A stretch of 64,000 nt of DNA, from assembly GCF_022376445.1 (NCBI RefSeq), contig NW_025955109.1, forward strand, positions 40,697 to 104,696, read 5' to 3'. The first letter of the stretch is position 1; every line of letters starts with the position of its first letter. The stretch is from Fomitopsis serialis. Taxonomy: Eukaryota > Basidiomycota > Agaricomycetes > Polyporales > Fomitopsidaceae. The notes beneath the pieces were generated by a model that worked only from the letters and a program-made list of their open reading frames with translations, was not told where the DNA came from and searched no databases. The position numbers and the translations under genes were made by a program. Positions 1 to 64,000 of this stretch are shown here, in pieces.

Positions 1-343
1 GCGGCCTCATCCTCAGCATAAGGAGCATGAGGAGTACAGACAACACAACATGTCAGCGTATTATCCCATGCACCTTGGTGTATGCATATCACGTTCCGCT
101 ATATTCCACACTTCCTTCCGCTCTCTGTCTGGCTACTGGACAATGAAGAATTCATGTACATCTTACCTGGGACCGCAAAGAGAGAAGCGTTGCGCAAGCA
201 ACCCTTACACTTAGACCTACGCTCGCTTCGCCCCAAGTCTCTCGAGTATTTTGGTTCCCTTCACCGGTCAGCGCATTAGCTAATAGATGCAATAAGTGTA
301 CAATACATTGTCCCATCGTAACATACGGAAAACATCACAACAG
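1..343. other. 3' flank of DRS2, no gene seen
   Basis: This stretch lies beyond the stop codon of the flippase gene. I see no coding similarity, no RNA gene and no clear repeat in it. It probably holds the flippase 3' UTR and terminator, but no specific signal can be assigned. Confidence 0.5.
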
Positions 344-3300
344 CTAATACCCTGTCGGTCGTGCATCCATACGCGACGTGTCGTAAGCTCTGATCATCCG
401 TGCCTGATCTTGACGCGCAACGTTCTCGGTTTGGCTGAACGCGAAGCCACGGTTCCGCCGCATGCGTTGTACAGCTCGCACTTTCTTGATTGCCTTCTGG
501 AATCTGTGCGAGGTGTATGTCAGAGCGGAACCCATACGAGAGTGCCATGCACGTACTGTTCCTGCCGTGGTCGGTAATCGGGTATGTTGTACTTTTGGAT
601 CTCCTGCGCAATATGATACGTCTCAGGTCGGTGTGTACGCCGGTAACTGGACAATCCTATGTATTAGCAACGGAACCACGAACGATGTCGGACAACTCAC
701 TACTTCCATGCGAAGTCTCTTGAAAGACAGAAGATCGGAACGACGATGAGCATAAAATAGAAGACTGCATCTGTCCATAACCGAGGCACGAGCCCGTAGT
801 ACTCAGTTGAGAACCCGATAGCAGGAGCAATGATAGCGTATAATGGCAAGAAGACCATAGCAAACACGAACGAGCCAGGAATTGCTGTAGTGAACAAGTC
901 AGCAAATGCAGAGAGCATGAGCGCGCATTCGTACCTGCAACGGTGTACTTCGTCCACAGGCTGTACAACAGGTTAGCCTGACAGCAGCGATCGCCAACGA
1001 GATTTGACGTACTCTGATATGAGAGCAGCTTTTCCTAGGACGGTGAGCAAAACAGCCATGTACAACATTGTACCCCAGAACCAATGTCCGGAGTCAAGAC
1101 CCGTTGACTGCTTCAAGTCGCCCCAAAATAGGATAACGGAAAAGCCGAACAAGATCTGTGGAGACGCAGAGGGTTGAGTGAGAATCCTTTACAAGAGAAT
1201 ATGTACGTACGACACTGTGGTACAACGCGTTTGCGACCCACAGCCAGAAAGCCGTCTTGGTGAAGAACGCGTTACGTTGGCCCAGCATGTACAGCTGCGG
1301 ATACCTGTCCAAGATCCGGGCGGAGACGAACTGATCGAAGACGCCGATAACAAAGGGTGGCAGGACGGTGAAGACGACGTTGTACAAGGAGAGGGTCCAC
1401 GATTCGTACACAATCTCCCCCGAAAAGCTGTTGAAGAACGAGTACTGCAGATCACGTCAGCGGCACGATTTGGATGCTTCCCAGAGCGCACATACCCAGA
1501 ATTGCGTCATGTACAACACAATGTTCTTGTAGAACGAATCTGCGAGGATGTCAGTCTCGAACACGTGCGATTCCAACCAAAACTCACAAAGGAGAAGCTT
1601 CGACAACCGCTGGTAGCTCCAAGATCCATGTACGAGTAGGAGCTTCTTGAGGAACCGGAACTGCGAAATTGCCACATCCGCAGAGCGAGCTGCTTGCAGA
1701 CCTTCCAGACCGGAGATACCAACACCAACGTGAGCGGCCTGGATCATGCTAACGTCGTTCGCGCCGTCGCCGATAGCCAAGAGGATAGATTTCTGGTTCT
1801 TCTTGACGAGCTTCACGACGAGGGCCTTCTGCAGCGGCGAGACACGACCTAAATCGATGGTCAGTCTGTCATCCGCACCAGAGATAGAAAGGCAAACGCA
1901 CAGCAGATAACGGCTTTGCACATAAGTGCCAGCTCCAGAAATTGACCAGAGATTTCCTTCTCGAGCGCGAATCCGAGGCTCTTGCCATCTGCATTCTACG
2001 TGAGTCAAGCGGGACCCACGGCTGGATACCTGCCCACCTATGATGAGCGCCAGATCCTCGAGTTCGCTGAGCTCGCCAGTGCTCCGTTGACTCTTGATAG
2101 CAGATAGCCGCTTTGAGATGAACTCCTGCGTGTCAAGCATCGTCACTTCGTTGACAATGATCAAGTTCATCGACTCCGAGATGAGTTTGCACGACATGCC
2201 GATGTTGATAGCGGTCTCCTGACGGTCGCCCGTCAAGACCCAGACCTGTACGTAACCATGCATGAGTACACGCTGACAGATGCATGACGGAGACGGTGAC
2301 CTTGATGCCGGCCATCTGCAGAGTGTGGATAGTATCCGGCACGCCGTCCTGCAATTTGTCCTCGATAGCGGTAGCCCCGAGGAGGAACAGATCCTTCTCG
2401 ATGAGCTCTGCAGCGTTGTCAAGCGCATCACCACGACCGTTGAGCGTTGCCGCAGCCTGGTCGTAGATGGTAGACCACTGCCTGTACTCCGCCTCGGGAA
2501 TCTCACGGAAGGCAATGCAGAGCGTCCGCAGGCCCTCCGTTGCGTAGTCCTCCAGATGGGCGAGCGTCTTCTCTGTGAATGGTTGCTTCTCCGCGACCCG
2601 CTCCAAGATAACCGTGTCCGCACCCTTGCAGAAGAGCTTGATCTTGCCGTCCGGGCACCGCACCACCGTCGACATGCGCTTCCGGGTCGAGTTGAACTCA
2701 CAGATGTTGAGGATCTGGAACTCGTGTGATGAACCTTGAACGTTGATGAACACCGATTTCGGTTTGCGGGTCTGGTGCGACCGACTTCGTCAGCACGAGG
2801 GATGAGGGAGTATCCAGGCCAGGACGTACGTGGAACTGGTAGCCTAGCAGCTCTGCACCAGAGACCAAAGCGGCCTCATCTGGGCTGCTCGCCTGATAAT
2901 GAAGCTTCCCATCGCGCCTCTCGGGGATGACGGTATGGCAGACCGCCAAGAGAGTCAAGAACTCGTTGACGACTTCCTTCTGACTCTGACCGGTAGCGTC
3001 CGCGGCCGTGAAGTCGCCGAAGGGGTTCTCCCCGCCGTCCAAGAGCGCCTTCATCTCCGCGAAGCTCCTCCAACCGTCCTTCCCGTCTTCGCCCTCGCCA
3101 CGTCTACTCTCCTCGACGACGTCCGCATACGCGACGCCGCCGATGGAGCAGAACCGGAACTCCATCTCATTGCACGTCAGCGTGCCCGTCTTGTCGCTAA
3201 ACACGTACTCAATCTGGCCGAGCTCCTCCACGAGCGAGGACGTCCGACAGAGCGCTGGCGTGTCTGTCTTCGCGTAATACATGTCCAGGTCCGAGTTGAT

Positions 3301-5169
3301 GAGCTGCGCCTGCTGATACTTGACCACCTCCATGGTGACGATGAGCGAGATCGGGATCAAGTTGTTGTAGAGGATAATGAACGTGAGGATGTCTGCAAAA
3401 AGTTCAGATCCAGTGCGTGCAGTATGGACAAGCAAGACGGACCTTCAATGAATTGCTTTGCTATAAGCAGTACATGTTAGAGATGAGCGTATCCCGATGT
3501 CTTCGAGACCTACCTCTGCTACCAATGGTCGACTGTTCCAAAAGATACCACTCTGCTGCAGAATAGAACCACTAAGGTGGACGATTCAGCAGCTGCCTGC
3601 TGACGGTGGCGCAATTGCTTACAGCTCGAATGCTGGCGCCGATGGTCGACCCAATAGAGAGCGCCAGCAAGAACATGAACAGGAAGATGATGTGCACATT
3701 GACCTGCTTCTCAACGGCCGTCCGCTTGATCGGTGCAGCCCTGATGTCCCTTCGTGAGCAACCGTCACTCGTCAAACTCTGAACACTCACGTAGCATTGC
3801 GCATGAGCTTCGTCTCGTGCCCTGTGAAGACTACCAATCCGTAGGCCCACGGCGTGTTCCGAATCTGGGCCCCTCGAAGCAGCAGCTGGTCCGGTCCAAG
3901 AGGGACTTGCTTGGGCACCCCAAGGTCAGTGATCAAGTCGAGCGTAGCTTCGTAGGTGTACAGGCTGTTGTTGGGATGTTCCGACCGAAGCGCGCCATGC
4001 AGTGCTGTGACCAGTTGCGGTGAAGTGAGCGGTGCTGTCTGCGGGGACGCTTGCTTGATCTTCAAGTTTGTCTCCCTTATAGCCGTTCAGATATCGAACA
4101 TAGCGCATGCATCGCAGCGGTTGTGACACTCACCCATCCAAGTTTGATGTCTCGATGTAGCAGAAGCCCTCCGGTTCACTCGACGAGAGTAGGACGGCGT
4201 CGGCGGGTATATGATCGTCACTTTCTAGCCGGATGACGTCGCCGACGGCGATGTTCTTCCACTTCTTGTCAACGAAGGTCCCTTCCGGCGTCAGTATTTT
4301 CGCTTTTCGCGAGTTCAATTCAGAATCGGATTGGTGTCGTTTCTATATCGCATGGTCAGATGATGTGACGGAAGACCAAATGGCCCGCAAGCCCGCAAGA
4401 CTGAAGACGCGTGCACTCACCAAATCTTCCTGAGTCTCCTTGAAAGCAGAAGCCAGGAGCACCACAGCAAGCGGTCCAATCGTTGTCCAGCGGTTCGTAG
4501 GTGATACATTGGGTATTTGTTGAATGAGCGCGGTGAAAAGGAAGAAGAGGTTGGCGTATTTCGAGAACTGCTCTGTCGGGGAGTGAGATTGGCGACACGG
4601 AGGTAGGAGAGTATTTGCACACCGAAAAGGAACTTGGGAACGAACGTAACGACATTATATTTGCTCGTGGAAATGTAGTTCGAGCCATAGTCTACATTGG
4701 CGTCCGGGTTGTTGAGCGCAATGACGCGGTCGCCAGCCAGAACCTGATCCCGCTTCTGCCACGGCCATCTCAGCTTCTTGACCTGCCCGACGAAAGACCG
4801 CGACGACCTCCGCTTGTGCGTAGGCTTTGCACCTTTCGACGGGCCCGGTGCGCCTGCCTGCTTTGAGCGCGGAAGCTCGTCGTCGTCGAAGGACCAGTCC
4901 GGAGGTATGGCGGCGGTGGTCAGCGTGACCTGCGAATGCCCAGCAGGCGCGGCGCCAGCACGAGAGAAAGCAAGACCGCTTTCTTGAGACTTCATGGCAG
5001 CCGGGGCACCAAAAGCCGAGTCAGGGACGTCCTCTTCGTCCTCATCGTCGAAGAAGGGGTCGAGTTGTTGGTTGGGGGGTTGCGAGGGAGGAGGATAGCC
5101 GTTGTTGGCGGGCTGATAGCGGGCGGCGGGGTTCGCCTGCGAGACGAGACGGATAAAGTCGTCACTCAT
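344..5169 (-). CDS. DRS2: P4-type phospholipid flippase (DRS2-like)
   Basis: Multi-exon gene for a P4-ATPase that moves aminophospholipids to the cytosolic leaflet of trans-Golgi and endosomal membranes, normally with a CDC50-family subunit. Visible in order: a Pro/Asp-rich cytosolic N-terminus; the entry segment RVIALNNPDAN followed by YISTSKYNVVTFVPKFLF; the phosphorylation motif DKTGTLT (codons near 3181-3195); the nucleotide-binding segment KGADTVILERV; VLTGDRQETAINIG; the hinge GDGANDVSMIQAAHVGVGISG (near 1700-1775); C-terminal membrane helices; and a basic tail ending ARPTGY. Introns splice cleanly, for example a GT..AG intron restoring FHTRKPKSVFIN and another restoring LIIDGKSLGFAL. 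I found no frameshift. I chose the ATG that starts MSDDFIRL; an in-frame ATG at 5283 would add 38 residues. Family assignment is very safe; DRS2 rather than DNF rests on these segments recalled from the family. Confidence 0.93.
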
Positions 5170-7406
5170 CGTGTCCAGCGATGAGGGGAGAGAGATGTCG
5201 CCGGGTGCGGCGGTGAGCGTGTCTGAGCGGGGCCGTGAGCTGTGTCGGTGGCTGCGCGAACGACGCCGACCCGACGCCGCCACACGCCCACGTGCTCAAC
5301 GCGCCGGCTGCCTACCCGCCTCAGCCTTGTCCATCGTCAATCACGACCAAGTGCACATTCTCTCGCCCTTGAGATGGTTGCTCGTTGCGTGAATATCTCG
5401 GCGGTCTGGGGGTCTTTGCTGAATGTCTGAATAACTCGTCCGACTGCCACGTTCGCGTCTTGACTCTTTACTGCCATGATGCCTGCTAAGCCTGCCGCTT
5501 CACCGTGCCGCAGTGGCTCGCTCTAGTGAGTGCGGGACTGATCTCATCGCAATTATCATCTATTGACGCTACCGCCGAGGAGAATAATCCAACTGAATTC
5601 TCGATCAGTCCTGACTCCTCATCTCACGAAACCACTAGCACAGCTACCTCCAAAATAGACGAGAAATCTCTCCTTGTGCTATGCACGCGGCTGCTCGTAA
5701 GGCTCTCATTTGCTACCAAAGCTACCCGGTGGTCGCACAACTCAAACGGCGGATTATTCTTCTTGAGTCCAAAGTGAGTATCTATTTTGACTATGCTCCA
5801 ACCAGCCAGTCCGACGGCAAGAACTACACTTCTGCCTTGCGCAAAGTGGTGTGTGGACCGTGATGTACATCTGGTCTGTGCCCGTGTGACTTTGGCGAAT
5901 GATACCGTTCTCTATGTTCAGACGGCGGTACATAGGAGTCGATGCTAGGGAAAACTTCCCGCTGTCTCGCAAGCCCACAACGGCCGGCCGTCGTTTGTTC
6001 GTTCGGTTGTGGAGTCTACACGTATCCTGCTCGCCGCATATTCCCTTGCGCGCGTAAGAAACGAGGTTGGCCGTACAAAGGAGACTCTCTGACACGCGAG
6101 GCAATGCCGTTCAATGGCAGCATATACCGCTCCGCTAATGCGATCCAGTGACGAGTCACAGAGTCCACCGACAAGACCACGGTACAGCTTCCATTTTCTC
6201 CGATCGTTGTCTTTGCACGCTGTCTCATGGAATTTACACCCCAGATGCTAGCTACTGCGGGCTGACTGTGCCAATTCAATACTGCATATCGAGCCGTTCC
6301 CATCGCGCGACTTCGGAATGACATGGGCTAGGCAATGTCTGACCAAGGCGAATCCCAGTTGGCTCGCGGCCCGCCACTAGAGTCAAACATCGTCACACTA
6401 ACCTCCTAGCGTCGCTCTGCCTAGCAGACTAGTGGCGCACTGATTAGCAGCGGTCTGTGTGCGACGTCTCGACGCCATTCTAGTTGAGTCCAGTTGATGT
6501 TTCGACCAAAATTGCGACCAGGGCAACTCCGTGGCCCGTCATACTAACTGATTCAGGCTGGGTCCTGACTCTGTCATTCTACCAGTCGGGCGTCTGGGTC
6601 ACATCTCGATCGCCTTCGACCGCGCCATCACGAACTACTCATTGATTGACCGCGATGCGCGATTATTTGCTTCCGCGAGCGTTGCCGCTAAACTCGATAT
6701 AAGTTGGCACCGGATTCGAGGGGCCACACATCCAGCCTCTCACGCTGTCGGAGAGACAAGGCGAGGGTTCACGACTCTGCGTTGTCGCGCCCACCTGACG
6801 TAACGTCCACAAATTGTTTCAGAATTCCTGATCGGGCGATGAAGTTCCGCAAATGGTAGGCATTGTAGTGAACTACAACGACCACGGCTAGGAGAGCGAA
6901 GCCACGTTGACAGCTAGGAACGTCGATTGGACGCCCATCGGCTTACGGAAGAGCCCTCTGACGCTCATGGTGTACAGAGTCCCCCCTCGGTGGACAGAGC
7001 TGCTCGTATAATCCGTCTCTCGATGTTGTCCCACAAGCCTTCTTCGATGTACGCCTTGTGCGAACAGCTAAGTCGAGCACGAAGTCCGCGTCTTCTCCCA
7101 ATTCTCTGTGACCAACGATTTGCACCTCGCCTGGAGTTGATGCCGACTTCAGGAACTCTTGGAATTCACGGAAACAAGGGAACAAGGCTAGTACGTACGG
7201 ACCAGTCTCACACTGCCGCGCCGTGCGCCACACTGACCGGAGCCTGCAAGAATTCTACGACAACCCTGAACATGATCCCACCAATGCCATTCTGCGATTT
7301 GATGCCGTCCAGATACGAGTGGTGGATGCATGCGCCGTCCTACAAGTATAAGGACTGAGCTTCACCTGGCTCGTCAGCATCGACAGCCCCCGAAACGACC
7401 CTCATC
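5170..7406. other. Gene-free stretch between DRS2 and DUF6534 gene
   Basis: About 2.2 kb lying between the start of the minus-strand flippase and the start of the plus-strand DUF6534 gene, so it holds both promoters. Open frames here are short, lack recognisable domains and look like noise. A possible short peptide frame at 5505-5777 has no support. I see no tRNA and no repeat. Confidence 0.5.
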
Positions 7407-9086
7407 ATGTCCAGCGACTCCAGTGCCGCCGCAGTCATCTCCGCGGAAGCCGCCTTGGTGAAGCAAACTTATGCCCTTATATTCGTTGGTGCGTCTTGTT
7501 TCGCCTGACAAGGCCATCCATCGTCGTTCAACTTTGACTTTTGTCACAGCCACATTCATCGGACAGATATTGTTCGGTATCGTCATCGCTCAGGTGCGTC
7601 GTGTCGAACTCGATGCGGGACATCGAGCAAGAACCGCTGACGAGATGTGCCAGGTTTACATATACTTTACACGGTACCAACGGTAACGATGCAATGCCAG
7701 TTCTTTTTGGAACCTTCGCTGACACCATGGGGTCAGCGACGCTTTATGGGTAAAAATATTCGTCCTCTTCCTATTCATTTGCGACGTCTGTAGCGCTATT
7801 TTCACCATTTGTTGGTACGTGAATTTGAAATCCTCTTGCGACGTTATAACCAAAACTCTTGAGCAGGATGTTCTACCTGTTTATATCAAACTGGGGCGAC
7901 ATAACGGTCTTCTCGCAGCCTACCTGGAGTGAGCTACCATCGTCTTACCTTTATGTTCTTTCTAACCATATCATTTTCAGTGCTGGCTACAGGTAACGAC
8001 GGCGTCCTGCGATAAATTGTTAGATCACTTACTAACGGGCATGTTCATACGACGACAGATCCTCTTGTTTTAGTATGTTTGGGCACTCTGTGCTACAAAC
8101 ACCCTCGCTAACGTCTGCTACAGGGGCTGATGACTTGTGCGACCCACTTCTTCTTCGCCCGGCGCATCAAAATCATCACCGGAAGCAGTTGGCTCGCAGG
8201 CCTAATTTGTTTCTTCGGGGTTGGGACACTCGGTAAGTGCACGTACCATTACTGCATAATTCGTCACGCTGAGGTTTCCTAGCTGGCGCTCTAGGCGGAA
8301 CAATCGAGTTCCTCCGAGTAAAATCCCTGACTGACCTCACGTCACTGAAGCCGATCGCTATCGTTTGGCTCCTCAGCGCAGCTGTGGGAGATGTGATGAT
8401 CACGGTCATTTTAAGCTGGTCTCTGAAGAGGAAGAAGTCCGGCTTCAGGAGGACAGACCAGATCGTAGACAGGGTTATCAGAGGTAAGCAAATAATCAAA
8501 TCATTCTTACCGGCACTTACCCTCCCCTGCAGTGACGATTCAGAACGGTTGGTCACTGATGACCCCGTCGTACTGAACTCTTACCACTCTTTTCTCAGGG
8601 TTCTTGACGGCCGCTGTGGCGACCGCTGCTCTGACTTTATACCTTGCATCGGTACGTCCTGGTCCCCGAATTCGTTTCCACGGATTACCGACGCTGCGCT
8701 GCCTCTCGTAGAGCATCCCGTACCACCTCGGTATGCCCCGATAGTTCCCGCGATGAACAACGTTCTCATCTTTCACTAGCGTTATCGCTTGTTCTGCCGC
8801 GCATGTACTCAAACACGATCCTTTCATCGCTCAACCACCGCGACGTCCAGCACCCAGATTCGTCAACTGACCGTAGCGCAAGTGGCATTGGCGGGTTTGC
8901 CACTGGCAGCACCTCGCGACGAGGCGTATGTCCCTTCCGATGTTTGAACACTTCTCATGTTGACCACCCTACTAGCAACAGACTGAAGTGGTCGTGCACG
9001 TCGAGGCGCATGAGCTTTCTGACGCAACAAACCCGAAGAGCGACTCCGGCGATTGGGATGTGCCTAGCAAGACTCATCCCGTGTGA
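7407..9086 (+). CDS. DUF6534-type multi-pass membrane protein
   Basis: A gene of about ten short exons for a small hydrophobic protein of the basidiomycete DUF6534 family, function unknown. Hand splicing gives MSSDSSAAAV, then helices FIGQILFGIVIAQVYIYFTR, WVKIFVLFLFICDVCSAIF, MFYLFISNWGDITVFSQPTWM, LATDPLVLGLMTCATHFFFARRI, a glycine-rich helix, a helix after KPIAIVWLLSAAVGD, and QNGFLTAAVATAALTLYLAS. It ends with the family-like stretch RMYSNTILSSLN and a Ser/Asp-rich cytosolic tail to a TGA at 9084-9086. About seven membrane segments can be counted. The helix order, a W near the GD motif and the NSILSSLN-like end are what I recognise. Every intron has GT..AG ends and no frameshift is needed, so this copy looks functional. 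Confidence 0.85.
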
Positions 9087-10183
9087 TTGCTGTCCTGTTC
9101 CTCGCCATTACTGACAAGTACCGTCGTACGTTTTGATGCGCTGATCTGCGTTACTTATTGGTGAACTACGCTACAAACACATTCGACGTTCTCGCTTATT
9201 ACTAGTAGCATGTCTTCCAACGGCTTGTCCGATGTACCTGCAGTTTGTTCATTGGTTCTAAGACACGATACTCTACCTCGTTAGCAGTGACTCTGATATC
9301 ATTGTAGGCATTCCTCCAATTGTACGTCCTAGGAAACTATAGGGACATCCGCATGCACAGGAAATTCCAGAGACTTCACTGATCGCGCACAGGTACTGAG
9401 AATATGCTCTGAGTTCAATCATGTCAGTAAGGAGAGGTGCACGCTCGGGCCCATGTGCGCGACATCCTGCGAGGTCAAAGAAAGTTTATTGATACTGTAC
9501 ATGTGCGATAAAGCAAGGGGGCATCTAGCCGTACTGCAAGCGAGAGATGAATCACATAGGGTAGGCCTTCGAACCGGGAACCTCCCTGTCGCGATCTGTC
9601 TGTGCTGCGTCCGTGCCTCACCGTGCACGACGACCTCCAATCATTGTTAGCAAAACTGTTAGCAAAAGCGAACACGAGCAAGCGAAGGTGGACGTACGCC
9701 GGGTTGTCGAATCACCGTCTAGCCTCTACCATCATGGTCACAATGAACGGACCTTGCACGCGCCACGGTGTAATGCATGGATTACCACTTCCTGACTGGT
9801 CATATGCATGCGCGTCGGGGCGTTTCATTTGAACCGAATCTCAATACAAAAGATTTGCCATGGCAACTGGAACCTGAAAGAACAACTCTCGTTGGTTCTG
9901 CCTCGCCTGGCGCTGCACCGACAACGATCAAGTCCGAGGCCAAAGCCATGCCACAATTGAGCAGCGCCGAGCGGAGCGACTAGCCCTGAGAAAGTGAATC
10001 GATGTTCTCACAAGCATAGGTGTCCGTGATAATATGGCGTTTCACGATCTCCGCGGGACCAAGCCATTATTGTGATGGTCGTTCCTGGGCGTCGATCAGA
10101 AGCGGGACAAGCTGCTATAAAACGGGCGCGAACAGTCAGACTCAGACCCACTTCGCACTTCGACTCTTAAAGTACCTTCCAGG
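9087..10183. other. Gene-free intergenic region
   Basis: About 1.1 kb between the DUF6534 gene and the dehydrogenase, both on the plus strand. It should contain the 3' end of the first and the promoter of the second. A TATA-like TATAAAA lies near 10116, about 70 bp ahead of the dehydrogenase ATG. No coding segment or repeat is convincing. Confidence 0.5.
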
Positions 10184-11375
10184 ATGACTCGTATCGCAAT
10201 CGTTACTGGCGCTGCACAGGGCATCGGCGAGGCCGTCGCCCTTCGTCTTGCCGTCGATGGACTCGACGTCGTGGTCAGTGACCTGCCTGCAAAACGCGAA
10301 CAGCTGGCCTCGCTTGTGAAGCGCATCGAAACCACTGGACGACGTGCTATGGCTGTTGAAGCCGATGTCTCTGAAGAACAGGATGTCATTGCCCTGATTG
10401 ACAAGACGGCGGAGGCCTTTGGTGGGCTCGACGTGGTGAGTATTGAAGTCAAGATAGTGGAGACAACTGGCTAACCCTCACCGCTATAGATGGTCGCGAA
10501 TGCGGGAATTTGCATGTTCAAGCCAATGTTCGACAGTACGCCACCGTCATCATTTTGATTGACTCGTTCCCGTGATAGTAATGATCGACCACAGCTTCCG
10601 TTGATGACCTGAATACCATTCTATCAATCAATGTACGCGGGGTTATGCTCTGCTACAAACATGCCGCTATGCAGATGGTTAAGCAGGACCGCGGCGGTCG
10701 AATCATCGGTGAGAACTTGGTCACCTGCGGAGCTTCCGGTATATGGAACGTTGAGTTTTGCTAGGGGCGTCCTCGGGGGCAGCGAAGAAGGGTATGCCGT
10801 TCTCGTTGATGCTGATGTCTCCCGTGAATTAATGCTACGGTCAGCTATTCCCAATATGGCCGCCTACAGTGCTTCCAAATACGCCGTGCGCGGTTTGACG
10901 CAAGCGTGTGGTATGTTGTCGAGGTGCTTCATGAGTGCCCTGGCTGAATACAGGCTGATGAAGCGGCTGAGTGGAGAAAGCACAAGATCACGGTCAACAC
11001 GTACGCACCGGGCAGCATTCTAACGCCGATGGGTGAGTTGTAGTTATTCGCTAGCACGGCTCTTCATCTGACTCGGCTTTTAGTTTTGCATCCTGACGAT
11101 GAGAAGAACGGTGGCCCTGCTTCCACTGCTAAATTGGTGAGCGAGTGACCAGTAGAACGTTTCGACACTTACACTAGTGCTAGGCTACCGGTCTACCGCT
11201 CGATACGCCGGACGCGGAGCCGGTCGTCATTGCCGACTTCGTCTCATACCTCATTCGCCCTGAGTCTTATCACATCACCGGTAGGACCACAGACTCGGTG
11301 TATGATCGTTGCTTTGCTGAACAGAACTCTTCAGGTCAATCCGTGAACATCGACGGCGGGCTGAACTATGACTGA
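10184..11375 (+). CDS. Short-chain dehydrogenase, acetoin-reductase-like
   Basis: NAD(P)-dependent oxidoreductase of the classical short-chain dehydrogenase family, probably cytosolic, with diacetyl/acetoin reductase the closest named activity I recognise; the true substrate is open. The protein begins MTRIAIVTGAAQGIGEAVALRL, which carries the TGxxxGxG dinucleotide motif. Then come the adenine-site Asp stretch VEADVSEEQD, the NAG motif in MVANAGICMFKP, the segment INVRGVMLCYKHAA, the catalytic Ser region GASSG, and the YxxxK pair in AAYSASKYAVRGLTQ, followed by ITVNTYAPGSI and the C-terminal SVNIDGGLNYD. Six or seven short introns interrupt it, and no frameshift is needed. Length after splicing is near 260 residues, normal for the family. 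Neighbouring genes give no pathway hint. Confidence 0.88.
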
Positions 11376-11623
11376 ATGAGATTTGCCGGCCAACGTCTCG
11401 AGCGGAATCTTCTTTCAGTACTGTGCCCACATTGCTGTATACCCCTGTTATTCATTCTGAGTGTCTGCTATGTAATAAGGAGATGAACACGTACTACTAG
11501 AGTAAGAGCGACACTTCAGAAGCATGAAAGATTCATTATCGACCAACACAATTAGTCCGCACCCATGACCCAACGAAGTCAAAAAATAAGGATAGATCCT
11601 ACGCTACGGTACACGCCGAAATT

Positions 11624-14600
11624 TCACAGCTTCATGAGCGCCTTCATCGCGTTCGCGACGGCGAAGCTCGACTTCGCCATGACCTGCCTTGCCTCTTTAG
11701 TGACCTCCGGCTGTGCCTGCACTTCACTGAGCCGATTCGCATGCTCCCCGAGCTCGCGTAGGATGTCTTCGCCTTGTGGCGCGGACGCCGGGGGTAGGTT
11801 ATCCTTGCAGACCGCGACGATACTTGACACGATCGTGATGATCTGCGTCAAGTTCTCGTTGAGCGTCGGAGGTGGTGTCGGGCTCCGGACTCCGGACAGC
11901 ACGCTTTGGATGGCGTATACAATCGACTCCGTCTGCGCTTCGAGGTACGGCTACGAAGAGCGACCAGTCAGTTGATGTACATAGCCCTGCGGAAGATTGC
12001 ACACACCTTCAGCTCTGCCCATGCATCCTCAGGACCCTCTGGTGGAGCCGACTCGTCGCTGGTCCTCCCACCCGTACTATGCGACGCCGGCACTCTGTCG
12101 AATATCGGCGGGGGTGAATTCGTCGCCGAGCTCCCCCTACTCGGTGGCGACCCCCGCAGGTCCCCCAATATCCTACTCGACGAGCCGCCAAGTCGCCAAA
12201 GCGGTTCGCCTGCGACGAGTACGAGCGCGAGCTCGCGCTGCTGTACCCGCGCTGGTGCGCTGGCCGGCTCTCGTCGACGGAGCGCAGAGCGGGCGAGAAC
12301 CCGTTCGTGGCGCCCATGCTCGGAGGGACGAACTGCTCCTGCTCCGCGCGCGTCGCCTTGCGGACGAGGACCAGCTTGCCGATCTCCGTGACAGTCGAGG
12401 ATACATGGCTTGCGGCAGCGTCGAGCAGACTGACGGGGGACATGCCAGAGCTCGTCGCGTGCGTCTTGGAGGCGGCGACGAGGTTGCTGAGTGTGGCCTC
12501 GAGGCGCTCGCGCAGAACACGTAGCGAGTCGATGTCGAAGTCTCTCCGGGCTCGTCGCTCGTACATCTTGACGTCCTCGAGGATTATTGTGGCAGCGTTG
12601 ACGACCGCTTTCATGGGCGTGAGTACACGGGTCGGCGCGTTCGAGCGGCCGGCGGTGAGAAGACTATCAATGGCAGTGACAAAGGCAGTAACATGGATAT
12701 CGAGCAAGCCACCATCTTGAGCGACCGGCAGCTGGTCCTCGGTCTTTGGCGCTTGCAGGAACAATTGCGAGGTGGCTGCGAGGGCGTAAGTCAAGGCCAA
12801 AGACAGACGTTGGATAGACCAACCTTTGACGCTCCGCAATTCTGTCTTCGCTTGCTCGTACTTCCTCTTGTACTCCTTCGACTGGGCGTCGAGGTCGCGA
12901 ATGATGGCGAGGTCTGCATCCTTCGCCGTCATCAATTCGTCATTGCGTTTCGACAGATCCGACAGCTCAATGACGAGGCCCTCCATATCGGAGCGCAACT
13001 GGTCGAGAATGTCCGCATTGCCCTTCACACACCGCGTTAGATCATCGAACCTAATGGAGAGAAATCACGTACCTGACCACCTCCGGCACGCTCTTCCTCG
13101 AGCCGCTCACAGCGTTCCCGGAGAATTTGCAGTTCTTCTTCGTCCTCTCTCGCGCGCCTTGCGGTAGCATCCTTCTCTCTTGCGCGTTCCTGCCTGAGGC
13201 CTCGAGCTCCTGCTGCATGGTGAACATCGCCGTCGTCTTCTCTTCCATCCGCTGCGGCCAGACGTCAGCACTGACCTTACCTCTAACACCGAACACGCAC
13301 CTGCCGCAGCTCCCGTAGTTCGTCTTCCACTGCCCTTACCCTCTCCTCGCCCTTCGCCCATATTCGCTCCTTCTCGCGCGACTCCTCCACTTCCCGCTCC
13401 AAGCCCGTGATGCGCTGCTGCATCGTCGCGACCTTGAACTCATACTCCCGCCTCAGCTCCTCCTCCGCGCCCACGCTGAGCCTCCCTCCTCTGGGGAAGC
13501 TCCTGTCGCTCGCTGCGCTGGCCCGCCCAAGACTCATCTTATCAAAGTAGTCCTCCCCGCTTCGCGCCTCGTCCTCGTCTCCAACCGCCTGCAGCCGCGC
13601 ACTCAGCGCCGCCAGCCCCCCCGGACGCTGATCCACCTCCTCGCCCTCGTCCTCCCCATAGTCGCTGCGGTCCTCATCCACCGCGCGCGACCCCCTCGGC
13701 CCCCGCTCCCGCTCCCGCTCGCGTTCCCGCGCAGTGCTCCCGCTGTCGCGCACCTCGCGCCCGTACGGCACCTCGAGCTCCTCCTCCGCGATCGTGCTCT
13801 TGTTCGGGATGATCATCCCCATCCCCGCCGTCGCGCTCTGCGCGTTCGACGCGTTGCTGCTCTCGCTCTCGCTCGGCCGCCGGTTCACCGATGCGCCCCC
13901 GAGCGGCGCCCCCCGCCCCGCCGTGTCCTGGCTCGGCTTCCGCCGGTCATTCCGGACGTCCTGCGACGGCTTCCGCCGCGCACCGCCTGCCGCCGCAGCA
14001 CCATACGCCTCGACGCCACCGTACGCGTCGGCGCTCTGTCGGCCGGCGGAGAAGTTGTCGGAGGGTCGTCTTCGCGAGGGGCTGGCGGCGTAGCCGTTTG
14101 ATCTGTCTTCGGAGGCACGAGCGCTGGGGGGTGGATCGCGAGCGGCCATGGCGGGGGCTCGGGTGTTGTTGGGGAAATCGGGCGAGGGGTAGTCGTCGTA
14201 GGCCGAGGCAGGAGACATGGCATCCTGCTCCATCTGCTATGAGGGACAGGCGGTCAGAGAGAGGTGTTATGGTGGACGGGGAGACGCACCTCCTCCTTGA
14301 ACTCTGGGTATCGTCTGGAAAGCTCGTAATAGACATCGCTGGAGAGATCCTTGAATCTGCCTGTGGGGAGTGTGGCGAGCTTCTGTCGGGCCTGATTGCG
14401 CTTCGGATGGAAGTCATCTCGCACAGGGAGGAAGGGTACTACCGTTTCCGTTGAGGGCCATGGAATGGGTGGCACAGCTGTGGCACGCACCTTCATTAGT
14501 TGTAGAGTTGTTCTTCCTGCGCAGCAGCTCATCGTATACATCGGTGGACAGCTCCTGAAACTGTTGACGGGTGAGGCGCGTGAGCTTCTGCCTTGCCGTT

Positions 14601-14864
14601 GCACGCGAGTTGACTGGCTCTGTGGATGCTGTGTCGGCGTCAGCGGTGTAGGAGGATGAACCGGGACTGACCGTTTGCCAGATAGCTCGCAAGATACTTG
14701 TTCAGTTCCAAGAAGTGCGCACGGGCGATGTCGCGAGGATCGGTAGAGAGTGGGCTGGAAGGAGGATTAATGGGGCGGTAGGAGTCTGTGCGGTAGTTGG
14801 AGAAGCCGGAGTAGGTGGTGTTGGTGGGCGAGGGTGCGCGCGAGGCACCGGAACGTCTCATCAT
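11624..14864 (-). CDS. SPA2: SPA2-like polarisome scaffold protein
   Basis: Cytoplasmic scaffold that anchors polarity factors (formin, Rab GAPs, MAPK modules) at hyphal tips. The N-terminus has two copies of the Spa2 homology domain: ARQKLTRLTRQQFQELSTDV followed by DEL, then ARQKLATLPTGRFKDLSSDV followed by YEL. After these come a long Ser/Pro/Arg-rich disordered region, a coiled coil around 12.9-13.5 kb (LRSDMEGLVIELSDLSKRND and similar heptads), and a helical C-terminal domain ending in KSSFAVANAMKALMKL, as in Spa2 proteins. Two places need one extra base to keep frame: near 13199 (between ELEA and LRQERAREKD) and near 12190 (between RFGDL and SSSRILGDLRG). Both sit in short G/C runs, so an assembly error is more likely than a broken gene. 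One intron ends in the sequence GTGAAG rather than the usual CAG or TAG. Confidence 0.82.
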
Positions 14865-15743
14865 GGCGAGAAGCGGAGATGAAGGGCGGTGGGCAGGGGA
14901 TTAGTGAGAGTCGGGTGCAGCAGCGTGTGCGGGGGCATATATACCCAGCTCGAGCGTGGGCACAGCAGGGGGGGGTGGAGGGAGGTCGCTGGAGGAGATG
15001 GACGCCTGCACACATGTCCCACCATCGCGCCCGCCTTTCCCACGCCCCGCACCTTCGCCCACAACGCCACAACGCCCGACGCCCCGCCCTCGCCACGCCA
15101 TGTCGCCTCTGGGTGTACTCATATATCAGTGTCTCCGACCTACTCTGCACGACTTGTAATGCTATATCAAACCCTCGCCATTGCAGGAAGGTAGACTACG
15201 GCGGCGATCACAATCCAGCATCACGTCTCAGGTATCCTGCCATGTTGTTGAATCACTTGTGTCTGACACTGCCGTGTTCCTACGTGGTCGCGACAACGAC
15301 AGCGCACAGATGGTCTGTATGATGCTCTGTCGTCGCTCGCAGGACGGAGGCCACGCTTTCACGCGCGACACTGGAAGGGTACTGAACTCAATGCTTGCCT
15401 ATGCGAGTCGCCACGCTGCGGTACGAATAGATCGCCTTCGTCTGTCCCGTTGTCGACGGCGCACAGAGACGCGTCTTCAGCCGCAGGACGTACGACCTCA
15501 GCTGCCTCAGCCGCGTACGATGCTTGTCCGAGCGAGCGTCCGGCCGTGACGTCACGCGCTCTGTACGCGTACGCCCGGCAGGCCACCGTCACGCTGCCCC
15601 GTCCGCGCCATGTTCGCTCCCGCCGCCAGCCGTCGTCCTCTCCACTCCCATGCACCCGCCTCTCTGCGTCCCATGTCGGAGACGGCCACGCAAGCATCGC
15701 ACAACTAGACTAGAGTAGCCATCCCTAATTCTGCCATACTGAG
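14865..15743. promoter_or_regulatory. Divergent promoter region of SPA2 and UbiB-kinase gene
   Basis: About 880 bp separate the SPA2 start (minus) from the UbiB-kinase start (plus), so both promoters must lie here. A TATA-like TATATATACC occurs near 14937-14946, in the right place for SPA2 on the minus strand. Long open frames across this stretch are a by-product of GC-rich pyrimidine tracts and carry no domain. Confidence 0.45.
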
Positions 15744-17951
15744 ATGGTCTTGTCTTTCACCCGCCTCGCCGCCTCTCGCGCCCGCCCTCACTCGACCAAC
15801 GCTTTCCAATCCAGCCTCACGAGCCTCAGCCTCCGTCTTCACCAACAGTCCCGCTTCTACGCTCTGTATCGCATCCGCAACCGTCAATACCTCAGTCGGC
15901 TCTCGACTAGCCAAGTATGCTCGTCGGACACTGTACTTCTCAGGCACTCTCGGGGCTTTGTGGTTCGCGGACACGGAGTTCAACGCATCAGCGGTGACGA
16001 GGAATCTCCGCACGTTCTGGACGGTGAGTTCTTTCCTTAGTGTCCCCGTCCGAAGGCGACGGGTCCTCGCATCGCGTGCCCGGCTACCTTCCCGCGAAGG
16101 ACATCGCGTAGCTTTGCTTCCTCTTCCATCCTGTCATGCTCCCCATACTAAGGGCTGATTCCCTCGTAGTGCGCCTTGATCGCCCTCGATACAAGCTCAA
16201 CTTCAAGCCCGAGCTCAGCGATCAGATTCCCGCCCTCCACGCCCGCGTCGCCGAGCGTGTATACGACCTCTTCACCTCCAATGGTGGGCTCTACATCAAG
16301 ATCGGTGCGTAAACAGCCGTCCCTTCATGCATGCGTCAACTCACCCTCCTTTTGCTCCGTAGGCCAGCCTTGCCAACAATGCCTCCTCATGCCGCCCCCA
16401 TGCAAGAGAAATTCGCCAAGTTGTTCGACGACGCCCCGCAGGTACCCTACTCCGTCGTCGACAAGGTCTTCCGCCGCGATTCGGCCGTCCACCAGCCGGG
16501 CCCGATGGCGTCTTCGAGGTCTTTGACGAGCGCGCCGCAGCGAGCGCGAGCATCGCACAGGTGCACCGTGCCAAGCTCAAGCCAGAAGACGGCGGCGAGT
16601 GGGTTGCGGTCAAGGTACAAAAGCCGGACGTGAGCCAGCAGGTTGAGTGGGACCTCGGTGCGTACCGCATCGTTATGTGGATTTACGAAAAGTACATCTT
16701 CGACATGCCCGTCTACTTCACCGTCGGTGCGCTTCCTCCCTCCGTCGTCCTAGCCCACATATACTGATGCTTCGTTGCAGACTATATCTGCGACCACCTC
16801 CGGCGCGAGCTCGACTTCGAGCTCGAGGCCAAAAACGCCCAGGAGACCGCCCGCTTTGTCGCCGCCGAGCCGCGCCTCGCAGACAAGGTCTACGTGCCCG
16901 AGGTCTTCCCCGCGCTCTCCACCAAGAAGGTCATGGTCGCCGAGTGGATCGACGGCGTCCGCCTCTCCGACCGCCGCGCCATCCGCGCCCTCATGGGCGA
17001 GGCCTCCTCCGCCGACGCCGTCTCGCCGACGCTCCCAACAGCCGGGCCCGACTACTCACGCATCCTGCAGAGCGGTCCGCTGAAGGGCGGCGTCGCGTGG
17101 ATCATGCGGACGATGGTCGAGCTCTTCAGCGCGCAGATCTTCGACTGGGGCTGGGTCCACTGCGACCCGCACCCGGGGAACATCTTCGTCCGCCCGCACC
17201 CGCAGTTCCCCGGCCGCCCCCATTCGTCCTCCTCGACCATGGGCTCTACGTCCGCCTCCGGCCGCACTTCCAGAAGGAGTATGCAGCCCTCTGGCGGGGC
17301 CTCATCACTCTCGACTACGGCGAAGTCGAGGCCGTCGCGAAGGAGTGGGGGATCGGCGAGACGGGCTTGTTCGCGAGCGCGACGCTGATGCGGCCGGTGA
17401 AGCTCAGGCGGAACGGGAAGGACAACGCCGGAGAGAGCGAGAGGAGACGGTGGGGCGAAATGTCAGAGTACGAGCGGAGCGTCCAGCTGAAGGAAAAGCT
17501 GAGGATGTTCCTCACGGACACCGACAAGATCCCCAAGGAGCTGATCTTCATCGGTCGGAACATGCGGATCGTGCAAGGTGCGTGTTTCTCGCGTACGCGT
17601 CGACGCTCGTCACTGAACAGTCCCTGCTGCGGTCTGACAGGTAACAATCAGCAGTACGGCTCCCCTGTGAACCGCATACGCATCACTGGCTCGTGGGCCT
17701 CTCGTTCCCTCACCGCCGACCCGTCCCTCACGTTTGCGGGGCGCCTTGCCGAGTATCGCAGATACTTCGCTTTCGTCTTTGCCACTTCGTTGCTGGACCT
17801 TATGTTCTTCATCACGAGGAGTCGGCAGTGGGTGCAGCATTTCTTAGGCATGAAGGGTGAAGGTTTTGAGGACGAACTAGAGCGGACTATGAGAGGATTT
17901 GCGAGGACCAACTTTGGAATAGAGATTACACAGGGTGCCTTCGATGGTTAA
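15744..17951 (+). CDS. UbiB/ABC1 kinase-like protein, ADCK1/MCP2 type, with frameshifts
   Basis: Atypical kinase of the UbiB (ADCK/COQ8) family, probably mitochondrial: a Ser/Arg-rich presequence precedes a short membrane helix (TLYFSGTLGALWFADTEFNA). Family motifs in order are YIKIGQAL (the KxGQ motif), AAASASIAQVHRA (the Ala-rich loop), VAVKVQKPDV, FELEAKNA, VHCDPHPGNIF and LLDHGLYV. The stretch around WGWVHCDPHPGN and the LLDHGL end match ADCK1/MCP2, linked to mitochondrial lipid homeostasis, better than COQ8. The reading frame breaks several times: near 15805, 16188, two to four missing bases near 16365-16412, near 16478 and near 17218, each repaired by adding one base, several beside C runs. 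All motifs survive, so I favour sequence error; a recent pseudogene is the alternative. The stop is TAA after GAFDG. Confidence 0.75.
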
Positions 17952-18614
17952 TAGTGAGTTTGCATAAATGGTACCCATGCACCCATGGTTACATTGTCCA
18001 ACCTTAACACGGACTATCATGGAGACCATGCTGACTTTGTGTGCAAAGCAATAATATGATGATGTCTTGACATGATGTAGGAGGGCAGAATGATCAATGA
18101 ATGAGCAAGATACCTGATTAGGGAAAGCACTGTCTTGTGTAATCATTCCCAGGCCACTTCTCCAGCCAAAAGCTGAGAATTGGTTGAGAAGTGGACTGAA
18201 TTCTTTTCTATTTGATTCCATCAAAATCAGTTGAGAATCAGAAGCATGTTCAGCAGGAACAGTTTTCACACTGCTTCCAATTTGCCGGGGAATAGGCCAT
18301 GCCTGGCAATACAATCCCAGTTATGGTGTTTGGGACATTATCTTCATGAAGGCTCATTGATACAGTGCTTGAACATCACTTAATACATTTGTGAATACTA
18401 GTCTGATAGACTAACTTCCATTCTTTATCAGACCATGCAATTATTGAAAATGTGAGCCATGTGCACAAGACAACTTGAAAAGATTAGGATCTGCCAAAGT
18501 AGTATGAGAGACATGTACACAGTTATGGAGCTCAGCTCTCAATCCTCATTGTGGCAATACCAGAGGACTGAATCATGAATACTAAGTGGAGAGGATGTAA
18601 CACTTAGACATGAA

Positions 18615-19480
18615 TGTGCTGTGCCACTCACTATGTACATCCCAGTGTACATCATAGCATGTACAGTACATTGCTGCATACATCAATCTTGACCAGGCAG
18701 GCCATGCTCTATTGACTATGCATAGTGTACATCCAGATGTGCATTGTATTTATTGAGGTACATTAATGTGCTGTGCCACTCATGATGTACATCTCAGTGT
18801 ACATCATAGCATGTATGGTACATTCCTGCATATATTAACCTTGACCAAGCAGGCTATGGTCTATTGGCAATGCACAATGTACATACAGATGCACATGGCA
18901 TTTGTTGAGGTACATTAATGTGCTGTGCCACTCACAATGTACATCCCAGTGTACATTGTATCAAGTACAGTATATTCCTGCATATATTGATCTTGACCAA
19001 GCAGGCTATGGTCTATTGGCAATGCACAATGTATATACAGATGCACATGGCATTTGTTGAGGTACATTAACATGCTCAGCCACTTGCATTGTACATCCCA
19101 ATGTACATCATTACATGTACAGTACAATCTTGCATACATTGGCCTTGATAAAACAGGCCATGCTCTGGTGACTATGCATAATGTGCATCCACATGTACAT
19201 TGCATTGGCTGAACTATATCAATGTGCTGTGCCACTCACAATGTACATCCCAGTGTACATCGTAGCATGTATGATACATTCCCACATACATTGGCCTTGA
19301 CCAAGCAGGCCATGCTCTATTTGACTATGTACAATGTATATCCAGATGTGCATCACATTCATTGAAGTACATCAATGTGCTGTGCCACTCACAATGTACA
19401 TCTCAGTGTGTATTGTAGCATGTACAATACATTCCTGCACCACACACTACACATGGAAGTAAGTTGTGTTGTACTCTGCA
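18615..19480. repeat. Satellite array, 152-bp unit, about 5.7 copies
   Basis: Tandem units begin at 18615, 18767, 18919, 19071, 19223 and 19376, so the period is 152 bp (one unit 153). Each starts TGTGCTGTGCCACT (CATGCTCAGCCACT at 19071), then has ATGTACATCCCAGTGTACAT, a GTACAT-rich middle, CTTGACCAAGCAGGC and a TGAGGTACATTAA end. Copies differ mainly by C/T and G/A changes. The last unit is partial, breaking near 19480. The unit is dense in palindromic GTAC and ATGTACAT. Confidence 0.88.
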
Positions 19481-19679
19481 CTTCTGTGTACATTGTGAAT
19501 GGGGGTAAATGCTGACCCTGATTGAACAAAAGAGAATGACATATATGGAATGCATGTGGCACAGACCATTCATAGCCTCTGTTTGGCAGGGACCACCACA
19601 GTGGCACAGTGTCCACAGCTGTACATGATTGCTGCTATGATGGCTCTATTTGTGACTGAATTAAACCCCTTGCAAATTC

Positions 19680-19909
19680 ACAGTCTGTCACAATCATTTA
19701 TGTATCTTTTGAGGAAAGTGATCACAAAAAGATTCATAACAGGGTGTGACAATCATTTTGACATCCTTCATGGAACATGATGGCAAAAGGATTCATAACA
19801 GGGTGTGACAGCCAGTTACATCTCTTTCGAGTACATGTTACAGCTGTAAGATTCATAACAGGGTGTGACAATCCATTATGTATCTTTCAAAGCTAATGAT
19901 CTCTGAATG
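19680..19909. repeat. Tandem repeat, about 60-bp unit, 3 to 4 copies
   Basis: The phrase GATTCATAACAGGGTGTGAC starts at 19731, 19790 and 19850, giving a period of 59-60 bp. A degraded earlier copy starts near 19680 (CTGTCACAATCATTTATG). The spacer carries CAATCATTTTG/CAATCCATTATGTATCTTT variants. Confidence 0.75.
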
Positions 19910-20518
19910 AATGACGGCTGGATCACAGATGTAACATACAACCATGATGCCTGGCCATCTAGCATAATAAAGTGATCCTTCTTGCCAAAAGATAGAGAAA
20001 AATGTCTGCAATCTTTTTTAAATCATTCATGATAAAACCTAGTAAACATATGCAGAACATGACACAATATGCACTGTAGCAAGATGTACACTGATAGAGA
20101 CTGGATTTATAATATCCTTCTTATCATTGGCCACAAAATCTGTTCATAAGATTTGAAATCCTGTTCTATGATCATTGTTTACCATCTTTCTTCAATACTT
20201 CAAGGCCATAAGATTCAAAACCAAATCACTATCATTCTCAACAGAAAGTTCAAGCAAGGATTGACAATCAGGACTTCAAGTTCTGGTTTTGTATCTTTCT
20301 GTAATCATTAGAGTCAAATTGATTGCTAGTATGTCTCATATACTTATTGAATCATTGAGGCAGAAAGACACATGTATGACAGCAATCAAATGATTTCAAA
20401 GCTCTCATCAATCCTTTTCCAATCTGTCACTAAGAAGGAGAGCAAAGATATTTTCAATCATTTTGAAGATCATTCTCAGATGAAATACACAAAAATTGTT
20501 TGGCCTCTTGTTTACAAT

Positions 20519-22154
20519 CTTTCACATGAAAATATCGCAATTTTCGTCCAGTGCGACGGAGCAGTCTTCAAGGTCGACATTGAGTCGAAAGTGGTAGGTG
20601 CCCAGCTCCCAAACCTCCTTGTCAACCTCTCCCGGGGCTGGGATGCGAAGGGGTCTGACCGCCTTGTCCGGATGCGGCCCAGCACTGAATTTCTCCAATA
20701 CTGCAATGAGATGCTGCGGTGCTCGGAGCCGAGACTTCCACATCTTGTGTTTGACCGCAACTCAAGTCCCCGGTGGTCGACTGAGGGCGTCAACGTGAGT
20801 GTGGCGAGTTTTCAGCCATCGGAGGACGGCAATGTATCCGTTGTCGCCGCTGGCTTGTAGGAGGTGCGGGGACGGCATGAGATGCTCATTCTCTGCGGGA
20901 AGCTGAGGTTCTGGTCCCGCGCTGATTTCCCAAGGCATGCAGGTGACTGGGATGCTTCCGTCTCGCTCGAAGGGACGACTGAGGTATTCATCCACTTCGG
21001 TGGCAGAGAACAAGGCCAATTTGGTCCGAACCGGTGCTCCCGACGACAGGAGGACAATGTGGAAGTCGTCGAAGGTGGAAATCTCGGAGGACGATCGTCT
21101 TTCCGCGGGTGCGGGTGTGGCCGGGTCATCGGAGAACCTATTCATGAAGGGGAGCCCTGTGCAAGCGAGCAATGAATGTGGTTCTTCCAGTGGGTCCAGC
21201 AAAGAGGGGGCAGTGGCTCGTTCAAAAGGGGCGGGGTTGGAGCGTGACGGGCCGCCTGAATGTAAGCAATCTGCTAGGGACCGCGACAAAGAAGCCGCCG
21301 TTGAAGGGGTCAAACACTCAGCAAGAGACTGCACCCGTGAACCCGTGGTGGGACTGTTGACGAGGAGCGGTGAGGGCGAAGCTCTCGCGGAATAGGACTA
21401 CGACCCCTACAGCCACGAACGGATCAATCACGAGTGGGGCCTCGCCGGGGAGAGCTGTGTGACGGGGACTGGGGACGTTGATGACTCAAGCTCGGTCGGT
21501 AGGAGTCACCCATTCTCCTATCGCGAGTCGGCAAACGGCCACGGAGAGCGCGGCGAGAAGGTGACCGGTGGGGAGATGGACGAGAGTACCGGGGATACCG
21601 CCTCAAGGGTTCTTCGTGCCCCGGGGATTGCAGCGGCGATGTCCTACGGCGAGGAGACATAGAGCGCGGTGATCTAGGGCGAACACGCCTGGGAGACGGC
21701 GAACGGCTGCGTCTCGCTGGTCGCCAGGGACGTGCATGTTCGGGAGAAGCGGGGCAAATCTCCCTCCACTTGCCCTTGTCGTCGCTCAGCTTCGGCAGCG
21801 GCGATGAACATTTCTGGTGCTCTGAGACCTCCGGGAGTGCTCTTTCGAGCGACCTGGGCGAGGAAATCACCATGGGCGAGTCTTCTCAAAGGAGCAAACT
21901 ATTTGAGTCACTTCAAGGTGAGCTCGTAGGGGAGCCCATGGAGAAGCCTCCTGGCGCAGGGGCATCCTAGTCTCCCAGGTATAATTGGTCAACGAAGACG
22001 GACGGGGCCTTCGGGGCCACTTCGGGGCCAGACCTGGAGCAGGAGCCGCCGCGCGGGGGGGGGGGGAAGGGATAGGTGTCGACGCCGTGGGGGGAAGGAA
22101 CAAACGTGGGTGTTGCGGGGGGTGGGGCGGACGCAATCACCACGGCTGAGTTCC
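20519..22154 (-). other. Minus-strand open frames downstream of repeat-family gene copy 1
   Basis: Normal GC content resumes here. The minus strand has several open stretches in different frames: 21424-21873 (Arg/Ser/Pro-rich, PRRVRPRSPRSMSPRRR), 20762-21334 (acidic, low Trp) and 20522-20743 (RAPQHLIAVLEKFSAGPHPD). They follow the repeat-family gene copy 1 on the same strand, so they may be its degraded 3' exons, but no similarity to the other copy is visible here. The coding-like character stops exactly at the AT-rich edge near 20,520. Confidence 0.3.
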
Positions 22155-22962
22155 TCATGTAGTTGATACAGGGTCTTCATCGGCACTGTCGAGCTCAACC
22201 TGGAGTCGCCGTTCTTGTTTTCTGGTCCTTTTTCCAGCGAGGGCTTTCGGTCCGTGCTTCATCTCCTCCCAGGGCTTCAGCAGCAGTCGAAGGTCGAGGG
22301 ACGCGAAGATGGACTGGATGGTGGAAGCAGGCAGAGGGACGTGAGTGACATACCAGACCGGTACTCCAAACCAGACCAACCATTTCTGCACCTTCTCGTC
22401 GTTCTCCTCGACCCAGCTTCCAATGCCCAGAATGTCCGCAGAGGGCGCGCTCATGTGTCCCTCCTCCAAGACCATCTGCAGGTATCTTCGATGAGAGTGA
22501 GCACGTAGCTGCAAGAGGTGGCGCTGGATGATAGCGATGTCCTTCCGCAGGGGGAGAGCTCGAGGGTGAAGCGCCGGAAGTGATAGAGGGCGTTTTGTAC
22601 ATCCGCCGGGCGCAGACGGAGGCTCCGAGGGGGTGACGGGACGTTCAGGAAGTGGTCGTTGGCTCGAGCGAGTTCGGCGTCGTAGAGCGTTTGGAGGGTG
22701 CGAGAAAAGTCGTTCGTTGGCACACCCTTGCCGTTCTGGTATCTCATACGTGGAACCTTCCTCTGGTCCTTCCCCGCGTGGAATCGAACGTCACGTAGGC
22801 GGGGTCAGCACCTTCCTCCGAGGTAGGGACTTCGAAGATAAATGGCTTGTGGCCCTGAGCACTAGACCACTGCTGAGGGTAGAACACAGGCTTGAAGAGA
22901 CCAATTCTACCATCACCAATATTTATTCCTGGGCGTCTTGGGACATGGGAGCGAGGGGACAT
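22155..22962 (-). pseudogene. Agaricomycete repeat-family gene, copy 1 (degraded)
   Basis: Unrecognised protein that is clearly a paralogue of the one at 29512-30706. Shared segments in order: GxxGLxxPxxxPQxWSxxxGHxPFI, DPAYVT, LxTLYxAEL, PSPPRSLRLRPADVQ (versus APPSGLLLRPVAVQ), IQRHLLxLRAxS, EEGHxSxPSxDxxGxGxWVxExD, and LVWFGVPVWYV (versus LVWIGVPVWYV). The last phrase recalls the GIPVW-type motif of large unnamed Agaricomycete families; I assign no function. The frame breaks near 22744 and near 22555; the second is in a C run and may be an error. It ends with a stop after DSADEDPVSTT. Confidence 0.6.
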
Positions 22963-23464
22963 AAAGGGCGTTAAGCGAGACAGCGTAGTATCCGTTCCCT
23001 AGAGCTATGGCAGAACAAATCTTCCAATGACCGCGGTAGAGTGTCCAGGTCGAGTCCCGGGCCGCTGGCATAGCTGGCGCAACACAATAGTCGCAAGGGA
23101 GGAAGATCGACTCTCGGAAGCGCGGAGGGCTGGAGGAGATGCAAGACTGGAGGAAGCTGGTGGATACTCGACGGTGGTTGTTGACGAGGAATCTAGTGAA
23201 GTCGGCCGTTCCAAACGTTCACAGAATTCAACACCAGGAATTGAGAAGCGACCAGTTCGCTAGCTCGATGTGGAGGGGAAAGAGAATGAGACGAGCGCTG
23301 GCGAACGGATTGTGGCTGGGATGTGGTCACATGATTAACGTGTGATGTCTAGAAGTGACGAGAGTAGATAGAGGGAAAAGTGAAGTATGTTACTGTTGGT
23401 CTATAATCTCAGAGGGATACTATGTACTACGGGATGCGAGTGATAAGGATGGAATAGTTAGCGG
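22963..23464. other. Spacer between repeat-family gene and gypsy fragment
   Basis: About 500 bp with no recognisable coding sequence. It may hold the promoter of the minus-strand copy 1 gene and 3' remains of the gypsy fragment at 23465-24115. AT content rises near 23,330-23,470. Confidence 0.35.
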
Positions 23465-24115
23465 GTGAGACCTCGTGAAGCCTTGTATTTGCAAAGATTT
23501 CGTGCACGTTCCGGAGATGGGCTGCGGGCTCACATGTGTTATGGATGGAACTATAACCCTTCTCTCCTCCATGCGACAACCCATTCGCCTCCATACTCTA
23601 CCGAGGCCAGCAGGTCAAAATTCCGAGCATCCGGTAGACTGGGTCGGTCCAGATTGCAGAGGTCCTGCTCGAATTCACGGTACTTCCGAAGGTGCTCGAT
23701 GATTTCTGGTCTACACCCATTGCTTCCCGAGCCCGTTGGCGATTCGGTAACGAGTTTGGTCGCGCGCTCCCTAGCAAGCTGCGGGCGTTCTACGTACCGA
23801 CGTTCTTTGCTCAGGAAATCAATGATGCCTTTGGGGTCGAAGCTGTAGAGAAGGAAATAGGGTGGCTGGCCCGTGGCTGAATGGATAGACGAGTTGTAGG
23901 CGTGTGCGAGCCTGGGTAGCCACTTGTACCAACCGTGGCTGTCTCCTTGAACGTAAGTTCTCAGCATGGTTCCGGTGCGTTGATTAACTATCTCCGTCTG
24001 TCCATCGTGTTGTGGATGGTGAGACGAAGATAGGTGCAAGTGTATCTCTAGCCTCGCTGATTCTGACATCCACCGTCCATCACAATCACATATGAACACT
24101 TGAGGAGGATGTCAA
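23465..24115 (-). mobile_element. Ty3/gypsy chromovirus fragment: integrase end plus decayed chromodomain
   Basis: The minus strand starts inside the integrase core (a DRDG-like site now CDCDGRWMSE), then LSSSHHPQHDGQTEIVNQRT with the catalytic Glu, then WLPRLAHAYNSSIHSATG and FLLYSFDPKGIIDF. About 100 residues covering the post-integrase region are missing: the frame jumps from ERATKLVTE to PEIIEHLRKYREF. A chromodomain remnant follows (LLASVEYGGEWVVAW, then in another frame CEPAAHLRNVHEIF). Compared with the copies at 26919 and 31256 this one is deleted inside and frameshifted, so it is dead. Confidence 0.85.
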
Positions 24116-24262
24116 GCGGGTGGGGCACGAACTTTGATTGACGCCATCCGGAACGAGATACACTGCACACAGGAGACACAAAGAGGGACGGATACATTCG
24201 ACGGACATCTACGAGGCTACGCAAAGTATCTACTGACTCTCTTCCCACTCGAACTCTCGCTT

Positions 24263-26142
24263 CTACTTCTCGGGACCAGCCATCTCGATGTCCTCCTCGA
24301 GCTCGTCGCGCTCACCCTCGGGATCGGGACCCGCAGGAGCGCCAAGCATACCAGGGCGGCGGAAGAATTGACTGACCTCTCCGGACTCCTCGGTCATCCA
24401 GTCGGGACAATCTTGAACGGTTGAAGGGCGGGGCGGATGGTTTGATGAGTTTGAAGGGGCGGGGGAAAGTTGTGAAAGACCGGCGACTGGCTCAGCGGCG
24501 GGCGTCAGGGCGGGAAGAGGAGGAGGGACCGAGGGAGCGGCGGCGGATGGGGAGTCATCCCACATGTTGGCCGGGCGAGGGCCGAAGAGAGTTCCCTTTG
24601 GCTCGGTAACCCAGTCGTACAGCTCAAGGGAGCCGCTCGGGAGGTCCGGATGGTGACCGATATCTGAGTACTCGGGGGCCCCTTGCTCTGCTCGTAGAAA
24701 GAAGAATCAGCGCTGAGAGGAAAAGGGCAGACAAAAGAGGAAGAAGGGACTTACTGAAGTTGCCGAACGTGCACCTCTTGTTCAGTGAGATACACACCAC
24801 ACAGGCTTGGCCCGGCAGGGCGTCAATCCGGCAGCAAAGGCGGTGCTGGCGACAGCCATCGCAGGCAACGGAGGGCGCGTAGACATATGCTCCGTATTGA
24901 AGGCAGTCGGACTGCGAACTCCACTGGGGAATGGGCGGGACCGTGTCTGGAGATGGTAGGGCGACCGAAAAAAGAGCGGGATCTGCGGCCCTGGGCACTT
25001 TGAGCTCAACGCGGTGGGGCATACAACGCGCAGGAGAAGAAGTGTCAGGAGACGAGGTAGGGGGCGGGGGCAGAACAAATGGCCGCGTGCCGATGCTGCT
25101 GGTGAGGACGCCTGTTCCAGCGCGTGAGGTGACATGGAGCAGACCCCGACGTCGTCCTCGATGGTGTCGATCAGGGGCGGGGTGGGAGGCGCATGGGAAA
25201 TTGCGCTACCACGAGGCGGACCAGGGGGCGGAGAAGGGATGGACACAGCAATGGAAGGGGAAGGCGATGGTAGAAAGAGGGGGAGACGAGCAAGATGAGT
25301 GGTGGGAGCGGCAGCTGGGGACGGCACAGGCTGGAGGGCAGAGTGGTCGGCAACAAATGGGAGGGGCTCGCAAGGCGACGTGACTGGCGGGGGAGCTGGT
25401 GTGTCCACGATCGTAGGCACCGGAGGCGGACTATGTGCGGGGACAGGAGGCAATGATGGGATGACAGGGGATGGCTGCGGATCCATGTCGGCATAGTCGA
25501 GAGGAGACACCGGGCAGTACGGAGGAGACACTGGGCAGTACGGAGGAGAGGCAGAACCAGACTTTGGCGGTGCGGAGGGGTCAGGGGAAAGCGTCTGCGT
25601 GGCACAGGGAGGGTCCTCTCTGGGGATGGCCACAGCAGGGGAGAGCACGAAGGTTGTGCCGGCCCACAATCCGAGGTTACCATTGAGGAGGACACCTTGG
25701 CGTATCTCTTCCCGAAGATTGCGAATGAGTTGCTGATACGGGGACTCCTGGGCTGCAAAGTGCTCCAGGCGCTCGTGGAGGGCATCGAGAGCCTTGAGAG
25801 TCGGGCCCCGCATGCGAGTCTCGAAGTGGCCCACTTCACGAGTGTATTCGGCATGAGCTTCAAAGACTGCCTGGTGAACAAGAGCATGAGCGGCACGGCA
25901 GGAAAGCAGTGGAGAGGACTCACCCGGGCGTAGCAGACTTGGCGGGCCCAGAGGTACCAGGTGCCAAACTCGGGTTGTAGCGGATTCAAATCCAGGGATG
26001 GCTTTTTGGCGGCAACAATCCCGATGCGAGCCTCCAGGAGTACCAGCTTGGCGGAGGCACCGAGGCGAAGACCATAGTGCTCGTCGGGGAGACCAACGTG
26101 GATGGCCTGGGACGGGAGGGGTGGCGAGAGGGAGCATGTCAT
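24263..26142 (-). CDS. Pro-rich protein with Zn2Cys6-spaced cysteine cluster
   Basis: Multi-exon gene model; function unknown. After a hydrophilic start (MTCSLSPPLPSQ) come a helical part (ALDALHERLEHFAAQESPY, QQLIRNLREEIRQG) reached through a GT..AG intron after TWYLWARQVCYAR, and a long Pro/Ser-rich region with a tandem ASPPYCPVSPPYCPVSPLDY repeat. Then comes a cysteine cluster, ACDGCRQHRLCC to CVVCISLNKRC (about 24,770-24,870), whose spacing CX2CX6CX9CX2CX6C fits the fungal Zn(II)2Cys6 fold. The C-terminus is acidic (DPEGERDELEEDIEMAGPEK). Basic DNA-contact residues are present but few, so DNA binding is only a possibility. It lies among retroelement debris. The frame change near 24,950 is assumed to be an intron. 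Confidence 0.5.
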
Positions 26143-26918
26143 TGCATCGATGAAAGGCGGTGATGAGCCAGCAGAAAGTGAGAACAGGAGAATGAAGCGA
26201 AAAGGCTGACAGCATGACTTATACCTACCGGCGGGTGTGGGAACGTAGCTGAGCCACACTGATCGGAGCGAAAACACCATATCAGAACGTATTCCCAGCC
26301 AATCGGGACACAGAACTGAGCGCCAACAAAGCACAGCCACAGACAACGGATGTCGGGAGGTCCCGATTATGGCAGCGCTTAGATGTGCGGAGGCCCAGGA
26401 ATGGCAGTTCAGCGAGGAGAGTCACACCGGCACCGGTAAGCCTTGTGAGGTCTGTTAAGATGTGAGGTGGGCCCACATACGGTGCCGCCGGATTGGGGTG
26501 ATGCGGACCAGCGGGGACCGACACTGACCCCCGGAACGAGGCCGCTGGGCCGAGCTCAAGCCGGTGGGAGCGAAGTACATGAGGAACCACTACAAAAAGC
26601 TACGCAGAACTGACAGAGGGAATGCAGATGGGAGGGGTGAAAAGACGAAGCGGTACTCGATGTTGGTGGGACTATCGAGTACACGAAGTGAGAAAGAGAC
26701 GACGGGGTGAGAAGAGAGAATACGAGAGGTATTTATACTACGACAGCCCATGGAGAACAAAGTGAAGGTCCGAGATCGAAACGTCAAAGCGAGGCATACG
26801 CCGCACAGGGGTCGACTGCCACACGCTTTGGCAAGAAGTGAAAGCGTGTTGTGTCGCGACGCGGGATGCAATCGTCACGTGTCGTCCTCCTGCAGACCCT
26901 GGACATACTCGTTTGTCC
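26143..26918. other. 5' region of zinc-cluster gene and retroelement junction
   Basis: About 780 bp. The minus strand between 26282 and 26590 stays open (PHHPNPAAPYVGPPHILTDL) and could be a further 5' exon of the zinc-cluster gene, but no feature supports it. A TATA-like TATTTATACTA on the plus strand near 26730 reads as a TATA box in the minus direction as well. The gypsy coding remnant begins at about 26,919. Confidence 0.35.
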
Positions 26919-27300
26919 AACCCAGCAAGAACAACTAAACCCTCTGGTCTACCGACCCGCCATCCCGGACACTTACCCCATGAGTCCTGTTATCAATATC
27001 GAGCATCTCCGATGGTATGAAGAAGCGGATAAGCAATTCGCAGGACTGGATCGCCCTGTTCTGCCCGACCACAGAGGATCCATATTCATGGCATCCGAGG
27101 AGTACGAAGTGGAGAAGATCGTTTCTTGGCGTGGGAATAAGGCCAAGGGCAACAAGCTAGAGTTCCTGGTCCGATGGAAAGGATCCAGCCCTGTCCACGA
27201 CACTTGGGAACCGGCTTCACATCTCCAGAACGCGCACGAGATTTTGAGGGAATTCAAGACCGATAATCGACTGACCCGCTACCCGCGCCTCCACAGGCCT
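26919..27300 (+). mobile_element. Ty3/gypsy chromovirus fragment: post-integrase segment and chromodomain
   Basis: Plus-strand remnant starting QEQLNPLVYRPAIPDTYPMS, INIEHLRWYEEADKQFAGLD, then a well-kept chromodomain: YEVEKIVSWRGNKAKGNKLE with FLVRWKGSSPVHDTWEPASH and LQNAHEILREF. It aligns closely with the end of the minus-strand element at 31256-34304. Upstream integrase is absent. The family's stop after the final RLKR is lost here (RLTRYPRL), so the open frame runs on into flanking DNA. Confidence 0.85.
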
Positions 27301-27409
27301 CAAGATTGCTTGACAGCAAAATCCGGATCTCCCTCGTCGGGGTTGACTCAACGAGGCCGGTGCGCTGGTGGTTCCAGGACTTCAAGACAGGTAGACTGCT
27401 GGAAGAGGC

Positions 27410-27640
27410 GAACGAGAGGTAGAGGAGGAGGATGGACTTTTTCGTGTTGTTGTTACTCTCGGTCGCGCTACCCTGACTCGACACACCCTATGCTGCCCTA
27501 CATCACTGCCTGCCCATTACTATATAAGCCTCATGATCACACCCGACGAAACCACCACCGATTCTCCTGTTGTACTGTAGTATGGCGGGACCACGTCTTA
27601 GCACATCTGTTCACTTGTTGCGATTTATAAATGCTGAATT
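27410..27640 (+). mobile_element. Possible 3' LTR remnant of the gypsy fragment
   Basis: A purine-rich tract AGAGGTAGAGGAGGAGGATGG (near 27415-27435) follows the chromodomain and could be a polypurine tract. About 90 bp later a TATA-like TATATAAGCC (near 27521) lies in promoter context, and an ATAAAT lies near 27627. No second LTR copy is available for comparison, so the boundaries are guesses. Confidence 0.3.
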
Positions 27641-27667
27641 CATCATCATCATCATCATCATCATCAT
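27641..27667. repeat. (CAT)9 microsatellite
   Basis: Nine perfect trinucleotide units directly after the possible LTR remnant, in a non-coding position. Confidence 0.9.
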
Positions 27668-29511
27668 GACCCGCTACCCGGAAGTCCATAATTAGAAGTA
27701 TCATACGTGTCCGGCTCTCTCCTCAATCAGTGCCTCGCATTTACTCGCTATTATACCCTTTAATCACGTCTAGTCCAGGACCCGCGTCCGTGGAGGCGTG
27801 CGGACTGGTGTGCACGTGACCGCATCACGGAACGCGCTGCCACAAGTTCGACTCGAGCGCCTCCGGTCCTCATCCCTCTTCTTTCCCTCGGTGAACGGGT
27901 TCCCTCTATTTGACTTCTAAAGTAATCTACATTCACTCTATTCTAGTAATCATGCCATCAAGCAATTGGCTCTCGCACTCAGAATGGTGAGCTCTCAGTC
28001 CATTCCAAGCTCTCGCGCCAGCGAATAGCTCGCGCGCCTATGGCGCCAGTTCCTATGCCTCGTCGATCGCGCCTCGAGGCTCTCGACCACTTCCTTTCCC
28101 ATCTTGCGGCCCACCAGCTTCGCCAGCTGCTTGGTCCGAGCCTATACGGAAGTCGGTGGGCGCTACATCGCCGAGCGAGTGCCCGCGGGCATCAAGCGCC
28201 GAGCTACTTGCTCCTGACTTCCACCTCGCTCCTGGTCCCACCTCGCGCCCCAGACTCCACTCTGCTCGAGGCACCACTCTCGCGGGCGACCGTTGAGATG
28301 ACCACCGAGTAGTGCAGAACTGCCGCGCGCTCGGTAGTCACCCCGCTGACGCCAGTCCAAGGCCCAAAGTCGAGCAACTGCGCACACACCCTCGAGAGTC
28401 CGACTCGTCAAACTCCCGACTCGAGGTCCCGTCCACGGCGCGGACGACGCACGCGCAGCGTGTCTGCAAGTCCCACGAACAAGCCACGTCGGCGCATGCA
28501 AGAGCAAGCACCGAGAAGGCCGTACAGACAGCGCCGGCGAGCAACGCGCTTTGCATCTGCAGGACCTCGCAAGACGCGTCGATGCGCGCCCCAAGGCCCC
28601 CAGAGGATGCTTCCGCCAGCTCGAGGACGAGCCGCTGCGAAAGGACGAGCAGGGAGGTCGACGGGCAGGAGTACCGCGTCAGGTCGACTCTGGTGAGTAC
28701 CTCAGTTCCCCAGTTTCCACCTTCCTCGCCCTTGCACACGTGTTGCATGCTTCCGACCCCGTACTCTCCTCGTCCTCATTCCGCGAACACGTCCTCGATC
28801 GATGCACTCGCCTCCAAGCGCTGCCCTCATCCTCACACTGTCATCCATCCGCTGCCCTCTCCTTTGCTCGCCGTCCATCCATCGTCATCTTCGGATCTTG
28901 GCTTTCTGTCGCGCGAGGAACGTCAAGCCCACGTCCGCGCGCTCCACGCCTGGGTGAAGGCCGCTGCTGAACGGGCGGCGGTCGCACCAAAGCATTGAAG
29001 GGACACTCCGCCCATCTCGGTTCTTGATCCTTCCACGGCCTATGCAATCCCTCTCTCGGAAGGCCCCCAAGGCGATTGCCAAGTAGCGCGATACCGCCCC
29101 GCTGGCGCAAACTCGTTGCGTGAATACTGGCAAGTCCGTGTCGGCGCGTTCCATGCCAGAGAAACGGCCGCGGCCGAACGAGCTGCTCTCGAGCTTGCCC
29201 CAAGGTTCCCGGAGGATGCCCCGTCCGTAGCAAGACCGAGCAGACGTGAGGGAGTATGAGAGAAGGAGTCAGGCACGAGGGCGTTGGATTGGAAGGTCGA
29301 CAGAGAAGGGACGCGAGCAGAGTCGACCGCAGCCGACGCCTCGACGCCCCCATGCCATGCTCGCTCGCCTGCTTCCGGACCCGTTCACTCCGTTCCTCCG
29401 TCCCTCCTCGTGCTCACTTCGCAACCCGCGTGCTCTCCCCGCTCCACGTCGCCCGAACCGCACCCTTCACCGCCGTCGACTGAGAAGTTGGTTCTGTAGC
29501 ATCCAGCGTCC
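27668..29511. other. GC-rich stretch with low-complexity open frames
   Basis: About 1.8 kb with long open frames in several phases on both strands, mostly Ser/Arg/Pro/Ala-rich, none with a recognisable domain. Two parts (near 28,580-28,640 and 29,190-29,240) share the phrase CCCCAAGG..CCC.GAGGATGC, so some internal duplication exists. A plus-strand frame around 28,885-28,996 (FLSREERQAHVRALHAWVKA) reads like a helical protein piece. It could be the remnant of a gag-like gene, but I cannot show that. Confidence 0.3.
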
Positions 29512-30706
29512 TCAGCGTCGAAGGGGCGGCCGTCGGGAGCGCGGGGGAGAGGCTAGGACCATTGGCGAATCCGGACGAGGAGGAGGCGTCACGGCAATTC
29601 TGGGCGGCGAACGCGAAGCTGGAGACGGAATAGTGAATCCGCCAGGTGCGGGGTCATTGACCCATCCTTCTTTGATGTTTTCGAAGAACGAGGCGGCTTG
29701 TTCGGTCCCCGCTGCGGCGTACGGCGGCGCGGCAGTGATCGCGCTCGACGCAGCCTGAGGGGACGGGACACGGGGCTTCGCCGCCACAACGTCCGCGCGG
29801 CAGGTATCGCGCCAGACTCAGCTGGGAAAGCGCGTTGGAAAGAGAGAGGGGGTTGTCGTCTGTCATTGCCGTCATTCCGTATTTGACTTTCCAGCTTTCG
29901 ATGAGGTTGTTTTCGTCGCTGTCTTGGTCGGCTTGCTCCGCTTGTAGACACTTTCGAGTCTTCTTACCAATGAACTTGGGAAGAGCGTGCATCTCGTCGT
30001 CCCAGTATTTGAGGAGCAACATCAGGTCAAGAGGCGCGAAGGGAACGAGGGTAGCTGAGGCCGGAGGCGTGAACTGTCTTACGTACCAGACCGGGACCCC
30101 AATCCATACCAATCTCTTCCGTACTTCAATGTCATCCTCGTTAACCCAGCACCCTACTCCCATAAGATCCGGGCTTGGCGTAGAGAAATGGCCTTCCTCG
30201 AAGACTGTCTGCAGGTGAGCACAGCGTGAGTAAGCCCGCAGTTCCAGTAGATGGCGTTGGATGACCGCCACAGCACTTCGCATCGGGAGCAGCTCCAGGG
30301 TCTGGACGTTGAACAGGGCGGAAGCGTCTTGCACGGCGACTGGTCTGAGCAGGAGCCCACTAGGAGGCGCTCGGTCGACTTGCCAGAATTCCGCGGCTTG
30401 ATGAAGTTCAGCCTCATAGAGGGTATGCAAGGCCGCTGCGAATTGACTGGACGGGACGCCACTGTCCATCTGCTTATTCAGGACGTGGAAGGTACCCGAT
30501 TGTCCATGTCGAGGGCAGTCGATAGTAACATAAGCCGGGTCAACACCTTCGGGGCTGGCGGGGATCTCATGAATGAAGGGCTGGTGCCCAAGCTCCCGCG
30601 ACCAATGCTGAGGATGGTAACCGGGTTCGTACAGCCCGTTGCGGCCGTCCGCAAAGGTTTCTTCTTCGACGTTCGGAGCGAGGGGCGGTGAGGGGATGTA
30701 CGACAT
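29512..30706 (-). CDS. Agaricomycete repeat-family gene, copy 2
   Basis: Paralogue of the degraded copy at 22155-22962 and better preserved: MSYIPSPPLAPNVEEET, GLYEPGYHPQHWSRELGHQP, DPAYVTIDCPRHGQSGTFHV, LHTLYEAELHQAAEF, IQRHLLELRAYSRCAHLQ, EEGHFSTPSPDLMGVGCWV, RLVWIGVPVWYVRQF and PLDLMLLLKYWDDEM. After the stretch SNALSQLSLARY the frame must change near 29,790 to reach the Ala/Pro-rich C-terminus (AAAGTEQAASFFENIKEGWV) and the stop at 29512. That change may be a one-base error. Function unknown. It sits between chromovirus remnants on the same strand as copy 1, as if a block had been duplicated. Confidence 0.55.
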
Positions 30707-31255
30707 GTTCGGGGATACAGCGTAGAGTCCGGGCTCAATGAGATATACGGAACGGACTGCACGATGCGCCACGAAGTGGGTCCAAGCTGAGTCGCGGCCG
30801 GAGGGTCTGGGAGGTAGATCCCTGAAGTTGCGAGGGTGCCAGAGGGACGATCAGAAGCGGAGAGGGCTCGTAGAGGAGGATGAGCTAGCCAATCTAGTTT
30901 ACAGCGACAAGGGAGGAAGAAAATCTGAAGGTAAAAGACCCCACGAGGCTCGGCAGTTCTGAACACTCGAAGAGCTATGTAACGAAAATAGGGAAGGGAT
31001 CGAGGCTCGGCAGTATCGCGCACTCGGTCACCTGAAGAATGGGAAGAGAGAGGGAGACGGGTCGGAAGCGCCGGCGCTGAACAGAGGCTGCAAGTCCCGC
31101 AACACGGTCACGTGAGCATAGCGTTATGCGCATCAAATTATGCGAGGGCTCTATTTGCGTACGCCGTAAAGTAGGAGGCGACGTTAGTTTAGGAGCGAGA
31201 CTTATAGTACTGAGGAGCTCGAAACGTATGGTACAGCTACCTACAGTCAACCGGC
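30707..31255. other. Spacer between repeat-family gene copy 2 and gypsy element
   Basis: About 550 bp. It should contain the promoter of copy 2 (minus) and the 3' untranslated/LTR part of the gypsy element that ends at 31256. The phrase GAGGCTCGGCAGT occurs twice (about 30,948 and 31,003), about 55 bp apart, an imperfect local duplication. No matching LTR was found upstream of the element. Confidence 0.3.
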
Positions 31256-34200
31256 TTAGCGTTTGAGCCGGTGGTCGGCCTTGAATTCCCTCAAGATCTC
31301 GTGCGCGTTCTGGAGATGCGAGGCCGGACGGGACTATAACCCTTCCATCGCACCAAGAATTCAAGCCGGTTACCCTTGGACTTGTTCCTTCGCCAAGCGA
31401 TTATTTTCTCCACTTCGTATTCTTCGGACGCCAGTAATTCAGATCCTCGGGGGTCAGGCAGGACAGGACGGTCCAAGGCCGCGAGATGCTTGTCTGCGTC
31501 TATCACCGAAGGTGCTCGATGTTAATGACGGGATTCATAGGGTATGTGTCGGGAATGGCGAGTCGGTAAACCAGGGGGTTGAGTTGTTCTTGCACGGGAA
31601 AGGGGCCAAGCATACGTTGGACTAATTCCTTGCCCGTTCCTTTCACGTCGACCAGCTCGAGCGAGTGAGGGTTGATCAGTACTCAAGAGCCTACGGGGAA
31701 AGTCTCGGTACGTCGTCCTTTGTTGAATTGTCGAGCTGCTTGTTCCTGAGCAGCAGCTATGGCATCTCGAGCTCTTCGTCGGTGAAGCTCCATTTCGTCG
31801 ACGAAGTCGGTCGCGCGTTCATTGGCAAGCAACGGATGTTCAACATAACGGTCGTCTTTGCCTTGGAAGTCCAGGGCGCCCTTCGGTTCGAATCCGTATA
31901 GAAGGAAATTAAGGCAAGTAGCCCGTAGCAGAGTGCACGGATGAGTTATATGCGTGAGCGTGAGCGAGAGCGGGGAGCCATTTGGACCAGCTTTGTCGGT
32001 CTCCTTGTACATAGGCTCGGAGCATGGCTTCTATCCTTTGATTGACGATTTCAGTTTGGCCGTCGTGTTGAGGATGGTGCGACGAAGACAAGCAGAGATG
32101 CATGTTAAGTTCCGCGGCGACCGCTCTCCAGAATTCGGACACCCAACATCCGTCGCGGTCGCAGATGATATGATCCGGGATGCCGAATCAAAATATCAAC
32201 TGTTGGACGAAAAGGTGGGCGAATTCGACTGTGTTGAGGGTGCCTTGACATTGGATGAATGGGCCATGCTTCGTGCATCTATCGACTACCACTAGTACAG
32301 CGTTGAACCCGTCCGATAGAGGTAGCCCAGTGATGAGGTCGAACGAGATCCATTCGAAGGGCTGATGGGGAACGGGGTTAGGACGGAGGAGTCCCGCCTT
32401 AGCTCGTCTATCGGACTTGGTCTTCTGGCAGATGTCACAGGACATCGCGTAATCTCGGACGTCCCTTCTTAGAGAGGGCCAAAAGAAACGGTTGCTGATC
32501 CTCATAGCTAGCTTGGACGGTCCTTCATGTGCGGATTCATAGGGCGAGTCGTGGATTCGAGCAATTAACGGAAATATCTCAGCTCGCGGAACACATAATC
32601 TCGCAGGATCCGATCCAATACGTAGGTATAGCAGTCCTTGCTGATCCGTGAAGAAGCATTGGCCTGCGAACCTCTTCACACCTGGTTCGTTGGCTTTCTT
32701 CCACTTGTCCCGGAAGAGGGTGTCCTTCAGGTATCCCTTCACGAACTTGTCGCGATACTCGTGGCTCATTTCTATGAGCATGGACGGAGGAGACACGTCG
32801 TCCTCAGGGAGATACAACGTGCTTGGGTCAGTTTTGAGCTCGGTCGTCTGGGACTGCAACGGGTCTTGCACTTGTCCATTTTGCTTGACTGATTGCTTAG
32901 GCGACGACGTTTCTCGAGTACTGACGCGGTGAGCGAGAACATCGACTTTCGAACGAAGAGGCGTTCCTCTCACGTCCGGGTCGTTCCGTTTGGTACTAAT
33001 CTGGTGAACAGAGGCATCGGGTCTCGGACGAAGAGGCATTCCTCTCGCATTCGAGTAGCTCCGATCCTCTGCCTCGTGGGGGTCTTCCTCTGGGGATGTG
33101 TGTGGATGTCGAAGTGGGTCTATCGTTCCTGTTTCGTTCGAAGTCTCGGCGTCTTCTAACACTTCCAGTCGCTCGCCCCCCACGCTGAGACTCGAATCAT
33201 CAGCGCGGGTGTTGGAGAACCAGCCGGAAGGAGGGGTGGAGTCCAGTACGTCTTCCCATGACTGGAGGAGTGATGCTGAAGCGGTCATTCGCACTGCCGG
33301 GGCTCGTTCTGAAGGGTCGGTGACGATAGGAACCGAGAAATCTTGGAGCGGCGATTGATGAGGCGGGGGATCCCTCGGTAGTCGAGACAGCGGGTCGACG
33401 TTGGGGTGAACTCTTCCCGCTCGATGCACGATGTCGAGCTTAGGCATGAATGCCGCGAAGACAGCCCCCCAAGCCGCCAGACGGCGGTTGGTATTCTCGT
33501 ACATCCGGGCCCATTGCAGGGCCACGTGGTCGGTGACTAGGGTGACTTGTTCTCCTTCGATGAATGGTTGGAACCATACAAGTCCTTCTTCCGCCGCTAA
33601 CGCTTCTCGCTCCGTTGCTGAATAATTCCTTTCCGCCGGCTTACAGGTTCTACTCCAATAGGCGATAACGCGTTCCACTTGGATGGCAGTGTCGTCCAAA
33701 GTGGAAGCCCAGACGCCTGGCGCAGGCTGATCATCAAACTTGCGCGATATCTTGGTGACCAATGATGGAACCACCACTTTTTCCTCGAACACTTTGGCTA
33801 GTCGGTCATATGCGCGAGTTCCCCGGAGATCGCAAACTTGAATGGACTGGACTTGTTGGAGGCAGGTGCCCAACACTATGTCGGAAGTGTCGGTGTAAAG
33901 ACGGTAAGGTTGGTTGGGAACTGCATGGGCCAGGACCGGAGCGGATTGGAGGGCTTCTTGAGTCCGGTGCCACGCTACCTCGCATTCGGCCGTCCAGGCC
34001 CACTTGTGGTCCTGTTTCAGGAGCTCGAACAGCGGAGAGACAACGAAGGAATAATAAGGTATGTAGGCCGTGAAGTACACCATCATGCCTAGGAAGGTTT
34101 GCAGGTCGGAGACACGCTTGGGACGGGCAAGTTCCATCACCGCGCATACTTTCTCCCGATGGGTAGAGAAGCCTAGCCTTGACCTTCTGTCCGAGCAGGA

Positions 34201-34304
34201 GGATAGACGTATAGCCAAAATGGCATTTCGGGGGCGAGAGAGTGATCCCTGACGAGATGATTGCTTTAAGTACTTGGTCAAGGTGGTTGATGTGCCACAT
34301 AATG
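31256..34304 (-). mobile_element. Ty3/gypsy chromovirus, 5'-truncated pol (RT end, RNase H, integrase, chromodomain)
   Basis: The minus strand begins inside reverse transcriptase at HINHLDQVLKAIISSGITLS and continues LVSDLQTFLGMM-type connection sequence. RNase H follows (YRLYTDTSDIVLGTCLQQVQ, RVIAYWSRTCKPAERNYSAT, VTDHVALQWARM, IVHRAGRVHPNVDPLSRLPR), then a variable linker, the zinc-binding HX..CX2C domain (SCDICQKTKS), the integrase core (WISFDLITGLPLSDG, CDRDGCWVSEFW, SSHHPQHDGQTEIVNQRIEA) and a chromodomain (YEVEKIIAWRRNKSKGNRLE, FLVRWKGYSPV). Damage: one frameshift near 34190, in-frame TGA at 32188-32190, another frame change near 31920, and TGA at 31683-31685. Gag, protease and the RT active site are gone; sequence similarity stops abruptly at 34304. 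The element is inactive. Confidence 0.88.
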
Positions 34305-34449
34305 GGGTCAAAATAACTAACCCTAACATATGCCTCGGCGTAGACAAAACCGTCAAGCTACTGCAGCTCATCGGAATTGGAAAACACTCTTTCTTGTGAA
34401 GCATGCGAGCGGTTGCTTTGGCTCCTACGGGAGGCCGAGTGATTATTGC
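34305..34449. other. Junction between truncated gypsy element and inverted-repeat element
   Basis: About 145 bp of unassigned DNA. It contains a short AACTAACCCTAACA string (near 34313) resembling two telomere units, too short to interpret. Confidence 0.4.
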
Positions 34450-36210
34450 TGTTTGCAAAAGTCTTGTCGCAGCGCCAAAACCACAAAAGGTTCGCACGAC
34501 GCGACCTCTGCGACCTCTTGCTCAGAATCACCGTTTCTCGCTCAATTTTCAACGTATCGGCTCGGCAACTACAGCGTTCGATTCGTCTTGGTGAGACGCA
34601 GCACCTGGTATGAAGAACATGGCGAACTTCGCGAAACTCAAAATCTCGATTTTCAGGTGCATGCGCAAAGGAGAACGGCGGCGGCGAGCGGAGGAGAGGT
34701 CAGAGAGCGTCGGGAATGGCTGGGATATGTCTGGTTGGGTAGTGTGCAGTGCTCAAAGATGTGATGGTGAGTTTTGACCGCTCCGATCTGTTGTACTCAC
34801 CTGCCCCCAGTTGCCTGCGAGGTCTTCGGCGTGAAACACGACATCTTGCTCAATTCTCAATGTATCCGCTCGGCAACTACAGCGTTCAAATCATCTCGCT
34901 GAGACGCAGCGCCTGGTATAGAGAACACGGCAAGATTCGTGAAACTCAAAATCTTGATTTTCGGGTGCACGCGAAAAGGAGAACAGCGGCGGCGAGCGGA
35001 GGAGAGGTCAGGGAGCTTCGGGAATGACCTGTGCCCTGACGACTTGAACAACAATATATTTCTGTTATGTAGCCTAGCTATTGCGTGACATGGCGATGGT
35101 CAACCTATATGTTTGCGCTGTTGAGAGAGAAAGCCCTGCGGTTACGTGTACGGCTGGGATTGCACCCAGCATAAGGATCGCTGCACAGCCGAGTCGGTGT
35201 TTGCAAGTTAAACTTGACACTGCACATACTCTACCCTACCGTACCACATTCACGCGTACACTCTACACACTCCTTCTATATTATATGGCAGATTAACGAA
35301 ACAAATCGAAGCGGAAGTCAGGGAGGTCACGCACATCTCGGAAGACTTCGATGTCCTCTCAGCCTCAGACCGCCCCGGACTCGCCGTTGCCATTGCCTCC
35401 GCCTCCCAAACCTTGTCCAGGGCATGCCTACAAAGGTGCTTCGAGGATTGGTGATGGCCAGGAGTCTGTGGCTCCCGAGAAAAATGAGCTGGGAATGTCA
35501 CTGGCAGTTGCCCCGGTTGCCGCACCATCACGGGAAGGTATCTCAGCGGTGCAAAATTGTGCTGCATACCTCTCGTGGATACTCGAACACAACTGTACAG
35601 GCCCAGGTGAGCTATGCAGACTACCGCCAAGCCTTTCTGCCGTACACTGCACTTGCAGTTGCCAACTTTTGTTGCTGCGCAGGCCGGCGAACGAGTGGGC
35701 CTACGAGGTCAAGAAGACCTTGTCCTTCTTGCTGTCTTCGATGCAGTGTACTGCAGCCTACTGAGAGGCATTGAAAGGCATAGAAATTGGGTAGATATGA
35801 TGAGAGCCGGGTGGGCTCTGCGTGTTTCGCGCCGAAGACCTCATAGGCGACTGGGCGCTGGTGAGTACGACAGAGCAAAGCAATGAAAACTCACAATCAC
35901 ATTGTTGGGCACTGCATGATACCCAACCAAACATGCCCCAGCCATTCCCGAAGCTCCCTGACCTCTCCTCCGCTTGCCGCCGCTGTTCTCCTTTTCGCGC
36001 GCACCCGAAAATCAAGATTTTGAGTTTCGCGAATCATGCCGTGTTCTCTATACCAGGTGCTGCGTCTCACCGAGGCGAATCGAACGCTGTAGTTACCGAG
36101 CCGATACATTGAGAATTGAGCGAGAAACAGCGATTCTGAGCAAGAGGTCGCAGAGGTCGCTTCGTGCGAACTTTTTTGATTTTGGCGCCGTGACAAGACT
36201 TTTGCAAACA
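34450..36210. mobile_element. Element with 390-bp inverted arms (unclassified DNA transposon or foldback)
   Basis: The arm at 34450-34840 reappears in reverse complement at 35821-36210. Both begin TGTTTGCAAAAGTCTTGTC, share GACCTCTTGCTCAGAATC, AACTACAGCGTTCGATTCG and an intron-like GTGAGTTTT..CAG, and end GAGGTCTTCGGCG..AAACACG. A third, direct partial copy sits at about 34844-35030 just inside the left arm. The inner 790 bp is unique. No flanking duplication is visible beside either outer end. No transposase is seen, so if mobile it would depend on another element; Mutator-like elements have arms of this length, but that is only a comparison. Confidence 0.65.
35351..35764 (+). CDS. Hypothetical short protein inside the inverted-repeat element
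   Basis: An open frame of 137 codons starting MSSQPQTAPDSPLPLPPPPK, located in the unique centre of the inverted-repeat element. It is Pro/Ser-rich first and Cys/Leu-rich later (AVHCTCSCQLLLLRRPANEW). I recognise nothing. It may be chance; its only support is position and length. Confidence 0.2.
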   Translation: MSSQPQTAPDSPLPLPPPPKPCPGHAYKGASRIGDGQESVAPEKNELGMSLAVAPVAAPSREGISAVQNCAAYLSWILEHNCTGPGELCRLPPSLSAVHCTCSCQLLLLRRPANEWAYEVKKTLSFLLSSMQCTAAY

Positions 36211-36614
36211 TAAGCCACACGCTCAACATTCAACGTTCAACGTTCAACGTTCATCCACCAATGTGGGTGCTTAGAACTTACTCCTACTCAACCCATGCGA
36301 GTCTGAAGGAATTCTCCAACCTCGGCTGTGTCGTGCCTGTGATGCCTCGACTCGCTCCTCAAGAAGCCATGTGTCGTGACGCAGGTGTTCTGACCGAGTG
36401 GAGGGGAAATAGGAAGGACGAGGAGGAGGCTGGGTGTGGAGACTCAAGAAGGTGAGGAGAGCTGGTGCATGCCAGTCCATGAATGCTCATGCATCCGTCC
36501 GCGTATACAGGCTAGCAGCAGGGCGGGAGGATGAGCGGGGACACGAGCACGCGGACAAGTGGGCAAGCGGTCAGGCGGTCGGCCAGGCGGTCAGGCAGGC
36601 GAAGGGAGCCCATT
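36211..36614. other. DNA between inverted-repeat element and KDZ transposon
   Basis: About 400 bp. It begins with a short tandem array of CAACGTT-like heptamers (36227-36252). The last 100 bp before the KDZ terminus are a degenerate GCG/AGCG/GGTCAGGCG-type repeat, similar in style to the DNA immediately right of the transposon at 54,030-54,120, as expected if the transposon landed in that repeat. Confidence 0.5.
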
Positions 36615-36648
36615 CAGCGGATTTGCCTATGACCATAGGCCAGCCGAC
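36615..36648 (+). repeat. Left terminal inverted repeat of the KDZ transposon
   Basis: Begins CAGCGG, then CCTATGACCATAGG and a CCGAC end. It matches the reverse complement of 53992-54026 with a few mismatches and one to two single-base gaps. The inner 14-mer is itself nearly palindromic. Confidence 0.7.
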
Positions 36649-37355
36649 TGGGAAAAAACCGAAGTGTCGTTGGACAACCGAGGCCGGCCGACGGCTGACG
36701 GTCTTTCGTGGGCCGACGGTCGTTTAGACGCATGAGCATTGGGTCGGCCGACGGGTCAGTAAACTACGCTAATCAAACAATACATTTCTTGTGCTATGGT
36801 TATCCGTGACACGACGTCGGATGGCTCAATGTGCATTGAGTACTCGAGTCAGCTTATTGAAGAGGCGTACAGACATACGGACGTACCCATTGTGCAATTG
36901 ATGCTCGGTTGACTCAATGAGCATTGAGTCCACCGAGCATCAATTCACCCAATGGTCATTGTCTCTACCGAGCATCGGTTTAACCAATGAACATTGGTAA
37001 ATCCGAGCTCGTTTGCCCCGACGCGCATAGGGCAACCGACGTCGGATGGCTACTCATGCCCAGCCAGGGCTTGTGGGATGTCCATCCAATGTCGGCCGCG
37101 TCTATGAGCATTCACGACCCGATCTCGGGTCCCTGAATGCCCATAGACACAGCCGATGCCCGCCTGCAGCGGTGAGAGCCGGTTTTGAAGAAACCGCCCG
37201 CTTTTCGAACATAAGCGCCTGGTTCAGATCCGATCGGGCGCCAGATCGACCAGCCGTTTCACGCCTCTTTTCGTCTCTCTCTGCTTCTCCTCCTCTCATC
37301 CTCTGCACTCGAAACCACCCCCACGTCTGCTCACACGATATACATTGGCCTCTGC
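36649..37355. other. Left subterminal region of the KDZ transposon
   Basis: About 700 bp without a gene. It is rich in short motifs in both orientations: GGCCGACGG/GGCCGACG (36,685-36,755), ACCGAGCATC or its complement at about 36,900, 36,937 and 36,976, and CAATG(A/T)(G/A)CATTG near 36,830, 36,925 and 36,988. Such subterminal repeats are typical transposase-binding sites of large DNA transposons; the promoter of the first gene must also lie here. Confidence 0.55.
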
Positions 37356-39113
37356 ATGTCTGAACCATCCACCCTCGACATACCGCGCGTAGTTCACGCC
37401 TCCAGGCGGCACACTCGCGCCGTGTCTGCGCCGGCCGCATTCGAGGTCTCTCAAGCCCGCTCTCCAGCGGCGACCGCGGACAAAACCCAACACAATCCGC
37501 CCGTGGCGGATTCCTCCAGCAACCAGACGGACGGGCTCGCTACACGTCGGGAGGACGGAGACGCGCCTACACGCGTCTCTTGGGAGCAAGAGACGTGCGT
37601 ACCCTTCCCAGGTACGTTTTTTCAATCTTCCGGCGATCTCTGCGTTCTGAACCAGTCCAGGCGCGTCGGACGCCATGCCCGAGCCAGCTTCCAACGTGTC
37701 TCAGCACGTTGGACACGCTGTGGAACGCGGTACATCCTTTTTTGACGGTTTCTCTGCGCTGCTGATCCTCCCTTCGCGTCTCCAAGGCGCCACCGGCCCA
37801 CAAACGCCTCTTCTACAGGCCGGGGGCCCTGCTCAGCATCCAGGTGAGTCCGTCCACGCGTCTGGCTCGCCCCGCTGTCGAACGTCCCGCCCACCAATGC
37901 TGCCAGCTCACCGCCAGCAGGCGGCAACGCTGCCGGTCCGTCGCGATGACGTGGCGGCGCCGCGCGCCGCTGCGCCTCTCTCTCGAGCGCAGAGCGAGCT
38001 CTGGGAAGGTACGTGCTACACCTTCCTTCATTCCTCCACCACCTTTGATGCACGGCCTCTTTCAGGCGGCAGTACACGTGTTGCTGCGGCAACATTGCCT
38101 GCAGCTGCGTCGCTAGACACAGTGCAGGCTGCGCTGACTGACGGTGAGTGCGGTTTCGATTGCGGCACTCCGTGCTCACTTCCGCCTTCTCAGCCTGCGG
38201 CAACGCTGCGCACGCGAGCCGTGGTTGCTCTGCGCCGGCAGCGCCCACTTTGCGTACCGCAGGTAAGTCGTTTCTGCAGGTGTTCTGCTTGTCACTGACG
38301 CGTCTTCTTCCTCTGCAGCGGGGCGCGGTGACGTGGCGTCTCCGCAAGTGTTTGCGCCGTACGCAGACCCCGTCGTCGCCTCTCGAGGTCGCAACTCTAC
38401 AGCGCCGCTCCCTACCACCGTTGTGCCACACCCGCCCGCCGCTGGACTGTCGACGGTGGGCGACGCAGAGCTGCGAGACCGGCTGGTTCCGCTGGGCGTA
38501 CTGCGGGCTGCAGCGGAGTCTTCTGCCTCCGCTGCGATTGGCGTGTCAAGCGGCCACGCTCCAGGTACGTAACGTACCTTGCGTTTTTACCGTTTCCTGC
38601 TGACTTGATCTCCCAGTCACTGCGGGCAACGAGCTGCCGCCACCGCCGTACTTGCCCCCTCCGTACGTGCGACACGTTCGTCGACCCGGCATCTTCCACA
38701 TGCCGCTTTACTTCCCGCCCATGCGCGACGTGGACAACGGTGGCGCCGCGCTGCACCGTGTGATGCCCGTCCTGACGCGGATTCAGGCTTGCATCGACGA
38801 TATGGAGCCTTATTTCCTGGGATCGACCGGTATCCCAGAGGCGCCTGGAAATCCCTGGTGAGTACCGTCTGCAATTCATTGGATCCTGCTCACCTCGAAT
38901 AGGGTTCGTCAGGAGTCGAATGTGGGGCACTTTGACTCCTTCGTTGTTGCCTGGAAGACGCTCTCCCGTGAGCAGGGTGAGGTATTTGCGTGGTTCATCG
39001 TCATTCCTGTCGATGATGAGGGACAGCGAGAATTGATTAACGCATATCTTCAAGAGGCATTCGAGGAGGAGCAGGACATCAGGGGAGTAGAGCAGGAGCA
39101 GGAGATAGAGTGA
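37356..39113 (+). CDS. KDZ cargo protein 1, Ala/Pro-rich, unknown function
   Basis: Hand splicing gives about nine exons: MSEPSTLDIPRVVHASRRHT, then CVPFPGASDAMPEPASNVSQ and further short exons, all with GT..AG introns of 50-60 bp. Three exons begin with almost the same DNA (GCGGCAAC(G/A)(C/T)TGCC-like, near 37918, 38084 and 38205), as if made by exon duplication. The last part is more ordered: ELPPPPYLPPPYVRHVRRPG, FHMPLYFPPMRDVDNGGAA, LTRIQACIDDMEPYFLGSTG, and a final acidic domain NVGHFDSFVVAWKTLSREQG with ELINAYLQEAFEEEQ, stop TGA. No known domain. It lies just inside the left end and 322 bp before the transposase start, same strand. Confidence 0.6.
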
Positions 39114-39434
39114 GGCGTACATTACATCGTACAATGTATTTCATCGACTCAAAGCATCATTTCGGTTGCATTAAACATATTCATATTCAAGTATGTATAG
39201 TGGATGTCCTCAGCTCCAGAAAAGAGAGGCGAGCTTGCTTCGCGCCAGTGCAAGCCCGAGTTTGAGAGGCGCATCGCCTCTCTGCTACGGGCTGTACTAC
39301 GCCTCTCGCCAGCGAACCAACGCTCGGTCTGCCAATACTCTTACAAGGCTCGAGTATCCAATCAGTTGCTGCCATGTAGATGTGATGATGCTCCGCTCGT
39401 ACACCCCAGAGCCTCAGTGCATTCTTCTCTCACC

Positions 39435-42400
39435 ATGGTGTCAAGAAAGTGGCGTAAGGTTGAGCTCTCCGTCGAGCCGAAGGCCGTGCGCACCGTCGTG
39501 ACGCAAACCTCGAAAGGCAAGAGATATCGTTTGGTCTCCGCTGAATTTGCGAAGCACAGAGAACCCGCTGTGTCCGATGCAGAGCCATCCGACCCGGGGC
39601 CATCACGGCCATCTAGACAGCTTGGAGAAACATCAAACGACATACCCGTCTTCGACTTTGGGGCTCCAGAGAATGCCCATTTGCTCAAAGGTCGTCCGAA
39701 GAAGCGAGCAAAGACGAAAGCATCCGGCTCCATAAGTGGCGTCATCGGACAGACTTTCTTCGAGCTCATTCATGTCCACCAGACCCAGGCTGATTTCATG
39801 CGCCAATGGCTTCCGCGGCGAGATGCATTTCTTCAACTCCTGGTCGATCTAGAGGGTCCACGGGAAAGGCGACAGTGCTCCGGGTGCAATGCGGAGTGGA
39901 GTCCTTGGCGGTGCATTGACTGCTTCGCTCGGCCGAGCTTTTGCACGGCTTGCTGCCTGAGTGAGCACAACCGAAATTACCTCCACCGGATTGAGAAGTG
40001 GATACCCGTGGACGGAACCAATCTCTCCAGCGGACCAGCACCCGAGGAACCCGAGGACAGCAGAAGCGACGCAGGAGAGTGGGAGGATGTCGAGAGCGAG
40101 ATGTTGGCAAGTAGAGCAGAGCCGTCAACTAACCAGGGACCCATACCCTATGAGGAAGGTATGTACCTTTATTTCACAATGCGTCTGCTGAGCTTGGCGT
40201 ATTAGGATATTTTCAGGCTAGCTCGCTCTACGCTGTGGGTGCACGCCTCTTCCTGGGTCATGGAGGCGCTCGATGCCGCGTTTTTGAACTCATCAGCGGA
40301 GATGACCTCTGCCAGAAGCTCACAGTTGTTGACGTGACTGGCGTGCACACAATTCGCGTAATGTTCTGTCAGTGCAACGAACCACCTGAAAAAAGCATTC
40401 AGCTTCTCTCCCTCGGTCTCTACCCCGCCTCCATGCTTGCGCCCCGGACCGCCTTTACCTTCCACGTATTGGACGATTTCTTGCTTGCCAACAAGATCTC
40501 TGGTATCGCCGCTCAAAGCTACTTTGAAAGACTACGTCGTCTCACCAACAACGCGTTCCCCACTCATGTCGCCGTAGGTCGTCTGCGTCACTAATCTTGC
40601 AGTGCTCTGATTGTGCACTAGGACCGATACCGAGAGCTCCTTCGAGCCAGTCGTCAATGGCGAAACCTCAAGTATAGGAAGTGGCATGGCTACGGTCATG
40701 GTCGAGGCACAGTAGGGCCTGGTGATCTCGCCTTTGGATGCGTCGCTTGTCCAAGGCCGGGTATAAACCTCAAAGACGACTGGCAGCAAGACCCCAACCA
40801 GTTTGTAATTCACCCCTGGAGACAGGCCGCTGGCTGACAGATTGAAGGTGGAAATTCACGCAAACATTCGTCATGGACGGAAATTTCAGCGCCGAGCATC
40901 TCAAGATGCGAAACCCTCGAGAAGATGTGTCTTTGGCTGATGGTCATGGCTTTATGGTCACCGACGACCCATACAAGCGCCATCTGAAAGAGGCGGTAGA
41001 CGATCGTGAGGTAGGCCGCTTCCGTTCAGTAGAGAGGCGCACACTGAGAGGCGGCAGAAATCGAGTTGTCACGCCCATCGAGCCGTAAGCCAAGCAAATG
41101 CGGACAGACACGATATGGAAGCCACTGGGATTGGTGCGGTAGCCTGCGGGCGGCACGGCTGTTTCGTGCCTCACGCTGTGGTTGACTTTCAGAAAGGCGA
41201 ACGGTCTGTCGTTCAGGGTCAGTGCGCTTCTTCGACTAAACTGTCACTCGCAGGCAAATGAACATGGACTACGCGCTGTCTCAGGCTCTTCGTTTCTATC
41301 AAGGCTTGGGGATATTCATCATAATGTATGACATCGCCTGTCAATACAGCAAGAAGGTGGTCGGACGGTTCACCAAGGCCGAGGAATATCTTCTATGGCC
41401 GATTCTCGCCCTAATTTACTGGGGCATCGGGCTGTTTCATATCCACGGGCATCAATGGGACTGCTTGCCGAAGTACTCCCCAGACTTTATACCGGGAGCC
41501 GGTCGAGTAGACGGGGAGGTGATCGAGACACTGTGGTCACCTCTGAATCGCATATCGGGAAGCACAAGGGCGATGTCAACCTCCCATCGAAAAGAGGTCA
41601 TTGACGACCACATGAACGATGCTAATTGGAGGAAGACTGTTGGCATGGGTAAGTCATGAGAAGCGGACGAGAACGGCTGCTAACTGGGACACAGTGAAAA
41701 TGCTTTCACGGCGATACAAGGAGGCATCGACGGAGCGTGTAATATCAAAGGACGTGCTGAAAAAGCTGGAGGAATCCAGTGATCCAGAGCGGTTGCGAGA
41801 GTGGAAGGCCATCGAGGCAAGGGCTCGAGCGAAGAGGCGTACCGATTTGAGCGTGATGGAGCCGTATGAGATCACACAAGAGAAAGGTATGACAAGCAAT
41901 CCACATTACTCCGCTGTAGCTGATATTTGTTCAGCACCCAGCAAACGAGAGATTCAGCTTTTGCTGGAAAAGGAGGAAGGACGGCTCAAGCAAGAGACCG
42001 GCCTCGCCTCTTGGCTTGCGGAAGGGCTTTCGCTTCAGGAACAACAGTAAGAGACATACTAAGCGTAGGTCCTTCCCAGTTAACAAATGCCCAGGGTAGC
42101 AGTCTCTGGACTGGCCAGGCGTCAGAAGAAGGACCCGCTCCTTGCCTCACAGCTGGAGCTGGTCGGCAAGAGGAACCGGCTGCAGAGAGGCGTAGATCGC
42201 TTCTCTGCAAAAGCCAGCGCCTTTTGGACCGCTGAAGACTCCGAAGATCAGGACATAATTTGGCCCGGCGACGACATTGAAGGACTTCCTCCGCCCTATA
42301 CTGGCGATGATTGGGAAGATATCGACGGCGATCCTGACGTTGCTGATTCCATTGTCGTTATTCACGAGGCGGAGGACATCATTCAGCCTGAGGCGGTTGC

Positions 42401-43309
42401 GCTACCTCTTCCCTCAACTTGGGGAATGCAGAAACTACGCGACCTTAAAAAAACAAGGCTGGGCGAGCAGGAACTCCGCCTGCGGGAAGGGCAGGCGAAT
42501 GATGCTCTTCACCGCCTGCGAATGGCGATCGGACTGAAGTCGGTAGTCTTTCGAACTAATGTCCGTGACGGCGATGGTCAGCATGCGAAGACTAGGGCAT
42601 GGACGCAGATTCAAGCCATTGCAAGGACCGCGACCGAACAGGCGCGTCTGTACTCTCTGGCAAGAAACACAATGAAGCGCCTAGTCTTAACTAACCAAGA
42701 GTCCTTGGAGATGGAGAGACGTTTCCAGGAAGAGAGGCGTGCTGCGAAGCAAAAGGACCAAGCCCCGACCTCACCAGCCGCACCAAGTGCGCCTGCCTCT
42801 TCATCCGCGTCTACCGTTCAGCGAGACGCCTTTGACACATGGGTTCGGACTCTTCCAGAAGTAATGCAGCGCTATCGACCCCTCTACAAGGAAGATCTGA
42901 ACGCTACTACGCATCTTGTCGACAATGCAGAGCGGAACTCCCGCCACAAGGTCCTGTCCTGGATATGGTCGGTGGACGTTGGTTTGGATACAGAGAACTC
43001 GGATTGGCTGCTGGAAAGTACGTATCTGCGCGCCCATACCTTTCAATAACTGATCTTGCTTCAGTTCATAGGGTGAACTGGCTTCGTGAAAAGGCGAAGT
43101 CTGATCGCTGGAACGAGCAATCAGCAATAGTGGGAGAGGAGATGAAACAGACCGTTCGCTCCTTCGAGTTCAGAGCTACTCAGTGGAAAGGCCGACAAGT
43201 GGGCACGGCAGGACAGCAGTCTTATGCACTTCGACAGGCGGCACTCTGGCAAAGTCTAGCTGATGATGCGCGAGCGGCATTCACCAAGCTCCTGCCGAGC
43301 GGCCTGTAG
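39435..43309 (+). CDS. KDZ transposase
   Basis: RNase H-fold DDE transposase of the KDZ group. I chose the ATG of MVSRKWRKVELSVEPKAVRT; an upstream in-frame ATG at 39204 adds 77 unlikely residues. In order: a basic Pro-rich lead; the CxC2 cysteine cluster (CSGCNAEWSPWRCIDCFARP, CTACCLSEHN); LTVVDVTGVHTIRVMFCQC; the first catalytic Asp in VMDGNFSAEHLKMRNPRED (40873 on); GIGAVACGRHGCFVPHAVVD; the second Asp in IMYDIACQYSKK (near 41330); GLFHIHGHQWDCLPKYSP; the Glu in GAGRVDGEVIETLWSPLN (near 41517); GSTRAMSTSHRKEVIDDHMN; then a long helical C-terminus ending LLPSGL. All seven or so introns splice in frame, one with acceptor TTGAAG. No stop or frameshift. Its stop codon is 49 bp from the TET/JBP stop on the other strand. 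Confidence 0.92.
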
Positions 43310-43358
43310 TATTTCAGTATCGCTTCTATTACATAGACGCCATTTGTCGTCACGCTTC

Positions 43359-44981
43359 CTACGCATACAGTCCTTTCATGATGCCCCCTATAGTACTCCA
43401 CGAAATCTCTCGCACACCTGCGTTTGTGAATACGCGGTCCTTCTCGAACCAGGCGACCGTTGTTCGATCACCGACAAACTCGCCGACAGAATGCCGGAGC
43501 ATGTGTCCAGCGATCCCAATGACCCCGCCTGGCCTCTGGTTGATTTTAACAGGCGCGTTGTGGATCTGAAATTCCCCGCCTGTGTAATCCCCCACGGTCG
43601 CCAACACATCGAAGGCGGCATAAGGCGTCCCGCGGTCAATATGGTCGGGGCTAATTCGATTCGAGATGAGCTGGAAACCTGTGAAGCAAGACCCCCACTT
43701 AGAAAGGACGTTGGCGAGGTCGGGTTTTTTCGACAGCTTGGCCCTACACTCCATCCCGAGCTCGAATTGGTTGGGGTGCATGATCGAAATGACCGCGGAC
43801 ATAAGCGCATTTACCTCCCTCATCTCCTGGAGGAATTGGGAGCCGGACGCCTGTCGTTTCCCAGTCAGAGTGGCGGATGTTGTCGGATCTTGACCCTTGG
43901 TGTTGTTCAAGCATCGGAGATGTAGAAGGCGGGGAAGAGGCGTACCTTAGGCATCTTCGGATACCACGCCGGTGCGAATGTAGGTGTGCCCGCCGGCGGG
44001 CCTGTTCCCACCACTTCACGGAAGTTCTCTTCATGCTCCCGCCAGCTCGGCGTTGGAATAAGATTCGCGGACTTGGGTTTGTTGTCGCGCCATTGACCCG
44101 GGATCCGCAGCATCGACTCGATCATTTTCTCCTACACCGGATTCAGCCGTAGACAGGAGATGAAGCAGATTCACAAACCTGTCGTTCACGCGATAAAAGG
44201 CCGGGAATATACCAGAGAAGAACATTCTCGTGCTTGTCGACAAGGACAGTCGGAAGCGTCCAAGGCGTGCCGTACGTCTCGAACTTTGCACTGTGCGCGT
44301 CGATTTGGTTGTCCTTCGCCATTTTGTTAGGATTGTCGCTCAGCGCCGTCATTCGACGGCAATATCGCACGGCATCGGCGTCCACTGTTTCTGCCATTAA
44401 AGGTCAGTGAGATCGTCGAATTGATTTCATCAATACTCACCGATGTTGCCCATAGCTTCGGCGATGAGGACTGCCGCGACCGCCACTTCGAAATTGAAAG
44501 TTGCTGAGAGTCTGCTTCTCCCAGGCGGGTCTAACGATGGCATTGGCGGTGCCGGTTTCCCATTCCTCTCAATGTTCATGCGAATCGCGTGCATCGTCTC
44601 ATGTCTAAGCACCGCAGCGGTGATTTCGACCAGCTCCGTCTCTTTGAGCATGTGTTGTTTAGACCGTGTCCCCACGAAGACTCTTGCCTCACCTGTTAAC
44701 TCAGGAGATGCACCGGGCTCCATTGCGAAGGGCTGACCAGTCGATCGAGTCGCGGAGGGAGGGTAAGCGCAGTCTTGGCCGATCGGGCGCGATCGCGGTG
44801 AAACTGGGCGCGATCGCGGTGAAACCGATCGCCTGGTCTGGATCCATCCACTGATGCCGAAATGAAAGGGCGTATCGCGTGACACCATGTGTGTTGCCGT
44901 GGGCAGCCCGTCTGCGTGGCAGAGCACGTTCCGCCGGGCCGAGGCAATCTCCAGATATATGCGCTGCGCAGCCCTGCGCAT
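43359..44981 (-). CDS. TET/JBP-family 2-oxoglutarate/Fe(II) dioxygenase
   Basis: Enzyme of the family that oxidises 5-methylcytosine or thymine in DNA, expected in the nucleus. The C-terminal double-stranded beta-helix shows FTGFQLISNRISPDHIDRGT with the iron-binding HxD (codons at 43641 and 43635), YAAFDVLATVGDYTGGEFQI, the PGG turn, the distal His in GHMLRHSVGEFVGDR (near 43491), and an Arg in DRTTVAWFEKDRV suited to 2-oxoglutarate. Upstream exons encode LPTVLVDKHENVLLWYIPG, MLRIPGQWRDNKPKSANLIP, WYPKMPK and an N-terminal part ending FEVAVAAVLIAEAMGNIG. All catalytic residues I can recognise are present, so an active enzyme is likely. The start is uncertain; an upstream ATG at 45017 is in another frame. 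Convergent with the transposase, divergent from the HMG-like gene, so its expression may be coupled to both. Confidence 0.85.
44785..44826 (-). repeat. 21-bp tandem duplication in the TET/JBP N-terminus
   Basis: GGGCGCGATCGCGGTGAAAC starts at 44785 and again at 44806, a 21-bp (seven-codon) direct repeat. On the coding strand it yields SPRSRPV followed by SPRSRPI. Each unit contains the palindrome GCGATCGC. Confidence 0.8.
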
Positions 44982-45172
44982 ATCGGCTGTCGGACAGAAC
45001 GTCGGGTAACATACAAACGGAGTGATTGCGGCAGCTCAGTAAAATGACAGAATGATTATTCCGCGTCTCCTCCCGCTGATGGCGGTCGAGAAGTGACGGC
45101 TGTTGTGAAGAGTACTTGTTACCGTCCTTCGCCAGCAAGTTCGCCGCCTCTCGTCTTCCAAGTCCAGTAGCC

Positions 45173-48100
45173 ATGAAGGCGACCGACGTCGATTTCAGCG
45201 AGCTCCAGCTGGGCGTCCTTGAGGGCTTCACGAATGCCTTTCGACTCGCCAAAGAGGCGGAGAAGGACAATGTCGTGGAAGAAGCCGTCGGTGAACTGCG
45301 CAAAATGGCCCTCGGTGCGCTAGCAAGCCTCGCCCCGAAAGACCAGTCAGAGGTAACCGCGCCATCGCTGGTAAGCTCTAGCGCATCTTATTTGCATTTT
45401 CAGGTAGTCCGCAAATGGCTCGTCAAGAATTCTCAGAAAAAGAAGAAGAAGAAAGGCGGTTCACGGGTGAACATCCGAGGCTGCGACCTCTGGCTGAAAG
45501 AAAACAAGGACGATGTACACGGCCGAGCATACGATGAAGGAACAAGCGGACCGCTCCCAAAGTACACTCTCGCTCGCTGGGGGGCCTGGCATGAGTTGTC
45601 GGACGAGGAGAAGGCAGAGTATCGGAAGAGGGGCGAGGCATTGAGGGCGCTGGTAGACGAGGAAGGAGCACAGATTACTCCGCCTTCAAAGCCGTCGGCG
45701 TGAGTCTCCCCGTCATGCGCCTCTTCCACGGAGTCTCAGCGTACATTTAGGTCGCTAGGCAATGCGGTCGACAAAAAGGTCCTCGCCTTCGCGAGAAAGA
45801 TGCTCATCGAGGAAGGCGTGTACATGACGGTTTTGTGGGGATCATTAAGCACAGACCAAGGGCCGGTGCTTGGATTGTGCGCAGCGTGTCTCCATGCCAC
45901 CGCGTCATACGCTTACACTCCATGACAGGTCGGACCACAGCCTGATTAAAGGAGTCAAGGAGACGTTTTCAGACCGGATGAAGAAGCCCGACTGGGACCC
46001 CGCTCGCCTGTGGTACGACTGGAGCAACTTTCTGAAGGCGATCTATCAAGACATACCGGCTGTCACCGTCAAGACTCTCAAGGAGAGCAAGGCCCAACGG
46101 AAGACCGCCTTCGGTTCCGTGCTCGAGCTCGATGAGGCGACCAGCCTACCGACAATCCCAGACACCTCTGCGCTCAATGCCTCGAAGGGAAAGACGGTGC
46201 AGTGGTGGCAACACGCTATCAGGGAGTTCCTGACGGTGCACTATGGTGCGTCCTGTACTCGACGACAGGAAACAATAAACTTACCATTCCTCGAAGCCGC
46301 TGCCTCCAATGGGAAGAAGGCCGCAGTTCCATACGCGAGGCTGAAGTCCCAAGGGTCACCGAAGTGCCTCGATCGTCAGTACTGGCTCCACGACATCGAC
46401 TTCGAGGACCCCTCGAAGATCAAGAAGGGGAACTGCATTCGTCTCATGCAGTTCTGGAGGGAGCTGCAGGAGGGCAAGGACGGTACGACGTCGTTCAGGT
46501 TCAGGGGCTTCCTCGACGAGGTTGACGGGGACTGGGAATTGTTGCCTGCGGAGTATGAAGAACACCAGGCGCGATGGACCGCAGACGCGGCGGAGCGAGA
46601 GGCGGAGCTGGAAAGGGAAGCTGCGCGGAGGACGGAGGGCGGAGAGGGAGGGCGAGGGTCATCTGAGGACGCTGTCGCGCAGGAAGGCGTTGGCGGCCAG
46701 AGTAGCGTGACAAGTCAGAAAAGTTAGTATGCTCCTTAATTGATGCACGAATGGCGCTGACGGTCTGACAGAATCGAAGCCAAAGGCCGTGCGCAAGAAG
46801 CCCGCTCTGTCCCGAAAGGCGAAAGGAAAGCGCAGGGCACGGACAGCGTCACCCAGTGACTCGGGTTCTGACACGGACGAAGAGAAATGGAAGAGGATGG
46901 TTGATGGAGCCTCCGGCGACCAGGCATCGGATGAGGAGCGTAGAGGTGACGAGGAGGACCGGATGAGCAGCGGCGCTCAGGATCTGGCTGATTCCGACGA
47001 CAGCACCGTAATGGACTCGCATGACCAGCTGGAGGCCTGGGCGGAGGTGGCCAAGGGTCGCTATGTCGGAAAGGCGCCTCTGGATGTTTCGAGCTGGAAG
47101 AAGCGTGTGTTGTACTTGGCGGGCATGAACTTCGACAAGCGGTATCAGGCTGCGATACTGAACTACTACGCTGCAGTCGAGAGGTATTCCAGGAGCTCTA
47201 ATCGGCTTAACAGTTGGTTGCCCCAGCTGCTGGAAGCCGTACCTTGGGCGACTTGGACGTGGGGCGAGCCTACTCTGCCTGAGGAAGTCCACAGGAACCC
47301 GGACGGCCTGGAACCGCTTCTCCGTATTCTCGAGCAGAAGCCGTGGATGCGCGGAGAGGTCGCGGCGTTGAAGGTTGTGGAGCAGGTGCTTCTGGCCGTG
47401 GGCCTTTCGCTGCGAGATATTGCGGACAGCCATTTTAGCAACGACCCTGACGATGAGGCTCCGGTCGGCATTCCTGCCTTTGTGAACGACAGCAAGATTG
47501 GTTTCGCTACTAGCGAGAGGCTGCTTGCCGTCATCGAATCCCTGGGAGACGCGATCATCATTGACGGCGAGCCAGGGTCCAGCAGCTTTGATCAAGACGT
47601 CCAGTCTGCATTGGCCTCGACAGGCGTTAAACCGCCGGAGAGGCGGGCGCAGGACGAATCAGCTGCGCCAGCCCCGCCTCCTGCACAAGACGTACCGTCT
47701 ACATCAGAATCGGAAATATTCCGTGCTCAGTCTCCACTCCGAGCTCAAGCACTTCCCCCACACGATGGCCCTCTCAATGATCCGCCCGACATGCCGATCG
47801 CTGAGAAGCCTCCTGTGCCCGACAGGGAGGTGGAGGCCCCCGGTCCTCAGGTTGCACCGTCGGCTCCAGATAATGGCAGTGAGCCTGGAGTATTTGCCGC
47901 GCCTGCTGCAGCGGGGCAGGCAGAAAAGACGCATGGCACACCCTCATATGCTGTGCCGGAGGAAGAACGGCGTGCGGGCCAGCCTCCTGTTCCGCCCTCT
48001 GCACCGAACTCAAACGACGCTCGCACATTCCAATCTGCGGACAACACGCGTGAGGAGCCTGCGTCTGCCCCAGACCATGTAGACATTGGAGAGGGACCAT

Positions 48101-48441
48101 CGGATGGTGCCGCAGACAGCCTCGGCGACTCGTCTCGCAAGCGAAAGCGCTGGCTGTCGCAGGCCAAAGAAGCGGGCGGTTTGTCGGAAGAGGCGAGCAG
48201 CTTGTTGCAGCAAGCGGGCGGCTTGTCGCAAGAAGCGAGCGGTCTGTCAGAAGAGGCGAGCGGTTTGTCCCGAGCGGGCGGAAGTTCATCTGATAAGCCG
48301 CCTTCAAAGAGGCGAAAGTCTGTGCCGCTCCCTGAGCCCATTCTGAACGGGAGGAGATCCAATAGGTTGAAGGAGGGAGGTGAGGGGCTTCGGGAGATGC
48401 AGCGAGCGAAGACGCTTCTCGCTGCTGGTCGGGGACGCTGA
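45173..48441 (+). CDS. KDZ accessory protein with divergent HMG-like domain
   Basis: Spliced protein of roughly 950 residues. Order: a helical N-terminus (MKATDVDFSELQLGVLEGFT); a Lys run (SQKKKKKKGGSRVNIRG) leading into an HMG-like domain, CDLWLKENKDDVHGRAYDEG, YTLARWGAWHELSDEEKAEY; a conserved-looking middle (GLSDHSLIKGVKETFSDRMK, WYDWSNFLKAIYQDIP, KTVQWWQHAIREFL, CLDRQYWLHDIDFEDPSKIK); basic and acidic patches (KKPALSRKAKGKRR, SDSGSDTDEE); a folded part ASSWKKRVLYLAGMNF-like with NRLNSWLPQLLEAVPWATWT; a Pro-rich linker; heptad repeats and a basic tail (RKRKRWL, KRRKSVPLPEPILNGRRS). Introns restore frame without repair. KDZ elements are reported to encode a divergent HMG protein; I equate this gene with it. 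It probably binds DNA, and its start lies about 190 bp from the proposed TET/JBP start in divergent orientation. Confidence 0.75.
48160..48288 (+). repeat. 21-bp minisatellite coding heptads in the HMG-like protein
   Basis: About six imperfect 21-bp units encode the 7-residue pattern GGLSEEA, SSLLQQA, GGLSQEA, SGLSEEA, SGLSRAG. The pattern could form a short amphipathic helix. Confidence 0.8.
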
Positions 48442-48568
48442 CGTAGAGTCGTTCGCATGTCACACTGCAGGAGTATCCCAGAATATAATTTTGCTCGTGC
48501 GTCATTACATTGAGAATACATGTTCGTACAGGGAATTGGAGAGGTACATTACTTCGATACATGCATGT

Positions 48569-51500
48569 TCACTCCGACAGGTCCATACCCAGCTCGCCGC
48601 CTGACTCAACCGGCTGCTCACCTCCGAGATCTTTCGCCGAAACGTCGCGCCCATCGTCGTTTTCGCTCTGGTCTCCTCCACCGTTGTCAGCGGCGCCCAC
48701 GCCTTTGTCAGTCGCCTCTACGCCGAGCTGGTCGGACTCCTCGACCGTGCGTGCTTCGATGGACTGAGACCGAGAGGTTTGGGGTGTCTGATCGAATGTG
48801 GGCGAGTCGGCCTGTTGCTCCGGCTTGGATGCTCTCAACTCGGCGTCTGAGGGTGATGCCGAGCTCGCACGTTCGGACGAGACCAGCGACCCGTAGCGAG
48901 CGAGAGCGGCAAAGGTGGGAGGCGTCACTCGGGGCGCTGAACGCCGAGAAAGACGGCTTTGGTCGCCGGAGCCGGGGGTTCGACCGGGGAGACGGCGCAG
49001 GCAGGGGAACATTGTCGCCTTCGGGTACAGGCTGGAGCTCACCCATAGCGGGTGGACTGGGCACGGCTTGGCGGGATGTGGTGGCGGCCCACGGAGGTTG
49101 GCGACGCGGAGAGGCGGGAAAGAAGGGCCAAAGTGTGGCTGTGAGGGACCGGCAGGCGGCGCGCGGAGAGGCGCAACAGGCCCGCTAGTCTCCCAAAAGC
49201 GAAGGCTGGCGGACCCTGCTGAGCTTCGACAGTCTGCATACGCAACACTTCCATCTCTGCACGCATGCGGCCTTCGATCTCCTCAGTGCGGCGGATCGTC
49301 GCCTGCATCCCCTGCTGGACCGCGTTAGCAGTGACTTCGCTCCAGCGCCGAGCATTTTCTGCCTCTCTCAGGCGCGTCTCCACGGAGACTTGAGACCGGG
49401 CCAAGTCGTCCAGGCGGGCGTGGATCTCGTCGAACCTCTGAGCCGTGCTCTCGGCCGTAGTTCGAACTTCGCTCCGAAGTTCTCGAAGCTCCATCGTAAA
49501 CGCGTCCACTTCGGGCGGACGTCCTTTCAAGATCTCCGCGAGCTTCGCCCTGATTTCGTTGTTTTCAACGACCTGGAAGGCGTACAGGCCGGTCCACACG
49601 CCATGAGCGTGCCAAAGAGCGTCTCGTAGGCCCGTCGTAACCCCTAAGTAAGTCGGCCATCGAGACGACCTGCGAGTTGAGCTGTTCGACGGAGACAGGC
49701 TGCCCGGTGCTTTGAGGCAGCAGCGTCCAGGGCAACGCGGCTTTGTCGAACGGAGACATGCCAAGAGACGGCCCAGCGTTGGAGTCAGCAGTGTGCGAGC
49801 GGGAAGGTCCTGGCGGTGGTGGCAACGGCGGCATCGGAGCATCAGGCGACCCTTCCTCGTCCAATGAGCGAGCCCGTTCGTGAGTGGGCGGGACGGCCTC
49901 GTCGTCAGAAATGGATATGACTGAGTCGCGGTCCATCTCACGGAAGCTCTTCAGCGGCTTCGCTGGCCGCTTCCCTGCGGCGCGGGCGGAGAGCGTCTCT
50001 GTCTTCGAGAAGTTCAGGCGTACGGCCAGACTGCAGAGCAGCAGAAGGGCACTCACCAAAACTTCGCCTGTAGGGAGGGCGGCCTCTTCCGGTTCCGGCT
50101 CGATCTTCACTTCAGCCATCTGGACATCGTCGTCCGCGGTCTCCGATTCTGGCGTTGGACGCTGTTCGACGGCTGGCGGACTCTTCTGCTGAGCCTGCTT
50201 CTTCTTCTTCCCAGACCCGGAGACTTGCCGATCCTGGTCGCTGTCCGTGTCCCCGTCGCCTTTCTTCGGAAGGTAAGGCGGATCGGCGAGCCGACCCTTC
50301 AGCTTCGCAATCTTACGCCTCTCTATCCAGTCCACCACCGCAGCGGAGACTTCGTCCTTCGTGTCATCCCAGGTGTCCAGGTCAGCTACCCACTGACCCT
50401 TCGCACCGTTCCAAATTGGAACTTCGGGATAGACCGCCCCCGAGGCCTTAAGGACCCGTACCATCTTCCGCCACTTGATTGCGGCTACACCGGCAACAGC
50501 GTTCTTGAAGACCGAGCCGTCGATCATGTGCCGAGGGACCAGCGAGCACGGCACCTTCCCTATCTTACAGGCCGTGCACCGAGCCACGATTACCGTCCCA
50601 CTCGGGGCTTTCTTGCTCTTCTCCACCACGAAGAGGCACTTCTTACCGAGGTGGACGCAACGGTCGCACTCAACAGGCTGACTGAGTCAGTTTGCGGTCC
50701 TGCCGTAGAAGCGCACTGCTCACCGGAATGATCACGTCGCCAGCCCGCCCATTCTTTTCCGCCTCTATCTCAGCCTTGTTCACCTCCACCTCATCTACCT
50801 CTACTGTCGGCGCCTTTCGCCTTGATCCAGCGGACGCAGGTGGAACCTCGTCACGCTCTTTACGAATAGACGAAGGGCCCGCAGATTTGCCCTTTGACAG
50901 CGGCGCCTTGACCGGCGGCTTCACCGCGCCCGTCTTCATAACCGTCTTTCCAGCTGAGCCACCGACGTCCTTTGCGGGCTGCAGACTTGTCTTGTCATCG
51001 GATTTGGACTTCGACCGAGTCCGTAAGGCTTGCGGCGAGGACGCGCCTGACCTCCTCCGCCCAGTCTTGGAGGGGCCCGCCTCTTCCTCCTCGGGCTCGG
51101 CGTCTTCAGCGCGAGCCTCTTTCGACAAGGCCGCGTCGTCTTTGCCCGGCGGCGGGAGTAGCTCCTCCTCCTCAGAGTCCGAGACGAACTCCGGGGACTT
51201 GATCTTGGTCTTCCTGGTGTTCCTGGTGTTTCTCGCACCTTGCTTCGGGGCAGGAGCCTTCTCGGGAGTCGATCGTCGCCGCTTCTTCGCCTGCTCCTCG
51301 TCTTCGGTGTTCTTCTCGGGAACAGGATCTAAGATCCGTGCGCGCTTCTTCGTGCGGGATCCCTCGCCCGCTTGTCAGGAAAAGCGCGTGAGATCGCTTT
51401 CGGAAGCACGCTTAACCGCTTACCATTCGAGGGCCCAGGAGTGTCGCGATTGTTCGCCTCTGTTGTGGCGTCAGTGCATGAGACGTCTTTCGAGCACAGA

Positions 51501-52000
51501 CGCCCACCTTGCCTCCACCAGCCGACAGAGCTGGCGGCTTCTCTTGAATAGTCGAGCTCTTGAATGAGCTCCCTGGGGATCAACGGTAGGGGCTCGTTCT
51601 TGGGCTGGGACTTGGACTTCGCGACTATCTCCGAAACACCGTCCAGGGTCTTGAAAGGCCAGCCAAGTAGGCCATCGCATGCAGCCGCTAGGACGTACGG
51701 GAGCCGTATTCTATTTGTGTCGGCCGCTTCCGCCATGGACGGCCAGTAACGGTACTGCGGGCATTGGATCAGTATGTCGAAAGTGATCGCCGCGCCTGTA
51801 CCTACAAGTTCGGCGTGGAGAGCGACTTCCGCGACACGGCGCTCCTTGGCTGGCGCCTCGAGCGCCGCTTGGGCGCGGCCTGCGAGCATCAGTACGTCTT
51901 GCATCGTAATTGGCTGGGGAAAAGCGTCGGGTATTTGAGCGCTCGAGGGGTTGACGGGCGCGCCGGCGGCAAAGGCGCGAGTAAAGGCGTCCCCAGCCAT
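48569..52000 (-). CDS. KDZ cargo protein with Zn2Cys6-like cluster and coiled coil
   Basis: Large multi-exon gene, function unknown. N-terminus: MAGDAFTRAFAAGAPVNPSS, ITMQDVLMLAGRAQAALEAP and an ordered part (PQYRYWPSMAEAADTNRIRL, YVLAAACDGLLGWPFKTLDG). After a GT..AG intron comes a basic, Ser/Glu-rich disordered region (KKRARILDPVPEKN and many KSK stretches). Then a cysteine cluster CDRCVHLGKKC, a 19-residue gap, and CTACKIGKVPC (about 50,560-50,680), i.e. CX2CX6CX19CX2CX6C, followed by IKWRKMVRVLKASGAVYPEV and WVADLDTWDDTKDEVSAAVV. Towards the C-terminus a coiled coil around 49,200-49,500 (ELRELRSEVRTTAESTAQRF, EIHARLDDLARSQVSVETRL), then an acidic tail ending GMDLSE. The frame near 48,930 needs one base in a C run. 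The zinc cluster suggests DNA binding or a partner role for transposition. Confidence 0.6.
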
Positions 52001-52279
52001 CGCTTAAAGGGAGGCTGGAAGGCGAGGCAGCAGGGTCGAGTGGCAGCGTGAGTCTCTAAGTCAAGAGTGCCACGTAGCACGAGCGCCGCCGCCGTCGCAA
52101 CGCGTCGGTCATGTGACACCATCCCACGCCACATATATGCGGCCGCAAGCGCCCGTAACCGTCTTGGCCAGCGACCACAACCATCAGTTCCAGCCACCTC
52201 AAGGTAAGCTTTCGTTTCACCGGAAAGACCATTTGTATGACCTTCTGAACTTACGCACACACAGGGAAATCTGAGCAAC
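52001..52279. promoter_or_regulatory. Divergent promoter between zinc-cluster and chromodomain genes
   Basis: 279 bp separate the two start codons inside the transposon, so one compact region must serve both. The TATA-like CATATATG near 52132 reads in both directions. An intron in the 5' UTR of the chromodomain gene is possible (AAGGTAAGCTTTCG near 52201 to CACACAG near 52264). Confidence 0.45.
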
Positions 52280-53391
52280 ATGCCTCCAAGTCGCAGTGGA
52301 AACGAAAGGCGTTCACAGAGAAGCGGTAAGCAGCGGTCCAAGCTGTGCGAGAGAAAAGCTGATGCCTTTCAGTCCTTGACGGCCCGGTAGAGGATCCCCT
52401 GCGTCCGTGGGGGCTTGCTCAGCCTCTTTCGCCGCCCAGAGCGATGGTCCAGCCTCTCCCACGTCCCGCCATCCTGCTCTCGCCTCTCGCTCGCCCGTTC
52501 ACGGCATCGCCTCTGCGCGCACCGCGCGGCGTGTGTGCGCCTCTTCCGCGCCCGGCTGCTCTCGCGCCTCTGCCCCGGCCTCAACAGCTGGCGTCGCCGT
52601 TGTATTCGTTCCATACGTTGGCCGACGCTCTTCCGCGCCCTTCCGCGCCTGCCCTGCCCCTGGCTCGACCCCCCGCGCCCGTGCGGCCCCTGGCTCGACC
52701 CACCGCGCCATTCCAACCTATGCCGCAGGTCCAAGTCCCCACGCCGCCGCCGTCGCCTGACAACATCGTCACGCCTCTTGGCCTGCCGATTCAGCTCCTC
52801 GCACCGCCTGGTGCCGCTGCCATGAGGCGTCGGGTCATAGAACCGCATGAGTCCGCGGTGCTCGCCAATCCCCTCGAGCTGCCGCCTGTCGAAAGCGACC
52901 GGGCCCCGACCACTCCTCGGTCCAGAAGGCTCGCGTCACTCAGGCCGCGTAAGCCCAGGCACATATTGGTGAGTATGTATCCGTTTTGCTACTCAACTCT
53001 GAGCTGAAGTGTCTGTGTCTTTCCAGATGCGCCTTGACGACGGCGGCTACTTGGAGGCATTTGCTTTGGGGGACCCCGCTAAAGGTATGCCGTCTCTTCC
53101 TCGACTCTAACTCGACCCTCATAAGCACCCGCAGGTCCATACTACTGCCAGTCTGACTCCTTCGAAGACGGTCCGGCGCCCTTAAACCAGGGCCCTATTT
53201 TTCAGGTGGGCAAAAACCTGCTTTGGGACGTCGAGGCCATCGTCGGCCATCGGGTTGTCAGGCGCGGCAACAAGCGTACGTTCAAAATCCTGGTGAAATG
53301 GGCGGGCTGGGTCGACCCGACGTGGGTCCCTCTTTCGTACGTAGCAAAGCTCCCGTTGTTTGAAGAGTACTGGCAGGGGAGGGGGGCTTAG
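52280..53391 (+). CDS. KDZ cargo chromodomain protein
   Basis: Spliced protein of about 310 residues. It begins MPPSRSGNERRSQRSVLDGP, followed by a Pro/Leu-rich disordered region (PLARPPAPVRPLARPTAPFQ). A short acidic region (MRLDDGGYLEAFALGDPAKG, SFEDGPAPLNQGP) leads to a C-terminal chromodomain: LWDVEAIVGHRVVRRGNKRT, FKILVKWAGWVDPTWVPLSY, VAKLPLFEEYWQGRG, stop TAG. The Y/W-V-E-x-I start, the KILVKWxGW core and the TWxP segment are the chromodomain hallmarks, including two aromatic cage positions. Three introns all splice in frame. Chromodomains bind methylated histone tails, so the product could tether the element or its proteins to silent chromatin. It is unlike the gypsy chromodomains nearby and is not fused to an integrase. 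Confidence 0.8.
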
Positions 53392-53991
53392 TACGTGTAC
53401 CTAGTACCTACGATCTGTCTGGCCATTAGGTGTGATTCAATGTATCTCGCTGCTCGACGTCTCGCCTCTTGAGGGACGCTGTACACGGTAGAGTAAGTGC
53501 GTCATGGGCGGGCTTGATTAGCGCGATCAAGCTCGAAAAGGGGTGCACCGTCTTTAGAAAGGCGTGCCGGTCGGTAAGCGCACGCCTCTTCGACGTCCCG
53601 CCTTGTGCGGACCAGACGATGAGCAGACAACTTGCGTTACTAAGTCGACCAGCACATGTTGTGTCCATATGCCACCGGAGGGCCGTGAACCAACCCATAC
53701 TTACATCGGCTGGAGCAATGCTCCCAGCCGACCGTTGTACAACCAAACCAACCGCCTTTCCATTCAACTGACCCTACTTTACTCAACCGATGCCACTATC
53801 AATCGACCGACCGTACTTTGACTCAACTGACCCAGTCACCAATCAGCCGACGGTCTCAGAGAAGCCAACCCCATCCGTCAGTCCACACCAGCCGACCGAT
53901 GGGGTTCGTACACGGCCGATACACGGCTGTTGAATACTCATTGACCGTCGGCCGCCGTCGGCCCATCCTATACCATAGGGCTTTTCGACCT
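53392..53991. other. Right subterminal region of the KDZ transposon
   Basis: 600 bp with no gene beyond the chromodomain stop. From 53,690 to 53,960 it is dense in short CAACTGACCC, CAACCGAC, TCGACCGACC and CAGCCGAC motifs, similar in style to the GGCCGACGG motifs at the left end read in reverse. These are probable transposase-binding repeats. Confidence 0.5.
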
Positions 53992-54026
53992 GTCGGTTAT
54001 CCTATGGTCATAGGGTAGAGCCGCTG
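53992..54026 (-). repeat. Right terminal inverted repeat of the KDZ transposon
   Basis: Ends with CCGCTG, the complement of the CAGCGG start at the left end, preceded by CCTATGGTCATAGG, the complement of the left CCTATGACCATAGG. Similarity stops beyond 54026. Confidence 0.7.
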
Positions 54027-54285
54027 CCTGGTGTGGCGAAGGAGCAGGCAGACGAGCGCATGAGCGGACGAGCAGGTGAGTGAGCAAGCGGGTGGGTGCG
54101 CGAGCCGGCGGTCTGATCAGGACAGGGCACGGTGTCGTGCAGCAAGACACACGACGGCCGCGAGCGCGCTGGGCCAATGCCCAGCACGCAGACACAGTCC
54201 ACGAATGCGGGACTGGCAAGCCGGCGGGTGAGCGGTTGGTGAAAGGGTGGGCCCAGGGGGAGCTGGCAAGACCCTGCTGTGCATA
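54027..54285. repeat. GC-rich degenerate repeat right of the KDZ transposon
   Basis: DNA of the AGCG/GGCGAGCGG type. A segment at about 54170-54250 (GGGCCAATGCCC, ACACAGTCCACGAATGCG) is repeated in altered form at about 54685-54760 (GGGCCAGTGCCC, ACACAGCCGACGAACGCG), on the far side of the monooxygenase fragment, so the two copies flank it as direct repeats. Confidence 0.55.
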
Positions 54286-54625
54286 GCGCCGACAAGGTCA
54301 GCTGGGGCGTCCCCGTTGGCAACGCATATGTCGAGTCGCACTTTGAGGTACGCTTCCGCCTTCAAAACCTGTCCCGTCTCATGCTGATCTGGCGATAGGA
54401 GTGCCTCCCACAGCTGCGCAAGGTGATCACCTGGGTGAAAGAGGGCGACTGGAGGAAGTTCGCAGCCTTCAAGTTTGCGGGCCCGGAGCTGTCGAAACTC
54501 ACTGCCCGGGACGACAAGGTCGTCCTCGTCGGTGACTTGTCGCACACCCTGTCGGGTGCCTTCGACTCGGGTGCAGGCTTTGCCATGGAGGACGGCTGAG
54601 TGCTCGTGCAGGCGCTGCGGCACTG
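54286..54625 (+). pseudogene. FAD-dependent monooxygenase fragment (salicylate-hydroxylase-like)
   Basis: Two exon remnants joined by a GT..AG intron of about 50 bp: KVSWGVPVGNAYVESHFE, then ECLPQLRKVITWVKEGDWRK, FAGPELSKLT, and the FAD-binding motif DDKVVLVGDLSHTLSGAFDS followed by GAGFAMEDG. The GD(A/L)SH..SGAF..GA..AMEDG segment is characteristic of class A flavin monooxygenases of mushrooms. The next codon, expected Trp, is TGA (54598-54600), followed by an open VLVQALRHC. No N-terminal half is seen on either side, and GC-rich repeats surround it, so it is a dead fragment. Confidence 0.7.
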
Positions 54626-55194
54626 CCGGAACGACATCCACCGTAGGGCCAGGACGCCCACAACACACGCCGATTACGAGCACGTAGGGCCAGTGCCCCA
54701 CGTGCAAACACAGCCGACGAACGCGCTGCGGATACGAGCACAACAACGAGCTGGTGGGAGGGGCATGCGGACGGTGCGTGTGGCCGGGAAATGAGCACAC
54801 GCAAGCGAGCAAATGCTCCCGTCCACAGGTGAAGGGCTGGCAGGGACACGCGAGCGGATGGGAGAATGCGCGAGCGGCTGGGGAGAACGCGCGAGCGGGA
54901 GCATCAGCGAGCAGGGAGTATGGCGAGTGGGGAGGACAGAGAGAACAGCCCGTGCGGGTGCAGGCAACAAGCCCAAACCCATGCCGGTACCACCGAGGTA
55001 AGCTAACCCGCGGTTCACCGCCGACAGTGACCCCCCTTGCCCGTACTCCCTCGCCCGACGGTCGCACACTTACTCGTCTACCCACCCATGCGCCCGCCCT
55101 CGGCTTTACGCGCCCGCCCTCAGCTCATCACCCCCTCGCTCGTCCACCTGGCTCGTCTGCCCGACTTGTCCGCCCGCTTCGCTTGTGCATTCCC
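54626..55194. repeat. GC-rich repeat between monooxygenase fragment and gypsy element
   Basis: Contains the second copy of the flanking repeat (54685-54760) and GCGAGCGG-type low-complexity DNA to about 54,960, then Pro/Arg-coding GC-rich DNA up to the abrupt start of gypsy sequence. A long open frame crosses it into the gypsy polyprotein, but this part has no gypsy similarity and should not be counted as protein. Confidence 0.5.
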
Positions 55195-57315
55195 AACCCT
55201 CTCACAACCAAGGAATCGGACTTGGCCTTCCCGGAGTGGACGCCGGATCACCAGGCCGCCTTCGAGGGCATCAAATCTTTGGTATGTAGTCGAGAGGTGC
55301 TCACAGTCATAGACCACGACGACTTGACGAACAACCACATTTTCGTCTTGTGCGACGCCAGCGACCTGTGCACTGGCGCGATGTTATCCTTCGGTCCGAC
55401 TTTGGAATCCGCTCGCCCTGTTGCCTTCGAGTTGTGCTCTCTCAAGGGTGCGGAGCTCAACTACCCCGTGCATGAGAAGGAGCTCTTGGCGATTGTGCGC
55501 GCGCTGAAGAAGTGGCGAGTCGATCTGCTCGGAGTGCCATTCACGGTGTTCACGGACCATGGCACCCTGGAGAATTTCGGAAAGCAGCGAGATTTGTCTC
55601 GTCGTCAGGCGCGATGGCAGGAATTCCTTGCGCAATACGACTTCGAGATCAAATACATTAAGGGTGAGCACAATGTTGCGGCTGATGTGCTCTCTCGCTG
55701 CCCTGCTGCCGACGTCATCGACGCCTCCAGCTGTGCTGCTGTATGCGATCTCCGTCTGGCGACTCAGGCGCTTCGGTGGGCTACTGAGTGTCTGCCACGA
55801 ATGGCGGTTCCTGAGGCGCATGCTGCAATAGTAGGTGTGTCGGTATCGACTGACGCGTCTCTACTGCAGCGCATTCATGACGGCTACGTCGCGGATGCAT
55901 GGTGCCAATGGTTGTGTTCGATGGTGGGGACCTTGAACGTTACCGAGCGCGATGGTCTGCTCTTTCTGGGGGACCGTCTTGTCATTCCTCGCATCACTGA
56001 ACTCCGGGAAGCACTCTTTAGACTTGCGCATGACGCTCTAGGTCACTTCGGCTTTGACAAGTCGTACACCACTCTTCGGTCAGCTTACTATTGGCCCAAC
56101 ATGCGGAAGCATCTCGAACAGATGTACTTGCTTGCGTGCGAAGACTGCCAGCGCAACAAGTCGCTGTCCCGGAAGCCCACTGGGCCTCTGCATCCACTGC
56201 CAGTACCCGACGGTCGGTGCGAGTCGGTGACCATCGATTTTGTCGGACCACTCCCGGAGGATGAAGGAAAGAACTGTCTCGCCACGTTCACTTGCCGCCT
56301 CGGTTCTGCCATCAAGGTTGTTCCCACTCGGACCGACATCGACAGTGAACATTTCGCTGTCGACTTCTTCGACGGGTGGTATTGTCGTCATGGCCTACCG
56401 TCCGACATTATCTCGGACCGCGATAAGCTATTCACATCCAAGTTTTGGTCAACCTTGCAGAAACTGGCAGGTGTCAAATGGAAACTCTCAACCTCCTACC
56501 ATCCGCAGACGGATGGTGCGTCCGAGCGAACGAACAAGTCGGTCATTCAAGCACTGCACTTCCACGTTGGACGGAATCAAAAGGGCTGGGTCCGCGCTCT
56601 TCCTCGTGTCCGCTTCGCTCTGATGAATACTGTCAACGCCAGCACCGGCTTCTCGCTGTTTCAACTGCTCACCGGGTGCTCCCTTCGCTTGATTCCCCCT
56701 CTTCTGGATGCAGACATTCGTGTCGCCTCCTCTGTCTCTCGTCTAGCCGCCTCTGTTCTGCGACAGATCGACACCGACATTATGGAAGCCCAGGACAACT
56801 TGTGGCTCGCTAAGCTACATCAAACACTGATGGCAGCGGCTCATCGCGGTCCTGAAATCGCTTACGAGGTCGGGGACCATGTCATGCTATCAACCTTTCA
56901 CCGTCGGCACGAGTATATGCAGAAGGGGGACCATCGCGTGGCGAAGTTCATGGTTCGCTGGGACGGCCCGTTCACCATTCTCCACTCACATCCTGACTCC
57001 TCCGTCTACACACTCGATCTGCCAGCGTCCATGTCAATATTCCCGACATTCCATGCTTCGCTACTGAAGCCGTATCGACCCAATGATCCCGCCTTGTTCC
57101 CGGATTGTGAGCACGCCCAACCAGGGCCCATTGTGACTGCTAACGGGCAGGAGGAGTTCGAGGTCGAATGCATCCTCGACCGGCGGCGTCGAGGGCGCGG
57201 CTGGCAGTATCTTGTACGTTGGAAAGGCTATGGTCCGGACGCGGACTTATGGCTACCCGGCTCCGCGGTGGAAGACCTCGCGGCGTTGGACACGTTCTTG
57301 GCTTCATTGGTTTGA
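55195..57315 (+). mobile_element. Ty3/gypsy chromovirus, pol 3' half (RNase H, integrase, chromodomain), open frame
   Basis: About 705 codons without a stop. Starts at the RT/RNase H connection (NPLTTKESDLAFPEWTPDHQ), RNase H (IFVLCDASDLCTGAMLSFGP, FTVFTDHGTLENF, SRRQARWQEFLAQYDFEIKY, AADVLSRCP), the zinc-binding integrase N-domain (HDALGHFGFDKSYTTLRSAY, CEDCQRNKS), the catalytic triad (TIDFVGPLPED, SDRDKLFTSKFW, SYHPQTDGASERTNKSVIQA), a GPY/F-type module (KFMVRWDGPFTILHSHPDSS, FPTFHASLLKPYRP), and a chromodomain (FEVECILDRRRRGRGWQYLV, RWKGYGPDADLWLPGSAVED). RT, protease and gag are missing; similarity begins abruptly at 55195. It differs clearly from the minus-strand family at 31 kb, so at least two chromovirus lineages are present. 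Being open, it was truncated recently or is under little decay. Confidence 0.9.
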
Positions 57316-58315
57316 TGGTACGGACTACGGACTTGCTTCTGAATGGACCCTTACTGTACACATTTACTATCCATCTCTCATCTCGCCTGTCCCCCCTGTT
57401 TGTGCTTTAGAGTGGGGAAGAGTGTAACCGTGCTCCCGCCCGTTTACGATCATTATGATATCACACTGACTTCACGTTACATAAGCGACACCGCTCCTCA
57501 TAGTTCGTTTACCTCCTTCGTTGCTCTCCAGCTCTTACTGTCGTGCAACGAAGGTATGTTCTCATACTACTGTTCTCTTCCTGTACTTACAGAGCTCTTA
57601 CTGTCATGCAACGAAGATACTCGGTTCTTGTTCAAACAAAAAGTGTAAGCCCGGCGTACCGCACGCCGGGTAATCACTCAGGAAGCAGAACAAGAACCGA
57701 GTATCCTGCCCGCGCCCGCCTTCTCAGCTGCTCACCCGCTTTTGTCCGCCCACTCTCGCTCATTGTTACGGATGCGGTGGACCGGGTAAAGTCCGCCTAC
57801 AGCTCGCTATTCCGTTCTATGTACAATAACCGCGATCCTCACGTCTTCAAGTCGCGACCTTAGTTATGGACTAGCAGTACTTACCATTTCCGGATGTATT
57901 AGTAAGCGCGCCTCAGCACTCTTGACGCGCGCCACCGAAATAGACGCACACTCTTGCTTATTGAGTCCATAACGAGAGCGCTCCCTGCCTCTCGTTCCCC
58001 GCCGTGCGCTCCTCGTCACGACTGGGGTCGGCTCCTCGCCACCCTCACGGTCGTGCTCCCCGCTGACCGCCAACGCGGCTCCTTGCTGCGCGAACGATAG
58101 CGCAGGCTCCACGCCTCGCGCACTATCAGTGCTGAAGACCCTTCGGCCACGACCTCACGACTTCAAGCCCACACGTCGGTCGCAGAGTGACCACCAATGC
58201 ACTCGTCCGCCGGTAGCCCGCCCCTCTGAAGAGAGCTCGCAACGGCGAACTCCAATATTGGTGGACATTCAGGGGAGTGTTCCACTACCCGGCGACGTAA
58301 CACTTACCTTCCTCC
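57316..58315. other. LTR-like, hairpin-rich DNA between two retroelement parts
   Basis: 1 kb with no gene. It follows one gypsy stop and precedes a gag gene on the same strand, so it probably contains a 3' LTR, a 5' LTR, or both overlapping. A direct repeat AGCTCTTACTGTC(G/A)TGCAAC starts at 57530 and 57593. A TATGGACT/AGTCCATA pair lies near 57865 and 57964. I could not find a second LTR copy in the window, so boundaries are not assigned. Confidence 0.35.
57617..57704. repeat. Nested hairpin: 17-bp stem around an 8-bp GC stem
   Basis: ATACTCGGTTCTTGTTC (57617-57633) is perfectly complementary to GAACAAGAACCGAGTAT (57688-57704). Inside the loop CCCGGCGT (57650-57657) pairs with ACGCCGGG (57663-57670). 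Possibly a palindromic LTR or regulatory element. Confidence 0.85.
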
Positions 58316-61300
58316 ATGACGACCCGTACGCCTTCCTCCTTGCCCCCAACCTCGAACGACACAGCGCGTCTGTCTCGAGTGTCCTCGACTATACCGTCTG
58401 GGTCAACTACGCCTTTCACGCCCGTCTGCATGCCCAGTCCAGTGCCTTCCGCCAGCCACGAATGTAAGGCTATTTCTAAGCCCCTTCAACTCAGCGAGAC
58501 AACCCCTTCATCTGGGACGTCGGCCAGTGCGGCACGAGTGAGCGAGACCCGCCGCTCCTCACTGTCTAAGCTCGGTCCAACGTACCCTCAACCCTTCTTC
58601 AAACCATTTGAAGAAGACGTCCCCAACGCGGAGAAGTCCAGCGACGTTAAATTCCCGTCACTCTCGGACCTTCCTCCCGACCATTTAAGCCACGACAGCT
58701 CGGGAACCACTCTGCCCGGCGCCTGGGGCCCTAGCAGCCCGCTCCCAGCGAGGACTGCATCCTTCGCGTCCGCTAGCTTCATCGGGGTTGACATTCCGGC
58801 TCGGGACCTCCGCTCTCCTCTCCTCTCCGCGACAGTAAGCCGGACGCTACCTCCACCCCTTGGCGTTCGTCCTCGAACCGAACATAACCTCGAGGCTCCC
58901 CCGTTCTCCCTACCACGCCAGATACGACGGGCTGCCAAGGGAACGGCCAATAAGATACACTTATGGGACATCCTCGACGGCAGCGGCAGGTTCTACCAGC
59001 ACATGCGAAGGCCGGAAGAGGCGCACCAGGTATACCTTGAACTCAAGGCCCCGCACAGCCTGGAGAGATTCGGCGCTCTGTTCGACGAAGGCAATAATTT
59101 CGTCAGCGAAGAACTTGAAGAAACGGATGTGCGCGACATGAAGAACACAGAAGACAAGGACTCCCGTTTCCATCTCATCACTCCGCTGATGACGAGGGTC
59201 GAATACATCATCGACGGCACCGAGGCTCTTGTGGTCTCTATCTTGGTCCTCGAGGGTCCTCCGCGCCACTGGAAGGCTGACCACGTGGACGTGCTCATGA
59301 ACACACTGTGAGGCGCTTCGTCCAAAGGCATGATATCAGACGCCTATCAAACGACGCAGTACCGCGTAGCTAAGGCCCTGACCATCATCCTTCAACGTTG
59401 GGCCTTGCATAACGGTCAGAACTACAGCGGTACAATCAACTCCACCGCCTCCAACTTCAGCGAAGACCTTCGAACCTCAAAGACCAAGCGTGCAATGCTT
59501 GACAAATGGTTCAAGCATCCCGGCATCTATCCTAATCTCACGCCGGAGTACCAAGCGGTAGTACAACGCCAACTCAACGCGGCTCCAGAGTCTGATGACC
59601 CTGCTTCGAACGCGCAAGTTCTCTCCGAGCAACGATTTAGCAGGTTGCCGAAAACTCTACTCGACAATCCTCTATTCCGTCTGCGTATCCCCTCGCCTAG
59701 AGAAAGGACGGACCTCGAGTCGTCCGCATCCTCGGCCGACCTCGTCGAACAAGAGCTTACTCAAGGAGCTTCTTATCTTTCTGCCGAGCCCACGCAGTCC
59801 TTCGGGACTAGTGGTGTTCGATTGCCTCCTTCTACTGTCGACATGCGTCCCAGGTACACCCAACGATCCAGCTACACGAACCCAGATTTCCTGCTTCCCC
59901 CGGATCGAGACGACTTGCCCAAGCGAGTTCAATTCCAAGATGCTTCGTACGCTGGTGATTCAGCTTACCCAGCTTCTGTGTCAACCTATACTATTCCGGT
60001 ACCCGCGACAAATCCAGCTACCTCGCAGGACAACCGACCGTCATCAGGCCCGTTCCCTCGAGGGAACTCTCGCACCCTACCAGAATCCGACGCTGCTCGC
60101 GTCGTCCGGGAAGCTGTTTATCCAGGAGGACCGCCGCTGTCCTCCCTCAAGTCGCTCTCGAATCTCCATATAGTCTTGACAGACCCAGCTCCGTCGACCT
60201 TCATTTGAGACTTGCCTCCTCACATGCACCCTCGACCTCCCCGTGCCACGAACACCAAGAGCTCAAGCAATGCACAATTCTACTATTACCAACCAGATCC
60301 CACCGCTCATCCGGTGTATGTTGGAAATCGTCCGACTACGACGGATCAGCCGGACCAACGACCTAAAGGATCCAACGATTCAATGCCTCCAGGCCCGCCC
60401 CGAGCCCCCAATCCCTCCGGCAATGGGAACGGAGGCCCCCCTCGTGGAGGCCCACCTTCGAATGGCCCCCCCTTCAGGAGGCCCGCCTGGAGGACCGCCA
60501 GGAGGCGGAGGCGGAGGAGACGGAAGCCCTGGCGGTCACGATGACCGCGGAGGCCGGCCCAGCAACGATGCTCGCCTCAACCCTCCGGCCCCTTACTACT
60601 ATACGGGCGGAGATGGAGGCGGTCCACCGGACGGAGGGCCTCCACCCGCCGGGAGCATGACATACGGCTACCTCCCCAATGGTTTGCCCGCCATCATCAT
60701 CCATCACTCTCCCGCACCCCGAGAACAAGGAGTGAGACTCGACCAGAAGATCTCTCGCAAATCCGTCCCCGAGTGGAACGGAAGCATGAAGACCATCTTG
60801 ATCTACTGACACAAGATGAACAATCTCGCTGAGAAGAATACGCATGTAGCTCGAGACCTCGGGTCAGTCGCTCAGGACAAATTCTCAGGTCGCGCGGAAC
60901 GATGGTGGCTACTTCTGGACAAGAAGATGAAAGAAATCTATTCGTCCGGTTGGTGGGCTCTCTACGAGGGTATCAAGGTACAATTCTTCACACACAAGTT
61001 CATCGTCGCTCTCCGAGACCACTACGACGGCCAAAGATTCCGTCAACCCGGCTACGAGAAAGAGTCACCCCTCGACTTCATCGAACACCGCTTCCTTTAT
61101 CACCGTCACCTTACCAAGGTGCAAGAAGAACCAATGGATGAAATTGCCGCCATCATGCAGAGCGCTCCACCCACCTGGTCGACCGTTCTGTCTATCGATA
61201 CTATTTCCATGGTAGCGGCTCTGCTGGCCAAGCTCGCCGACAAAGCCGACGAACTAGTCGCTTTCGCAGCTATGGCCCCCACCCGGACCTCGCAGTACGA

Positions 61301-62525
61301 ACAATTGCTCCACCTCCCGTCTTCCAAGAGTGAGTCGCGGTCTATGACACGCACGAAACGAGTATATGCCGGAGACGGGTCGGGCGGAGGTGTCTCGTTC
61401 GAACAGGAGGACGACGAGAACGAGTTCCAGGACTCAGAGCGACCAGCAACGAGTGATACTGCCGCTCCTGCTGATGCGCCGTCAGGACCCGCTTGGATGT
61501 CGCAAGCCGCTGCCGTCCAGAACAAAGACTCGTCAAGTTCTAAAGCCCGGGGCAGCGGTCGCAAGCCTCCAAGGGCCGGTCACCGTTTCACTCGCGATGA
61601 CTCTGTCAAGAGCAAGAAGCACCCTCCGGGAGACTGTCGCATCTGCGGTAGTCCTTACCACTGGGACCGAGACTGCCCTCACTGGAACGAATACGATATA
61701 GGGCGCAGGGCCATGTTCATCGGCGCAGAATATGATTGTGAGCTCAACGAAAACGAAGAATACGAGGAAGCTTTCGTCGTGTACATATGTAGCAGCCTAG
61801 GCAATGCTAAACTCTCGAGCGCTTTGTGGGCGGACATCCGCCGGTCCGAAGGCGAATATCTCAAGGCTACCGCCAGCCTTCGCCGACGTACGTACCCAGT
61901 CCTTGTGGAGGAAGTCTCCAAGACACTGCCATCGAAGGAGACTCTACCTCCGGATTGCGCCCATATACTCGAAGACATGTCCGAGAGTCGTACTGACCAA
62001 CTGACCGACATGCTCGCGGAAGCGTTGTCTGTGAATGGGTCTACCCACTTTGAATCAAATCACCGGAGTTCAGCCCAAGCCGTGTCGAGAGAGGGTGGAT
62101 CTGCCGCCCCTCTCGAACCAGGCTCTCCACCGGAGGCCGAGCCCAAGGTTATAACTCTTAATCGAGTTAGGGATCCCCCGCCAGGTCATTCGACTGTCGG
62201 AGTCGCAGCGCTCTCGTTTCAGCTTCGCTTCGGCAGTCTCGCTCATCCCTCAGTGGTGTGCCGAGCTGACTCCGGAGCTGACATATCCCTCGTATCGCAA
62301 GAATACCTCGATTCGTTGCCGCCGTCATCGCGCCCTCGCGTACGTCAAGGATTAAGGATGAACCTCTTCCAACTCACGGGAGGGTTTCGAATCACCGGCT
62401 ACGTTCAAACGCAAGTCTATGTTGAGACAGAACAAGGCCACACCCTGAAGATGTTAGCCGAGTGTTACGTAGTGCCCGGCATGTCGTCGTCCCTATTGCT
62501 CGGCGAGGACTTCCACGTCAATTAT
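58316..62525 (+). pseudogene. Retroelement gag-protease remnant with three TGA stops
   Basis: Gag-like polyprotein, plus strand. Recognisable parts: HLWDILDGSGRFYQHMRRPE, WALHNGQNYSGTINSTASNF, a Pro/Gly-rich linker, the capsid-like KFSGRAERWWLLLDKK, VQFFTHKFIVALRDHYDGQR and PLDFIEHRFLYHRHL, a CCHC zinc knuckle CRICGSPYHWDRDC (61,638-61,679), and a retropepsin-like site CRADSGADISLVS (near 62,260) with LLLGEDFHVNY. In-frame TGA occurs at 59309, 60206 and 60807, and a frameshift near 60470 in a C run. Similarity ends abruptly after FHVNY at about 62525, with no reverse transcriptase; the frame stays open to 62723 by chance. The start is uncertain; upstream DNA from 58129 is also open in another frame. 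Confidence 0.75.
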
Positions 62526-62760
62526 ATAGTGTTTTCTAAAGGGGGTACAGGTTGGGATAGGGTCCGGGTAGCACCACTTTTGCCTACGAAATGTTGGGTT
62601 TTACCCTCCAAACAGGTACCAAAACCAATGAAACAGGGGAAAAACAGCGCAGATTCGATGTATTGGAGCAATGTGGGTTTGGGTACGGATTTTTTGCCCC
62701 AAGATATCCCAACTTTACAGTGATCTATGGTCCGACACGACACAACATACATTATATTCA
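62526..62760. other. Unassigned DNA after gag-protease break
   Basis: AT-richer DNA starting TATAGTGTTTTC right at the protease break. No gene or known element is recognised. Confidence 0.4.
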
Positions 62761-62789
62761 TGTACAGCGAGCAGACATCTCCGATATCA

Positions 62790-63336
62790 CTGCGACGAGA
62801 GCCCTGTGTCCGACAGTGCTACATCGTTCATGAACGATGTAGCCGACAGTGCTGTATCGCTCATGAACGATGAAGCCGGCAGTTGTAGGATGTATCGTTT
62901 ACGAACGATGTAACACTGTCGCATACATCTGCATAGCTGCAGATGTATGCGACAGCGTTACATCGTTCATGAACGATGCATCCTACGACTGTCGGATGCA
63001 TCGTTCATGGACGATACAGCACTGCCGGCTACAATAGCCGCAGATGTATGCGACAGGTCGGATGCGTCGTTCATGAATGATGCATCCGACAGCACTGCAG
63101 AGATCTCCGACAGTGCTACATCGTTCATGGATGGTGTAGCCGACAGTACTGCAGATGTATCCGACAGTGCTACATCGTTCATGATCGATGCCTCCGACAG
63201 CACTGCAGTTGTATACGACAGTGTTACGTCGTTCGTGAACGATTTATCCTACAGTGCTACATCGTTCATGGACGATAAAGCCGATAGTGCTGTATCTTTC
63301 ATGAACGATTCATCCGCAAGTACTGCGTCGTTGTAA
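62790..63336. repeat. Palindrome-containing minisatellite, about 54-bp higher-order unit
   Basis: A 33-bp module (GACAGTGCTACATCG, then TTCATGAACGATGTAGCC) alternates with a 21-bp module (GACAGTACTGCAGATGTATCC). Each 33-bp module carries the palindrome ATCGTTCATGAACGAT or a near variant; more than ten such sites occur. In one frame it reads DSATSFMNDASDSTADVS-like repeats, which stay open from 62947 to 63336, though I see no sign of a real gene. Confidence 0.85.
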
Positions 63337-64000
63337 CCATGTGATAGGGTTAGGGTCCACACAGGGAAAATGGTTGTCTTGAATTCCCTCCCACAATGGG
63401 ACTTGTCGCAGTGTGTCTGAGGTGGACCACATCGTTCGCAATCGATGCGCCCATTAACATTAGAGTGTCAATAGCTAGCATGATTCACCTCAGCTACCAA
63501 TGGACAGAAACAGTTGAGATATCCAGTCCAATCTCTATTACCGTAGCTTGTGTCGTGACGTCTGACAGTAGTCATTACAGAAACCCATGATGGAGTCGGT
63601 TGAGGCTTGCTGAACGCTTGTCATTCGTAAAGACATACCCTCGTTGCAGCATCCATTCAGTCGAGATGTACTGTTCTGGTGAACCCACTGCCAGGTTCCG
63701 CATTCAATGGCGTCAACTTGTAAGATCATGCATAGAAACAAACTCCAGTAGTCCTTTTGAAGGCTTCAGGAAAGGCACATCGGTTGTATCAAACTCTATG
63801 TCTTTTTTGTCGCTGATTTATAGGCCATCGGACGCACCTTGTGATTCTCTCAGAAGATGGCCGGTGTGTCAGCGACCTTGCGTCATCATCCACCCATCGG
63901 TATGCCGACACAATCACCGGAATCAATTGGAGATCACTGGATGCGAGCCTCGAGGTGCAGCAGGCTCTGTCGGGCCAACGTCCGGTTTCCCCCGTCGTTG
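63337..64000. other. Window end, no gene recognised
   Basis: About 660 bp of moderate GC content. It starts with ATAGGGTTAGGG (near 63342), two telomere-like units only. No coding sequence, RNA gene or repeat can be supported. Confidence 0.4.

Follow-up and report, generated by a model that had tools for sequence, protein, structure and literature searches.

Agaricomycetes carry DNA transposons, the TET+ Kyakuja elements, in which a KDZ transposase and a TET oxygenase are encoded on the same element; this pairing of KDZ with TET, treated as known in our initial annotation, is already in print (Kojima 2025, PMC12730594). As described in the main text of that paper, these elements are characterized by 7-bp target-site duplications (TSDs), ends of the form 5'-CA...TG-3', the lack of terminal inverted repeats and an AG-type TET with Gly or Ser reported at position 331, and an anti-silencing role has been proposed for them. 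The VANC-type proteins of plant Vandal/MuDR transposons, cited there, are alike in idea as transposon-encoded anti-silencing factors, but they are different proteins from another transposon superfamily, and the likeness is one of analogy only. KDZ-domain transposases with a CxC cysteine cluster are also encoded by Zisupton elements and by Cryptococcus KDZ1-3 (PMC12810828). Among TET proteins, CcTET of Coprinopsis cinerea (PDB 7vpn, 7w5p, 8jkk) provides a point of reference, with a Gly331 that makes room for 6mA (PMC11040006).

Here, we report that the window, a stretch of 64,000 nucleotides from Fomitopsis serialis, contains a 17,430-bp segment (36606-54035) that is almost certainly one single inserted KDZ-type element, a cut-and-paste DNA transposon. 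Our main reading, to which we assign a probability of about 0.6, is that this is a complete KDZ element akin to the TET-bearing Kyakuja, with cargo that keeps the element expressible by counteracting silencing. The likeness to TET+ Kyakuja as described by Kojima consists of a KDZ transposase, a TET resembling the AG type (HxD, Asp337 equivalent), a 7-bp TSD and a right end in TG. Unlike those elements, it starts with GA rather than CA, a difference that counts against the main reading, has imperfect inverted ends and adds genes for chromodomain, zinc-cluster and HMG-like proteins; the main text of Kojima 2025 makes no mention of chromodomain, HMG or zinc cargo. The window element thus appears to be a richer form of the known KDZ and TET elements that may help escape silencing. 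It also differs from the other KDZ elements: Cryptococcus KDZ1 is about 11 kb long with 241-bp terminal inverted repeats and 8-bp TSDs, the cysteine cluster of Zisupton and Cryptococcus KDZ1-3 is CxC1 whereas that of the window transposase is CxC2, and the parts of that account relevant here mention no dioxygenase, chromodomain or HMG protein (PMC12810828).

The boundaries of the element are marked by two identical 7-bp copies of GCGAAGG, at 36599-36605 and 54036-54042. The initial annotation had correctly recognized a single element but placed its ends at 36615 and 54026, 9 bp too far inward on each side. An alternative 8-bp duplication, GGCGAAGG, equal in length to the Zisupton TSD, results if the final G is not part of the element; the 7-bp reading is favored because this G is kept in 12 of the 12 related end loci examined. 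The left terminus (36606-36665, forward strand), 5'-GAGCCCATTCAGCGG..., and the right terminus (53976-54035, reverse strand), ...CGCTGCCTGGTGTG-3', are related to each other as imperfect inverted sequences, with a 33-nt pair that is 79% complementary. Alignment of the left 60 bp with the reverse-complemented right 60 bp gave a score of 15, compared with a best score of 1 among 2000 shuffles and of 7 among 3000 random 60-mers from the window, which bears out the related inverted termini noted at the outset. On the left, a second copy elsewhere on this contig (C56:4622) matches from position 36606 onward, so that the same break is seen twice. On the right, CGCTGCCTGGTGTG occurs at 14 exact sites genome-wide (the window and 13 others; none for the reversed control), and the related end loci diverge immediately beyond it. 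Both subterminal regions are rich in GCCGAC (8.0 per kb at 36606-37355 and 7.8 per kb at 53392-54035, vs 0.9 inside the element); together with the ends and the TSD, this motif defines a unit for transposition assays. The surroundings are repeat-rich, and the element adjoins a Gypsy ORF with its own chromodomain. There is no RIP-like CpG depletion, the observed/expected ratio being 1.05 in the element and 1.03 elsewhere in the window.

All gene models are sequence-based predictions from a splicing script. The KDZ transposase (39435-43309, forward strand; 10 exons, 1140 amino acids) has an intact-looking predicted frame and combines an N-terminal CxC2 cysteine cluster (Pfam, E 3e-25) with a KDZ domain that covers positions 3-217 of the 217 in profile PF18758 (E 3e-53). 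The acidic residues in its motifs DGNF (40876-40887), YDIACQY (41327-41347) and GEVIETLW (41513-41536), which we take to be the catalytic positions, are all present, as the initial annotation had held. The TET/JBP oxygenase (43359-44651, reverse strand; 4 exons, 364 amino acids) is recognized by the Tet_JBP profile with E 7e-17 from a single exon and 5e-15 from the spliced model, and the HxD region (43643-43608), distal His (43499-43485) and Arg (43469-43449) noted earlier are all in place. In an alignment with CcTET, the common catalytic residues and the Asp337 equivalent are retained, whereas the position of Gly331 is occupied by Thr.

The KDZ and TET genes lie tail to tail, 49 bp apart, and at two other loci, C28 and C265, the KDZ C-terminus adjoins TET in the same arrangement. 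Across the rest of the genome, 27 of 38 TET loci have a KDZ locus no more than 10 kb away, against an expectation of about 2.4%. Iyer et al. reportedly described in 2014 that TET/JBP genes adjoin KDZ transposases in basidiomycetes, and their account may also cover part of the additional cargo. The segment could conceivably consist of two abutting elements, one with the first ORF and KDZ and the other with TET, HMG, ZN and CHR, whose outer ends are alike by chance; a KDZ gene lacking TET at C5, as well as sets of cargo at C523, C390, C674 and C235 that have no transposase among the matches listed, fit such a division. The arrangement repeated at C28 and C265 and the related ends enclosing the whole segment speak against it, and both the TSD and the KDZ-TET spacing of 49 bp led us to reject this highly improbable explanation as the main reading.

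The chromodomain protein (CHR; 52444-53391, forward strand; 3 exons, 279 amino acids) carries the motifs LLWDVEAI (53218-53241), KWAGW (53296-53310) and TWVP (53320-53331) in its last exon. Its Pfam match (E 5e-4) is under the cutoff; a profile built from three relatives retrieves chromodomains in PDB from E 3.6e-8, and the aromatic cage positions are retained in 3 of 3 chromodomains. Sequence profile, fold and aromatic cage all identify a chromodomain, in agreement with the first assignment. The domain resides in a stand-alone predicted protein. Chromodomains of some Gypsy integrases steer insertion into heterochromatin or repeats, and CHR together with ZN might mainly do the same for the window element, with TET opening the target or serving a side function. 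The retained cage and the position of the element in repeat-rich sequence, next to a Gypsy ORF with a chromodomain, are compatible with this explanation, which we nevertheless consider unlikely given that the chromodomain is not fused to the transposase.

The other predicted proteins are less readily classified. The zinc-cluster protein (ZN; 48569-52000, reverse strand; model of about 1009 amino acids with uncertain C-terminal introns) contains a CX2CX6C-X19-CX2CX6C motif (50668-50636 and 50578-50546), with a 19-residue linker, and the motif is also kept in a relative on C370. Its cysteine spacing is that of Zn2Cys6 binuclear clusters; no Pfam match was obtained, and the zinc-cluster protein of the earlier assignment stands as a candidate. 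The HMG-like protein (45173-48441, forward strand; about 1017-1034 amino acids, with an extra intron likely at 45353-45403 from comparison with C265) has relatives on C265, C779 and C54. Its HMG identity is weaker than had been proposed, with HMG_box matches (Pfam, E 0.011 and 0.045) both under the cutoff and a fold prediction (pLDDT 45.7) too weak for use. A protein database search with the ZN and HMG-like cores found nothing at E 0.001, which is no sign of rarity because the database may hold few fungi. The sixth ORF (37356-39113, forward strand; six exons, 497 amino acids), listed initially as an unknown protein, yields a gene model that is weakly supported: it shows no constraint against the second copy (codon-position ratio 0.9) and a weak match of about 27% to ORFs adjoining the right end of related elements.

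For CHR, KDZ, HMG, TET and ZN, codon-position ratios between diverged families range from 0.33 to 0.64, and partial gene order is retained at C370, C265, C779 and C54, establishing, at the level of sequence, that these five are conserved as proteins, partly in order, across diverged families. This conservation of TET, HMG, ZN and CHR argues against the notion that the cargo consists of passengers or decaying captures of little use, with only the ends and the transposase mattering. The absence of constraint on the sixth ORF would suit that notion, as would the closest transposases (C5, C785 and C457), for which no TET match lies nearer than 10 kb, a finding that counts against the main reading as well; overall, we regard it as quite unlikely.

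Under the main reading, the cargo most likely serves to protect the element itself from silencing. The transposase would bind the GCCGAC-rich ends and move the whole unit; CHR would bind methylated histone H3 at silenced copies of the element, where TET would oxidize 5-methylcytosine, with the zinc-cluster and HMG-like proteins acting as DNA-binding partners, such that they jointly keep the element expressible. The combination of transposase, DNA-base oxidase and chromatin reader on a complete KDZ-type element, as originally proposed, is supported by the TSD, the ends and the domain matches; action of the proteins on methyl marks at the element or its targets, also put forward there, is an inference. 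Many mushroom transposons carry TET genes, and with TET and a probable histone-mark reader together on one delimited piece of DNA, the part of each gene in self-protection can be tested separately.

A search for further copies and empty sites, suggested in the initial annotation, recovered related sites without the insert, which have a short left arm and represent related repeats rather than the allelic site, and no complete second copy. Among the matches listed, no second locus has all six genes, which also counts against the main reading, and the left end has no relatives save the two copies on C56. Recent activity of the window copy had been surmised from its open frames; the sole other copy of the subfamily found, C56:4622, is disrupted and is 94% identical in the left 230 bp and 89% in the next 3 kb. 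Recent spread is evident in a related family, from pairs 95-100% identical at different sites, rather than in this subfamily.

At C523 and C390, TET, ZN and CHR lie at similar distances from the common right end with differing flanks, indicating two different insertion sites; neither KDZ nor HMG is among the matches listed on C523, C390, C674 and C235. Tentatively, CHR, which would find H3-methylated copies, and TET, which would oxidize their DNA methylation, might form with the two DNA-binding proteins a portable reader-eraser set that has stayed together across deep divergence, including in dispersed copies lacking a detected KDZ gene, such that the silencing-escape module is itself under selection; we consider this rather doubtful.

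Further candidates were discarded. C790 and C589 are not full-length relatives: only about 1.7 kb adjoining the right end is in common, and matches to TET, HMG, ZN and CHR are absent in the 9-10 kb examined. A DUF6589 protein, of which a literature search found no mention, was considered as a replacement transposase at C523, C390, C235 and C674. It belongs to a separate element that also occurs at C556, with no TET, ZN, CHR or HMG among the matches listed there; this nested element is about 5.5 kb long and has inverted repeats of about 135 bp.

The segment at 36606-54035 is a DNA transposon of the KDZ type, as the initial annotation had proposed for 36615-54026: it is bounded by two breaks, its left and right ends are related in inverted orientation in an end-to-end alignment, and GCGAAGG, an exact 7-bp direct repeat, adjoins both ends. 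The window corresponds to C56:40697-104696 in the genome surveyed (66.2 Mb, 806 contigs), which from its genes and mobile elements is probably that of a basidiomycete. The left break is visible at 36606 because matching to a second, disrupted copy of the element on the same contig (copy 2, C56:4622 onward) begins at this base, with no match before it. The right break at 54035 is visible because the right end, CGCTGCCTGGTGTG, whose last base lies there, recurs at 14 sites genome-wide, window counted, and its reversed-sequence control at 0. Sequences diverge past the last G of this end in all 12 related right-end loci compared, which display 10 distinct flanks; the three with a common flank (on contigs C589, C288 and C31) may represent a single event. 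With both flanks GC-rich and repetitive, a 7-mer match at them would arise by chance with a probability of about 1e-3 if assessed within 100 bp, or 8e-5 if within 1.5 kb.

A query joining both flanks with one GCGAAGG copy produced at least 85 matches, at least 10 of which cross the junction by coordinates (40 of 156 candidates scored). The best junction-crossing matches among those scored, C804 (84%) and C78 (75%), were both aligned; their left arms match over only ~63-72 bp, within GC-rich repeats, and that of C804 scores 34, compared with at most 15 for 333 other flank 63-mers. These sites are related repeats that lack the insert rather than the allelic site, and support insertion without proving it.

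The pairing of KDZ and TET/JBP oxygenase (TET) genes has already been published; TET-bearing Kyakuja elements, as characterized in the main text of that study, have 7-bp target-site duplications, CA...TG ends and no TIRs (Kojima 2025, PMC12730594). The window element resembles them in its 7-bp duplication and TG end but has imperfect inverted ends and no CA end, and for these two reasons we file it as a Kyakuja-like KDZ element, not as Kyakuja. The same main text, supplement apart, contains 0 mentions of chromodomain, HMG or zinc. What looks new is the cargo of chromodomain and zinc-cluster genes, which is retained in several families, although it could still be in Iyer 2014, Repbase or the Kojima 2025 supplement.

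Gene models were obtained with our own splicing script from sequence only. The 1140-aa KDZ transposase combines a nearly complete KDZ profile match, the motifs DGNF, YDIACQY and GEVIETLW, and a CxC2 cluster ahead of KDZ, the arrangement also described for intact KDZ elements of Pleurotus ostreatus in PMC7641404. TET lies tail to tail with KDZ, with 49 bp between the two stops. At E 0.01 a PDB search with TET finds two CcTET sequences and nothing else (E 8e-21); alignment with them shows HxD, the distal H, the R and an equivalent of Asp337 retained, while Thr replaces Gly331. In CcTET, 5mC oxidation requires Asp337, and Gly331 gives space for 6mA (PMC11040006). Because of these two residues, window TET is predicted to act on 5mC and only doubtfully on 6mA.

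The chromodomain protein (CHR) falls below the cutoff by Pfam alone; a profile from three relatives retrieves cpSRP43, Swi6 and Chp1, the predicted structure shows sheet and helix in chromodomain order, and a fold search returned mostly chromo and chromoshadow domains with modest scores. Aromatic residues occupy all three presumed cage positions, which we assigned from HP1, in 3 of 3 sequences. The putative zinc-cluster protein (ZN) has the cysteine motif, and the Pfam profile search yielded no zinc-cluster match; HMG-box matches below the Pfam cutoff are suggestive of an HMG-like protein (HMG), whose fold model is too weak to be informative. The unknown ORF is weak as a gene.

Ratios of change at codon positions 1-2 to change at position 3, which are rough since third positions approach saturation in most pairs and are given in order from the best-covered relative, were 0.33 (C370) and 0.55 (C779) for CHR; 0.44 (C5), 0.59 (C28) and 0.55 (copy 2, 3 stops) for KDZ; 0.49 (C265) and 0.60 (C370) for HMG; 0.54 (C265), 0.64 (C28) and 0.59 (C390) for TET; 0.64 (C370) for ZN; and 0.90 (copy 2) for the unknown ORF.

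TET and KDZ are linked genome-wide. Merged by hand, at least 48 TET matches form at least 38 loci outside the window, and at least 135 KDZ matches at least 76 loci; a KDZ locus lies within 10 kb of 27 of the 38 listed TET loci (chance fraction ~2.4%), and for two of the remaining 11 (C265, C369) the extracted locus includes a KDZ fragment. TET-KDZ spacings form two classes, ~1.8-2.0 kb and ~3.6-4.4 kb, with a single spacing of 8.7 kb, which hints that two or more additional KDZ families here carry TET. No TET is listed within 10 kb of the transposases that, among the matches listed, are closest to that of the window (C5, C785, C457), nor did inspection of the first 10 kb at C5 reveal one.

Among the matches listed, no locus beyond the window carries all six genes. 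The window order recurs in C370 (HMG C-terminus, ZN, CHR, right end) and C265 (KDZ C-terminal stub, TET, HMG, ZN; no CHR among the matches listed and no further KDZ in the 3 kb examined on the KDZ side); C779 carries HMG, ZN and CHR, and C54 HMG and ZN. On C523 and C390, CHR, ZN and TET lie ~4.2, 7.0 and 10.8 kb from the right end, as computed from listed match coordinates and right-end sites, nearly equally at both loci. Since these sets stand behind the same right end with different flanks beyond it, and the TET loci of C523, C390 and C674 are identical over 3324 bp (C235, 99.8%), the cargo genes moved jointly in this sister family. Counting against this, C523, C390, C674 and C235 have no KDZ or HMG among the matches listed, an absence that for C523 and C390 covers the contig only, as both stop just past a nested DUF6589 element found on the TET side of all four loci. 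This separate mobile element of ~5.5 kb, with ~135-bp inverted repeats (C523:241898-247429; C556:285278-290822; also C390, C235 and C674), encodes a DUF6589 protein that may be an unrecognised transposase; a literature search for DUF6589 found no paper.

Functionally, CHR could recruit TET to H3-methylated chromatin, where TET would oxidise methyl marks on the element, so that the gene set would work against its silencing; escape from methylation silencing has been proposed for TET-bearing Kyakuja (main text of Kojima 2025, PMC12730594). The main rival is that insertions are steered to heterochromatin. The element has no CpG depletion, which, like the open frames previously read as a sign of recent activity, fits an element not mutationally worn but gives no date.

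GCCGAC, chosen after a scan of 6- and 7-mers, occurs at 8.0/kb in the left 750 bp, 7.8/kb in the right 640 bp and 0.9/kb inside the element, and its copies are candidate binding sites. High densities also occur at the C370 and C523 right ends, with 6.2/kb in both, and at the copy 2 left end (21.7/kb); being relatives of the window's ends, these are not independent proof. The left subterminal region includes a palindrome at 36896-36945 (two 24-bp arms, 96%, 2-nt gap), also self-complementary in copy 2 and possibly a regulatory site.

Just left of the element, 34450-36210 contains inverted arms of 356 nt (87%) and 40 nt (90%) and related direct repeats; just right, a Gypsy-type ORF (54688-57315) encodes RNase H and integrase together with a chromodomain that is distinct from CHR. 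A ~1.7-kb block (L034:4926-6654, L035:3764-5504), 95-99.9% identical among dispersed loci, joins the common right end to an ORF weakly similar (~27%) to the unknown ORF; it is possibly a derivative, either truncated or short and non-autonomous.
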